Positions 1 through 64,000 of a stretch of 64,000 bases of DNA are shown here, piece after piece. Positions within the stretch are counted from its first letter, which is position 1, and the number at the start of each line of letters is the position of its first letter. The position numbers were made by a program, and so were the translations under genes. Under the pieces are notes generated by a model. That model was not told the DNA's origin and ran no database searches. It worked only from the letters and a program-made list of their open reading frames with translations. The stretch lies in the NCBI GenBank assembly GCA_003194525.1, contig NBIV01000229.1, forward strand, positions 62,001 through 126,000. The letters are read 5' to 3'. The stretch comes from Gracilariopsis chorda. Its lineage: Eukaryota > Rhodophyta > Florideophyceae > Gracilariales > Gracilariaceae.

Positions 1-1901
1 CACGCAACTCAGCGCTTGTGCGCGCTTGCCGTTCCTTTTCTACAGAGCTCTGCACTTCTGCTTTTGCAACCTACGTTTCACAACACCTTCGTGCTGCTGT
101 TTTCACTGAATATCCACAAAAACTCACAAACACACAGCTGGTACTATCACTATTGCTCCAGCCGATGTGACCATCAACGGTGGTGTAGACCGCGAATGAA
201 GGAGTATGAAGTACACGATTACTGAGAAGAAGAAGGGAATCTGCGGGTTGGAAACAAGAAGAGTTGGAGAGAATCAAAGCGTCGCCCAATGCGAAGGCAA
301 GAAGGGGTTAACGCGCAAATTAGAAAATCGACGACAGCAACATGTTCTCTTGATGTATAAGACGAATCACTTGCCGAATTTAAGAGGAGTTTGACAATGC
401 AGAAATCAAGAAAGCATTATACATGAGAATAATCTATGGCCTACGCTTCAATACTGTTCATGAAAGATCTCATTGCATAAATGGGAGTGCACATAGAAAG
501 TTCAACAGTGGAACGCAACTAGGCCGAAGAAAGGAGTGTGTTCTCGACGACCATTATTCTGCTCTAGTGGTATACTAGATGAGGTTGCACAAAGAGTCTG
601 AAGAAATAACGAAAGCCACAGCTGAGCGAGGGCCGTGATAAGGGTTTTGCCATACAACGGACTATGAAGCAAGGGATATGCAATCGTGGTGTTAAAGACT
701 TAAATGCAGCAAAAGAAAGAATGATAGTTCAGAAATATATGTATTAATGGTCGAGACCGAAACAATCAGGTGTTCACTATCTGGGTGCTACCCGCAATAT
801 CTACGTTACGTGGGAAAAAGTCCGTGATCTAATAATTCGTTACTGGGTTCGGAACACAACACACTTGTTCTCAGACCTCGGAACATCATTGCGGTTAATC
901 AATTTGTTGTTCCTGATCTCCTGGAAGTGCGTAAAGTACACGCGAATGCACCGGTCCTTCGCCACCTGCTTTTGATTGCCGTGGAAAGTCTGGTGTCCAA
1001 TTCCGGAACCCTGGCCGTTCATCAGCGTGTACGGCTTGAAGTGGGTCGGGGTAAAGCGCTGGGATCCGAAGTTGGTGATTGGGAACACCCCGTTGTCTTC
1101 GATGAACTCTGGCACAATGTTGTTCGAGTTCAACACACCCAGTCGAACAGACGCATCCTTGGACACAATACGCGGGGTGAAACTCCTGTCGGGCCTTCCG
1201 GCAATAGAGAATGTGCTAAGTCCAGTCTTGCCTCGGAACGTGAACTCACATTCATCAAACGCCTTGCTGCAGTCCGTCTCGATGATGTCCACACAGATGT
1301 CGCTCACCACTTGCATGATAACTTCGTCAAGGTTATCAAAGCTGGTGCCGACGAAGAGGTCGGGCGATGCAATTCTCCTGAGGAAAGCTTCATCAATTAA
1401 GCTGCCCACTCCAACTGTCACAATGAAAGTGCCTTCGTCCTTGATTTCTGCGGCGATTGCCTCGGCGTTCTGGCCTTCGTTTCCGAAGAATCCACCATCG
1501 GTGATGAGCACGATGGCCTTGCTTCCTTCCGCGTCTTCGAGAAGTTCTTGGCACTCGCTAAGGGCAGTGGAGAACTTGGTTCCTTCGAAGAACTGTCTCG
1601 GCCCGTTCACCGCATTGACGAACTTGTTAAGGTCTCTGGTCGGGTCCTGGATTACCTCAGCGTCTGTGGAAAACGCGACCGCAGAGTTGAATGGATCGGA
1701 AGCAGACTTGAGTTCCACTTGGCGAGCGATCTTGATCACGAAATCTTTCTCCTTATCGTACTGAGAAGTTGTAACGGAGTCGGACTGGTCGAGGAGGTAG
1801 CACACATTGTCGATTCTGCACGGCTTTTCGACGGGCGGCTGGCCGAGCACGGTTCCCAAGATGGTGGTGAACACCGCAAAAAGCACAAAGAAGCGGTTCA
1901 T
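1..1901. repeat. Left arm of a large inverted duplication
   Basis: This stretch is the reverse complement of 4317-6217, with coordinates that always sum to 6218, so I see no insertion or deletion. Only two mismatches were noticed by eye, near 471 and 730, both outside the gene. The arm starts exactly at the start codon of the VWA gene and runs to the window edge, so its true outer end lies outside. The 1.9-kb arms are separated by 2.4 kb of unrelated sequence. The near identity means very recent duplication or continuing gene conversion. Confidence 0.95.
840..1901 (-). CDS. Secreted von Willebrand factor A domain protein, copy 1
   Basis: A 353-residue single-exon protein. It opens with a hydrophobic signal peptide (about residues 1-20, cut near LG-Q). 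A VWA domain of about residues 32-215 follows, with a complete MIDAS metal site: D38, S40 and S42 of DxSxS, T108, and D135 in the LITDG strand. A family-specific tail of about 140 residues contains paired cysteines, a GSQRFTPTHFKPY block and a CVVFRT end. VWA domains bind ligands through a bound metal ion, so an extracellular or wall adhesion role is inferred. The open frame extends to 2006, but I chose the ATG at 1901. Identity with the second copy stops exactly there, and the extra 35 residues are not signal-like. The protein is identical to the 4317-5378 copy. Confidence 0.9.
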   Translation of the reverse strand: MNRFFVLFAVFTTILGTVLGQPPVEKPCRIDNVCYLLDQSDSVTTSQYDKEKDFVIKIARQVELKSASDPFNSAVAFSTDAEVIQDPTRDLNKFVNAVNGPRQFFEGTKFSTALSECQELLEDAEGSKAIVLITDGGFFGNEGQNAEAIAAEIKDEGTFIVTVGVGSLIDEAFLRRIASPDLFVGTSFDNLDEVIMQVVSDICVDIIETDCSKAFDECEFTFRGKTGLSTFSIAGRPDRSFTPRIVSKDASVRLGVLNSNNIVPEFIEDNGVFPITNFGSQRFTPTHFKPYTLMNGQGSGIGHQTFHGNQKQVAKDRCIRVYFTHFQEIRNNKLINRNDVPRSENKCVVFRTQ

Positions 1902-2012
1902 GTTGACGAAAAGATGCAGCAGTATCCAACTGGGGCAAAAAGGAAAGGTTTGGACTACACGGTAGAGGAGATGTAAATGGACTGTGCAACATCGAGGAAC
2001 TCGCATGTTCGG

Positions 2013-2020
2013 CTTTTATA
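2013..2020 (-). promoter_or_regulatory. TATA box of VWA copy 1
   Basis: The minus strand reads TATAAAAG followed by C, about 110 bases upstream of the start codon at 1901. The same octamer lies at a similar distance from the second copy although the surrounding sequence differs. Confidence 0.65.
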
Positions 2021-4188
2021 TTAGTTCGAGTGAACTCGTGCCTGTTGCAGCGTGCTTATGGCCAAGACGGCATTGCATCACTGCTGTGATACAATACAGA
2101 TCTACAATTGTTTGCGTACGAGGTCTTGAGTCTTCGTGTACATTGGTTGCACAGCATGCCCTTGGTAGTATGCTGTACGAATGATGATATGGAACAGAAA
2201 CAGTTTTCTTGATTTCACAGTCAAGTTTTTTTCTACAGGATAATGTGGTCTGCGCAACGTCAGTGCCAAATCGGAAGCTGAGCTGATGAGTGAAATTTGT
2301 CTGTGCTGCCGATGTAGAATGCATAAGCTTATCTTTGTGGTACGTTTCACGTGGACATGTGATGAGGGGCTGGCAGAATTCGGCTTGGTATCCTATGAAA
2401 TATGTGCGAAAGTTGTGCCATTCTAGTTGGCGGCTAGTCCTGGAGGGTTCCCGTGAGGCATGCCGATGCGCATGAGAGCTCCACATTGGCTGTGAATGTT
2501 TCGGTCACGATTATGAAGTGGAAACAAGGTCAAATGCTGTACATGAAGACAACTATTGAACGCTACCGGCTTCGCAAGTGTACAACAATTGGGTTCAGGC
2601 GTGATTGACACGCATTTGTTCATTGTTTTTGGACGAACGAGCAGCATGAAGGTACCAACTGTAACGACGGCCGGCGGGACGCTCACAGCGGTCTTCCATA
2701 TTCTCCACTGTCATCATTGCTGGTGGCTTACACTACGCGATTCAGTAATTCAGAATGCAGCTACCTTTCAGGTCCAGCAGTGTCCAGCAATGTCAAAACA
2801 GTGATGCTCCACATGGTGCATAGCCTTCGGGGCACGGAGGAGGCACCTAGTTCGCGATGGTGCAAATGCACTGCGGGCAGCAGTAGGCATTTTGCCAAGG
2901 GGAAGAACACTTGGAAGCAGAAGAATTCCTGCCCTCAGGGTAAAGGGTTACAACCAGAGTGTGTTCAGCTGTCTGGAGTCATCCATGAACCTTCACTGGC
3001 CCTGCGCTTTTCAGAAACGTGAATGGGATACATATTGATATGCGTAAAGCTTTGCTCCGGATAGAAAGGGCGAGGGCGAGATTCCCAGTAACAAAACGGA
3101 CCCCACAATTCCGTGCAAAACTTGAGCTGCAAGAGAATTGTAGAATGAAGTCTTCTGACTCCAAATAAACCCAGTTGGAGCAGAACATTAATCCTCATCC
3201 TCACACTTTCTCAACATGCGTAAAACCCAACTTACTTCTCTAATGAATATGTGAACCATGTGCATTGGAGGCTCTTCCACCAGCGTTTTCAGTACGACTA
3301 ACTTATAACACACACCAAGCGACTTACACGTAGGTAGTCATCACTTCAGAAGCACATCCTTTCTTTGAACTGATCACAACTATCACAACTGCATTCGTAC
3401 AACAATGACGACCACGCCTTTCAGAAGAAGATGCACGAAGAGTTCACTGGGGAAATTATTAGCACAACAAAAGGCGTTCCCAGTAAAACTGTAGAGGATC
3501 CTCCTTCATGCTCAAGCCTAAGTCTATCAGCTTGGACACAAACCGAAAACAGCGCAGGAGCGGTTTGTATTTTGTTTCGAGTATACTCTGTAACATGCAG
3601 CAGCATAGAAATCATACAGTTGTCCGGGTCCCAATCACCAGACAAGGCTACGCGCGTACGAGTCTGTTGAAAGTTGTGTTAAAGGACAGTTCAACTCCTC
3701 ATAACACACGACTCAACAGAAAAGGAAAAAATTTCCGACACAGGACACGCCCCGAGGGCGAAATGGATGCCATCAATGAACCACTCTATATCAAAAAGAC
3801 CACTAGCAACAAAGCGATGCAACGGTTGAGCAACAATTAACGTCGTAAACATGTTCATGAATTTACAATTTAGGTCGTATCCAGCATGGTTGAGCCAATT
3901 CCCAAACCCTTTCTGTTAACGTGCTCCACGATAATTACAAACGAGTTAGCACTTGTGAAACAGATCGGCATTCACTCATGTCAAATGTTCCCTTTCTGGC
4001 GATATCGGCACAAAAGATGCATGTGGAACAATCACTTCTTCTCTAGAAGCCAGCAGGGGTTTGAGAAGAGAATAACAAACGAAAACTTGTATCTCTTAAC
4101 CTCCTGCTGGCTACAGAGCTCTCCTCATTATGCTTTGACCCAGGGTTCTTCTGAAGCGTCACAGCAATGAGCACATCTCAACCGGCCC

Positions 4189-4196
4189 TATAAAAG
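4189..4196 (+). promoter_or_regulatory. TATA box of VWA copy 2
   Basis: TATAAAAG followed by C lies about 120 bases upstream of the ATG at 4317, which would leave a leader of roughly 90-100 bases. Confidence 0.65.
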
Positions 4197-4316
4197 CAAT
4201 AGCTTTCTCTTACTCCCGGTATAAGAGTCCTACATTGCCATCTACCTGATTTCATACCAAGACCACTCATTTCTCCTACTAACTTCTCCAATTTTGTTTT
4301 GTCAGAACGAGCTACT

Positions 4317-5378
4317 ATGAACCGCTTCTTTGTGCTTTTTGCGGTGTTCACCACCATCTTGGGAACCGTGCTCGGCCAGCCGCCCGTCGAAAAGCCGTGC
4401 AGAATCGACAATGTGTGCTACCTCCTCGACCAGTCCGACTCCGTTACAACTTCTCAGTACGATAAGGAGAAAGATTTCGTGATCAAGATCGCTCGCCAAG
4501 TGGAACTCAAGTCTGCTTCCGATCCATTCAACTCTGCGGTCGCGTTTTCCACAGACGCTGAGGTAATCCAGGACCCGACCAGAGACCTTAACAAGTTCGT
4601 CAATGCGGTGAACGGGCCGAGACAGTTCTTCGAAGGAACCAAGTTCTCCACTGCCCTTAGCGAGTGCCAAGAACTTCTCGAAGACGCGGAAGGAAGCAAG
4701 GCCATCGTGCTCATCACCGACGGTGGATTCTTCGGAAACGAAGGCCAGAACGCCGAGGCAATCGCCGCAGAAATCAAGGACGAAGGCACTTTCATTGTGA
4801 CAGTTGGAGTGGGCAGCTTAATTGATGAAGCTTTCCTCAGGAGAATTGCATCGCCCGACCTCTTCGTCGGCACCAGCTTTGATAACCTTGACGAAGTTAT
4901 CATGCAAGTGGTGAGCGACATCTGTGTGGACATCATCGAGACGGACTGCAGCAAGGCGTTTGATGAATGTGAGTTCACGTTCCGAGGCAAGACTGGACTT
5001 AGCACATTCTCTATTGCCGGAAGGCCCGACAGGAGTTTCACCCCGCGTATTGTGTCCAAGGATGCGTCTGTTCGACTGGGTGTGTTGAACTCGAACAACA
5101 TTGTGCCAGAGTTCATCGAAGACAACGGGGTGTTCCCAATCACCAACTTCGGATCCCAGCGCTTTACCCCGACCCACTTCAAGCCGTACACGCTGATGAA
5201 CGGCCAGGGTTCCGGAATTGGACACCAGACTTTCCACGGCAATCAAAAGCAGGTGGCGAAGGACCGGTGCATTCGCGTGTACTTTACGCACTTCCAGGAG
5301 ATCAGGAACAACAAATTGATTAACCGCAATGATGTTCCGAGGTCTGAGAACAAGTGTGTTGTGTTCCGAACCCAGTAA
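4317..5378 (+). CDS. Secreted von Willebrand factor A domain protein, copy 2
   Basis: A 353-residue protein identical to copy 1 (840-1901) at every position. It has a signal peptide, then a VWA domain with intact MIDAS residues D38, S40, S42, T108 and D135, then the family tail with conserved cysteines. An in-frame ATG six codons upstream (4299) could also be used. I prefer 4317 because the duplication begins exactly there and the hydrophobic signal follows at once. The gene faces away from copy 1. Its own upstream region differs completely from that of copy 1, so the two copies may be expressed under different conditions. It is about 40% similar by eye to the paralogue at 41859-42947, with shared blocks such as DPFNSAVAFS and VPEFIE. 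Confidence 0.92.
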   Translation: MNRFFVLFAVFTTILGTVLGQPPVEKPCRIDNVCYLLDQSDSVTTSQYDKEKDFVIKIARQVELKSASDPFNSAVAFSTDAEVIQDPTRDLNKFVNAVNGPRQFFEGTKFSTALSECQELLEDAEGSKAIVLITDGGFFGNEGQNAEAIAAEIKDEGTFIVTVGVGSLIDEAFLRRIASPDLFVGTSFDNLDEVIMQVVSDICVDIIETDCSKAFDECEFTFRGKTGLSTFSIAGRPDRSFTPRIVSKDASVRLGVLNSNNIVPEFIEDNGVFPITNFGSQRFTPTHFKPYTLMNGQGSGIGHQTFHGNQKQVAKDRCIRVYFTHFQEIRNNKLINRNDVPRSENKCVVFRTQ

Positions 5379-6217
5379 CGAATTATTAGATCACGGACTT
5401 TTTCCCACGTAACGTAGATATTGCGGGTAGCACCCAGATAGTGAACACCTGATTGTTTCGGTCTCGACCATTAATACATATCTTTCTGAACTATCATTCT
5501 TTCTTTTGCTGCATTTAAGTCTTTAACACCACGATTGCATATCCCTTGCTTCATAGTCCGTTGTATGGCAAAACCCTTATCACGGCCCTCGCTCAGCTGT
5601 GGCTTTCGTTATTTCTTCAGACTCTTTGTGCAACCTCATCTAGTATACCACTAGAGCAGAATAATGGTCGTCGAGAACACACTCCTTTCTTCGGCCTAGT
5701 TGCGTTCCACTGTTGAACTTTCTATGTGCACTCCCATTTATGCAATGAGATATTTCATGAACAGTATTGAAGCGTAGGCCATAGATTATTCTCATGTATA
5801 ATGCTTTCTTGATTTCTGCATTGTCAAACTCCTCTTAAATTCGGCAAGTGATTCGTCTTATACATCAAGAGAACATGTTGCTGTCGTCGATTTTCTAATT
5901 TGCGCGTTAACCCCTTCTTGCCTTCGCATTGGGCGACGCTTTGATTCTCTCCAACTCTTCTTGTTTCCAACCCGCAGATTCCCTTCTTCTTCTCAGTAAT
6001 CGTGTACTTCATACTCCTTCATTCGCGGTCTACACCACCGTTGATGGTCACATCGGCTGGAGCAATAGTGATAGTACCAGCTGTGTGTTTGTGAGTTTTT
6101 GTGGATATTCAGTGAAAACAGCAGCACGAAGGTGTTGTGAAACGTAGGTTGCAAAAGCAGAAGTGCAGAGCTCTGTAGAAAAGGAACGGCAAGCGCGCAC
6201 AAGCGCTGAGTTGCGTG
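4317..6217. repeat. Right arm of the inverted duplication
   Basis: This is the mirror of 1-1901. It covers the VWA gene and about 840 bases of downstream sequence, which shows no other gene. The last 30 bases before 6217 still match the first 30 bases of the window, so the repeat probably continues beyond the left edge until the right-hand copy ends, at or after 6217. Confidence 0.95.
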
Positions 6218-7053
6218 GATTAACACGAAGATGGAAATGGCGAAAGAAATTGTGCTGTTCTCCCATAGCTCCTCTACCTTCGTCACTGACAAAAATACTT
6301 GGTGCAGAAGTGCAAAAGCTTTTAGACAAGTAGTGCTAACATTAAGGTTATCCATTGTCTGTTCTAACTAGAACAGACAGTGTGGCAATAGCGCACTATC
6401 AATCCACTGCTTTGTCGGCTCTCCTTTCCAGTCGTCTGATGCGGGTGTCGACGAATGACAAGGGACCCTGTCTCCGGTAAGCACGAACGGGAAATGACCA
6501 CCATTCCATAAGAAAGGTACGGTGAACACACCGAATATTGTATGTCGCCAATGAAGAGGTATGGAACGGTAATTTGTGTCAGTCTTTCGTCTTGTTTGTA
6601 TATAAGAGAGTAAGAGTCAAATTCGGCTCACAACGGCCCTGTACCATTGCACAGACACAGCATCAGTCTGAGAAGAGTTCGTTCTATGTGTGGTGAAGGT
6701 GAAGCCTTCACAATAATCCTTGCACAATTCATAAGCTCAGTTTGGAATAAACATAAGGCAAGTTACTGGACGACTTAATGGGCGGTCGCCACATGTGACT
6801 TCTGCTGCTCAGCTGATCACTGACTAAGTGAAGTTCCAAGCTCAAGAATGCCTCCCAAATCCTTGAATTCCATTGAAATCTTGCTCCATTACTGCTAGTC
6901 TCTTCACCGCAAACCAATGACCAACGTTCCGTGGCCTGGTAGAAGGGGTTCTGGGATAACAGGTCATAATCGGAACCACCAATAGCCTGTGGAAGAAGTG
7001 CAGCTTGTGCTGCAGGAGGTGCGCACAGCATCGGACCGTGCAGACTGGTGAGG
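6218..7053. other. No gene seen
   Basis: This is unique sequence between the duplication and the old LTR element. One 100-codon minus-strand frame (6729-7031) has no recognisable domain or signal and I do not call it. Confidence 0.5.
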
Positions 7054-7058
7054 ATGCT

Positions 7059-7354
7059 TGTTATTCGGGTACGCTACGCAAGTGAGTGCGGACCGTGTTG
7101 CGCTCTGACAGGGAAAATGAACAGGCACAAAAGACCTCAGCAGTCCTACTGAGGCTGCCTCCTCCCTTCAGAGTTCTGCCTCTGGAGGTTGGCTTGTTAT
7201 TCTCTACTGCACACCTTCCTGATGGAAGCTAACTACGGCTTCTTGCGTGTGGATTGCACTGTCGCCCGCACAATTTGGACCGCTCTACCTTGGGTCCTGT
7301 TCTTCTTTTGCAAACGCCTGGTTCCTATTTGGGCAATTGCTCGATCGATTAACA
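7059..7354 (-). repeat. 3' LTR of old family B element
   Basis: It begins TGTTATTCGGG and ends TTAACA on the plus strand. It is paired with 19674-19969 and borders the ATGCT duplication. A G-rich tract just inside could be the polypurine primer. Confidence 0.85.
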
Positions 7355-8985
7355 GTCCCCCATAATCGAACGAAGAGTTTGTTTATTGTAAATTGATGCT
7401 GCGGGCAATTCGTCGCTGGCGCTGGGTTCCTGACACTCGTAGATCTTCGATATACTCCCTCAGCAGTACAGGAACATCGTGCTGAAGAGATTTGTACGCC
7501 ACCCAGTCTGTTTCCTCGTCACTGAAGCCTTTCCACTTCACGAGCAACTGCACCATACCTGCACTTCTTCGAATATCCTTGAATTCTTCGATGGTCATTA
7601 TTTCATTTGCTTGATAGGCTAGGTGTCTTTAATTTCCTGTGTTATTTTAAAGTCCTGTTGCGGAAGAACGTTAAACTTTGGCCGTGTACGTAGTCTTTCT
7701 TTCCAGTAAGCAAGTCTTCAACTTCGAAGATTTAGTTGTCTTGGCATATTCTCAGGCAGAACGGTCCCGACCACTTCAAGTTCATATTTGATCCGGCGTT
7801 CTTCTGCAGTACGCCACGAAGAACGTTATCGCCCTCACAGAAGTTGATGGTTTGCACTCCAGTTCGCTGATTGTGTGACTCTACGGCCGTCTTGCGTTGT
7901 TTCCTTGCGTGATCGGCGCACTCACGTTGAATCGTCTTAAGGGATTTCTGTAGCTTTTTAATGTTCAGAAGGGCGTCTCGCTTTCCTTTGGTGAGGCATT
8001 CTACCGTTTTGATGTTATCATCGTTCAGTATTGCAAACAGTGGGGAGTCAAGCGGGAGGCCACTAAAAACCGTAAGTGGACAATTTCGGTTTAGCCTGAG
8101 AGTTGGTGTGTTGTTGACGGCGGGCTGAATCAAGCTAGGGACGGATGGCCATGCAGTCTGTGGTAGCTGGAGCTCTGATAGTACTGCTCTAGATGCTCTT
8201 AAAATGTTACGGCATACAACTTCCACCGATCCGTTATTCCATGGGCAGTACGGAAGAGTAAAATGGTGTTTAGCTTTGAGCGCATCGGCAATGGGTTCTA
8301 CTGGTTTGTTCTTGAAGTGGATTCCTTGATCGGATATCCAGAACTTTAGAACTCCAAACGCAGCAAAATAGTCGAGTAGTATGGATGCTGTGGTTTCTGC
8401 GTCAGCGTCTGTTGTAGGTTTCAGCCAAACTTAGCCCGATAGGTAGTCCTTGACAATAAGTACGTATAATAAACTTCCTTAGCTGGGCTTCAAATAGCAA
8501 AAATCAAAATGGATGATTTCGTTAGGTTCAATGGCATTCATCGTGTGTCCCAGCAGCCTTGGTACGGTACAACCAGGCTCGGTTGCTATGAAGTGAAAAC
8601 AAGACCGCCCAAACTGTTGAGTGTCAGTTCGGAGGTTATTCCACCAAAAGTGCTCCAGAACAGATTCTATCGTGGGCTCAAAAGCTCTATGTCCTCCGCG
8701 TTTGGTGTGGGCAGCGATCAGAATTCTTAAACGTAGCGTTTTGTCAGATTCAGGGATCCAAACTTAACTGGATGTCAGGTTTCATGTTTTTTCTTCTTTA
8801 GGATGAACTCTGGCGCTTAGGCCGCGTACTTGTTCTGGGATGCCTAAATTTCGTCTATGGAGGGCCCATAGAAGTCTCACCCTACCCCTAGATTGATCGG
8901 GGCGACCAAAACTGCGCAGGGTTTTCCCAAAGTTGATTGCTTCACAGTGTTTTTTGGTTCCACAGCCCATTTTGTAAGCACATCT

Positions 8986-9781
8986 TGTAGTGCAAAGCCC
9001 GGAAGTGGGAGCGCACCGAAAGATGTTCGGCATGTTTCCTCGTTAGAGTTGAGCTTTATTGGGTAGAGCCCTCCTACGAGTGGCACGACTAGATCGAGTT
9101 GTAAGGCCGAGGCCACACGTCGTAGCTTGCGCAGGGAGGTCGAGACAAGAATCAGGTATCCGCAGGAGCGGTGTGCGTGGGGGTGTTCATCCTCTAGAGA
9201 GGTGAGGTCTCCATGTTAGTGGCATTAGCGCACACGAGCCGTGGGTAGCGGGAAAGCCAACTTGTAAAGTGAAAATTAAGAGGAAGCTGAGTCACGAGTG
9301 TCGTGACGAAGACTAACAAAAGTTCTGGCAAATAAACCTTATACAATGCAAACACCAAGAAAGTAGGAATAACAATCCGAATATTCAGATTTTAAATAGG
9401 CAAGGGAGTTAGACTTTCTGTATGCTACAGTGCTTCCCTTCAAGGAAGAGTAGAGAACACACGAAGGCAGTGAGGTCTAGAGCCAATTCCCCAGGTAGGG
9501 GTCCTTTGTTGGGGAAGGTTTACTGGTGCGACGGCAACGCTCCGGCGCACTAAGTACTAACCATCCCTGAAATGGGTGTAAAAATAATAAATAGATTTAA
9601 CTAAATGACTCCCCTTTGGTGGTTCAAGCCCACTACTGTGGCCAACCGCCAACTGAGTCTTCCGTGTCTCACGTGTCCAATCCACTAATATTGGTCGTAG
9701 TTCATGCAATGAATACATTACCGAAACATTCGGGGAATCAAACAAATACCAAGACTCCCCACCTGAGGGCATTGCACTTCA
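8986..9781 (-). repeat. 3' LTR of old family A element
   Basis: On the plus strand it runs from TGTAGTGCAA to TTGCACTTCA and is followed by a C-rich tract, the complement of the polypurine tract, as in the 27092-38646 element. Confidence 0.85.
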
Positions 9782-9980
9782 TATCCCCCTTCTTAGTTGG
9801 GAAAGCAACCGCGAACGCGGGAGAACCAATCGGAAAATGTATGACAAAGGTCCAAACCTCTCCGGGTTAACGGGTCAAAACTCTGCCTCAGAGAAATAAC
9901 CTCCTGCAAAAGCAGCGAACCAGCCCTCCACAAGTGCAAGCTCCTCCGCTTCCTACTCAACTCAGTCAGATCACAACCTT

Positions 9981-11660
9981 TTGAAGGGGAATATGAACAA
10001 CAGCAACAACCAGCCTCCAAGACCGACTCCAGTCGGGAACTTCACAACCAGTTTCCGGTCGGTACCAGTGCCACAAGGGAGGCGAACTCTAGCACAGCCG
10101 GCCAACATTGGCCCAGCGTCCCAGCGTGGGTTCCAACTTCCACCAGCGGTGGCTCCTTGCGGACTGATCCAGCCGACGACTAGGCCTTCTTATTACGATC
10201 TTGTAGGGTTAGATCCGATGAATCAAAGTCACGCCTCTGGGATCGGGCTTGCGCCGTGGTTCCATCCCATTGCAGCCCTTGACGAGGATTTGGTTAGGGC
10301 CTACGCAGATGGTTCCGGGACTTTGCCCGGGGATCTTTCCAGCCTCTTCACCTGTTCGCAGGACTGGCGGCATCGAATCAGCATCCCTGTGCACCATATC
10401 CGAAGAAACTCGAGAGAATCTGCGACTGCGGCTCATGCGGCGCTGGTGCGGATCGCATTTCCACGGCGGAGCCGGCGCCTTTCGAATTCCTGGTGCCTAC
10501 CGGCTTTGGCTTCGACGTCAGCCTATTCCGCACGCGCAGTGAAATCGGTTACGGCGAATGCCTGGCCAGCCTCGAAGCCCTGGCGTTAAGTAACTTTCCC
10601 GCTGCGTGGCAAGAAGCCCTGTGTTGGGAACGACCGATACTTCGGGCTGAATTCCGATACCTCCGCCGGCAATCCCGGTCCAACTTCCTCCAACACTTCA
10701 TTCGTTATGAATGGCGCTGGCGATCCCGATTCGTGTACTTTGTCCCGTATCAAAACGTGGAGATTGAGCAGATTGCTCTGCCTCACCGATAGGGTCCGTA
10801 CGTCGCACTCCCTGAATGGTGGTGTTCTCACGAGGCCTGCCAGGGTTGCTACGTTTAGCTCCATCCGGCACTCACGTACCTCGGTTCCTTTTTGATTCAG
10901 GATGCCCGGTCGGAGCTTTGGTCGATAATTGTAACCGAGTGGGCTGCCCGCACTGCGGCGTATATCCTCGCTGAGGTTTATGACCAGTATCGACTGTGGT
11001 TCATCCAACCGCGTGTTCGGGCCGCTATTCACAATCTGGACCTCAGTGTCCCCCTTGGGGGTATTGCCACTAATGGAGAAGTACTCCAATTACTTGGTTT
11101 GGTCAACAGTATTGACTGAAGCGAGGTCCCGCTGGAACAGAGCGGTCGGTATGATGGCAGCAGTGGCGGTACCAGTGTTCTGGGTCTTGGTAGGAACATC
11201 ACCCTTGCGGGGGACTTCATCTACTTCGATCCCTGGGAGTTCCGGAAGATTTCCTCGGAATAGTGGAGGGAACTCCGCGATGCACCGCGGCACGAGCCGG
11301 ACGACCACCCGACTGGGTACGTCGATTCCAACGATTACTACCTCACGTATAGCGGGGATGACCCGATGGTAGATAACAAACCAGAAGAGCCCGGGGACAT
11401 GGAACTAGATTTTGCCGACATGGTCGTAGACGAATCCCCCGAGGGCGTGCTTCTGGTTCCCAGTCCTCCGACGGCGAGCGCCGGGCTTTCACTCCCCAGC
11501 GGGGGGTACAGTCAGTGAAAGCGAGGCCATTGCCCACTTCCTCCGCGGAGCGGGTTTAAGCACTGCCGAGATTTCAGGTGACGCTACCGCGATGGTGGAT
11601 GCCTTGGCTTACCGCCTTGCGGGTGGTCACGCCCCGGACGATGGGGAGGGGTCGAACCTC
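9981..11660 (+). pseudogene. Relic of the family A antisense gene
   Basis: The plus-strand sequence is related all along its length to the 595-codon open frame at 27975-29762. The N-terminal part, the central block (EIGYGE, ALCWERP, RSNFLQ-FIRYE) and the acidic C-terminal part are all recognisable. It holds the same place, between the 3' LTR and the chromodomain. It is broken. Its value is comparative: the same gene was present when this much older copy inserted. Confidence 0.8.
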
Positions 11661-14600
11661 TAATTCAGTTTTGTGGTCTCTTTCCCGGGCTTAGCCAGTA
11701 ATGTAGCTTAGCATCACACAGGAGCGCGAGGCTCCTGAGTAAACTTTCCCGTTTAGAACGGCGTATTCTCTTTCATTCCCGTCCTTGACGTAGTCCACAC
11801 AAAGGGGGTGTACTCCTTCTTTCCTACCTTCCCAGGCTTTGCGGCGTTTTTATCCCTCTTGGGCGTTGCAAAGCGTATCTGGACTTGTGGTACCCACGCT
11901 GCGGTGATATTGGACCACCTTCGAACAAGCGAGGTGTTCGATGGGTTCCATGGTGTCCCAGCTTGGGTCATATCGGTACCAACCGACGCGGTATCTTAGA
12001 ATAACTTCCTGATTCCAGGTGTGCCCGATGATTCGGTCAATCACAAACTTTTGTTTGTAGACTTGCCGGCCTTGCCGTGTTATGGTGACCTTGCCTGCCA
12101 GTGGTTGCCCGTTGGACGGGATACTTTCTCTCAGGGGAGCGTCCGGATGCAACGTGCCGGCTTTGCCCGGAGGATGCGGCGCAGAGTGGGGAATAGTATC
12201 CCTCAAGAGGTTGTCTTCTTGGAACGATTGCCGCGTACCGCGGTAATTGGGTCCTACCCCTAGTTTGCGGGGGTCCTCCGTCCCATGTTGACGGTAGTCT
12301 GGTAGAACCGCGAGTTTGCGGACATCTTGCCGCTTTGGTGGAGTTGTGGAGGTCATTCCCTGGTGGGGCTTCCCGCTTCGCGCAGTGATTGGTGCGTGGC
12401 GTATAATCTCCGTGCGTTCACGTGACTCCCACGGCATGTGGTTCTGAACCCCCTCCTTGCGTTTCGCCTACCTTGGCTTGGGCCTTACACTGTCCGGCTG
12501 AGCCGTGCACTGCTGTGTTGGCACGCGGTATTTGGCGGTTATTTTTGGTGCTCCGGTGTGTTGCCTCAAACTACCTAATGGGGCGTGTACAGATGGCACC
12601 GTGGACATCCTGTCTGGGGACGTTGCCGATAATTGAGGTGTGATGTCTTCCTCAAGAGGTGCATGATCCAGGACGACCGGTTTAACCCTGGCGAAGACGC
12701 CGGATTTTTCTCAGATGCTGGGTAAATTACAGCGATTGCGCGGAGACTTCGGTACTTCGATCTCTGAAGTTCGGACAATACTCCCGTTATGAACGGTTCT
12801 CAAGTCCGGGGCTGTAGAGCCAGGGTCTTGAGTTCCAAGAGGTGCAGTCCTGCTTTCCTCCCTCAGGAGGGTCTTTTCACTTTCCAGAGTTGCTGGTTTT
12901 CCAACTCGTGCGTTGCCCACTAGCAGCGGTGTGGATGGTGCTGAGGAATCCGTTTTGGTGGGAAATTCCATCGACGAGGGTTCTGCGACTACACCCTGGT
13001 GAGGGGTCTGCGAAACGATATCGCTATCCTGATTCAGGGAATTGCCCTGGTTTAGGGTTAGAGACTGCGATGTCGGTTCCTTCTCCAGTACCATACGGTG
13101 TAACTGCGTCGTTCGGGAACCCTACGTGGGGAATTGGGAGGCTTCATCGACCTTCCATGTTTCACAGTGAGGTTCAGTATTACCTTTCCATTTCTCATGG
13201 CTCAAATCCCGTTGCGACGGTAATAAATTTCCAGCGTGGCTATAGGTCTCCTCCCCTTCTTTAGAAGGAGCAAGGGAAGTAGCAGTAGGATGTCCCAGAG
13301 CGGGTATAAATGGGCGCCAAAGGGGCGGTATTGTTATGAGTAGAGAAAGGTGTCTTTGGACCTGAGAGATTCGGCCGAGCCAGGGGTTCCGACAAAGTCG
13401 GTAAGTCTGAGAGACCCCGAGTAGGGTGTGGTAGAGTAGCCGGTCTATTTAGTCCGGGGGTTCCCGGTGTTGCTGAGTCCGTATAGACGGGTTTCCCTGT
13501 TTCCAGGACGATTTCAGACGAGGGAGGAGGGGCAGGTACTATACCATTGCAGGAAATCCGCTTGTGTGCCTTGCCGATTTACACCACGACAGTGTCGGAG
13601 TTACCTGATACCACTTTAAACGGTCCATCTGCACAGGTGAAAGCTTTTGACGCGTCTCCCGTTTCGGGTTATAATATTCCTTATGTATAAAGACGTAGGT
13701 ATTAGCCCGTATGCGGGGAGCATTATCTCGTAGACGAACGTCGAAATCCCACTTGTACGAGGCTTGTGCGCGTTCCATAGACTTCCGCGCTTCGGGGACC
13801 AGTTTAGTTAGCCATTGCTTCCATTCCTGGCGGTAATGACCCACAGATGGGAAATTGGGCAAGGTGGCTTGGGACTAACGCCACAGGCGGGGGTGAAAGA
13901 GATAGAAGCAATTCGAACGGTGACACTCCGGTAGTCCGGTGAACTTGCGTATTGTATGCAAATGTTAAAGCATCTGTATACAAGTCCCAAGTCTTGGGGT
14001 GATCAGCAACGTAGGAATGGAGAGAGGCCAACAAAGTCCGATTGAACCGTTCCACTTGCCCATTACACTGGGGATGGTAGGTAGCCTTGAACAAGTTCTT
14101 CAAGTCCAGGATGCGACAAACATCTTGGAAGAACTTGGACGCGAACTGCCGTCCGTTATCGGAGAGCACCTCCACAAAAGGACCGTAGACAAATATGCAG
14201 TGTGTTACCAGAGCCTGGGCTACCGTGAAAGCGGTTATCCTCCGAAGATGGACAGTCCGAACAAGCTTTGAAAACCGATCGTTGATCACAAGTAAGAACT
14301 TGTTGCCTCTCTTTGTAGTGACGAGAGGTCCGAGAATATCGAATGCAATAAACTAGAGTGGCGTCCTAGCAGGTATTAACTTCATTTTCTTCGCGTTCCT
14401 GCGGAGCTTCACCCAGTTCGTCGAGCATTTGGTACAAAACTGCACAGTTGCGAAGCAATCAACCGCCATGGCGGGCCAGTAAAAAGCCCTTTGCAGGGTG
14501 ACGTAGAGCGTCCTCCCACCTACGTGGCCACTGAGCTTCGCATCGTGCGAGAGATGTAACACCTGCCACTGTAGGGAATGAGGTACCACAATCTTTGGGC

Positions 14601-15864
14601 CAGCTTCGACCACCCGAACGAGGTAGACTTTATCGTTCACCTCGAACGGGAGGTCTTCGCCACCGTTTAAACGGGCACGAATCCTCATACAGAAGGGGTC
14701 ACCGAATTGTTCTCGGATCAATTCCTCCGGTGAAACCGGTACAAAACTTCCCAGTAAGGGGTTCTCAGGGGTCTTCTCCAGTAAAATACTGGTTACGCAG
14801 TAAGAGTTGCATACGTTTTATACACTATTTCACCTTCCCCGTGCCACGGGGTGTACGTCCAAAAGAGGAATCTTCGAGCCGGTAGTACCAGTATGACAAT
14901 AATTTCCGATACAACGGGTTCGTTGGTTTTAATTCTCCGAGGCCAGGGTATCTTCTACCCTTGCTGCGGGTCCGAATAACACCTTGGGTGGCGGGTGGCC
15001 GCTTCGAGCGGGAAGAATGGCCTCGTTTCTCGTCCTCCGAATCGGAGGCCGAGGAACTAGAACCATTTGAACCGTTTCGGGATGAATCCGATGATGTCGT
15101 AGAATCAGAATCTGAGTGATGTCGTTTGTGTTTCCGCTTATAGCAGGGCTTCTTTCTTCCAGCATGTTGGTCCTGGTGTGACGCCGCTGGTGCCGGAATT
15201 TCTGGGGCCGGTTTATCCATGAGGATAAACTGCTCTAACGTCTCCAGGCGGGCATGAAATCGATCGAATCGAGATTCACGGCCTTCTATGAAGGTGGTGG
15301 GCTGCCCCAAACTATCTAACATAGAGTTGATATGAGAGCACAAGATAAGGAGATCCTCTGCGACCACCTTTGTAGGAGTGTCCATCACCACCTCACGGAG
15401 GGTTTGTAATTACCCAACAAGAGTGCCGTGGGCGGTCCACAAAGCGGGAAGATGACATTCCTGGGAATTCCCTTGGAGGGTGTTATCGGCCGTCAGACGG
15501 GGTTCAGGTGCGGCGGCGGCCACGGCCGGAGCCGGATGAGCACCATCCACGGCATTCTATAACAGAGTAGACGTGGAATTCCGGGGTTTCCGGGGTGGGT
15601 TTGAAGTCCTAGACGAGGCACCCCTAGCATGGCTGGGTTTAGCCCAAGTCTGGATCCGAGAAACGAACTGAACTTTGGGGATTATCTCCACCATTTTGGG
15701 AGCGACTGCGCGTAGTAGCAGGCTTCGCGGGAATGGGCTTCCTCGAAACGAGAGCCAACCGTTAGGACAGGAAAACTACGGAATTTCCGGAACACAAACA
15801 AAAGAAACAAATCCTCGAAAGAGGGAACCAAACCGAAAACAGATTCTAGGTCGGGAGACCACTT

Positions 15865-16660
15865 TCTAGTGCAATGCCCAGAACTGGGAGCGCACCGAAA
15901 GATGTTCTGGATCTTTCCTCGTTAGAGGTGCACCCAGTTGGGTGGAGCCCCCCCAGGAGTGGCAGAACTATGTCAGGTTGTAAGGCCGAGGCTACACGTT
16001 GCGACTTGCGCAGTGAGGTGGATACAAGAATCAGGTATCCGCAGGAGAGGTTTGCGTGGGGGTGATCGTCCTCTAGAGATGTGAAGTCTCTACGTTAGTG
16101 GCACGCGCGAACACGAGCCGTGGATAGCGGAAAAGCCACCCTGTAGAGGGAAAAATAAGGGGGAGCTGAGTCACGAGTGTCATGACGAAGACTAACGGCA
16201 GTGCCAGCACATAAACCTTATACAATGCAAACATCAAGAAAGTTGGAATAACAATCCGAATACTCAGATCTTAAATGGGCAAGGGAGTTAGACTTTCCGC
16301 ATGCTACGGTGCTTTCCTTCAAGGAAGAGTAGAGAACACACGAAGGCAGTGAGGTCTAGAGCCAATTTCCCAGGTAGGGGTCCCTTGTTGGGGAAGGTTT
16401 ACTGGTGCGACGGCGACTCTCCGGCGCACTAATTACTAACCATCCCTGAAATTGGTGTAAAAATAATAAATAGAGTTAACTAAATTACTCCCCTTTGGTG
16501 GTTCATGCCCACTACTGCGGCCAACCGCGAATTGACTCTTCCGTGTCCCACGTGTCCAATCCACTAATATTGGTCGTAGTTCATGCAATGAATACATTAC
16601 CGAAACATTCGGGAAATCAATCAAGTACCAAAAAGCCCTCCCTGAGGGCATCGCACTTTA
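15865..16660 (-). repeat. 5' LTR of old family A element
   Basis: It pairs with 8986-9781. Just outside its inner end, on the minus strand, is the 13-base primer site TGGTCTCCCGACC, identical to that of the 27092-38646 element. Confidence 0.85.
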
Positions 16661-19600
16661 TGTCAACCCAGACATTCTTCTTGCCCGGGACATGCTCTAT
16701 GATGTAGCGAAATGCGCTCAGTTCTAGAGCCCAATGCATAATTTTGTTCCTGGTGTGGCAAGCGATATCTGTCTTCTGCACATATGGATCATAGATGTAC
16801 ACGAGGTTGGCGTGGTCGGTGTAAATCGACGTTTCCTTTCCAGTTGTAAGGTAGTCCATCCTGCATATTGCGTCTAAAATGGCGTAGCCTTTCTTTTTCG
16901 GGACGCTCCATCTTACCGATGAACACTTGAAGGCGCCAGAAAGAAATCACATCCGGTCGTGAGTTTGATCATCCACTGGCTTGTGTTCTTCCATCTTGGG
17001 CGACTTTGCCAAGATGTCTGACCAATGCCCGTCTGAAGCGTCTGAAAAGAGGCACGTTCTGTATCCTTTTTTTTGGAAGTGAGAGCTTGGGGGAAGCTGC
17101 AAGATGAGCCACTACATTGTTGAACGCCTCCATGTGTGCACTCTCCCAGGAATTGCTTCTGCAGATTTCCCTTACCGCTTTCTTCGTTCCTTTGCCAGCC
17201 TTCTTATACTTTTCTTCAAGTAGATCGTGCAGAGGTTGCACTGTATTCCAGTAGTTGGGGATAGAGGTCCTCATCCAATTGGTGACACACACCAGCTGTT
17301 GCAGCTCACCTCCCATCTGTGGTATTCGCATATTCAAAACAGCTTCGATGTTGCGGGTGTCGAATTGCACTCCTTCGTGCGATATGATGCTCCCGCAGAA
17401 CTTCACTTCCTTGCAAAAGAAACAGGAATTTACGTGGTTGACATTGAAACCAATACCTTCGCAGATGGTTACAAATGCTTGAATATCTGCAAGCATGAGT
17501 TTCTCAGTCTTGGGGTACATGTGAAAGTCGTCGAGCCATTGTAGCATGCGCTTCACCTTTTCCGCAAAATGTTTGCTCGTGAACGACTGAAAATGGTTCC
17601 CGGAGTCCATTCCTTCTTGCATTGTTCTTATTGGTGAGTACACTCCGTCCGGGGTCTGAAAGGACATGATTTTCTGCGAGGCACGGTCGACGGGTATTTG
17701 CCAGTAGCTGTGGGTAAAAAGTATGTTGGCGAAGCCGTTGCTTCCGATGCAGTTCTGCATCAAAGATTCCAAATGCGGCATGGCTGACTGGAGCAGAAGG
17801 GTACGTGCATTAGTTCCGTGGAGGTCCACTGTGAATCGGAGCCTATCCGATCCGGATTTAGGTACGGCCAGTGCTGGGCTGGCTCAGCGTGTGTCAGGGT
17901 TTTTGTACACGGCGCCTATCTTTTCCGGCTGCTGCATCGTGTGTCGGATAAAAGTTCTTTGATTGCCTGCGTATCGACACTGGGCATATCGGAAAGGCTT
18001 TATGTTGTGTCCAAGCTTTACTGACAGTGGTCCCACGTTTTCTGGATGGTGCAAGCCGAGGTTGATCCCGAAACAGTCTCTGTGTTTTTCTAACAGATTT
18101 CTGAGAGTCTGTGTCCATTGTCGGGACATCCCGTTGCTTGCCGCTTCTTGAACTGCCTTTCCGCTTTCTTGCAGAATGGCCTGTTTTGAGTCGGTACCAA
18201 AACCAGCATGCAGGCACTCTGGGAGCTCTCCTGGGTCGTCGTTGGCTTCTTGATAACTCAGGCCTCTGAAATATGTTGCGGAGATCCGCGCGGTTTCCGT
18301 CGTGAGTTCCTTTTCCGACATGCCGTCGATTGATGAGTCTACCTTCTGCAAGTGTTTTCCGAGGTCGAATCCAATTGCCTTAAGCAGTGGTCTTCCTAAC
18401 AATACCTCGGTCATGTCTTCGTCTGCGATAAGGAACTCTACGTCTCTTATGCGTATAGGGAGTTCTGTGTTTGGCAGAATGATTTTGAGGCAGAGCCGGG
18501 TCTTACCAGTAGCCGTGGAGGTTCCGTTCTCGTTATTCCCCTTTACTGCGGGCACCAGCACCATCTGTTTCTCGAAGCGTTGGTACGGGGTGTCGGGATG
18601 CTTATCCCGGATGGTGGCGAACACGGTAGACGATATAGTCGAGAAGTCTGCTCCTGAGTCACCCAGGCCAACCTCTTGAACGTTGTTGAACAGTATGGAA
18701 TACCGTCCCTCTTCTTCGTTCGGGATGGTATGTGACACCAAGCGGACGGATGTAATCTTTGCGTTCTTTGCACGCTGCTTTTGTTTCCAAATAGTTCCTA
18801 CAGTAGCTCTCGCCTCTTCTCTTTTGATTTATATTAGCATTTGCTAATCGGATGAATCTCGTCGCATTCATCTTTGTTAAGACACGGCTTCTTCCATTCC
18901 CCTGAGTTCTCCTTTTTCCTTTTGACGTTTGGGTCCATTTTCTTTCCAAGACGTGCGTGGATAGAGCGGCTTGTATTTGGACTTTCACGGGAGGCGCCTG
19001 GATACGGTTATTGTACGAGTTCTTATGGTGGCCGCTGTTCTGTTTTCGTTCGAATTTGGTGGTTGCCTACTGAACGGCGTGCAACTGATCGGCAAGAGTA
19101 GATAAAGGGTTGGCGAAGAGAGTCAGGTTGCTCTTCTCTTCTGCTGTCTGCATTCCCATCTGGGTTTTTAAGCGCTGTTTTGAGTTCCGGAGGTTCGACT
19201 TTGTTCATCATTTTGGTCACAAGTCACTTGCAGCGGTCAGCCTCAGTGATTACTTCGGGTGCGTTGTGTTCGTCGAGTGCAGTTATAATGTCCAGAACAA
19301 ACCGCTCTGCGTTCCCAGCTGGATCCTTCGGGAGGATAGTGTATTTTTCTTTCTAGAAAGTCTCTTCAACGCCTCTGGAGCTATGCACCAAGCGAGATTC
19401 GAACCATTTTTTACCATTTCCTCTGTTTTCCCCTCTGTTTTGGAAGCGCCTTCAATCTTTCCTAAAATACACAGGGTATGGAGAAGTTTAGGTTTGATGC
19501 GCTGACGTCTCGAGGCGGCTCGTCCTACATGTGCAGAGTAGTTTGTTTCAAAACGAATGAATTTCGGTTGTATTGCTTTTTCCAAAGACGGCGGCGTAAT

Positions 19601-19673
19601 TGTGGTCACCAATCCGTACGTTGACATGCTCACTTTGTAACGTCTCGGTACGATTTGACTTCTCAAAGCCCTT

Positions 19674-19969
19674 TTTTATTCGGGTACGCTAGGCAAGTGA
19701 GTGTCGACCATGTTGCGGTCTGACAGGGAAAATGAACAGGCGCAAAAGACCTCAGAAGTCCTACTGAGGCTGCCTCCTCCCTTCAGAGTTCTGCCTCTGG
19801 AGGTTGGATTCTTATTCTCTACTGCACACCTTCCTGATGGAAGCTAACTACGGCTTTTTGCGTGTGGGTTGCGCTGTCGCCCACGCAATTTGGATCGCTC
19901 TACTTCGGGTCCTGTTCTTCTTTCCGAAACGCCTGGTTCCTATTTGGCCATTTGTTCGAAGCGTTAGCA
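19674..19969 (-). repeat. 5' LTR of old family B element
   Basis: It pairs with 7059-7354 and is followed directly by the ATGCT target duplication. Confidence 0.85.
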
Positions 19970-19974
19970 ATGCT

Positions 19975-22368
19975 TGGGAAGGCGTTGAGCACAGAACAGC
20001 GCTGAATTTCGTCAAATGCAGTGACAGAAGTACTGCTATAGGCTGCATATAAGATTATTGTTCAACTTTGCCATGCGAAGATCTATATGTGGTTTCGGTT
20101 CAGGTTGAGGACAGAGTATGCACTCTGATCATCTGGTAGCAAGTCATAACCAGCTACGAAAAGCATAATGAAGCACTTCATGCCGCTCCTGGAAAGGGAG
20201 AGTGGGTTTTAAATTACAGCTCACAAAGAGAGAGCAGCAATTGTGTTCCGTTTGGGAACTTAGTGATCACGAATCTGGAAAGAAAGTTCGGAACGTTCGC
20301 CGAGGAGGACAGAGAAGCCGCTCTACGACGATCGCCGCCTCCAAGTTTCAATAAATAAACTTCTGCTTGTTTTTGATAATCTATAGAAAAGACCGCGTGC
20401 TTGTTTTAAGAGGAAAAGAGAAAAGAACAATGACGACTACGAATAAACAACTAATTACTACCGCGATTCAATTAGTTGGGTTGGCGAATACCCCGGGCTC
20501 TACCATGGCTCCACGGCCCTAAACTAACGCGATGTGGTGTAAGGCCGACTTGCAAAGTACTCCGAGTTATAAATCACTCTGAATTATAAATCACTCTGGA
20601 TTAACAGAGGAAGGAAACTGCTGCACCGTTGATTACTCCGGGCGATGCGATAGTTGTATTGAAATAGCCTGGTGTGGAAACACGTCATATGTCGAGTACT
20701 TTGGATCTACACTGGAGTATTCTGTACTAAAGAGTGATGCATAGGTTGGCACGCCGAAGTGGGGTTCCACGACATCTCCTGACATAAACTAGCTACACAG
20801 AAACACCCAACAGCAAAGGTTATACATTTGGCCTCTTTGCAGAAAAACTGTAGACATATGCATTAAGCCAAAGCAATCAAGAGCGGACAATCACCTCACA
20901 CTGAGAGAACTGATATCCAAAGAAGTGGATTAATTCATTTGTTCAGAGAGAACACATACGAAAAAAGAAAAGAGGAATTTGTGACAAAGGCTCACGTAGT
21001 TCATTTTCAACTAAACGGGAGGTAACCCTTTAGAATTACCTAAAGATTGAATAAGAGAAACAATTGCACAAAGAACGAAATAGAAGAAATCATCAATTAT
21101 CTTCAACAAGCAGTACTAGCAACCTCCAAAGTTCTCTCAAAACCTAGCGACCACACAACATAGCAGTAGTTTAAACAGTCACGGAATGATTTTGGGAAAA
21201 CAATGCTCTTTGTCGTCTATATTTAGAACTAATCACACTGAAGCTAAAAGCGGTCTTGTTCTGCTACTCAATGATAACCTTAGAACCGTGTTAAATGTAG
21301 TCGATAATCTTTAGGTAGTGCTTGATCTGCGGTTTGTGTAGACGACTGGTTGTAGGGCTACGTACAGAATGATTGATCGGTAAAAGGACAGCTGCACTCC
21401 TCAGAGAGCTTGCTACCTTTCTAGTGAATTACCTTCTGTATTAAGCTCATAGAACATTCGTTGATGTTCTTGTTTTCGTCAGCCGAACGAATTTGCGTCT
21501 GTCTTCTGCCACCCTCACTGCTCTTTCAGCAAGAGCATGTTGAGTGTGTCTATGAAAAGTTCTTTCTTCAAACGAGCTTATAGAGACCAAAAAGGGAGAA
21601 GTAATCTCGTTAGAGCGAGTAAGGATCTCGAAACAGAAAGCTTTAGTACGACTATAGATCGTTACGTATCAAAGAAAGTATGAAAAGTGAATGACCTGTG
21701 CAAAGGTGCACAAGAGCACCGGACTAGCTCAATCGTTTTCAAAGAGAGCTAATGATAAAAAACCCTTATACAATGGATCAAAACCAAAGAAGGTATCCTA
21801 GCTTGTCAATACATCAATCGTCTTGTGTCAAGAAGTCTTTCCTCCATTTCCAGAACCCTCAGCATTCAGAACGAGTAAGATCTACCAAGCTGCAGCCTAT
21901 TTTTGCTTCTACCATGCTTAATTAAAAGCTTGCAGAATCTTATGTTTTGCTACATGTATTTAAAGGCATTCATCAGGTTGCTCCAATTGCATTTACTGCA
22001 ATCCGAATACTCTGCCTTCGCATAGTCAACTACAACTACAGAGGTCTAATTCGAGGATCCAAAAAATATAGCGTGATAGATCATCATGGAAAAAACACTC
22101 CTTGAATCAGGATAGTTTGTACAACAGTACAGTCTATCTTTTCCAAAGACTTCAGAGAAGAATTTCTCTCTAGGACAATTTTGTGTGGCGGGTTTTCAGC
22201 CAAAGTGGTAGAGCACGCTCACTGTAAAAAGCGGTAAGCGGGCACAGACCGACAAAGTGACCGGTGGGGAACAGCGATTTCGACGCGAAGAATGGACGGC
22301 CATGTCGGACTATCCGCAGAAAATGTGTTTTAATAAAAAATATGCAGAAACATGACATCCCTTATGAC
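19975..22368. other. AT-rich stretch, no gene seen
   Basis: There is no coding-like frame over 2.4 kb. It holds a 17-base tandem pair (20564-20580 and 20581-20597, one difference). It also holds a weak tRNA-like patch near 22183-22255 with a GTGGTAGAGC A-box-like block and a CTGTAAA loop, but no good B box. Confidence 0.5.
20564..20597. repeat. 17-base tandem duplication
   Basis: Two adjacent units of GARTTATAAATCACTCT differ at one base. Confidence 0.85.
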
Positions 22369-22746
22369 CTAGTGTCTATCTGACCAGCGACCTCATATGA
22401 GGTCAATATTAATTACTCTAGAACTTTATCAAAACCTTAAAACTTTTTCAAAAACTTTTTCACTTTGATCTTCTCATCATGTCTTCTACGCCGGCAGCGC
22501 TTAACCATGTCCACAACACATCACCAACAGTTATAGCTGTCACATCAAGCACTATCGTCAAAAACATTCGTACACGATGGACCCATCCACAGATCTTTTA
22601 GTTCAAAGACCACCTGATTAGCCATGTTTCAAGTTCAAAATTTGAAATGTGGGGCCATGCGGATCAGATTTCAATTTTTTTTATTATTTTGCGTGCCGGT
22701 GCTCTGACCTCATATGAGGTCAGCGCACTGGTCCGATAGACACTAG
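22369..22746. mobile_element. MITE with palindrome-containing terminal inverted repeats
   Basis: The ends are inverted repeats of about 37-42 bases: CTAGTGTCTATC on the left and GATAGACACTAG on the right. Each repeat contains the palindrome TGACCTCATATGAGGTCA (first base changed on the left), at about 22388-22405 and 22705-22722. The outermost CTAG means the target duplication is either TA or CTAG. The length of 378 bases and an AT-rich interior fit a non-autonomous DNA transposon. The interior keeps a short open frame (22479-22601, 40 codons), perhaps the start of a lost transposase gene. Confidence 0.85.
22479..22601 (+). pseudogene. 40-codon frame inside the MITE
   Basis: It opens with MSSTPAALNHVH and ends RTRWTHPQIF before a stop. 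The basic, tryptophan-bearing end recalls the start of a DNA-binding domain, which suggests an internally deleted transposon, but no family can be named from 40 residues. Confidence 0.3.
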
Positions 22747-22776
22747 AAATGCCTCAAGGATGATCCGGACTTGAGA

Positions 22777-22892
22777 CGCTTATGGTGCCATCGCTATAGT
22801 TTTATTGGTAACAAACTTTTGATATGCTAAAATGTGGCGAATTGTTGGCTGTAGGTCTGTGTAACATTTCTTTGCTTGGTAAACTGCTGTGG
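22777..22892. repeat. Dispersed repeat, copy 1
   Basis: It is similar to 24752-24870 in the same orientation. The best block is TGTTGGCTGTA, then GTCTGTGTAACATT, then GGCTGTGG or CTGCTGTGG. It may be a fragment of an unrecognised decayed element lying on both sides of the solo LTR at 23735. Confidence 0.6.
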
Positions 22893-23734
22893 AGTTTGGG
22901 CGCCATCACAAAATAAAAAAGCAAGGGGGTCAAGCTTAGCAATAAAGTAGGCTAAAAAGGGGGTCCTCGTAGCTGAAAGCCCCGTAGAGATAGAAATGAT
23001 AAACTGAGAGAACGAACAAACGAAAATGCAGGGACCATAAAAACTCAACCAGCTAAAAAAAAGAAAACAAGAAGTACAGCATAAGTCTTAAGCCCAACCC
23101 TTTTCAAAGTCCATTAAAAGGTGCATCACCAAAGACTTATGTCACTGGGTACTAAAAGTCAAAGTCTTGGCTTCCGGTCAAACATTTTGAAAGTTTAGTA
23201 ACTTCCGCAGCCTGAATAATTCTGCCCCAACGAAAAGCAGGCGCCTACAATCATTACATACCTACAACAGATAATTTACTAACATACTAACAGCGGCATA
23301 TGCTTTCATTCGGTACTGAATCTGCTTTTTTCAGGAAAGCTGGCGCGGCACGTGGAATTTTAAGATCTTCCCTTCTAGCGCTAGTATCTGGATTTAAGCA
23401 GATCTGTTGACCAACAGCGTTGTCCAAGAAAGGCTGCAAAGCTCTTGTATGACTCACAAATGACAGAAGCATCTTTGGTACGCACTATTGGTCAGGTGTC
23501 TACGCTTCGACCGCTTTAACCGTCTTAGTGGCAGCAAATGTCTACTTCATGTATTCAAATAGCAACAAATGCCTCACAAGAGGACTAAGAGGGTTGAATG
23601 TTTTACAAAAAGAATTAAAAAGGGTAAAGGATGAGGTTGGTATACATACTGTAGTTTTCTGTCCTTTCAAAGCCGGATTTTGGGCATCATTTTGTTCTTT
23701 TATAGCGTCTTAAAGCACGAGAAACAACGCAAAA
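22893..23734. other. No gene seen
   Basis: AT-rich sequence with only short frames of 60-73 codons and no signal or motif. Confidence 0.5.
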
Positions 23735-24561
23735 TGTAGTGCAACGCCCTCAGGGAGGGATTCTTGGTACTTGAACGCTTTCCCGATATTATCGGTTGTG
23801 TAGTGTGTATATGAATTACGCCCCACTATGGTGGATATGGACACGTGGGACACGGTTTTGGGTCAGTTGGCGGTTGGCCACAGTAGTGGATGTTGCTACG
23901 AAATGTGGAGTATTTTAGTTACTATTATTTATTATTTTCACACCCATTTCTGGGAAGCTAGTACTTAGTGCGACGGCGCACTGCCGTAGCACCAGTAAAC
24001 CTTCCCCAACAAGGGACCCCAACCTGGGGAATTGGCTCTAGTTGTTGCCGCTTGCGCGCGTACTCTACTCCTCCTTGGAGGGAAACGCCGTAAACCACGG
24101 GACATCTAACCCCCTTGCACATCTAAAGAAGCCCATCGTTGGGAGTATAATTGTTCCAATCATATTGGTGTTTCGCCCTGTATAGGGAGTCCTGTCCACT
24201 GGCATTGCCGTATCTGCTCGTCGCTCTCGCGACTCACATCGTCCTCTCTTCCTCCTCTTCGCCCTTCCTTTTCCCCCTTTTTAGGGTAGCACCTCCCGCT
24301 ATCCGCGGCCCTCGTGTGCGCATCCGCTTACACACCCCCACTTACGTGGAAACATACCTCTACTGAGGATCACACCCCGCTCACGCGGATACCGATTCTT
24401 CGCCTTCACCTCCCTGCGCGAGTCGCGACAGGTGTCCCTGGTCTTACAAACCGGCTTCGCCGTGACACCTCCGGGAGGGCTCTACCCAACTGGGTTCACC
24501 TCGTGAGAGGAAGATCCCGAACTTCTTTCGGTGTTTTTCCCCTTTGGGGCATTGCACCACA
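23735..24561 (+). mobile_element. Solo LTR of family A, plus orientation
   Basis: An 827-base LTR whose reverse complement matches both LTRs of the 27092-38646 element along its full length. It starts TGTAGTGCAA and ends TTGCACCACA. A perfect 5-bp target duplication, CAAAA, lies at 23730-23734 and 24562-24566, so it is a complete insertion reduced by LTR-LTR recombination. It is oriented opposite to the full-length element. Confidence 0.93.
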
Positions 24562-24751
24562 CAAAAATGTAATATTACTTTGTGCTTACTCATGTGTGCG
24601 TCGTGGTTACTATATTGTCTTCTAGAGGGCTCTGTAGCTGCATAATAATATACATAATTCCGTCTTCTGGCGCCAGCGTGACTAACATACAGTATCAATG
24701 CTGGGCCAGCCAAGCTAAGAATGATTTAGAATGTGCTGGAACACTCTACAC

Positions 24752-24870
24752 GTTTTACGACCGCCTTTGCCATAATTTAATTTGTAACACTTTTTTGCTA
24801 TGCTTAAATGTGACAAAAAATGTTGGCTGTAAGTCTGTGTAACATTCCTATGGTTGGTAGATGGCTGTGG
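24752..24870. repeat. Dispersed repeat, copy 2
   Basis: This is the partner of 22777-22892, same orientation, with several small gaps. Confidence 0.6.
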
Positions 24871-25461
24871 CTAAAATCAAATGATTGATTATTGCCACAG
24901 ACAGGTTTATACAAACTATTATGATATTTAAAACATTGCGTGACTTTTTTGGTTACTGCCCTATAGTTTCTCGCTAGATCGAAGGTTGATAGTGGTGGTT
25001 GCGCAGGGCACGTTCGTGGTGATTCCTTAATTCCTTTCTCGTGCAAAGCTTGTTCTTACATAGTCTTGGGAATCTCTTCGTTTTGCTAATTTTAACAAAC
25101 TACCTACTACAATGTCTTGAGCATCCTCTTTTTATTTGTCCTAATTGCTCTATTCAAAAGACCTTATACTTCCGTCTTTCGTTGTATTAGAGGGTTTAGG
25201 CAATGCCATATTTTATCACATTGTTTGTAACTTGAGGGAAACGTTGAACAAGGGATCGAAGTTTCCCGCAAGTGGTTTGCAAAGCCATGTGATTTTTCGC
25301 TTGGAGCTCACTTAAGCGAAATAGGAAAAAAGGACTTCTGAGAAACCATCCTCCTGCAATGAATTGGGGGCATTCTTCCCTCCATAACGGTGATGCTTAT
25401 CAAAGCAATCCGGATCGTCTTCCTCCTCTATCGAGGAGGCTCCAGTCAGCTCCACTACGCC
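24871..25461. other. Region upstream of the SANT-like gene
   Basis: No gene seen. The left end of the Harbinger element should lie here, but I could not find terminal inverted repeats matching the right side near 40.6-40.8 kb. Confidence 0.4.
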
Positions 25462-25857
25462 ATGTCAACTATCCCGCCCAAATCACCGCGACCACCCCGG
25501 CTTACTCCCCCTCCACGTCAATCTTCGGCTCATAACGACACAACCCGTCCATCAGTTACTATACCGCCAACGCAAACAACCGCAGATCTATCAACTCCCA
25601 CGCGACGCAGACGTTTGCGCTTTTGGGCCCCATGGGATATAATACTGCTTATAGCGGTCATTGCAGTTGATGGACATCTTTCACCACATAGTGAGGCACA
25701 GCAAAGATACGAAGAAGCACTCTCTATTTTCTTGTCCAACCTTCCTTCACGGGCTCTAAACGAAGTGCATGCCCCAACGTGGAAATCATTGAGTGATCGC
25801 TTCAAGGATATTGTGAGCGACAATCGTTCTCCCGTGATTTTAAACGGCAACGCTTCC
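25462..25857 (+). pseudogene. SANT-like protein of PIF/Harbinger type, 5' part
   Basis: A proline- and serine-rich N terminus of about 45 residues leads into a SANT/Myb-like helical domain. It starts near the RRRLRFWAPWDIILL block and ends with WKSLSDRFKDIVSDNR. Such domains bind transposon ends together with the DDE protein. The start at 25462 is preferred over 25390 because the residues before it are not shared by this kind of protein and lack order. The frame is cut after NGNAS by the outer solo LTR. The continuing GIIEI block appears at 39301, right after the target duplication. Confidence 0.65.
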
Positions 25858-27091
25858 TATGGAACAATACCCCTAGGCAGTAAATCGCCGCAAGTTTTTC
25901 GCAGCCTTGCTCTCTTGTGAGGTAGGCACAGCGACAGGTCCCTCCGTACCACACGGTGTTCGGGTGTACAACCGGGGTGGCTTCTGCCCATACCGACGGA
26001 GGTGATACCGAGCATCGGGTTACCAGCTGGTCAGCGTAGTGCACAGGTACGTGTGAGCGGTGTTCCGGTCCACGGAGAATTCAGAAAGGGAAAATGAAAA
26101 AAGGGGAGGAACCAAAAGGGAAGGAACAACGCAGCGGGTCGTGCGGAAAGCCGAAAGAGACCCAGCGATGGGGGGTGTTGCTTGCTCAGCCAGCACTGTA
26201 AAACTCAATACTGAGTCAAACGGCTATCTGTTTCCGCAATAGCAAGTAACTAAAACGAAATAACAGTGAACACTGGACGAAACCATAGGGTAGGACAGAT
26301 CAGCAGTTCTTGGAGATACTCTGCGGCTGAGTAAAACGAAACAGAACGCAGTGAGTCCCCAGAGGAGTTGGTCAGTCCGCGCAGGCGACAAACTCAGAGC
26401 CGAGTCTCAGCTTGTCTTCACTTAAGGGTGAAACGGCATGGCCGGTTTCCCTTAAGTACTATTGGGTCACAATAAATTAAGAATACTACTACTGTAACGT
26501 GCCACATGTGGTGCAACACGAAATGCGTGGAAATCGCGATGATGCTACTCATAGGAGTGCGACTCGGTTACCGTGACAGCTCTATCGTATATGAGTTGGA
26601 ACGGTACGAGGTGATGCCAATGGGATGGTTTACTGTGTGAAGTTTCACCTAGGAAGTTAGGAATTTAGAATGGATTGCAGGATGAATGGACGCGTGTGCG
26701 ACAACACCATGATGTAGTGTTATAGTTTCACTTGGGTTGACACCTCAGGGTGCCTGACACTGGCCTGGCCATGTGTGTGGACCTGAGGAGATGTATAATA
26801 ATGTATTTAATTACTATAATTTATTATGGTAGTGTACCTACTTAGGTGAGCTCGACTTCGTCGTCGCGAGCACTAGATAAACTCAACCCAAGACTTCGGT
26901 CATTCATAACTGTTCAGTTTAACCTGAGGTATCCGGCTCTGGATTGTGACGTCGTTGCGCCTTGTACTACTCTTCGCGGAGGGTCACCGCATTCGGTTTG
27001 CTCAATTCACCCGCTCGGTAAACCTACATATACTCTGTGTTATAATTGTCGTCTGAAATTATCTACCGTGTTGTACTGTTATCGTCCCCGT

Positions 27092-27918
27092 TGTGGTGCA
27101 ATGCCCCAAAGGGGAAAAACACCGAAAGAAGTTCGGGATCTTCCTCTCACGAGGTGAACCCAGTTGGGTAGAGCCCTCCCGGAGGTGTCACGGCGAAGCC
27201 GGTTTGTAAGACCAGGGACACCTGTCGCGACTCGCGCAGGGAGGTGAAGGCGAAGAATCGGTATCCGCGTGAGCGGGGTGTGATCCTCAGTAGAGGTATG
27301 TTTCCACGTAAGTGGGGGTGTGTGAGCGGATGCGCACACGAGGGCCGCGGATAGCGGGAGGTGCTACCCTAAAAAGGGGGAAAAGGAAGGGCGAAGAGGA
27401 GGAAGAGAGGACGATGTGAGTCGCGAGAGCGACGAGCAGATACGGCAATGCCGGTGGACAGGACTCCCTATACAGGGCGAAACACCAATATGATTGGAAC
27501 AATTATACTCCCAACGATGGGCTTCTTTAGATGTGCAAGGGGGTTAGATGTCCCGTGGTTTACGGCGTTTCCCTCCAAGGAGGAGTAGAGTACACGCGCA
27601 AGCGGCAACAACTAGAGCCAATTCCCCAGGTTGGGGTCCCTTGTTGGGGAAGGTTTACTGGTGCTACGGCAGTGCGCCGTCGCACTAAGTACTAGCTTCC
27701 CAGAAATGGGTGTGAAAATAATAAATAATAGTAACTAAAATACTCCACATTTCGTGGCAACATCCACTACTGTGGCCAACCGCCAAGTGACCCAAAACCG
27801 TGTCCCACGTTTCCATATCCACCATAGTGGGGCGTAATTCATATACACACTACACAACCGATAATATCGGGAAAGCGTTCAAGTACCCAGAATCCCTGCC
27901 TGAGGGCGTTGCACTTCA
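27092..27918 (-). repeat. 3' LTR of full-length family A element
   Basis: 827 bases, TG...CA ended. Its sequence is a chain of small stem-loops such as 27104-27114 (CCCC/GGGG), 27191-27201 (CGGC/GCCG) and 27420-27433 (GTCGC/GCGAC). Confidence 0.93.
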
Positions 27919-27932
27919 TATCCCCCCCCTAA
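27919..27932 (-). promoter_or_regulatory. Polypurine tract
   Basis: The minus strand reads a run of eight G with flanking A directly before the 3' LTR. This is the expected primer for plus-strand DNA synthesis. The same tract borders the 3' LTR of the old copy at 9782. Confidence 0.8.
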
Positions 27933-27974
27933 GACGGGAAAACGACCGCGGACGCGGAGGATTCCCAGACGAAA

Positions 27975-29762
27975 ATGGGTGATAAAAGCGCGTGCTCTGT
28001 CTCCGGTTCTCCGGTAAATCCCTCTGCATCAGAGTCATCGAGCGCACAAACAACAACAACAGCCACCCTCCAAAAGGGAAAAATGAACGACGACAACAAC
28101 ATCAACAACCACAGCCAACCTCCGAGACTTCTCGGGCGATACACCACCGGTTTCCGGTCAGTTCCCCTGCCTCAGGGCAATCGAAATCCGGTACAACCGG
28201 GGAATATGGCTGCTGCAGCCGACCATCCCTTCGCACTACCACCTTCGGTGGTGTCCTCCGGAACCACTCCGGTGTCCAACTGGCCAACCTACAACACCCT
28301 GGTGGGGCTCAACCCGATGAATCGGAATCACGCGTCGCGCCTGCGCCTTGCCCCGTGGTTTCACCCGGTCGCTGTCCTCAATGAGGGATTGGTCACCGCT
28401 TATGCGGATGGCTCAGACACCCTTCCGGGGGATCTGCCCAGAGCAGTCACCACATCGTGGGATTGGCGTCACCGGATTGCGATTCCGCGTCACCACCTCC
28501 AAAGAAATTCGGGCGAGACCGTCGCTGCGGAGCAGACCGCGTTGACGCACATGGCGTACCAACGGCAGAGCCGGGCTCCATTCGATGTACCGGTCCCACC
28601 GGAGTTTGGCTTCGACGTTAGCTACTTCCGCACTCGCGGGGAGATTGGGTACGGCGAGAACCTGTTCCGCCTCGAGACCCTCGCTTGGAGGAATTTTCCC
28701 GCAGCGCGGCAAGAAGCCCTTTGCTGGGAGCGACCGATTATTCGGGCGGAGTTCAGGTACCTTCCCCAGCAATACCGGTCCAACTTTCTCCAAAACTTCA
28801 TCCGCTACGAGCGGCGTTGGCGATCCCGATTCGTGTATTTTATCCCGTATCAGAACGTGGAGATAGAGCGGATTGCGCCGCCTCACCGACTAGGTCGGTA
28901 TGTAGCACTCCCCGAGTGGTGGCGCTTCCATGAAGCCTGCCGGGGGTGCTACATAGAACTCCCGCCGTTACTTACGTACCTCGGTTCGCTGCTCATGCAG
29001 GATCCCCGGTCGGGGTTGTGGTCCGTAGTAGTTACGGAGTGGGCAGCCCGCACTGCGGCTTATATCCTCAACGAGGCGTACGACCAGTATCGTCTCTGGT
29101 TCCTTCAACCGCGTGTGCGGGCAGCGATCCGAAACCTGGATCTTCGCATCCCCCTTGGGGGCCAGGCCAACAATGAAGAGGTCCTCCAATTACTTGGGTA
29201 CATCGACAGCATTAGCTGGAGTGAGGTCCCGCTGGAGCAAAGCGGTCGTCTGGATGGCGGTAGCGGTAACACCGGTGGTCTGGGACTCGGTAGAAACACC
29301 GCCCTTGCGGGGGATTTTATCTACTTCGACCCCTGGGAGTTCCGGGAAATTTCCTCCGAGGAGGCGCGCGAGCTTCGCGATACGCCCCGGCATGTGCCGG
29401 AAGACCACCCGGTGGGGTACGTCGATTCTGACGACTACTACCGTGCATACGGCGGGGATGACCGAATGGTCGATAACGAACCGGAAGAACCCGGGGAGAT
29501 GGACGTAGAGCAGACCGGCGCTAGCGCGGAAGCTTTCCCAGAGGGGGTGTCTCCGGCCGAGCCGGCTGCTGACCCTTCGGCGGCAAGTGCCAGACCTTCT
29601 ATCCCCAGCGGGGTGACGGCGAATGAAAGCGAAATCATCGCACGTTTCCTCCAGGGTGCCGGTCTTAGCGCTGCCGAGGTATCGGGGGATTTCACCACCA
29701 TGGCGGACGCGTTGGCCTACCGCCTTGCTGGGGGTTACGCCGCGGACGATGGGGGTGAGTGA
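27975..29762 (+). CDS. Antisense gene of family A element, unknown function (595 residues)
   Basis: I do not recognise this protein. The open frame starts 57 bases inside the LTR and runs against gag-pol, ending about 190 bases short of the chromodomain region. The first 90 residues are rich in Ser, Asn, Gln and Pro. The middle (about residues 90-420) looks folded, with conserved aromatic and arginine-rich blocks such as FGFDVSYFRTRGEIGYGE, ALCWERP, FIRYERRWRSRFVYF and EWAARTAAYIL. A glycine-rich stretch (about 420-440) and an acidic tail follow. There is no signal peptide, membrane segment or zinc knuckle. A second in-frame ATG at 28083 (MNDDNNINN) matches the start of the old copy (MNNSNNQPP), so it may be the true start. 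Transcription would have to come from the LTR in the reverse sense or from an internal promoter. Confidence 0.8.
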   Translation: MGDKSACSVSGSPVNPSASESSSAQTTTTATLQKGKMNDDNNINNHSQPPRLLGRYTTGFRSVPLPQGNRNPVQPGNMAAAADHPFALPPSVVSSGTTPVSNWPTYNTLVGLNPMNRNHASRLRLAPWFHPVAVLNEGLVTAYADGSDTLPGDLPRAVTTSWDWRHRIAIPRHHLQRNSGETVAAEQTALTHMAYQRQSRAPFDVPVPPEFGFDVSYFRTRGEIGYGENLFRLETLAWRNFPAARQEALCWERPIIRAEFRYLPQQYRSNFLQNFIRYERRWRSRFVYFIPYQNVEIERIAPPHRLGRYVALPEWWRFHEACRGCYIELPPLLTYLGSLLMQDPRSGLWSVVVTEWAARTAAYILNEAYDQYRLWFLQPRVRAAIRNLDLRIPLGGQANNEEVLQLLGYIDSISWSEVPLEQSGRLDGGSGNTGGLGLGRNTALAGDFIYFDPWEFREISSEEARELRDTPRHVPEDHPVGYVDSDDYYRAYGGDDRMVDNEPEEPGEMDVEQTGASAEAFPEGVSPAEPAADPSAASARPSIPSGVTANESEIIARFLQGAGLSAAEVSGDFTTMADALAYRLAGGYAADDGGE

Positions 29763-29953
29763 AACCTCTAGTCCAGTTTCCTGGTTCTTCTTTCCCTGGC
29801 TATGCCAGTTAGTGTAGTGTAGTATTGTGGGGAGCTAGCTGCTCCCTTGAATAAACTTTCCCGTTTAGAACGGTGCTTCTCGGTTGAGTTCCCCGTCTTC
29901 GACGGACCTTGTCTTGTTATCCTTTCCTGTCGCTCTCCGCTCGCGCGGCAACG

Positions 29954-32900
29954 TTACCCAACTTGGGCATTAACCAGCGTGGCTGGGGCTGCAGTTCCCG
30001 TTTGACGGTGGTATCGCAGGACCTGCGACCGTGGGAGGTGTTCAATTGGCTCCCACGTATCCCCACTGGGGGCGTACCCGTACCAGCGGACGCCGTATTG
30101 TAGAATACCATCCTGGTCCCAGGTGTGTCCGACAAGTCGGTCTACTACGAACTCTCGTTCGTAGACCTGCCGGCCGTGCCGGGTGGTGGTTGTAATTCCT
30201 TGCGGGGGCTGCCCGCTGTGCGGTATAATGTCCCTTAGCAGGGTGTTCGGCGATAACTCCGGCGTTGCCGTGCGCTGTGATAGCGGCCGCTGCTCATGCG
30301 GGAAGATATCCCTCAAGGGGGAGTGTGGTGCCACGGTTTTTACCGGCAAGTCATTCCCCATTGGGGTAGGTTCATTTCCGCTTTCGCGGTATTGCGGGCG
30401 AACCGCCAGTCGGCGGGGGACTTGGGCTCCGCCTTCGCGGTTGAGCTCACGAACCGCGAGTTTGCGGGAAGATGACCGCTCCTACGGGATCGGCATTTCC
30501 ACAATCCCCTGGGGGGTCCCGTGCGACACCGTGATTGGGTGGCAAACCGCCTCCCAGCCAGGCGCACGAGCGCTCTGCACCATACGTTCCGGCGATGCCG
30601 TGGTGTCCCGGGCTACTGACGGGTTGCCTGGGGCTAACTCCGGTACACCGGTATTTTGGTCAAAATTCCCCTTTGGGGGGTGCCGGGCAGGTGCCGATGA
30701 TACCCTTTTCAGGGGAATTGCCGCTAAGCGCGGTGCACCATCTCCATGAGGAGGAGCAGCGTCCGGTACGACCGGTTTCGAGCGTGCGATGGCGCGCGTT
30801 TTTCCCGAGTTCCTCGGTTCTTCGCCGCAGCGATGCGGGGGTTGGCGCAAATTACTCCCCGTAGCGGGGGCTTCGATTCCGTCAACGACGGGAGGCGTTT
30901 CCGGTGCTTGCAAGCCAGGGCTTAAAGCTTCAACTGCGGCTTGGCTGCTTTTTTCTCCAAGAGGGGTGTGGGTATTTCCCTGTGAGGCCGGCGTATCTGG
31001 GCGCCTCTTCTCCGCAAGGCGCGGGTCTGATCGACCTGATTGAACCGCTTCCGCGGGGACTTCCGCCAACGGCGGCTTCGAGGCATCGGGCAATTGCCTT
31101 TCCGCTGCTGCGGTATTGGAGTGAGGCTTCTCGTTTTCCCGTGACAAACGGTGTATTTGCCGCTTTTGCGGGGCCTGCGCGTCTGGTTCCTGTTGCACAG
31201 CACTGCCCGGGAACGGGGGATTAGTGTTGCGTGACATACTCCGTGCTCCACGGTCAGTGTTCCGTATGTTACGGTGTGTTTCCCGTTGCGACGGCGATAT
31301 CGTTCCTCGAAAACGACTGTTCTCCTCCCCCTCCTTAGACGGAGCGGCGGGATAAGGGATAACATTCCCCGCCTGGCGGGTATAGATGCGCGCCAGTGGT
31401 GCAAACGTGGTAGGGGCGGGCACTGAGGGGCCCGAATTACCCGGCTGAGCCGGTGAGTCCGACAGAGTCGGTAGGTCTGAGAGTCCCCGGCTGGGGTTTG
31501 GTAGTACCGTAGGTCTAGTACTCCCAGATGGTTCCGGTGTTGCAGAGTCCGTAGAAACGGGGTTGCCTGGATCCAGGGCTACCTCTGACGAGGGAGGAGG
31601 GGCAAGGACAACACGATCACGGGAAATCCGTTCGTGCGTGTCGCCCATCTCTACCACGACAGTGTCGGTGTTAACAGAGATGACCTTGAAGGTTCCATCC
31701 GCCACAGGCGAGAGTTTGTGACGCTTCTCCCGTTCCGGGTTGTAGTACTCCTTCCTGATGAAGACGTAGTTATTTGCCCGAATCGGGGGGTCTTTCCTCG
31801 CAAGCGAGCGTCAAAATTTCGCTTGTAAGCGGCTTGGGCCCGTGCCATAGACTTCCGCGCAGCAGGGACCAGCTTGGAAAGCCATTGCTTCCATTGCTGC
31901 CGGTAGGTACCCACAGATGGGAAATTGTCCAAGGTAGCTTGGGGTTCCAGCGCCACAGGCGGGGGTGTTCTAGATAGAACCAACTCGAATGGCGAAACTC
32001 CGGTAGTCCGGTGTACCTGCGTATTGTACGCGTAGGTTACCGCATCAGCGTAGAGATCCCAATTCGTTGGGTGGTCAGCGACGTAGGAACGTAACGCCGC
32101 GATTAACGTCCGGTTAAACCGTTCAACTTGCCCATTACACTGGGGGTGGTAGGTAGTCGTGACCAAGTTCTTGACATCCAGGATGCGAAAAACATTCTGG
32201 AAGAACTTGCTCACGAACTGCCTCCCGTTGTCGGAGAGCACCTCCACAGGGGGACCGTAGACAAAAATCCAGTGCGTCACCAGAGCCTGGGCCACCGTGA
32301 GAGCGGTTATCCTCCGAAGAGGAACAGTCCGTACCAGCTTAGAAAAGCGGTCGGTGATGACAAGTAGAAACTTGTTTCCACGTTTTGTGGTGAGTAGTGG
32401 TCGGAGAAGATCAATTGCGATAAACTCGAGTGGCGCCCTTGCGGGGAATAGTTTCATCTTCTTCGCATTTTTGCGGAGCTTGACGCGATTCTTCGCGCAT
32501 TCGCTACAAAACCGCACAGTTGCGTAGCAATCCACCGCGATTGCGGGCCAATAGAAATCCCTTCGCAGGGTTAGGTAGAGTTTCCTCCCACCTGGGTGAC
32601 CTCCAATGGGGGCGTAGTGTGATAGATGTAACACCCGCGATTGCAGGGAATGTGGTACCACAATCTGTGGGCGGGCTTCGACCTTTCTTACGAGGTAGCC
32701 TTTGTCGTTTACGCCGAAAGGGAGATCTTCACCACCGTTGATACGGGCACGAATTCTCGTACAGAATGGGTCGCCGAATTGTTCTCGGATCATTTCTTCC
32801 GGTGATACCGGTACAAAGTTTCCGGGTAACGGGTTCTCAGATTTATCTCGCGATGCGAGTAGTTCGTCAAAATCAGCATCGTCGTCCCAGTTTTCTGGCC

Positions 32901-35514
32901 TAGCCTCGACGGCATATTCCGGATCATCCGGGTCTATAGCCATGAAACATGGGACTTCATCATCCTCCGTTGGGTGTGCTTCCCCACTTGTGGGTAACCG
33001 CGACAAAGCGTCGGCCTGGGTGTTCTGTGCACCCTTTTTATAAATGACTTGAAAGTCATATTCCGCGATGCGGAGTCTCCAGCGCATGAGGCGTCCCGAC
33101 GGGTCGGAGATATTCATCAACCACCTCAATGAGGAATGATCCGTGTACACGGTGAAGTGAATTCCCATAAGGTAGGGGCGCAGAGTGGTCATCGCCCATA
33201 CGACGGCGAGGCACTCTTTCTCCGATACGGAGTAGTTCCGCTCATGAACATTGAGCGAACGTGACCAATAACCAATTGGATGTCGGTCCCCCTCGGGGGT
33301 GGTTTGAAAAAGAGCATACCCGACTTGGTAGTCGCTCGAGTCCGTATCTACGGAGTATGGCAACCCAAGTTTTGGGAGATGTAGGATTGGTGCTGATGTG
33401 ACAGCCTCCTTCAAGGAGTTAAAAGCTTCCGATTGCTCGGGCGTAAATGTTCCCAGTTTTGGGGGGTTCCCCTTTCGCAACAACGCGTTCAGGGGCGCCG
33501 CAGTATCCGAAAAGTTCGGGATAAACCGTCGATAGACATTTACCAGCCCCAGAAAGGAGCGCAGTTCCGTTTGAGTACGGGGTTCTTTCGCCTCAACGAG
33601 GGATTTGACTCGAGCTTTCTCGATCGCTAACCGTCCAGGACGGATAATGTGACCCAGATACTTCACAGTATCTGTGAAAAACTCGCATTTCCTCAACTTG
33701 AGGGTAATTCCCGCATCGAGGAGTACGGTCAGCACGTCTCGGACGTGAGTGAGATGGTCGTCCAACGAGTTGGAAAAGATGATAATATCATCAAGGTAGA
33801 CCAGACAACTCCGCCACTTAAAGCGGTTGAGTAGAATATCTACTGCACGCTGAAAGGTGGCGGGGCCGTTGGTTAACCCAAATGGCATCCGCTTGAAGCG
33901 GTACGTTCCTGCGTGGCAGGTGAGTGCGGTTTTGTCGCGATCCTCCTGTCTGACAGGTACTTGCCAATATCCCCAATTGGCATCAAGGGCTGTGAACACG
34001 GTGGCGTCTCCAAGGGAGTCAATGCACTCGTCCATACGAGGGATAAGGTACGTGTCCCTAACCGTCACGGCATTGAGCCGGCAGTAGTCGACACAGAACC
34101 TCCAGGTTCCGTCGGCCTTTAAAGCCAGTAGAACTGGGGATGCCCAGGGTGATTGAGCGGGCTCAATCACACCTGCGCTGAGCATCTTGTCCACTTGAGA
34201 CTGCTCCTCTTCCCGAGCTTTCGGACCTGCCCTGTAAGGGGGTTGTGCAACCGGCCGCGCACCGGGGATTAAATCGATCCGGTGTTCCGTTGCATTAATC
34301 TCGCCAAGCGAGCCATCCCACATTGTGGTGAATTCCCGTAACATAGTACGGAGTTTGTCGCGGTGCGACTCTGGCACGTGGCTGAAGTCCAGCGCTTCAA
34401 GTGATTTTTCCGGATCAATCCGGTCGTTGCTCGATAGAGCATTGTCCTGTGGAACAGGTGTGGTTCGCAATTCCGAGTTACTCGGTATGTTCGACGATGA
34501 AGTAGCGGTTTCCTCCCCCTCCTTAGACTTGACGTCTTCGGACGGCGGAGCGAACTCCTCAGAAGAGGTGGTAACTCCGAGTACATCGGCGGCTGTCATC
34601 TTTGTTGGCAGCATTCCCATAGGATGGGGGGTTACACTCCCAATTACTTGGTGTTTGACCAGATACTGGGGGTGTTTGCCAAGTTTGGCAACCAATATCC
34701 GGAAAGGGACATCCGGGGAAATGGAGACAATTCCATTAGCCAGCGCCAGCTGGGATTTCTCGTACAACGAGGCGAGGGGTTGTATAACCCGAAGACCGTG
34801 TTGACGGGAATTTACCTGCACCCAGACTTGGGACTCAGCCGGTATAGAAACCGAGGAAGCGACGCGGAGCTTGGTGGACTCGCGGGACGCGGGCGGTGGT
34901 TCCTGCGCAGCAGGGAGCGGAACGTGTTTCCGAGAGGACCGCTTTAGCGGGCGGCGAACAATTGGAACCGACGATCCGTCGTAAAGTTCTACACGCCTGA
35001 GGCGGGGCCTGATTGCGTCGACAAATCTGTCGCAGTAATCACATCCCAGTATGACTGGTGCTGCCAATGAACGGCAAACGATGAAGTCCAACTTCACCAC
35101 AGAGGTACCAAGTCTCACGACGAGGTCCACTGTGCCCAACGTTTGTAACGGATTGTTGTTCGCATCCGAAATGTCGGGGACCGCGTCAGAGCGGATACGC
35201 GACCGCACAAGCGGGGGTAACAATGATTCCACAACAAAGTTGGGGCCTGCACCTGTATCCAGGACGGTGAGAAACCTCACCATAAACTGGGCATCAAGGC
35301 CAAGGTCGGCATAGACCTTATAATTGCGTTTGGCCAAGACCAAGACTCTACCGGGAATCCGGGGATTTTTACTCCGTATCCACGGGCGACGCAACACACC
35401 GAGGTGCGCAGAGTCCGCGTCAGCGGTGTCTTTCCTCGAGAGGACTTTCACCGGGGAGCGAGGCGAGGACGCCTCGGGCGCCAACAGCCTCGTTCTTGAG
35501 GACGCCTCTCCCAA
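29954..35514 (-). other. pol region of family A element (fossil part)
   Basis: Parts in minus-strand order are protease (LDTGAG, near 35.2 kb), reverse transcriptase (near 33.6-34.2 kb, with YLDD), RNase H (near 33.0-33.4 kb, with the YTDHSSL block), integrase (near 31.9-32.7 kb, with the zinc-binding H..H..C..C block then DRFSKL, SDNGRQF and NGQVERFNRT), a long Pro/Ser/Arg-rich stretch and a chromodomain near 30.0-30.2 kb (WDQDGILQYGVRWYGY). Pol follows gag in a different frame, as in Ty3/gypsy elements that use programmed frameshifting. The region carries about two interruptions. Chromodomains steer integration to particular chromatin. Confidence 0.88.
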
Positions 35515-35531
35515 AGGGGAGACTCCCTCAG

Positions 35532-37532
35532 TTAGTTTTCTGCCTTCGGCGGTGGGATGGTTTCCTCGACAACGAGTGCTTCATCCCGTTGACGGGGGTT
35601 TCTATCCGCATAAGCGGGGTTTGCAACGGATGGTTGCGTGATCTCCCGAATCGGGGTGTATGAAGCTTGCCGCGCACGCGGGGTCTGTGGTAGGGCGTGG
35701 GAAATGTCCGTTTTAGCACGGAGGTAGGAAGCCGTCGGGACGGAACGTTTCTCCTCTGGAGTGAGGGCCTCATAATTTGCCACTACCTTGGCCATATCCT
35801 TCAGTGAACAAATACACTGAGGTGAGGTATGGCCATGGGTATAGCACAGGTGGCATATGAGAGCCAACACCGCGACACGCGGATTATTATTCCGAGTATC
35901 GGAGAAGCGAACCGCAGGGGGGCGGGTGTCAGTCCATCCAGGCCGTTGATAACGGGATTGACCGTTTGAAAACGGGAGTCGTTGGGGTTGAACCCGACTG
36001 TTACCACTGTACAAAACGGGGTCTTCCGTTCCCGTATCACAATTCATCTCCGTCGTTGACGGCAAATCACTGGTGGGTATCGACACACCATCCCCCTGCA
36101 CTAAACGCACGGTATCAAATCCCTGTCCAGGGTTCCCATCCGCGGTGAGCAGGAGAGAGGAAGCTTCGCTTTCCAGCAACAACGCCTTGGCGGATTTAGA
36201 CCGATTGTTCGGAGTTCTTGCACGAAGTGCATCCCCTTCCGCTCGAGCGTGTTGGACCAGCTCGAGGTAGGTGATCCTCCGCTTGTCCTCCCGATAACGG
36301 ATAACTAAACTCCGGATTGCCGGGTCAAGACCATCGATGAACATGGTACTGCGCTCCCCAGCGGGGTATACGTTACCACATCTGTGGAAAGCCTTGTTAA
36401 GGCGCACCGAGTAATCGGTCTCGGTCTCTCCAGCACGCTGGCGTGTATCTCGCAAAGCGAGGATAGCCTGCTGAATAGCGGTGTTGGTGGCGTAGGAGCG
36501 CAGAAGATACTGCACAGCCTCCGGCCAGCAAGTAACTCCTCCCTCGGAGGCGCGAGAAGATCCTCTGACAGAGGTGTATTGGTCCTCCGCCACTCCCCGT
36601 AAGAAATACGGTAAAGCCAAATAGGCTTGTCCCTCATTCATACCGAGGATATCGGCCTCCGCTACAAAGCGGGATAGGAAATCCAGTACTAGGACTGGGT
36701 CCTCTCCAGTAAAATACTGGTTGCGGAGCGAGAGCTGCATTCGCTTAATGCAGTCTCGCACCTTTCCCGTACCACGAGGCGTACGTCCAAGTGACGAATC
36801 TTCGAGCCGGTAGTACCGGTATGATAAAAGCTTCCGGTAATCCGGGTTTGTCGGTTTCAATTCCCGGAGACCGGGGTGTCTTCTCCCCTTCTGGTGGGTT
36901 CGGACCACACCTTCAGTGGCCGATGACCGCTTCGAGCGGGAGGAGTAGCCTCGCTTCTCGTCCTCCGAGTCGGAGTCCGAGGAGCTCGAGCTAACCGAAT
37001 GGTTTCGGGATGAGTCCGACGATGTCGAAGAATCGGAGTCCGAATATTTTCGGTGGTGTTTCCGTCGATGACGGCGTTTCTTCTTCCCAGCAAGCTGGTC
37101 GTTGTGCGATGCCTCGTTTACCGGATCACCCGGGTATGGTTTGTCCATGAGGACGAACTGCTCCAGCGTCTCCAGGCGGGCACCAATCCGATCAAATCGG
37201 GCTTCAACTCCTTCGATGAAGGCGGCGGGTTGTCCCAAACACTCCAACACGGAGTTGACGTCAGACCGTAAAATACGGAGTTCCTCCGCGACCTCCTTTA
37301 CGGGGGTTGCCGAGACCACCTCTTGGAGGGATTTTAGTTCCCCTACAAGGGTGTCATGGGCGGTCCACAGAGCGCGGACCTGGGATTCCAGGGACGTCCC
37401 CTGGGGGGTGTTACCGCCCGTTCCACGGGGGCTTGAAGCCGCGACAGCGGGAGCAGGCCGGGGTGCCTGGGGCACTGCGGCAACAGCCGGAGTCGATGCT
37501 GCATTCCCCTGCGGGGGTGATAACGAGGGCAA
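35532..37532 (-). CDS. gag of family A element (666 residues, open)
   Basis: The Pro/Ala-rich N terminus is followed by a coiled-coil-like part (about residues 50-130), a basic and then Ser/Asp-rich low-complexity stretch (about 150-215), a gypsy-type capsid domain (about 260-430, with the RDTRQRAGET and FIDGLDPAIR blocks) and one CCHC zinc knuckle, CHLCYTHGHTSPQC, before a Pro-rich end. The stop lies 18 bases before the first ATG of pol. The start chosen is the first ATG of the frame, and the leader from the 5' LTR would be about 280 bases. Confidence 0.85.
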   Translation of the reverse strand: MPSLSPPQGNAASTPAVAAVPQAPRPAPAVAASSPRGTGGNTPQGTSLESQVRALWTAHDTLVGELKSLQEVVSATPVKEVAEELRILRSDVNSVLECLGQPAAFIEGVEARFDRIGARLETLEQFVLMDKPYPGDPVNEASHNDQLAGKKKRRHRRKHHRKYSDSDSSTSSDSSRNHSVSSSSSDSDSEDEKRGYSSRSKRSSATEGVVRTHQKGRRHPGLRELKPTNPDYRKLLSYRYYRLEDSSLGRTPRGTGKVRDCIKRMQLSLRNQYFTGEDPVLVLDFLSRFVAEADILGMNEGQAYLALPYFLRGVAEDQYTSVRGSSRASEGGVTCWPEAVQYLLRSYATNTAIQQAILALRDTRQRAGETETDYSVRLNKAFHRCGNVYPAGERSTMFIDGLDPAIRSLVIRYREDKRRITYLELVQHARAEGDALRARTPNNRSKSAKALLLESEASSLLLTADGNPGQGFDTVRLVQGDGVSIPTSDLPSTTEMNCDTGTEDPVLYSGNSRVQPQRLPFSNGQSRYQRPGWTDTRPPAVRFSDTRNNNPRVAVLALICHLCYTHGHTSPQCICSLKDMAKVVANYEALTPEEKRSVPTASYLRAKTDISHALPQTPRARQASYTPIREITQPSVANPAYADRNPRQRDEALVVEETIPPPKAEN

Positions 37533-37798
37533 AAGGAGGTTCCGGGGTTCACGGTCGGGGGTATCATTCCGCGATGAAGCGGCACCAGCACGGCTGGAAC
37601 TTGTCCGTATGGGGATACGGGGTACGAACTGAACTTAGGAAGTGTCCGCGTTGTCGCGGGAGCGACTACGCGTAACCACTGGCTCCGCGTCGGAGGGATT
37701 TCTCGACATGAGAAAATACCGTTACGACGGGAAACGATCACGGAACTTCCGGTAAATAAAAACAAACCTCGTAAGAGGGAAAACAAAAACCGATTCTA

Positions 37799-37811
37799 GG
37801 TCGGGAGACCA
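37799..37811 (-). promoter_or_regulatory. Primer binding site of family A
   Basis: The minus strand reads TGGTCTCCCGACC three bases after the 5' LTR, complementary to a tRNA 3' end GGTCGGGAGACCA. The same 13 bases occupy the same position in the old copy (15850-15862). The tRNA species cannot be assigned from here. Confidence 0.8.
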
Positions 37812-37814
37812 CTT

Positions 37815-38646
37815 TGTGGTGCAATGCCCCAAAGGGGAAAAACACCGAAAGACGTTCGGGATCTTCCTCTCACGAGGTGAACCCAGTTGGGTAGGGCCCT
37901 CCCAGAGGTGTCACGGCGAAGCCGGTTTGAAAGACCAGGGACACCTGTCGCGACTCGCGCAGGGAGGTGAAGGCGAAGAATCGGTATCCGTGTGAGCGGG
38001 GTGTGATCCTCAGTAGAGGTATGTTTCCACGTAAGTGGGGAAGTGTGAGCGGGTGCACACAGGAGGGCCGCGGATAGTGGGATGTACTACCCTGAAAGGG
38101 GGAAAGGAGAAGAGTGAAAGGAAAGGAGGAAGAGTGGGCGAGGGTGAGTCGCGAGAGCGACGAACAAATACGGCAATGCCGGTGGGCAGGACTCCCTATA
38201 CAGGGCGAAACACCAATGTGATTGGAACAATTATATTCCCAAGGATGGGCCTCTTTAGATGTGCAAGGGGGTTAGATGTCCCGTGGTTTACGGCGTTTCC
38301 CTCCAAGGAGGAGTAGAGTACGCGCGCAAGCGGCAACAACTAGAGCCAATTCCCCAGGTTGGGGTCCCTTGTTGGGGAAGGTTTACTGGTGCTACGGCAG
38401 TGCGCCGTCGCACTAAGTACTAGCTTCCCAGAAATGGGTGTGAAAATAATAAATAATAGTAACTAAAATACTCCACATTTCGTGGGAACATCCACTACTG
38501 TGGCCAACCGCCAATTGACCCAAAACCGTGTCCCACGTGTCCATATCCACCATAGTGGGGCGTAATTCATATACACACTACACAACCAATAATATCGGGA
38601 AAGCGTTCAAGTACCCAGAATCCCTGCCTGAGGGCGTTGCACTTCA
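37815..38646 (-). repeat. 5' LTR of full-length family A element
   Basis: 832 bases. It matches 27092-27918 except for scattered substitutions and a short indel-rich patch in the middle, and is followed by the CCCGT target duplication. Confidence 0.93.
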
Positions 38647-39295
38647 CCCGTATTGGGTAATTCTTTCGCTACATCCCGTACATTTGCACCCTCCGTAGGG
38701 TCTTTTTACGCTTTTTGCACCACCCACCCGGTGGTTTTTACCCGTCTTCGGAAGGCACCCTTAACAGGGTATATTCTAAACCTCCGCATCGCGTGGCACA
38801 CCGGTTTCTGGTTTTACCGTCTTTCTGGCTCCGGTTCATCTTTTTTTATCAACCTTTGTGGTCAATCCGAAATACCTACGGAGTTATGGCCATAAATCAG
38901 GTTTACAGAGGGCTATGTCAATGGGTGTGCCTCTACAGGGAGCAAGGCCCCGGAAATCTTGAGTGTGATATCCAACCTTCGGGTTTTGCACTACACCACA
39001 TTTGTGGTTCACCCACTTGTGTCACTTGGTGGCACTGCCAGCCACGGCTCAACACGACACGTGTGAATCATGCCAACCATGAATAATATCCGTACGCTTG
39101 CCACGCGTCAATGTGTTCCAGATACCACAGAAATCACCCACGAAGGTTCTGAAAATACCAAGTAACATTCATATCGAATTTCACCCAATAATACCGAGGG
39201 TCCACTCATACCTGAGTTGAACTGATGCCACGACCGTATTGAATCATTCATAATCCACCTCGCCTAGAAGGTATACACGCACGCAGTGCCCTACA

Positions 39296-39851
39296 CTTCC
39301 GGTATAATCGAAATCCAAGGGTAGGAGATAATTTTGGATGATGTAGATCTTGCGATTGATGAGTAGGAGGAACAGAGGAGGACGGAACGGGAGGAAGGCA
39401 CAGAGCTCGATAGAAATTTGGCTACGGCGGGTGAAGAGATCAGAGCAAATGTGTTTGGCCGGGAGCTTCGATCCGCGGAGGGTGGTATCAAGGATGGGAA
39501 TGTGCCGACCGAGGTAAAGTGGGAAAGCGCAGAACTTGCTGCGGTACTGGATTACGACGCCTTGGAGCGAGATTTCATTAGGCAGCACTAAGCAACGCGT
39601 CACGATATGGAAAAGAAGCACCTTCGCGTTGACAACAAGCTACTTTCTACAAGCGCGAGCCAGCACAAGTCACTCAAACCCGCTGGGCGCGCCAGCATGA
39701 GCACAATGCGAAACTACTACGACGTGAAGAGAAGCACATTGAGTTAGAAGAGCAAAATGCGGTTTTTAAGAGAGATAAGCACCGTGGGGCGCTCAAAGAA
39801 CGCAACGAAATGATAGCTATGTTCGGCGCTTTAGTTAAGAAGCTACTGTAA
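39296..39851 (+). pseudogene. SANT-like protein of PIF/Harbinger type, 3' part
   Basis: This continues the frame broken at 25857. After the target duplication come GIIEI and an LDDV-like block with in-frame stops, then a charged coiled-coil-like end (RREEKHIELEEQNAVFKRDK) and a hydrophobic last segment, MIAMFGALVKKLL. Alternating charged residues before a short hydrophobic end are usual for these transposon-borne SANT proteins. It ends about 195 bases from the facing transposase. Confidence 0.6.
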
Positions 39852-40045
39852 ATTTCCGTTAAATTCTTGCTTGCGCGGCTCTCTCAAAGGGTCAAAGGTG
39901 CCCTCAACCATTTGAGAAAGTCCTCTGTTGCGGCATGCTCCTCGCTTTGCTCGTCGGTCGCAGTGCATACGTGGCAGATTTTGCTCTCGCCGCACCCTCG
40001 ACCGATTGGAGTGGCACGCAAGCGTAAAACCTGGTCCTGCGTTAC

Positions 40046-40590
40046 TTAGCCTGCGAGGTACTCTGCGATTCCTGGAGCTGCGCACTTGAAAAATGAGCTC
40101 ACTTGTACGCCACCATTCATACAGAGATGGAAATTCCAGAGCAGCACCGCAGCTTTGTATTGTAGATTATTAGGTGCCTCACGTACTTTAAAATGTCTTT
40201 TGTAATTCCCTGATGACCAGGTTTGCTTCATGTCTTTGCATTTCCATTCAACAGCCTCCCAGACGCTACTCATGGCAGTATTATAGGCCGCATCTTTTGC
40301 ACTAGCCCCTTCACCAGGAACACTTGTCCACAACCATGGTCTTATAATGTAATCTGCATCTCCGTATAGTCAAAACTGCTGCCCGTCAATTACGAGTGCC
40401 TTTTTTAGTTCTGCATCGATTCTACCGTCCCGATAGAGCTTCATGTCCTGACGCTTCCCGATACCAGGTCCATATAAGTAGAACAGCAAAGCATCAGTTG
40501 TCATGACTGACTGATACGCGAGACAGTGACAGTTTTTTTGCCCAGAACAGCAAGTTCGTTTTAGAGTAGCCGAACCCTCATTTTTCCAAA
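40046..40590 (-). pseudogene. PIF/Harbinger DDE_Tnp_4-type transposase, 3' part
   Basis: The minus-strand frame reads KRTCCSGQKNCHCLAYQSV, then YLYGPGIGKRQDMKLYRDG, then LYGDADYIIRPW, then FPGEG-like PGEGAS, AYNTAMSSV and EAVEW, ending KCAAPGIAEYLAG. The GD and VEW acidic residues fit the second and third members of the catalytic DDE triad. The N-terminal third, with the first D, is missing or unrecognisable, and one in-frame stop lies in the middle. It catalyses cut-and-paste transposition in intact relatives. Its neighbour is the convergent SANT-like gene. Confidence 0.8.
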
Positions 40591-41858
40591 TCTGGAACTT
40601 TTTGCAATCATTTTAGTCTACCCAGTTCTGCAAAAAGGGTCCCTTTTCCTCCAATGCTAATGCATATCAGGCAGTTAGACTGCCTATCAAAAACGTCCTA
40701 AAAATATAACGTAGGTGCGCTTTTGATGCCGTTATGATCTTTATAACCTCTAATAAACTTATGGAGAGCGTGAATGAACGCACGCCAAACATTTCATCCA
40801 TATCAACCCAGCAAATGGACGGTGCAAGAGGGTGTAGCATGATAAATGTTGCCGTAGACAGAGATATACTGTATCGAGATCGTTCTGTTTTGCCGCTGCT
40901 CTATTTGCTTAGATGGCATTTGGTCTGGAGCTTGGAGGCCTGTAATCGGAAGAGGGAAAAACATAGCGCTATAGACAAAGAATTGATGTTGAAAATGATA
41001 CTGAAAACTGCACTTGAATGTGTGTTTAGCATTTAACCGTCTTGAGAGCTTTGTGCATGACGACGAGGTAAATGTAGAAGGACTTTGTTTTCCGGATCGT
41101 CGACTAACGCTAGTTGAAGCAGGTACAGAGGATGACGGTTGCGTCGTTTTGCAAGCCCAATTGTTTAGTCGTTCTGGTGCATCGGAATTTGTGTCGGATC
41201 TTTGCAGAGACAACTCTTACTCATATACAAGACGTGTTTCTGTTCAGTGTCATTGGAGTTCTCTGCCGTATGACTAGGCCGGAGACGGAACACATGTGGC
41301 CTTCTCAAGTCACAAAATGTGGAACCATTTTTATTTGCGTAAGAACTCTATTCTCCCGATGGTTGACTTATTGGGTGTCTGTAATTCGCTTGAGCTACCC
41401 ATGTAAATCTACAGAATTAATTTTATATAACGCATTATTCTCTCTCAAGAACTGAAATAGAGACTTAATAGGTAAACTACACTCTAATAACCGTGTCATT
41501 TGTTTTGTTTTCGGCCATCTCATCGCTGTACACAACTGTACTATTGTTTGACAACTTATGTTCAAAGTCTGTACACTTGAGATGATAGCGATTTACAGAC
41601 TCAAAAGTCCACTGGAGGCAGCTCAGAGGGCTGCCTTCAGTGGACTATTGCTTAAAAGCAATTCATTTGCGGACGAAGACATGTCTTGCGAATTGCGGAG
41701 CTTCTGAAAATGATCTGCCACTCAGATGTAACATACAACGTTTACTAAAGGTTTGCGTCAACTCAAAAACCGGTCATGCCTCAGATGATTTTCCCAGAGG
41801 AATCCCGCCAGATGCATGGTACTCATGGCTCTATGAATCTACAAAGCCGTCTATGCTC
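40591..41858. other. No gene seen
   Basis: Short frames only. The long plus-strand frame starting at 41640 is the antisense shadow of the VWA gene that follows. Confidence 0.5.
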
Positions 41859-42947
41859 TTACTGCAGCTTTGTGCGGAAGACAACGCATTTGTGTTCACT
41901 CGTGGGCACGTTGTTGCGGTTCACCACCTGCCCATTCTGAGAAATCTCCTGGAAGCTAGTGAAATACAGCCTCACGCATTTGTCATTTGCCAATTCAAGC
42001 TGATTACCTTGGAAAGTCTGGTGCCCCACACCGGATCCGCGTTCCTCCGATATCCAATAGGGTTTGAAATGGGTTGGTGTAAATCTTTGGGAACCAAATT
42101 CCGTAATCAGACTCACTTGGTTTTCTTCGATGAACTCAGGGACGACATTGTTTGTGTTCAGCGTTCCGAGACTGTACGTGGTGGCCTTGGGCACAACTTG
42201 AGGAGTCATGCTCTTATCAGGCTCTCCAGCAATGGAAAAGATAGCATTATTGAAGTCATCAATTCCACTGAACTTGAACAAACACTTGTTGTATGCCTTT
42301 TCGCATTCAGTTTTGACTAGGGTAATGTTACAAATAGCATTCGCAACCACCTGAATCTTGGAGTCAAGGTCATCGAACCTCGTGTCAATATAGAACTCTG
42401 GTTCTCGAACCAGTTGGCGGAGTAAGTCAACACCCTTGCCCTTACTGATGCCGATGCCGACAGCTACAATACCGATACCGGCGTTCTTGATATCTTCCGC
42501 CGCGTTAATTGTTTGCGACAAGTCATCGGAATCTGGTACTCCGTCCGTCAAAAGCACCATAGTCCTGCTTCCTTGCTTACCTTCCAGAATACGTTGGCAT
42601 TCACTTAAACCAAGGGAAATGCGGGTGGTAGAGCGGAATCTTTCCTCTTCACTAACTGCATCCTCGAATGTTTTGAGATTGTTTGTGGGTAGCTGAATAA
42701 TCCGAACGTTACGAGAGAAGGCAACAGCGGAGTTGAAGGGGTCTGTGACGGAGGTCGACTCGATAATACGTGCAATCTTTTTCACGAAGTTTTGTTCGAG
42801 GTCATATTCGTTGTCGTTGATGGAACCGGACTGATCGAGAATGTAGCATACGTGCTTGATTTGGCAAGCAGGAGGAGATTGGGTTCGTCCGAACGCAACG
42901 GTTGAAATGACGGCAAGAACCGTGACAAGGAAGAACCTGCTGGTCAT
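41859..42947 (-). CDS. Secreted von Willebrand factor A domain protein, third paralogue
   Basis: A 362-residue single-exon protein with a signal peptide (about residues 1-20) and a VWA domain with complete MIDAS: D38, S40, S42 in DQSGS, a threonine in the STTRIS loop and D in LLTDG. The tail is shared with the 840 and 4317 genes (VPEFIEENQ, GSQRFTPTHFKPYW, CVVFRTK) and has conserved cysteines. I chose the ATG at 42947 rather than 42959. A TATA-like box lies only about 30 bases above 42959, which would leave no leader, and from 42947 the MIDAS residues carry the same numbers as in the paralogues. An extracellular metal-dependent adhesion role is inferred. Confidence 0.9.
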   Translation of the reverse strand: MTSRFFLVTVLAVISTVAFGRTQSPPACQIKHVCYILDQSGSINDNEYDLEQNFVKKIARIIESTSVTDPFNSAVAFSRNVRIIQLPTNNLKTFEDAVSEEERFRSTTRISLGLSECQRILEGKQGSRTMVLLTDGVPDSDDLSQTINAAEDIKNAGIGIVAVGIGISKGKGVDLLRQLVREPEFYIDTRFDDLDSKIQVVANAICNITLVKTECEKAYNKCLFKFSGIDDFNNAIFSIAGEPDKSMTPQVVPKATTYSLGTLNTNNVVPEFIEENQVSLITEFGSQRFTPTHFKPYWISEERGSGVGHQTFQGNQLELANDKCVRLYFTSFQEISQNGQVVNRNNVPTSEHKCVVFRTKLQ

Positions 42948-42986
42948 GATGAGACTCACTATGTGAACAAGTATGAATTTACCTTG

Positions 42987-42994
42987 TATATATA
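42987..42994 (-). promoter_or_regulatory. TATA-like box of the third VWA gene
   Basis: TATATATA lies 40-47 bases upstream of the ATG at 42947. It is one of the few strong TATA matches in the upstream 200 bases. Confidence 0.5.
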
Positions 42995-45900
42995 CTTGAA
43001 CGATGTTTGAAATTGGAGATGCAGAACTTCGTAGAAGGCTGCGAAGCGCTACTTAAATACAGTTTCGAAGACACACTGTTCGGTCACATCACTTCAGACC
43101 GTGATGTGTTGCTTTGTTGATGATATGCACTTTTGGTACACTACATGTAGACCGAATTTACCATATATTTGATCTGGACGTTGATCAATGGCACCGAGGT
43201 TGCTAATTCACGATATGCTTTTACGAGATTAATCATTCAAGATCATTGTTTCCGCATGTCGTACTGTACTCCATGAAACCGTATAGTGCCTGTTTTTCTC
43301 CACCTTAATGGATACGTACGAGTACTTGCCACTTAGGCATATAGCTGGGGCCCCAGAAATTGCTGTAAGGAGTCCCAGCTAGCAAATGAACTGCGAACAT
43401 TTTCCCTGTTGGATGCGACTCCGTTGTACTTGGTTGATGATCTAGCTCATGCATAGGTATTGTTGGTCAGAATGGATAGAACCACATGTCATCCGTGAGG
43501 GACATTGTTTTTGGATTGTGCAGGTGGAATGCCGCACTCGTAAGCGATCTACAATGCATCAGCAGTTTTAAGAGTTGGTAAAATCACGCGCCATGATGGT
43601 TTACTTTTTGGTATATCTGATTGAACTGCCTTGTAGAGACAAGCAGTGGAAGGGGAGCGAATAAGGTGTAGTGAGTCCAGCCAACTTTCAAAAGGGTGTG
43701 CGTTTTAGGATACTGCGAGAGAGTGGAATATTTCGTCGTGTCGATCTTTGGGCATGATTACACACAGAGCTGCAGAGCAGGTAACCTTTGAGCTCACTAG
43801 AGGACACTAGCAGGAAGTACATAGCCTACGTCAGGGTAGCAAGGGTTTGTTACCACAACAGCAGTGCTGAAAGGACTTCGAGAGATCAGTGACCCCCTAT
43901 TCTAGAACCTATCGCAGTTCACCGGAACTTGTTGGTCAAGAGTTGACAGAAATCGTACGACCAATGAACTGCGTGCATCGCAAGAGTTGGCCAAGACGCT
44001 ATTAGTTGTTGGGCTTTCAAATGTTTCATTCATACAAGTTACATCAGACAGACAGACAGACTTTTAAAGTATTGGTTCTGAGCAGATCTTCGCTGCCGCA
44101 CTTCCCACTATCATGCGCTGTGCCATCTCAACGGCGGAGGATGTGCTCCTTCGAATGGGAGAGGAGCACACTTCTCTCGACGGAACTGAAAACAGATCAA
44201 GCACTAGCCAATCAGGACAGAGAGAACAGCCAGACGAGTAATTTGTAGTGCTGTACGTGTATCCATACTGTCCCGTAACTTTTGTTGCGGTGCAGGTTAT
44301 AGCACAATGTTAAAAAGATACATTCAAATTCATTACATCACAAGCTTGTAATTAAAAAGGATGCATTATTTAATTGGAATCTCGACGGGTTCCTGGAAGA
44401 AGCTTTGAAACTACCATTCTTCGTCGTTCTTGCAATATGATATCTGATAGTGCCAAGGGTAATCTGCAGAACTAGCAAGCCAGGGGTGAACGGTTGTTCC
44501 CTTGGTAATCTTGCGATAGTAGTTTGAGATTTGGTTCACTCCATCTGTTCTGGCAAAGTAAGTCACTGGATCCAACTGCCTGGAAATGGCCTCATCATGA
44601 GGAACTGTTCTGTTGCTCTTCGTCACGGATTTTCGGTGCCGCTGGGCACGGGGTATTACCTTTGACTTCTGTCACTATGCCACACGTGCCAATGTGAGGT
44701 TCCAATTAGAAGAACCCGTGCAGGCGACTTTGCAGTGCTTACAGTCACCGCGCCGACGTCACTTGACAACAAAGTGTCCGGCCAGATACTGATGCGAGCG
44801 TGTCCAGCGATACTTGTACTGGGCTTCTACACGTGCCGAGGAGCACGCAAACTGTTCCCGATGATGGTCCGCAGTTGCGCTTCTTTTTCATGCTTTCTTA
44901 TTCGTGCAGAGGAACATGATAGACTCTTTTTCTAAAACATACTTAACGCCTTCTTCAGAGGTGGTCAGCCTTGTAGTTTCCTGCAGTGCCAACCAAACAG
45001 CCTGGTCGACGCACAGGATTCTCACGTAGTGAAATGTGGCTGAGCAACAAAAATCTGGAGCACATGTCAAGACCGAGGCTGCTGCGGCGTTGTGACAGAT
45101 AGAGCGCAACAAGACGAATATCTCCATACTCACACGGGGGTGCACAGTTTGCACGTACACTGGGAACGCAGTACGAAATGCGGTCATCAAGAGCCCCTTA
45201 AGTCAAGCCTGCTCGGGTTACTTGTGCGACAGATGCTCTATCGAAGCCCGCTTGATGAACTTGGGTTGCACACATGCCACAGAGTTGTTACTATCTCTAT
45301 ATGTGTGTAGGCGGACGATGCCTAGCTCTGAAGTCGACGTGTTAACTCTCCAATGAACTTGTTTCTTTCTCGAAAAGCCAAGTCCTCGAGGACAAAGTTG
45401 CGGATCCGTTTTCCTTCCTCTTGATTCGCATCAGCAGGAGGGTCCTCACTGGACGGATAATGCGTTGTGTTAGCTGGGCCCGTGGCGGTTCCTGGGTGAT
45501 CTGTTATTTCAGTAATCCAACAAAAAGCTACTTGGCACCCTAGCGTTAGAGATGGCCCACGACTGCTTCAACTTCGACCGATTTCCACTTGGACAGATTT
45601 AACGACATCCTGAGTCTTACAGACTTGTTTTAGAGAATCACCTACGTCCAGCGAGGGAAATAAGCAAGCCGTGCTCCCCATGCCGTAAACTAAAAAAGGT
45701 ACTAGTTAAGGGCTGAGAATATGTACGGCGAATAATCTTTCTGCATCCGTTCACAATCGCGTATCATACATGTATGTACCCGAAATTGCATCATTCCTGG
45801 AGTTGATCATGAAAACAAAGCAACTCAAATTATCCATGTCTATTACAAAAGCCATCCTTCGCAGTGGAGTAAACGGTCAATAGTTCCACCGCTGCCACAA

Positions 45901-47291
45901 AACTGGCACGAACTTGAGACACTGTGGTGTGTGTAGCTTTCTATTATAGACAACGAAAATGCATCTATAGAACATTAAATACCGTCGAAATCTGATCTGC
46001 TGTCTATGCAAGGTCCAAGTGTTTTCTGACCACAAACACCAGCACTTAAGGAGTATTATAATGACCAACTTGGCTTACTTGACGACTATGGTGTTGCTGT
46101 TCCTTTAGATTGTGCCCGTCATCCTGCAAATGCCAGCACTTTATATGTCCTTTGAGTTAAAGCGGCCTGAATCTGCACTGTTGGTCCATCTCAAGATTCT
46201 AGTTATCGAACCGCGGCTATCTTTCTGAACCGACACTGGGTGTTGACGCGTGGAATCCTCTTCAAGCGCTGCATCAACACCTTGTCTTTGGTCTGGAAGG
46301 ACATGAAGGCTCTGAAAGCTATCATAAAGATCGCCCAATAAGCTGCGCACAAGCTGTTTGTCATTCATATCTTGAGGGTAGAGCAAGCCTATCATGAAGA
46401 GGGAGTCCGAAGGCTAACATTTTTTTCATGGAGACTTCACTCTTGAGACACTTGAAAGGTAGGAAAGGCTTGGCCGCTAGCTCTTCCTTGTAACTGCGTA
46501 TGGTCCCATCGTTGAAAGAATTCCCAAACAAAACAACATGGCAGCTAAACAAAAAACTCGAAGAAAATGAGTTTCCGTGCAAACGACATGTACGGCTCCA
46601 TTCTGAGAGTGGTCTGGTAATAAAGGTCTAACCCATTGCGTCAGTAGTAAAGCATATTTATGAGGCCAAGTGATGTATCTAATGCCTAATTTCTTCTTCC
46701 AAGTATAATGTTTCCGGGAACGCACGAAACTTCTGTGTACTCTTGTATATGAACCTCATTCATATCTGAACTTGCCCTTCTATCATTATATTCTGCAAAG
46801 TTGAGAGGCTTCAAGAGAGGGAATGGCGTAATAATTGTTTTCACAATGAGCTAGCTTCCACCGGTGTGCACAGGATACCAGACTAAGTTCGAATTTCATG
46901 CTGAAGAATATGCATTCATTTCCTATCATTTGACGAAGCCAAACTTTCTTTCATCAAACCGACAGCCGACCGACTGCTGACAGCAAAAAAAAGCTTCCAC
47001 TAGCAAGTTTGGGGGCCTATATTACCATCATTCTGAATAAAGATTCTCCTACGGTCTCAACAATAGCCTGAAGTTATGATAGTGTTTGAATGCCGCTTGA
47101 GTCTCGTGCTAAGCCTTCGTGTAGTATAAGAGTGACTTTGAGAGTCCCAACCTCTTCCTTCCACAGCCTCTGCTTCTTCGAAAGCACGTCTCTATTCTGG
47201 AGAAGCTTTTGCATCCAGGAGCCTTTTCTTGGATTTCAGAGCAAAATCCTGGCTACAATTTTTGCCGAGCTCTCGTTTTCACTGAAAGCTC
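42995..47291. other. Long gene-poor stretch
   Basis: Only short frames occur. The least unlikely is minus 44411-44626 (71 codons, ending YPWHYQISYCKNDEEW), which has protein-like composition but no signal, domain or partner. A small GACA microsatellite lies near 44044-44061. Confidence 0.45.
44044..44061. repeat. Tetranucleotide microsatellite
   Basis: About four copies of CAGA/GACA in a row. Confidence 0.8.
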
Positions 47292-47978
47292 TTGGGTAGA
47301 ACGCATCAGTCAGCGCTCCTTCAACCCAATCAGCGTTGGGTATCTCCGCGAATCGCATCCTATCGGATTCATCAAGGTATGTCACGAACTTCAGTTGCTA
47401 TTCAAAAAGGGGTTCTTGACAACCCTCATGAAGGCTTTCCGACAAAGAAGCTACGAAGAGTAAGAATATGCCCTATTCCGGAAATCATCCCAGATGTGGA
47501 CTATGATCGCTTGAGAGATGTTGATGATTGTGGGTCAAGCGTCCAAAAACATGTCTCTGAATCCAGAGGGAATTCTGGCCTTGCTGCAAGGACTTCTACA
47601 GGTTTAGAGAGTCAGAAAATTGACACAAATAACAACATGCACAATCGAAGCGATCAAAAGAAGAGAGTGAAGGATGAACATACATCATCAGTTGATGGAC
47701 CTGATTTGGAGGAAGATGAAATAATGCCTGGTCGTGCACCCAGTCGGAATTCAGTTCGCGCAGGAAACAGTGAGCCATCCAAGCACAATAGTGGCCAATC
47801 TTCAGTCCAAAAGGAATGTGCTAGAAATCGCACGTCTGATGATTGGGATTGGAAATGTTTTGCCAGACAAATGCTGAGTAAAGGTTCTATGGACCGACCT
47901 TTACCTCGTAGTATTAAGAAAAAGCATTGCACCAACCATGAGCAAGAAGATGAAGAAAGGAAGAGTACGAAAGAATGA
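47292..47978 (+). CDS. Hypothetical hydrophilic protein
   Basis: A 228-codon frame that I do not recognise. After an N terminus of doubtful coding status (about 50 residues) comes a mixed segment, RRVRICPIPEIIPDVDYDRL. A long charged, Ser/Asn/Lys-rich and probably disordered region follows. Near the end are DDWDWKCFARQML and a basic patch, SIKKKHC. There is no signal peptide or membrane segment, unlike the other host genes here. The start is uncertain: the first 50 codons overlap another open frame, so a short upstream exon is possible. Confidence 0.4.
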   Translation: MGRTHQSALLQPNQRWVSPRIASYRIHQGMSRTSVAIQKGVLDNPHEGFPTKKLRRVRICPIPEIIPDVDYDRLRDVDDCGSSVQKHVSESRGNSGLAARTSTGLESQKIDTNNNMHNRSDQKKRVKDEHTSSVDGPDLEEDEIMPGRAPSRNSVRAGNSEPSKHNSGQSSVQKECARNRTSDDWDWKCFARQMLSKGSMDRPLPRSIKKKHCTNHEQEDEERKSTKE

Positions 47979-48261
47979 GCATGTATTGGTGAAGCGAATG
48001 ATGTGATTGAGCGAAGGTGGTCATGCAGACCCTGTGCACGCCTAGAGATTTTGGCACGCTATCGTAGTTATGAATCTAGTTACGCAGCTTTCCTGCGCAG
48101 CGTTTGTGTGGTACAAGTAAAAAAATGTACGTAGTAGAGTGCCATACAAAGGAACACAAGAAGCATGTTTGGACTTCATGAAACTCTGCAGTCTACGTTT
48201 GTGTTATCTTTGAATACCCTCTGTGTACGAAACATAACGAAATCCTCCTCCACAACACGCT

Positions 48262-48883
48262 TGATGGTATGTCGTGCCGGCGTCAATCGTTGAACGTCTG
48301 GACGCAATATCAAAGGTAGCATAGAACGTAAGTCAAACCCGATACCTCGAAACGAAAAAACACTCGAGCGTACTGCGTCCGGGCACAAGTCGAGGGACCA
48401 GAATAAAATCCTGGACGCGGTTACCTGTCCAGACAAAAAGTCTGTACACTTTTTTTCGGGGAACGGAAAACGTCCGGGAGGAAATGCTTTCACAGTCCAG
48501 TTCTCCGGGTGGTCGCGCAACCGGCAAGGTATTGGGCACACCGCTCTGGGTCCCCTCTGCCTTCTCGCACTCGCGCTCAAAGTTGGCAGAGTATTTATTA
48601 GCTGTGTTAGCAGCTGCAACCCGATTTTCTACACAGGTAAATCAAATCAGAACTGTGTTCTGTGAATTATAGGCACAAAGTGGCCTCATAATTCAAGGTC
48701 CCACCTATCAAAGATAGATATAGATTAGTCTCAGCGAAGTGTCCGCGGGACCTGCTAAACCAAGTCCGCACATCCGCCACCAGACTAATCTCCTGATCTC
48801 ATCAACTGGATTGAACGCCAGCGGGCCTTCTCCGGTACATACGTAGCGTCCCTCTACGCAGAGATCGGTGGAGCCTTACATCA
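48262..48883 (-). repeat. 3' LTR of young family B element
   Basis: 622 bases. On the plus strand it runs from TGATGGTATG to CTTACATCA. Almost identical to 53624-54245. Confidence 0.95.
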
Positions 48884-48935
48884 TTGCTCCAAGAACTTAT
48901 CTGCGAAAGCAGGATTTGGTTCTGTTTGGAAGAGG

Positions 48936-51900
48936 TTACACCGACGCTGCAACGCGCTGTTGGCGACGGGTTCCAGCCTTCCGTATCTCTTCGAGGAACT
49001 CTTTCACGAGAGTAGGAACGTCTTCCTGCATCAGCTCGAGAGATACCCAATCGTTTTCGGTTTCGTCGAAACCTTTCCAGCTTGTCAAAAGCTGCACAGT
49101 TCCGTCGCGGACCTTTATGTCCTGGAACTCTTTGACCACCAGGAGCTCATTCTCCTGGTACGCCAGTTGGTTGCGGACCTCTTCCGTTATCTCGAAGTCC
49201 TTGTTTCTGAAAAACTTGAGGCGGCGTCCATGGACCTCACTGCGCGCTCCCGTCAGTAGGTCCTCGACCTCGAAGATGTATTCCGTCAGACACGCAGTTA
49301 CGCGGTACGGTCCTCTCCAGCGGACCGACGGCTTGCGTCCACGATCCTTGCGGTAGACTCCACGAAGTACGTAGTCTCCTTCTGTGAAGTTGATGGGGCG
49401 AACGTTAGTGCGGTTGTTGTGTCTGCGAACTTCGTCCTCGCGTTTCTTTGATGTTGTCCGAACCACATCACGGTGCATGTCGTCCAATGCGCTGTGCAAA
49501 TCCTCAATAGTCATCAACTGCTTAGCCCTAATCTCTTCTATGGTCTTGATCAGAATTTTGTTCTGGACACTGGATTTGACGGATAAAAGGGGATTGTTCT
49601 GAGGTAGACCCGTGAACACATTTAACGGACAGCGATTACCGAGCCGAGTTAAAGGAGAATTGTTGAGCACAGATTGTACCAGCGGTACGACCGACGGCCA
49701 TGAACGTTGTGGGAGTTGGAACTCGGACAGTAGTGCCCGCATCGCTCGAAGTAGCTCGCGGCAAACGACCTCTACTGTTCCGTTGCTCCATGGGCAATAG
49801 GCCAGCGTGAAATGGTGCGAACCGTTGGTTTGTTCACGGAGAGCGCGGACGACTTCATTCTTGAAATGCGTGCCCCTGTCAGAGACCCACTGTACCACGG
49901 TGCCAAATGACGCAAACCATGACAATAGCGCATTTGCTGTGGATACAGCATCGGCTTCGGTGGTTGGCACGAGCCAAACGTACCCGCTGAAGTCGTCCTT
50001 GATGACGAGCACGTAACAGAATTCATCTTCGCCTTTTGAAATGTAGCAGTAGTCGAAGTGAATCATCTCATTGGGTTTCCCGGCGTGGAGAGCGTGGCCG
50101 AGCGGTCTCGGGACGGTTTCTCCAGTTTCGGTTGCGAGACAATGTAGGCAAGAGCGAACAAAGGTTTCCACATCCTTCGTAATGGAGGTCCACCAGAAGT
50201 GAGCTTTCACGGTAGTCAGCGTCGTACGCCAACCTCTGTGTCCTCCTAATCCAGTGTGAGCCGCGATCAATATACGTAGCTGCAGCAACTGATCTTCTTC
50301 CGGAATCCAAACAACACCGTTCTCGTTGACCAGAATTTCGTTCTGTTCAGAAAAAGATTTGCGTGCACTTTCCTTGTGCTTGCGTTGAGATTTCTTGATA
50401 TCTTCAGGCCTTGGCCAATCGAGTTTCGGATCCAAATGCGGCGAAACTGGCGCCAGCATGAGTGACTTCAACCTGCGAAACCTGGCAACGCGGACGGTCG
50501 ACTTTCCTTGCACTGCCCATCGAGTTAACATATCAGCCCACACATTCCGTTCACCAGCTAGATGCTCAATGACGTACCTGAACGCGCTGAGCTTTACCGC
50601 ACATCTCATCAGTTTGCAAGCGGTATGTCTGGCCATACCCGGATTCTGACCGTACGGGTCGAAAAGGTAGACCAGGTTGGCGTGGTCGGTAAAGATGGCT
50701 ACTGTTCTGCCCATGATGATGTAGTCTAGCCGACACATGGCTTCGACAACAGGGAACGCTTCTTTTTCCGGCACACTCCAGCTGCGTGCAGGACCAGTGA
50801 AGGCGCCTGAGAGGAATGAGAGAGGCTCGTGGTCCTGCTTCTCTACTTCCTTCTTGATATCTTCCCGGGATACCTGAGTAAGAATGGCTGACCAATGTGT
50901 CTCCGAGGCATCTGTGAATAAGCACAGACAACTATTCTGCTTCGGGTGGGCAAGTTCCGTGGAGCGAGCTAATCTTTGCTTGATGATAGCGAAAGCAGAA
51001 TCATGTTCTGCACCCCATAGGCTTGCGAGAGGGATCTTGGACACCTTGCGTTTCGTTCGTCCTCCTGCCTGCTGGTATACGGATTCCATCAGTTCATGTA
51101 GCGGTGCTACAATATTGGCATAGGAAGGGATAGATGTGCGCATCCAGTTTGTAGCGCAAAGAAACTGTTGGAGATCACCTCCCAATGTTGGCGTGCGCAT
51201 CTGGATAAGAGCATCCAGTTGGCGCGGATCGAAACGTACACCAGAGGCAGAGATGGTGCGTCCGCAGAACTTCGCCTCCTTCAGGAAGAGTTGAGATTTC
51301 TCGGCATGAATCTTGAATCCGTACTTTTCACAGACGGCGAAGAAAGCTTCCAAAACATCAAGGAGCTCTTCTTCGGAAATAGCATGAAGGAGAAAATCAT
51401 CAAGCCATTGGAGGAAACGCTTGACCTTTTCTTGAAAAGCAGAATGAGTGACTGCTTGATAGTGGTTTCCTGCATCCGTGCTGCCCTGCAACAGACGCGT
51501 TGAAGAGTAGACACCCAGCGGGGTCTGTATTGACATCATCTCTTGGGATTCGGTGGCAATCGGGATCTGCCAGTAGGCATGTGCCATGTCAACTTTAGCG
51601 AAGCATGTGCTACCCTGTACGGTTTGGAGCTGTGACTCCAGGTGAGGCATAGCCGAAACTATTGGCTCCGTTTGAGAATTCGGTCCTCTCAAGTCCACAG
51701 TGAATCGAAACCCTTCGCTGCCCGGCTTAGGCACAGCTAAGGCAGGGCTCGCCCAACGGGCTGTCGGATTCTTGAAAACAGCGCCAACCTTCTCGAGTTT
51801 ACGAATGGTGCTTGCGATGAAAGCTGTCTGCGGCGGAGCGTATCTTCGCTGAGGTGAGCGGAAAGGAGCGGCGTTTGCCTTGGGTAAGATGGTGAGAGGT

Positions 51901-53546
51901 GTCACCTTGGCTGGAGGATCAGGACCAAGTTGGATACGGAAAACTTTCCTGTACCGATTCAAAGATGTCGAAAGCATGGCACAGCCTTTCTCGGACATCC
52001 CATTCTCTTTCGCTTCCTTTAGCATTCTATTGAAAGCTTTGTCGATGTCTTCCTTCTTGTCGACACCGATGTTTGCACCTGCAGCCTCTGGCAAATCAAT
52101 GGGATCATCATCGACTGAATTGTATCGCATTCCGTTGTATGCAGCTCGCGCTATCTTCACCTCCGATCCATCGAGTTCGTCGAAACTTTTTCCGTGCAGC
52201 GTCTGTCCGACGTTCTCAAGGTGGGACTTCAGGTTAAAACCCATCTTCTTCAGCAACGGGCGTCCCAGCAGGACCTCGTCCATGGCTTGGTCGACAACCA
52301 GGAAAGGAATATGGTGAATTCGAATCGGCAAATTTGTATTTGGAAGCATTATGGTCACAGATAGCTTCACTCTGCGTGAGGCCGTGAACGTGATCGGGTT
52401 TTCGTGGGACCCACGGATTGCGGGGCAAAGTGATACCTTCTCAGGAAGTGCTTCGTACTGTAGATCCGGGACGGCAGCAATCAACTTCTCGAACTGGACG
52501 AGAGACAGTGCACTTTCGTCAGAGCCGTAGTCGCCTAAGGCCACAAATGGTACTGAGTCCTCAATCATTACCTTGTAACGGCCCTCTTCTTCATCGGTAT
52601 GATCTTCACCTTGTGCACGGACGCTTTTGAAACGGGCAGGACTCGGCTTCCTCTTTCCAGCGCGGTACTCGTCGAGCAACTCCTTCTTCCGTTCCTCACT
52701 CGAGTTTGGACACTCCATGACCCGGTGAATACCGTCACAGTCCGGGTTGAGACAAGGCTTGTCCCAGGTGGAGCGAGACTTGTCGCTAGCCCTGGCCTTC
52801 GGATAGTTTTGGCGCGGATTGGGAGTCGTTTTCTGCTTCCTTCTGGGACCAGAATATTTTTCTGTTCCCTCAGCATCGAAAACACGCTTGCCTTTGCGTG
52901 GTGTACGCTTGTTCAACCTGCCGCGGGCAATTTCACCCTGAGCTACCTCAACCGCTATGGCACTGACACGAGTCTGGAAGAAGGACAAGCTAGACTTCTG
53001 TTCACCAGTCCAACAGTCCCTAGCGGAGCGGATGCGTTCGCGAAGCTCTGGCGGTTCGAGCTTCTGCACGAGTTTCCAAATGAGGGACTTGCAAGTCTCC
53101 TTGTCATCGATTACTTCAGAAGCGTTGTTTTTGTCGAGGGCGCTCACGATTTTGACGATGAAACTTAGCGCGGCTCCACTGGGGTCTTGCTTGTTCACCT
53201 CATACTTGACGGTCTCTAGGGCAGAGCGCACGCGTTCAGTCAAATCCTCCGGAGCGGTTTCTAGTCTGGTATCAAACCAGGCCTTCACACTTGTGTCAGT
53301 AGACTGGCCGGCGTTAGATGCGCCCTCGATTTGCCGAAGTAGACACAGACTCTGCAGTAGCACAGGGTCGAGGCACTGTCGAATGGTTGCAGGAACAATC
53401 TGGCGAGAGGCATCGCGTGTGCGATTAAGATCGTTGACTTTTTCCTTGTACGCAGTGTACTCAATGTCAAATTTGATAAGGTCGGGCTGTGTGACATCCT
53501 TCAGAACAGGAGCATTCAGTGTTGATAAAACACCGAACGAAGACAT
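48936..53546 (-). CDS. Gag-pol polyprotein with C-terminal chromodomain (family B)
   Basis: 1536 residues in one frame. Gag occupies about residues 1-290 with a zinc knuckle C265, C270, H274, C279. Protease follows near residue 338. Reverse transcriptase contains VDLRGPN, KVDMAHAYWQIP and the active site QWLDD (tryptophan in place of the usual tyrosine or phenylalanine). RNase H has FTDAS and the FTDHANLVYL block. Integrase has a zinc-binding region ending SCLHC and catalytic acids in HFDY, SDRG and GTVEVV. A chromodomain (TSWKGFDETENDW) closes the protein and is expected to guide integration into chromatin. Single-frame polyproteins are normally cut by the element's own protease. The frame looks whole. 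Confidence 0.93.
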   Translation of the reverse strand: MSSFGVLSTLNAPVLKDVTQPDLIKFDIEYTAYKEKVNDLNRTRDASRQIVPATIRQCLDPVLLQSLCLLRQIEGASNAGQSTDTSVKAWFDTRLETAPEDLTERVRSALETVKYEVNKQDPSGAALSFIVKIVSALDKNNASEVIDDKETCKSLIWKLVQKLEPPELRERIRSARDCWTGEQKSSLSFFQTRVSAIAVEVAQGEIARGRLNKRTPRKGKRVFDAEGTEKYSGPRRKQKTTPNPRQNYPKARASDKSRSTWDKPCLNPDCDGIHRVMECPNSSEERKKELLDEYRAGKRKPSPARFKSVRAQGEDHTDEEEGRYKVMIEDSVPFVALGDYGSDESALSLVQFEKLIAAVPDLQYEALPEKVSLCPAIRGSHENPITFTASRRVKLSVTIMLPNTNLPIRIHHIPFLVVDQAMDEVLLGRPLLKKMGFNLKSHLENVGQTLHGKSFDELDGSEVKIARAAYNGMRYNSVDDDPIDLPEAAGANIGVDKKEDIDKAFNRMLKEAKENGMSEKGCAMLSTSLNRYRKVFRIQLGPDPPAKVTPLTILPKANAAPFRSPQRRYAPPQTAFIASTIRKLEKVGAVFKNPTARWASPALAVPKPGSEGFRFTVDLRGPNSQTEPIVSAMPHLESQLQTVQGSTCFAKVDMAHAYWQIPIATESQEMMSIQTPLGVYSSTRLLQGSTDAGNHYQAVTHSAFQEKVKRFLQWLDDFLLHAISEEELLDVLEAFFAVCEKYGFKIHAEKSQLFLKEAKFCGRTISASGVRFDPRQLDALIQMRTPTLGGDLQQFLCATNWMRTSIPSYANIVAPLHELMESVYQQAGGRTKRKVSKIPLASLWGAEHDSAFAIIKQRLARSTELAHPKQNSCLCLFTDASETHWSAILTQVSREDIKKEVEKQDHEPLSFLSGAFTGPARSWSVPEKEAFPVVEAMCRLDYIIMGRTVAIFTDHANLVYLFDPYGQNPGMARHTACKLMRCAVKLSAFRYVIEHLAGERNVWADMLTRWAVQGKSTVRVARFRRLKSLMLAPVSPHLDPKLDWPRPEDIKKSQRKHKESARKSFSEQNEILVNENGVVWIPEEDQLLQLRILIAAHTGLGGHRGWRTTLTTVKAHFWWTSITKDVETFVRSCLHCLATETGETVPRPLGHALHAGKPNEMIHFDYCYISKGEDEFCYVLVIKDDFSGYVWLVPTTEADAVSTANALLSWFASFGTVVQWVSDRGTHFKNEVVRALREQTNGSHHFTLAYCPWSNGTVEVVCRELLRAMRALLSEFQLPQRSWPSVVPLVQSVLNNSPLTRLGNRCPLNVFTGLPQNNPLLSVKSSVQNKILIKTIEEIRAKQLMTIEDLHSALDDMHRDVVRTTSKKREDEVRRHNNRTNVRPINFTEGDYVLRGVYRKDRGRKPSVRWRGPYRVTACLTEYIFEVEDLLTGARSEVHGRRLKFFRNKDFEITEEVRNQLAYQENELLVVKEFQDIKVRDGTVQLLTSWKGFDETENDWVSLELMQEDVPTLVKEFLEEIRKAGTRRQQRVAASV

Positions 53547-53623
53547 TGCACCTGTGGTTGGTCACTCACGCTCTTAGATATCAGCACGGCACCGACAAAA
53601 TACTCTTTAGAGACAAAGCGCTT

Positions 53624-54245
53624 TGATGGTATGTCGTGCCGGCGTCAATCGTTGAACGTCTGGACGCAATATCAAAGGTAGCATAGAACGTAAGTCAAAC
53701 CCGATACCTCGAAACGAAAAAACACTCGAGCGTACTGCGTCCGGGCACAAGTCGAGGGACCAGAATAAAATCCTGGACGCGGTTACCTGTCCAGACAAAA
53801 AGTCTGTACACTCTTTTTCGGGGAACGGAAAACGTCCGGGAGGAAATGCTTTCACAGTCCAGTTCTCCGGGTGGTCGCGCAACCGGCAAGGTATTGGGCA
53901 CACCGCTCTGGGTCCCCTCTGCCTTCTCGCACTCGCGCTCAAAGTTGGCAGAGTATTTATTAGCTGTGTTAGCAGCTGCAACCCGATTTTCTACACAGGT
54001 AAATCAAATCAGAACTGTGTTCTGTGAATTATAGGCACAACGTGGCCTCATAATTCAAGGTCCCACCTATCAAAGATAGATATAGATTAGTCTCAGCGAA
54101 GTGTCCGCGGGACCTGCTAAACCAAGTCCGCACATCCGCCACCAGACTAATCTCCTGATCTCATCAACTGGATTGAACGCCAGCGGGCCTTCTCCGGTAC
54201 ATACGTAGCGTCCCTCTACGCAGAGATCGGTGGAGCCTTACATCA
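53624..54245 (-). repeat. 5' LTR of young family B element
   Basis: Partner of 48262-48883, followed directly by the ACGCT duplication. Confidence 0.95.
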
Positions 54246-55019
54246 ACGCTCTTGTAAGTACCATGTGCGTAAGGTACGTCAAGGTGTATTACGGACAGTC
54301 CGACATATCTCGTGTCTTGTGTAAGCCATTGCTGAGTTCTCTACACCGACAGTGCCCTCGATGCTTGCCATTCACTCACAGCAGCTCATGAAGAATGGAG
54401 AGCTTCTTGTGTAGACTACCATGGATACATCACGTAAACTGAGTTCGAGTTTTGAACGAAAAAGGTAGACTTTGGTATCAATCCCCACTTTTGAATTTTT
54501 GAATGAGAAGCCTTCTTGGCGGGATCACGTGATCACGCGAACGCGGAAGTTGCTTGCTTTTTAGCCTTTGCTGAGACTTGTACTCCTATCCTAATCTAAT
54601 ATCAAAAAGAAATTGCTTTATAGCAGGTTTAGAATCACTGATTAAATCTGTTGAGATATCATTCTGTTTGATCCTGAAACTTGGACCGCGTGTTCGATAG
54701 GGAGCGTTTCGTTCCCTGAACAAATGAGCATCTTCTAGGCAACAGGTACGAACATTTAGAAAGTAACGCCTAACCCGTACCAGTGCGAAGCACAAAGGGT
54801 TATCCTTCTACCACTCTACCTTGGCTTATGAGTTTTAATGGGTAGTACAGAAGCCGGTAACCGTTCTGAAGTGTCATCTATACGAAAGACCTCAACGAAC
54901 AAGACGATATAAACTGGCGAAGTTCCTCATTTTTCTGAGTTGACTGAGCATGCACTGGCGCACATGAACACTGGCGTAAATGAACGTTATAGAACAATTC
55001 TCTCGCACTAAAGAGCAGC
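54246..55019. other. No gene seen
   Basis: Unique sequence between the young element and the next gene's stop codon. The target site just left of the element joins to CTTGTAAGTACC on the right, which resembles a 5' splice site, but I found no coding sequence around it. Confidence 0.45.
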
Positions 55020-56246
55020 TCAGTTTGCTCCTGGACAGGCAGCAATCTCCACGAAGCCCCGTCGTACTTCTCCTACTTCATTCAAAGGGATGTAATTATC
55101 AAACATCGTGAACGACACATCGCATACTACATCAAATCCGGGCCGACAGTTGAGCGTACTCTGCACTTGAAAAGTCTTCCTAACTTGTGGATCCTGTATG
55201 ACGAATCTCCCCCCGAGTGAAGAGTTGAATCGAATGAATGATCCGCATTCTGTTCTCGGACCAACGTCAGGTTGAGCGAAGAACTGCGTACCCTGTAGCC
55301 TTACTACGCTGCCAGGAATTTCCGAACGCCCCCCTACTGATCGCCGACTCACTTCCTTAACAACCGAAGTGAGTTCTGGTACATTCCCTCCGGGAAGAAT
55401 TTCACCATTTGTTTCTCGGACAACTTTCGAAATGCATTCGTTCACATTATCTTCATTTGTCAACCATACAACAGAGGTGCCAGTTTGTCGAACAACCTGC
55501 ACAACTTCATCCCGAGTGAAGAACTCTTCGCAAGAATCATTCGAATAAGAGTTCTCATAGGCTAGCACGATGACTCGACGACGGGACGTCCATCGCACCA
55601 AAGCGCTCGTGGAAGCCAGCATTAAAGCTCTAAGAACTTCACTTGGGTTCGTCGGTTGCAACTGTCTCCGGTTTATCGTAAAGGCGCTTGCAGCTGGTAT
55701 TTGAATTGAAGGTTGCCTAATCACTCGTAAGGAACGTAGTCCAAAGTCGGCAACAGATCCAAATTGTGCGGCGGCGATACGCCCAAGCCGATTCAGCCTT
55801 GAAACCGCTCTAAGTACTGCCATTCTGGAGAAGCCTCGACTCAAACTTGGAGCAGATCCTGTGTCTATGAGAAGAAGTACCTCAAGATCGAACCGTGGGA
55901 AAAAGGTGACGTTGAACTCACTTTGTTCAGTGTCTTTAAGTTTAAGAGAGGCCCGAGTTATAGTTTCGGATGCACACACATCGATTGAGACGTCGGTAGC
56001 CGGATTGGGACAGCTCAAACCTTGGTTAGCACAAATATCAATCTGGGCATATGGAAACGAAAATGGTGGCCGACTATGGCATGCACTGCCTTCGCAGTCA
56101 AGAGGAGAGCATTTCGGTGAGCATGAGACCTTCAGGAACGCCTTCTCTCGGCACTGGGACAGAGCTGTACTCGCCAGAAGAACGAACGAGATTACTTGGA
56201 GCAATCTGATGGAGCTTGACTTGGCATACATGGTGCTGTTTAACAC
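55020..56246 (-). CDS. Secreted protein with degenerate integrin-beta/VWA-like domain
   Basis: 408 residues, or 403 from the second ATG at 56231, which leaves a tidier signal peptide ending in ALSQ. A cysteine-rich segment of about 70 residues follows (CSPKCSPLDCEGSAC), then a Rossmann-like A domain from about residue 115. That domain has the strand LEVLLLIDTGSA, a central RRVIVLAYENS strand and a TSVVWLTNED strand. The metal site is not a DxSxS, so metal binding may be lost. The tail contains paired cysteines and a FIRFNSSLGGRFVI block similar to VQFNSTMGNRFFL in the neighbour at 57666-58928. The two genes are divergent. An extracellular role is inferred from the signal peptide. A remote relation to integrin beta A domains is a guess from order of features. 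Confidence 0.75.
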   Translation of the reverse strand: MLNSTMYAKSSSIRLLQVISFVLLASTALSQCREKAFLKVSCSPKCSPLDCEGSACHSRPPFSFPYAQIDICANQGLSCPNPATDVSIDVCASETITRASLKLKDTEQSEFNVTFFPRFDLEVLLLIDTGSAPSLSRGFSRMAVLRAVSRLNRLGRIAAAQFGSVADFGLRSLRVIRQPSIQIPAASAFTINRRQLQPTNPSEVLRALMLASTSALVRWTSRRRVIVLAYENSYSNDSCEEFFTRDEVVQVVRQTGTSVVWLTNEDNVNECISKVVRETNGEILPGGNVPELTSVVKEVSRRSVGGRSEIPGSVVRLQGTQFFAQPDVGPRTECGSFIRFNSSLGGRFVIQDPQVRKTFQVQSTLNCRPGFDVVCDVSFTMFDNYIPLNEVGEVRRGFVEIAACPGAN

Positions 56247-57665
56247 AAAAGATCCAAGTTGGTCGATAGATGAGCCTTTGATTGTTAAACAATTGTCCCG
56301 GCAGTTGTGCGGTATGTATTATGGATCGACGATACCTGTCTCTTTGCCTTCCAAGATCGTCATAAGCAATAATAACCTAGGCCTTTGCAAGAAAGACATG
56401 GGGACTGAACCTAGGAGTTGAGCAGATTCCTATTGTAGTGTAGTTGGAGTAGGATATGGTGACCTAAAAGCCGATCCCTTGGTTCCGTTCCAATCATTCA
56501 TGGTTGGTTGCAAGCAATCACGACTTTGATGTGCAGCCATTTCTAGTAAATTTCCACAAAGAAATTATGAGTCATCACAACTGTTAGTCGCTTCATTATC
56601 GGTCTGAAGGATCTTGTTGTATTGCACACAAGCTGGTGATGAAACGGGCCCTTACATCATACCAGCAAAACATGTAGCGTTATTATCCGGTATTTTTAGA
56701 AATCCCGCTTCTTGACGAAGACACATCGTATCTGAATCTCCTTTAAATCCTTCGTAGAAATGCAACTGGGTCCAACAAGGATTACAATCTTTGATAAGAG
56801 GGCCCCAATAGAGAATATGTCTATGTCAAAGATGCCTCTATCAATCGAAATGAGGAAAATGTTCCCCGGTTCCAATATCTGAAATTCGTACTGCTTCCCG
56901 AGCAATATGGATAAGAAAAAGGATAGGGTGTTAACAGCAATAATTAACTGTTGCTAGCCGACTAACCGAATAGTAAGGCCTGCTATTAGGTTACAAGTAG
57001 CGAGTTTTTGTGTCACAAGGGTACGAAGTGTACGAGAACATGCCAAATTTTGTAATTCATCAGTTCTCTCTCGGAAGAGTTACACAACTGAACGTCCTCC
57101 ACGCAAGAACAGCACTTTCGAACCATTGAAGGTTGTAAATAACTTACAAAATCAGACACAGCTACTCAACAACGCGCCAGGTGGAGTGAAACAGATAAAA
57201 GTAGCCACACAGAACGTTTTTGAAATCAGTATGGTGCTCCCTTTTTCGTTACTGCAGCAGGGAATTGTACATCCCTGCCTTGCATGATACCCTTTTCTCG
57301 AACCAGAATTTGTTCTCTTCGATCAGATTCAACAATGAAGGCTTACAAAACAATGATGACCTGTTGAAAGAACAGAAAGAGGGTTGGTAATCGTGACCAT
57401 GATCTCTTCGGTGAGAAACACAACGATGCAATATTCATCACAGCCCGTTTGTGGATCTCAAGAATTATCTTTCATGATGACGCAGATTGTTCATTTCTTT
57501 GTCCAAAAGATTTTGCTTCTCAAAACAACTCCTGTCGAAGCCTAGCGACGTTTGTCGATAAGAAAGGCAGCATTTATTTCAGATCAGCATCGCTCCTCGC
57601 GTCTATTACTAGGGTGTCCATCCTTTCTTGTTCCGCTTGTCACTTGTTTCAACATAAATCAGAGA
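56247..57665. other. Divergent intergenic region
   Basis: 1.4 kb between the start codons of the two VWA-like genes. No coding-like frame was found and no strong TATA box at the expected distance. Either gene could have an upstream noncoding exon here. Confidence 0.45.
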
Positions 57666-58928
57666 ATGAAAACCCATCTGGTCTCCTGCCTGTTGATTAT
57701 CGCTGGGTTCTTTCGCCTAATTTCTGCCCAATGCCGTCAAGACTTCTTCTTTCCGCATATCACAAGCCCATTTGGATGCACGGGTAACTTCACTGGTTTT
57801 CAAGTTTCAGACTGCCTAGTAGCGTCGCAATGGGGATATGAGTTCTCTCCCTGTGGAGAGGAGTCATTCGCATGTTCTCTAAAGCGCGAAATAGCTGCGA
57901 ATAACTCGTGCCCAAATGCCGAATTACCAGTATCTACTGTGCGAGTGAATCTCAACCGTCCTACATTTGTTTCACTCGGCATAAACGTACCGCGACCAAC
58001 CCTCGATGTGATTCTCCTGCTGGACGCGGTGTCAAGCACGCGGGAACGCATCATTGCTCTCAAGCCGCAGATCGTCTCTTTCATACGCCAGCTCGAAGAT
58101 GTTGCCGAAAACATCCACATTTCTGTATCAGGCACAGAAGAATCTTTCGATCAACGTGGGACTTCCGTTCTTCAAAGAACGACGAACAACTTTGCCGAAG
58201 CGGTTCAGAGCCTCGATGAGTTTGAACGGCTGCCGCCCATTCCAGACGGACCTCGGGCCTCTCTCCGGTTTCTCCTTCCTTCCATCACCAACACGGTTGG
58301 TTTCCGCAGTGAACAACAAATAGTGGTGCTCGTAGGCGACACATCTGGACGTGAACCCACATGCGTGTTCGATAGATTCGACAGAACAAGTTTCCCATCG
58401 AGATTCTCCGGAGGACAGTTCTCTGTTGTAGCCGTAAGTATAGGCGATCCAGGTCTAAACGCTCCGCTCCCAACTCAAGCACCCTGCACTAGATTTACGC
58501 CATTTGTGGAAGCAGTTACAGCCAACCAGGCCTCTACCATTGCAAACTTAACGCAAGGTGCATTTGTAGAAGGGTTTGATGCGGACACGCTATTGCAGAC
58601 GGTAATGAATGTGAGCAGAAACGCCCCAGGAAACTTCGGACAACCAACTGGTTTTGACATCTCGGTGCCGCAGCCCTTTAGCAATTTTCGGAGACCATTC
58701 CCGAGCGTTTGCGATGGTCGAGTACAGTTCAACTCTACGATGGGGAACCGCTTCTTTCTGGCCGGTCCGCTTGAGACCACTGTACAGCTTAGTATCTCGT
58801 TAGCTAATTCTGGGTGTATGGACGGTCCTTTCCAATGTCCGGTTACCGTCAGTGCGTTCCGAAACAATCAATTTGGAGGCTTTCGCCCGGCAGCGGCGAG
58901 AGCTCGTCTCATAGTTTCCGGATGCTAG
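57666..58928 (+). CDS. Secreted protein with integrin-beta/VWA-like domain, divergent partner
   Basis: 420 residues from the ATG at 57666. The frame opens at 57552 but the upstream 38 residues are not signal-like, whereas KTHLVSCLLIIAGFF is. A Cys-bearing segment of about 90 residues precedes an A-type domain with DVILLLDAVSS at the metal-site position (not DxSxS), QQIVVLVGDTS as the central strand and FSVVAVSIGD later. The tail has CDGRVQFNSTMGNRFF and paired cysteines, then ends in a single CysStop. It lies head to head with the 55020-56246 gene, to which it is distantly related in layout. An extracellular adhesion or wall role is inferred; the loss of the canonical metal site argues for a changed function. 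Confidence 0.78.
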   Translation: MKTHLVSCLLIIAGFFRLISAQCRQDFFFPHITSPFGCTGNFTGFQVSDCLVASQWGYEFSPCGEESFACSLKREIAANNSCPNAELPVSTVRVNLNRPTFVSLGINVPRPTLDVILLLDAVSSTRERIIALKPQIVSFIRQLEDVAENIHISVSGTEESFDQRGTSVLQRTTNNFAEAVQSLDEFERLPPIPDGPRASLRFLLPSITNTVGFRSEQQIVVLVGDTSGREPTCVFDRFDRTSFPSRFSGGQFSVVAVSIGDPGLNAPLPTQAPCTRFTPFVEAVTANQASTIANLTQGAFVEGFDADTLLQTVMNVSRNAPGNFGQPTGFDISVPQPFSNFRRPFPSVCDGRVQFNSTMGNRFFLAGPLETTVQLSISLANSGCMDGPFQCPVTVSAFRNNQFGGFRPAAARARLIVSGC

Positions 58929-60563
58929 CAAGATGTGAATAAATTGATGAGATGGATCAGGTTACATTAAGGAAGGCTACCCACGAATATAGAACTAAAC
59001 ACTACATTCGTACTGACTAGAAACCACTGGTCATAACACAGATCTTGTGAATAAGAGCGGATACCCATGCAAGGGTTGTGTGATTCGCTATTGATCTTTC
59101 ACTAGAGCTTGTACAGACTGGTACCGTTTTAAACCATCGCCTCAGCGCCCAGACAAGTTGCAAGCCGTTTCGGGCAAGCTTGTCATCTCTTTCTCTAAAA
59201 CCCTGTGGGGCATCAACACTGATCAGACATGTATTTACTTATTTTATTACTACCACTTGTAGGTGCTCTTTTTGATGGTGCTAGCTAGCCCCCGTCAGTT
59301 TCTATATGACAGAGTAGCCTCTGCATCTGGTAGACGTACACCTCGTTGGAGCGTCTCCGTACTACACTTCAATCCTTCCGCATTTCCCTTTCTATATTGA
59401 GTAGACCGCTTTCCTTTTCCACATTCCCCGAATTCTCGCCAAAAGCTACGCGTTTCACCTCCAACGCGAGGTCTATACATGCAACCCGCGTTGCGTGAAG
59501 CACCACATTCACCAAGCCGTTGCACGTCAATGGTAATACCAGAACAGTACCGTCGGTACCAAGGGTCTGAGATAACCAAAACTTAAGACAAGAGTTACCG
59601 TAAAAGGATTGGCAAGCTTGACGCCGAGTCTAACTTCCGGCGAGACGTGTGAGAAGCGAAAAATACTAACGTGACTTTTTGGACCAAGACAGAAAAGAAA
59701 TGTATGTGTGTGTTCATATGAGCTCGTGTCCCTAATTCCAGGACTACCGTAGGGTTAAAGTGTAAAAGAACCATACTCTCTCTCTTGCTCAACTAGTAAC
59801 TTTCCTGGTCATGTTCTCACTATTGATTTGACGTGAAAGCTTTGCCTTTCCCAGCGAAGTGGAAGTTCTCTACGTCGGGACGCCGCTCTACGACGGCATC
59901 AGAACGAAATGATCTACATTATTTTGCATGCCGAGGCCACATCCGAGTGGGCAGAAACATTTCCCGTTGTGGATAATTGCAACACAGAAGACAGCTTACA
60001 AGCCAAGTCACGCCTGAACACCGTGATCGGCTTGTAGCTTTCATGTTCACAGACAGTAGCTAGCTTGTAGCGTAGTCATAGAAGTCTCTAGACTGCTACA
60101 AGTTCTGTATAAAATGAGCGTCAGCTGACCTTCCCCTTCATTTGGAGAAGGTCAGACTTCATTCACCATCACTTTGTTACAATAATCGTGGAAACAGACA
60201 AGAAATGGCATTCACGTACGTGTTGGCTGCATATCCCTGAAGGAGCACCCAATCCTGCTCATCGATGTAATGCGCAGCACGTATATCTCGAAGTGCTCTT
60301 GGATGAAGATATGACATGGGAGATTTGGAGGTTACTACCCGTAACTTACATTGCATTCACAACTCTCAGGCTAACCACCAACTGTGTGGCGAGGAAGGGG
60401 CAGCAGGTGTGGTCCTGTGAATCAGTTCGGATCAGTATGATATGTTTATTATGAAATCACCATAACACTGGGCGAACACAATCATCATGTATACCATGAG
60501 CAAGCCTTTGTTGTTGCTGAAACAAATACCGTAATACGTCTGCCTATCAAGGCTTAAGAGCAT
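58929..60563. other. No confident gene
   Basis: A TATAAAAT box at about 60107 is followed by an 11-base-arm imperfect hairpin (GACCTTC with GAAGGTC) and, 80 bases on, an 88-codon plus-strand frame (60188-60454). That frame has no signal or domain and is not called as a gene. Confidence 0.4.
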
Positions 60564-61262
60564 CTAAAACGGAATACTGATTCCTGCTCCAATGTAATCC
60601 CTTTTGGGATTATAAGTGACAGAAAAGGAGCCCGGAATTTTTCCTGGAATTGGGGCTCTCCCGGTGTAGGTTTGCGAAGGGTAGCTGTAAGTCAAGGACG
60701 AGCCACCACGACTTCCCGTAACATCAACCCCAAACTTGTTGTTGCTGTACGTAGGTTTCCATGTCAAATCGATGCCCCCTACGTTTATGGGATTCGTAAT
60801 ACCTGGTATATTCAGATTGTTAGATGGGTTTCTGAACCCTCCATATCCGCCTGGGGAACCGAATGAACTACCAAAGTTAGGGTTATTGGCAAATTGACGT
60901 GCAGAAGGATGAGGTATTTTCATCATTGATGTAGCCTCTCCGTTATTGAAGCAGGTCTTCACAGACAGATCCAACATTCGCGAGTAGTGCTTGCTGTTGA
61001 AATCGCCATTCTTGTTCATGTACGGCGTGCAGGCAGCTCCAAGTTGGTACAGATCTTGACCGAAACCATCGGTACACATCTGATGCATGCTCGTCGGGAT
61101 GAGTTTCGATTCAGAGGCGATGAAGCAATGGCAGGCTGCATCGTTCACTAAGCGTTCGTATGCACATATATCGGTGGACTGCTTGCCCTTGGAGGAGATC
61201 GGAGCGGATGACACAATGGCCAAAAGTGAGAGGAGAAGAGAACTAGCGATATACGACTTCAT
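60564..61262 (-). CDS. Small secreted Cys- and Gly/Asn-rich protein
   Basis: 232 residues, family not recognised. The signal peptide of about 20 residues is cut after SSA. The next 90 residues hold six cysteines (DIC, AACHC, QMC, AAC, KTC) in a helical-looking domain. A Gly/Asn/Pro/Ser-rich half follows, with short beta-like repeats (GGSSLTYSYP, GSFSVTYNPKRD), ending in ISIPF. The layout is that of a structural or wall-associated secreted protein. The start is the only ATG that gives a signal peptide. The gene is alone, facing away from the VWA-like pair. Confidence 0.75.
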   Translation of the reverse strand: MKSYIASSLLLSLLAIVSSAPISSKGKQSTDICAYERLVNDAACHCFIASESKLIPTSMHQMCTDGFGQDLYQLGAACTPYMNKNGDFNSKHYSRMLDLSVKTCFNNGEATSMMKIPHPSARQFANNPNFGSSFGSPGGYGGFRNPSNNLNIPGITNPINVGGIDLTWKPTYSNNKFGVDVTGSRGGSSLTYSYPSQTYTGRAPIPGKIPGSFSVTYNPKRDYIGAGISIPF

Positions 61263-61413
61263 TGCGGGGGCTCCTTTGATAAGAAAAACTGCAGAAAAAC
61301 CTGGTATGGCCGTGGTTGAATGTGAATTGAGTAGATTGGGACGGTTGTCCGTACTTCTCCGATGATGTGGATGGAAGAAAGATGAGATGATGGGTACTGC
61401 GGAGAAGGCGCGG

Positions 61414-61421
61414 GCTTTTAT
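61414..61421 (-). promoter_or_regulatory. Possible TATA box of the small secreted gene
   Basis: The minus strand reads ATAAAAGC about 150 bases upstream of the ATG at 61262, close to the TATAAAAGC seen above the VWA genes. Confidence 0.4.
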
Positions 61422-62732
61422 CTTGGTGTTTGCGCGCCCGCTGCTTCGACGTAACAGCCCTGAAAGCTTCGTGGAAACAGTCAGTCAGCCTCTTAGAGCT
61501 TCTTATTTGAAGATGATTGCAGTTATGAGCGGAAATAGCACATGCGATGAAGGACATGCGTTGTGCATGGTGAGCTCAGGAGTGATTGTTGGAAGGGAGT
61601 GCGAACAAGAAAGAGGGAGAGCTGTTCTCCCTCGGAGATTGTTGTTAAAGGATGAGCTGCAGCATCTTTTTCTGAAGCAAGTGGTGATACTATTGATAGA
61701 CGAAACTCGTCGAAGCAACAATAAGGAGTTTCGAGTTGCTCTCGAAGCATTTCAAAGGTTCAGACGGAAATGGACCGTCACTGCTACGAGTGTTTGTCGA
61801 AGGTGTGAATCTTTGAGAGTAGTCAATGGCTTCTATGAAGCTCATCGAGCGGCTGTTGAAGAGATTAGGTGAACTTTCTCGATGCAATTGAAGCTTGATC
61901 GATTCATTTCCAAACGGTAGCTGGAGATCATCAAGTTTTCTCGATAACATGTGCATTGCTGCTTTTCCAGCAAAATTCGCAGCGTCACAAGAGTAGACCT
62001 GAGACAAATGTTGGAAGTCTACAAGATAGTGTGTGGTGAGAGAGAGAGATTTGGCTCTGTTGGGTGGGTAAGTACGCAAAAAGTTTCGTCACTCAGGACT
62101 CTTTTTGAAACACGTGAGCTTTTTGATCTTGGTGGAAGACGCGGAATTTGCATCGAATTTGGTCGTGGTTTGTTAGCGTTATGGCAAACATTGGTTGCGG
62201 TCTCTAATACGGACAGAGGACACGGTTCAGGAATAGACCTTGCATGAAGTGGCGTAGGAAGCAGGGTGTGTACGGGTGTTTTCGATCGCCAAAGAGGAGG
62301 CGAATCATTTTTTGGTTGCTGGCTGATATCGACTCGTTGAGACCTATGGAGAAGTACAACTACTGAGAACCATACAAAGATCCTTTCTGCTCATTCATCG
62401 TATGACGAAAAGGAAACGAGCAAAGACCCAAGAAGTGGAAGCGTCGATCAAGATTTGAGTGGCTTAGCACTAACAATGATTGTGGGGATAGCTTTTCATT
62501 CGAAGCGTTCCAACCAGCATTGTTGTATGGTGTGATGGAATTCAGAAGCATGGCAACGTGGAACTGCTGTACACGCGTTATTTCTTTGCAAGGTGTCCAG
62601 GTACGCGCATGTCGCAGTGTGTACGTGTACGACGACTCCACGTCAAACGGCAGAAAGGAGGTAGTGCACCATGCCCCACAATACACGTAGTTGCCAATTT
62701 GGGCGAGGCAAGCAAATGAACAAAGGTGTACT

Positions 62733-62751
62733 GAAGGTACCTGGTACCTTC
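62733..62751. repeat. Perfect 9-base-arm palindrome
   Basis: GAAGGTACC, a single T, then GGTACCTTC. Beside it TACCGTTGGT is repeated twice in tandem. Confidence 0.8.
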
Positions 62752-62804
62752 GTACCGTTGGTTACCGTTGGTAAAAGGTTAGAGGTCAGAAGGGCTTAAC
62801 TTGA

Positions 62805-62848
62805 GATAAAGACAAAGCTTGGACTTGATAAAGAAAAAGCTTGGACTT
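62805..62848. repeat. 22-base tandem duplication
   Basis: Two adjacent 22-base units starting GATAAAGA and ending AAGCTTGGACTT differ at one base. Confidence 0.85.
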
Positions 62849-64000
62849 CTTATCTTCTCTTGAAACTTGTGTTGTGTTTTGGCATAGTGGCACTGAATCT
62901 TGTTAGTATAAACTGCAATAGTGCAAACTGTGGCAAAACGAACTTATTAGTTGCGGCAGTGTTAAGATAACAACGGACGTGCTTGCTTTCTTTAATGCAA
63001 TGCAATGCCAAACGCGTTTGGTGCACGAATTGGAAAAAAAAGCCAACAGCTACACAATAAACGTTAACCACAACTAAAACGCTTCTTTGTACAGCCTATC
63101 TACTATTCGTTGTTCTAAACGGAAGACGGAAAAGCTTTTTCCCTTGAGTACTTTACTTTCAAGTTTGCAGCCACTTTATTGAATCTACGAAGGGAACATT
63201 TTTGCCGATTTTGGCACTCCCAAAACCCAAAGTTCCTGCTATTGACACCTTGGTAGACATACCCTGTTTTCTGCCTTAATTTGGATCTGTACTAGAAGTC
63301 AAATTTTTACAAAACCAAAATTTGGCTAATTACAAAAAAGAAAAACAGGTTTTTCTCATATTCAGCCACCTTTTTGGCAAAGAATTCGTCTCAACTTAGC
63401 CCTGTCTCAAGTGAAGCCCTTCTGACCGCTACCAACAGTAGCGAAGGTGGGTGGGAGCGCTTTGTGTCAACGAGGCGCCCGAAAAGGTTGACAACATGAG
63501 TGCGGGAAGAGTAGAACACAAGTGTAAAACGTGTTGTCCAGACCAGAATTTGAACAGCTGTGGAACATTGCTGTAGCGTTGTCCTCACCGCCGTTCTCTG
63601 TTATGTTGAATCACCTCGCTTGGTGCAAGTTATGGGGGCGCTTGTTTCTTCAAATCATGAAGTTGTGAGCGAGCTGCAAAAGTTTGAGCTTGTTTTTGCA
63701 TCGCTTGCTACGTTCGTCATGACTCTTTGCTGCTGTTACTACTTTCACATTTCGACTGGCCTACGGCTCAAGAACAATGTCCTCAGCAGCGGTGAGAAAG
63801 AATCAACTTTTGGAGGCCAAATTTTTTGGCAGCGACTTTCGAGTAAATTCGCGCTCTTTCCCGGACGACGCTGCCAAGAGCCGCAGCGCTTGTACACAAG
63901 TACGACCAATCATCTGCCATGTCAGGTTAATACGATGGCATTGCTGTTCGCTGTCCTCGTGAACAAGTACACGTAACTGGTTGTTCTTCTTGGACACACT

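Follow-up and report, generated by a model that had tools for sequence, protein, structure and literature searches.

A quasi-periodic array of small hairpins in one Ty3/Gypsy retrotransposon clade of the red alga Gracilariopsis chorda

Introduction

Short stem-loops dispersed over entire genomes have been described in several systems. The dispersed packaging signals of MS2 and other ssRNA viruses are numerous small stem-loops that differ in sequence and occur genome-wide; they have a common recognition feature, which in MS2 lies in loop and bulge, and their spacing is reported to matter (PMC6281560). The ordered RNA structure of persistent positive-sense RNA viruses covers coding and noncoding parts of the whole genome in short duplexes of restricted length, and a folding-energy threshold of 3% marks its presence (PMC3950689). 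G-U pairs were found by modelling to be selected in five of five non-coding RNA sets and in four of five RNA virus sets (PMC6993869). Template switching is described as leaving perfect stems, short loops and matched double changes, with 4-base loops enriched among switches in rRNA genes (PMC8794818). In yeast, the LTR retrotransposons Ty1 and Ty3 encode Gag (PMC4974528, PMC9503155); Ty3 can do without nt 429-4979 in cis, and its RNA packaging depends critically on the zinc finger of Gag (PMC4974528).

Here, we report a dense, quasi-periodic array of very small hairpins in an LTR retrotransposon with Gag, family A, which lies in a window of 64,000 bases of contig NBIV01000229.1 from Gracilariopsis chorda. 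The hairpins resemble MS2-type signals (PMC6281560) in being short, varied in sequence, spread over the whole element, set at a preferred spacing and united by a common feature, but that feature is the stem base, and the units are more uniform, number in the hundreds and show no G-U preference. Family A also shares with the ordered-structure viruses a structure that crosses coding and noncoding parts in short duplexes and exceeds the 3% mark; its carrier, however, is an integrated LTR retrotransposon and its two strands are equally structured, while unit size, base motif and spacing find no mention in the available text of PMC3950689. Perfect stems and short loops are shared with template-switch hairpins as described in PMC8794818, while matched double changes are frequent between families but make up one of six distinct double changes between family A copies; family A differs from such hairpins by a size cap, a one-way motif, spacing and the lack of an arm-copying footprint. 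The array spans the whole element, in contrast to the dispensability reported for Ty3 (PMC4974528), so an array of this extent is no general need of such elements. Among the matches listed from openly licensed PubMed Central papers, no paper described such hairpins in red-algal elements or in retrotransposons.

Results

The element and its parts

Family A is a Ty3/Gypsy LTR retrotransposon, with a pair of LTRs (about 95% identical to each other) around gag and pol and the domain order RT, RNase H, integrase. Its features are given below in window coordinates, with observed versus expected counts of the C-C...G-G motif that is set out under hairpin design.

27092..38646, minus strand: family A Ty3/Gypsy element (the sense strand is the minus strand)
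37809..38646, minus strand: 5' LTR (motif 21 versus 1.8)
35532..37532, minus strand: gag-like ORF, 666 aa, with one CCHC zinc-knuckle-like motif (50 versus 3.8)
31651..35514, minus strand: pol ORF, 1287 aa, with RT, RNase H, and integrase zinc-binding and core domains (71 versus 7.4)
29763..31650, minus strand: middle region between pol and the antisense ORF (52 versus 6.6)
27975..29762, plus strand: antisense ORF, 595 aa (38 versus 6.1)
27092..27919, minus strand: 3' LTR (23 versus 2.9)
23734..24561, plus strand: extra family A LTR copy in opposite orientation, 98.9% identical to 27092-27919
8985..16700, minus strand: older, broken relative of the same clade, with lower motif density (86 versus 15 in 9000-16700)

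The Pfam domains of pol are, in order, PF00078 (aa 466-624), PF17917 (718-819), PF17921 (953-1010) and PF00665 (1028-1124); neither the gag-like nor the antisense ORF had a Pfam match, and Rfam gave no match within the element. Zinc knuckles were sought in the Gag ORFs with a text pattern. Homologues of the antisense ORF are present in red algae. The G+C of the element is above that of its flanks.

Stem excess and controls

A first-pass annotation had described the element as tiled with tiny perfect stem-loops, and each of the 14 stems that it named is a perfect inverted repeat with arms of 5-7 bp at the coordinates given. Five of 6-7 bp fall within 131 bases of pol (33662..33792), five of 5 bp within 86 bases of gag (36376..36461), and four of 5-6 bp in the antisense ORF (28165..28252). 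The LTR does carry a stem about every 20 bases, as had been claimed, if 4-bp stems are counted (36 in 828 bases), but not if at least 5 bp and loops of 1-5 are required (12 in 828). By the latter definition the chance rate, guessed at one per 150-200 bases, was measured at about one per 224 (51.5 in 11555).

Perfect stems of at least 5 bp, with loops of 1-8 or 1-5 bases, were counted against dinucleotide shuffles. Family A held 246 versus 81.9 with the wider loop range (3.0-fold) and 218 versus 51.5 with the narrower (4.2-fold), which bears out the several-fold excess that had been predicted. The stretch 1-8984 with the VWA genes is free of any excess (51 versus 65.5, 0.8-fold, and 28 versus 41.5, 0.7-fold for the two loop ranges), as the first-pass annotation had judged by eye. 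Family B, judged by eye to be likewise free of it, is only slightly raised (55 versus 40.4, 1.4-fold, and 33 versus 26.2, 1.3-fold) but lies above chance at stems of at least 6 bp with loops of 1-8 (17 versus 9.7). With stems of at least 5 bp and loops of 1-8, other stretches of the window gave 73 versus 71.8 (38700-48200, 1.0-fold), 79 versus 68.4 (54300-64000) and 66 versus 47.9 (17000-23700). The older relative at 9000-16700 also shows a 2.0-fold excess (72 versus 35.8).

The excess lies at loops of 1-5 bases and stems of 4-6 bp. Among stems of at least 5 bp, loop 3 accounts for 75 versus 9.5, whereas loop 0 (11 versus 13) and loops 6-8 pooled (28 versus 31) are at expectation. It persists at the codon level: in 30 codon-preserving shuffles per ORF (stems of at least 5 bp, loops of 1-5) the counts were 48 versus 10.2 for gag, 78 versus 16.4 for pol and 26 versus 9.2 for the antisense ORF, and 25 versus 22.5 for the family B ORF. 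Chance, composition, codon usage or an assembly artefact would find some footing in the raised G+C of the element, but is hardly credible: an excess of about 3- to 12-fold is left by whole-element, 60-base-block and codon-preserving shuffles alike, and the trait recurs, with covariation, in diverged families on many contigs. In a similar count, 215 stems in family A compare with maxima of 68 among 200 whole-element shuffles and 72 among 100 shuffles within 60-base blocks, and mirror repeats of equal geometry are hardly enriched (63 versus 49 +- 7).

Hairpin design

Family A contains 285 non-overlapping hairpins with at least 4 bp, a loop of 3-5 and an outermost C-G pair; they occupy 31% of the element at 8-17 per full 500-base bin. 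The common design is 4-5 Watson-Crick pairs and a loop of 3-4 bases, mostly 11-14 bases in total (stem 5 with loop 3, 68 versus 9; stem 4 with loop 4, 100 versus 27), with a ceiling on stem length at about 6 bp. At the base of the stem, C-C on the 5' side faces G-G on the 3' side in 262 cases versus 32.1 expected, while the inverse G-G...C-C occurs 30 times versus 28.1. The motif is found in gag, pol, the middle region, the antisense ORF and both LTRs, and exceeds codon-preserving shuffles in gag (47 versus 4.0), pol (68 versus 11.0) and the antisense ORF (36 versus 6.8), with 1 versus 4.7 in family B. Its presence in all parts, together with the codon-preserving controls, supports the earlier suggestion of an action at the nucleic-acid level that crosses coding and noncoding parts and both coding directions. 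Motif density also marks element borders, being often 5-9 or more per 500 bases in dense elements and mostly 0-2 outside.

Neighbouring hairpin centres lie 18-24 bases apart in 89 cases versus 52 +- 6 for random placement, and less than 18 apart in only 20 versus 49, with none of 1000 random placements so extreme. A fixed long-range lattice was considered and rejected: the distances peak near 20, weakly near 42 and 62, and then fade, as with a preferred neighbour distance. A strand polarity of the motif was likewise dropped, since an inverted repeat reads C-C...G-G on either strand and the polarity is therefore one of inside and outside. The strands differ only in the flanks, where a 3' A follows in 106 of 211 cases, versus 329 of 905 after G-G generally.

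Distribution over the clade

The motif array belongs to one Ty3/Gypsy clade of the G. chorda genome. Sequence matches were listed at more than 60 aa for protein and more than 150 bases for DNA. All 16 RT pieces whose main pol match to family A is at least 66% carry the motif (7-18 versus 1-2), whereas three of the four at 33-37% are without it; the exception is the distant family L049, with 16 stems versus 7.0 and 3 motifs versus 0.3. The motif is not in evidence in family B or in the host stretches, and scanning confirmed no relatives among viral contigs. One piece, L028, consists of N throughout and stands outside all counts.

Hairpin positions were compared between family A, 13 of 20 RT pieces and one L013 piece, leaving out L031 and L050 (broken match), L038 (stop) and the distant L045, L046, L047 and L049; five representatives of these pieces served for covariation, G-U counts and worked examples. 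Positions are mostly not common between families (14 of 35 between A and L041, 6 of 35 between A and L034). In L052 the clamp is shifted inward by one pair and the Gag knuckle differs too, so that in this one family knuckle and register may be linked.

Evolution of the stems

Among changed wobble-wobble pairs, 72 of 237 are Watson-Crick in both families, versus 406 of 4943 in controls. Pairing thus tends to persist when the sequence changes, as if a second message had been written over the genes. Among family A copies, which are not independent of each other, alignments spanning 700 bases or more at 92% identity or above gave an overall divergence of 3.3% for stem sites and 4.6% for other sites. 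The difference is clear in the middle region (63 of 1439 versus 290 of 3772). Neither gag (p 0.55) nor the antisense ORF (p 0.70) shows it, and in the 3' LTR it falls short of significance (p 0.30).

These data bear on the two mechanisms that the first-pass annotation had offered, selection for RNA structure and the perfecting of near-palindromes by template switching. For the latter, the growing cDNA end would fold during reverse transcription, copy its own upstream arm and return, so that no function is needed. Strict Watson-Crick pairs without G-U preference, short loops such as those of the rRNA-gene switches (PMC8794818) and a trait found only where the RT is of a single kind would all suit such a process. 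We nevertheless consider it unlikely. It gives no reason for the stem ceiling and narrow total size, the one-way base motif with its register differing in one family, the preferred spacing or the lower overall divergence of stem sites. Arm changes between family A copies also fall evenly on the two sides (86 on the 5' side, 87 on the 3' side), and of six distinct double changes one is compensated, compared with 173 single changes, the hairpins being defined from the window copy alone; many of these changes may be post-insertion, which makes this a weak test for the replicating lineage. Visual inspection of the stems listed for the family comparison showed no loop in reverse-complemented form. 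Selection for structure is favoured by covariation, the lower overall divergence of stem sites, the size limit, the base motif with its differing register in one family, and the spacing.

The data give no clean support to plain structure in the sense transcript. Ordered structure along the transcript might hide it from RNA sensors or small-RNA guides without any specific reader, and the hairpin spacing would leave few 21-base targets hairpin-free. Covariation and the codon-level excess agree with such a shield, as does a restricted duplex length (PMC3950689). In 128 windows of 120 bases, the folding-energy excess of family A is 10.9% on the sense strand, above the 3% threshold of PMC3950689, from which our choice of windows and shuffles differs. 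The antisense strand is equally structured (9.9%), however, and G-U pairs, unlike in the published RNA sets (PMC6993869), are not favoured over A-C on the sense strand (130 versus 154 in the five representatives, 97 versus 157 pooled). A shield would also need no C-C...G-G base motif, and we regard it as rather unlikely. Family B gave energy excesses of 2.8% (sense) and 5.4% (antisense).

The equal structure of both strands and the strict Watson-Crick pairing would be accounted for if hairpins whose loops are too short for kissing stopped sense and antisense transcripts from annealing into dsRNA, as only Watson-Crick pairs work on both. An antisense ORF with red-algal homologues does exist, but this ORF is the only sign of antisense transcription, and motif density is not highest there (38 in 1788 bases, against 50 in 2001 in gag and 52 in 1888 in the middle region). 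The base motif is again left unexplained, and this reading seems improbable.

Discussion

We tentatively favour the reading that selection maintains the quasi-periodic array of mini-hairpins in this clade, that the array acts while the element is single-stranded during replication, and that a hairpin-sensing protein probably binds it. The hairpins would form in genomic RNA, in minus-strand cDNA or in both, and a protein sensing hairpin size and the G/C base would bind along the strand. The simplest candidate reader, at the level of a guess, is the element's own zinc-knuckle Gag, and the bound array might serve packaging, compaction or cDNA handling. A structure that has to function in DNA, or in both complementary strands, would explain why pairing stays exact, since a G-U in one strand corresponds to an A-C in the other; a mutational origin could be an alternative source of the G-U neutrality. 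It is possible, though rather doubtful, that a co-evolving element protein reads the base motif on single-stranded cDNA, or on RNA and cDNA, and that gag, pol, the antisense gene and the LTRs have evolved under a genome-long second code. We know of no such nucleoprotein scaffold for retroelements.

If selection is the right reading, the coding and noncoding sequence of a mobile element has been overlaid with a regular structural code. Several diverged families whose base motifs differ would then provide, within a single genome, a natural system for the study of genome-wide reading by a nucleocapsid, of the balance between structure and coding, and of selection on RNA versus single-stranded cDNA. 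Were the mutational reading true, fold-back by a polymerase would have shaped an entire element to an extreme degree.

Another observation concerns short direct repeats, which are also above expectation in family A (127 versus 66), family B and host DNA showing a mild excess as well.

Family A and its stem excess

Family A, the hairpin-tiled retrotransposon at 27092-38646, belongs to the Ty3/Gypsy elements, spans 11,555 bases and has the minus strand as its sense strand; the genome that holds it has 91.3 Mb in 1081 contigs. Its pol carries reverse transcriptase (RT), RNase H and integrase domains, and its gag-like ORF a CCHC motif. Among the at least 120 listed relatives of pol, a single one bears a species name, a protein from Agarophyton chilense (70% over 72% of the query). 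The antisense ORF is without Pfam match and has three relatives, the named ones being from Gracilaria domingensis (48% identity) and Gracilariopsis chorda (46%). Together with the VWA relatives given below, these matches make a Gracilaria-like red alga the probable host.

27092-27919, LTR of family A
37809-38646, LTR of family A
27975-29762, antisense ORF of family A, 595 aa

The first-pass annotation had singled out 14 perfect stems as a sign that family A alone is tiled with them, and all 14 are exact. Stems of at least 5 bp with loops of 1-5 numbered 218 against 51.5 in dinucleotide shuffles, and the excess persisted in 60-base-block shuffles (215 vs 55.5). Family B, the LTR element at about 48262-54245, was near chance in the same count (33 vs 26.2), and the remaining window stretches lay at 0.7x-1.4x of shuffles, except for a broken older relative at 8985-16700 with a 2.0x excess, as counted over 9000-16700. 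The family A excess also survived synonymous-codon shuffles in gag (48 vs 10.2), pol (78 vs 16.4) and the antisense ORF (26 vs 9.2); family B gave 25 vs 22.5. Mirror repeats of the same geometry were hardly enriched in family A (63 vs 49 ± 7), and direct repeats numbered 127 vs 66, with a mild excess in host DNA also.

Hairpin design and spacing

The hairpins of family A are of one design. The exact size classes of stem 5/loop 3 (68 vs 9 expected) and stem 4/loop 4 (100 vs 27) were overrepresented, stems above 6 bp were rare, and at 5 bp no excess was found for loop 0 or loops of at least 6. Among 82 five-pair triloop stems, C was outermost on the 5' side in 70 and occupied the next position in 62. 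Counted as C-C...G-G at the base plus two further pairs in a span of 11-15, this base motif occurred 262 times against 32.1 expected, and the inverse G-G...C-C was near expectation (30 vs 28.1). Since an inverted repeat is identical on both strands, the polarity of the motif is one of inside versus outside. The next sense-strand base was A after 106/211 motifs, compared with 329/905 for any G-G. As had been proposed for the stems, the motif crosses coding and noncoding parts and both coding directions, being present in gag, pol, the middle region between pol and the antisense ORF (29763-31650), the antisense ORF and both LTRs.

Neighbouring centres lay 18-24 bases apart in 89 of 284 distances (52 ± 6 under random non-overlapping placement) and less than 18 bases apart in only 20 (49 under placement), with 0/1000 placements equally extreme. 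Nine other clade sequences, when pooled, had the same spacing peak as judged by inspection.

Proposed selection on pairing and its alternatives

Most hairpin positions differ between families, yet centres common to family A and related sequences on other contigs exceeded the 1.5 of offset controls, with 14/35 shared at 74% identity (L041) and 6/35 at 65% (L034). Several stems have been rewritten between families through matched wobble changes. Among five family representatives, changed wobble-wobble pairs were Watson-Crick in both families in 72/237 cases in stems and 406/4943 elsewhere (odds ratio 4.9). Between family A copies, 3.3% of stem sites differed vs 4.6% of other sites, p-values overstating certainty here because copies share history. 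By region, pol, the middle region and the 5' LTR showed the difference clearly; gag and the antisense ORF did not show it, and in the 3' LTR it fell short of significance. At pol third codon positions, 12/242 stem sites and 99/892 other sites were variable.

Fold-back copying by reverse transcriptase would also yield exact pairing, and is akin to the template switching which PMC8794818 reports as creating and maintaining hairpins. It is opposed, however, by the capped hairpin size, the one-way base motif, the preferred spacing and a shifted motif register in the related sequence L052. The footprint of arm copying was also missing, 173 distinct single changes being divided 86/87 between arms, and 1/6 distinct double-changed pairs went from Watson-Crick to Watson-Crick; this test is weak for the replicating lineage because many changes may post-date insertion. 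Of the two mechanisms first put forward, selection is favoured over template switching, though its form of sense-RNA structure alone is not cleanly supported by the G-U counts.

If sense RNA alone mattered, G-U should be tolerated above A-C. One-sided changes between families did not favour G-U (130 G-U vs 154 A-C; controls 6749 and 7065), and the two kinds of allele were level between family A copies (112 and 116). Standing motifs with one mismatch in ten sequences held A-C at 157 vs 66 and G-U at 97 vs 61, with most further mismatch types also slightly above expectation. Folding excess was similar on both strands of family A (10.9% and 9.9%), compared with 2.8% and 5.4% in family B and -1.2% in one host stretch. 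In the modelling of PMC6993869, G-U is selected in RNA structures and G-T weakly in ssDNA viruses. Neutral G-U and equal strands point to pairing that acts in DNA, or that is required in both strands. On the sense strand of family A, C-A was the highest among one-mismatch types (98 vs 35), a surplus that wobble tolerance on the other strand or strand-biased mutation could cause.

The best-supported reading, from the sequence of one genome throughout, is that hairpin units are arrayed, under selection, along a genome-length single strand. A candidate protein would read the array by sensing hairpin size and the C-C...G-G base, and we infer the element's own Gag as the simplest candidate. The array may work like the dispersed packaging signals treated in PMC6281560, or the genome-scale ordered RNA structure in PMC3950689; it is likened to these classes and not placed in either, because its carrier is a retrotransposon and G-U is not favoured. 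Yeast Ty3 differs in that nt 429-4979 are dispensable in cis, according to PMC4974528.

Motif register also varies within the clade. C-C outermost was preferred in family A and L051, and C-C and C-G were about equal in frequency in L013, L026b and L053. In L052 (480-6103), C-C lay one pair nearer the loop (T-C 70 vs 11, C-C 56 vs 12, A-C 41 vs 8). The CCHC knuckle was found in 6/7 clade sequences examined and was missing from the broken older copy; the residue before its Gly-His is His in five sequences and Glu in L052. The shifted register and the differing knuckle coincide in L052, a single case that provides no test of a link.

Distribution of the trait

The hairpin trait marks a clade. Of 20 RT pieces, 16 resemble family A at 66% or more in their main pol matches; these held 7-18 motifs vs 1-2 expected, and the four at 33-37% held 0, 0, 0 and 3. 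Family B had one motif vs 7.2 expected. Twenty 10-kb pieces were sampled, a single site per contig on the 20 contigs with the lowest numbers, and one of the pieces is masked. Their counts per 500 bases were mostly 0-2, rising to often 5-9 or more inside dense elements. At least 3 motifs were found in 86/380 readable 500-base bins, so the share of the genome taken up by the clade may be near one fifth, as judged from this sample.

A distant gypsy RT piece, L049 (37% to family A), had 16 stems vs 7.0 and 3 motifs vs 0.3, perhaps a related trait with a different motif. Positions 8000-9800 of L025 were motif-dense (10 vs 1.5), yet none of the family A queries (LTR, gag, pol and antisense ORF) matched there. 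Over the 300 bases compared, the two LTRs of family B (48261-48560 and 53623-53922) were identical, which suggests recent insertion. Near the window edge, an inverted repeat (1-1901 / 4317-6217) has 1901-base arms, 100% complementary, with 2415 bases between them, and may extend past the edge. Each arm holds a VWA-type ORF or its mirror, and a VWA protein of the window finds its best named relatives at 52% identity in Gracilaria domingensis and at 49% in Gracilariopsis chorda.
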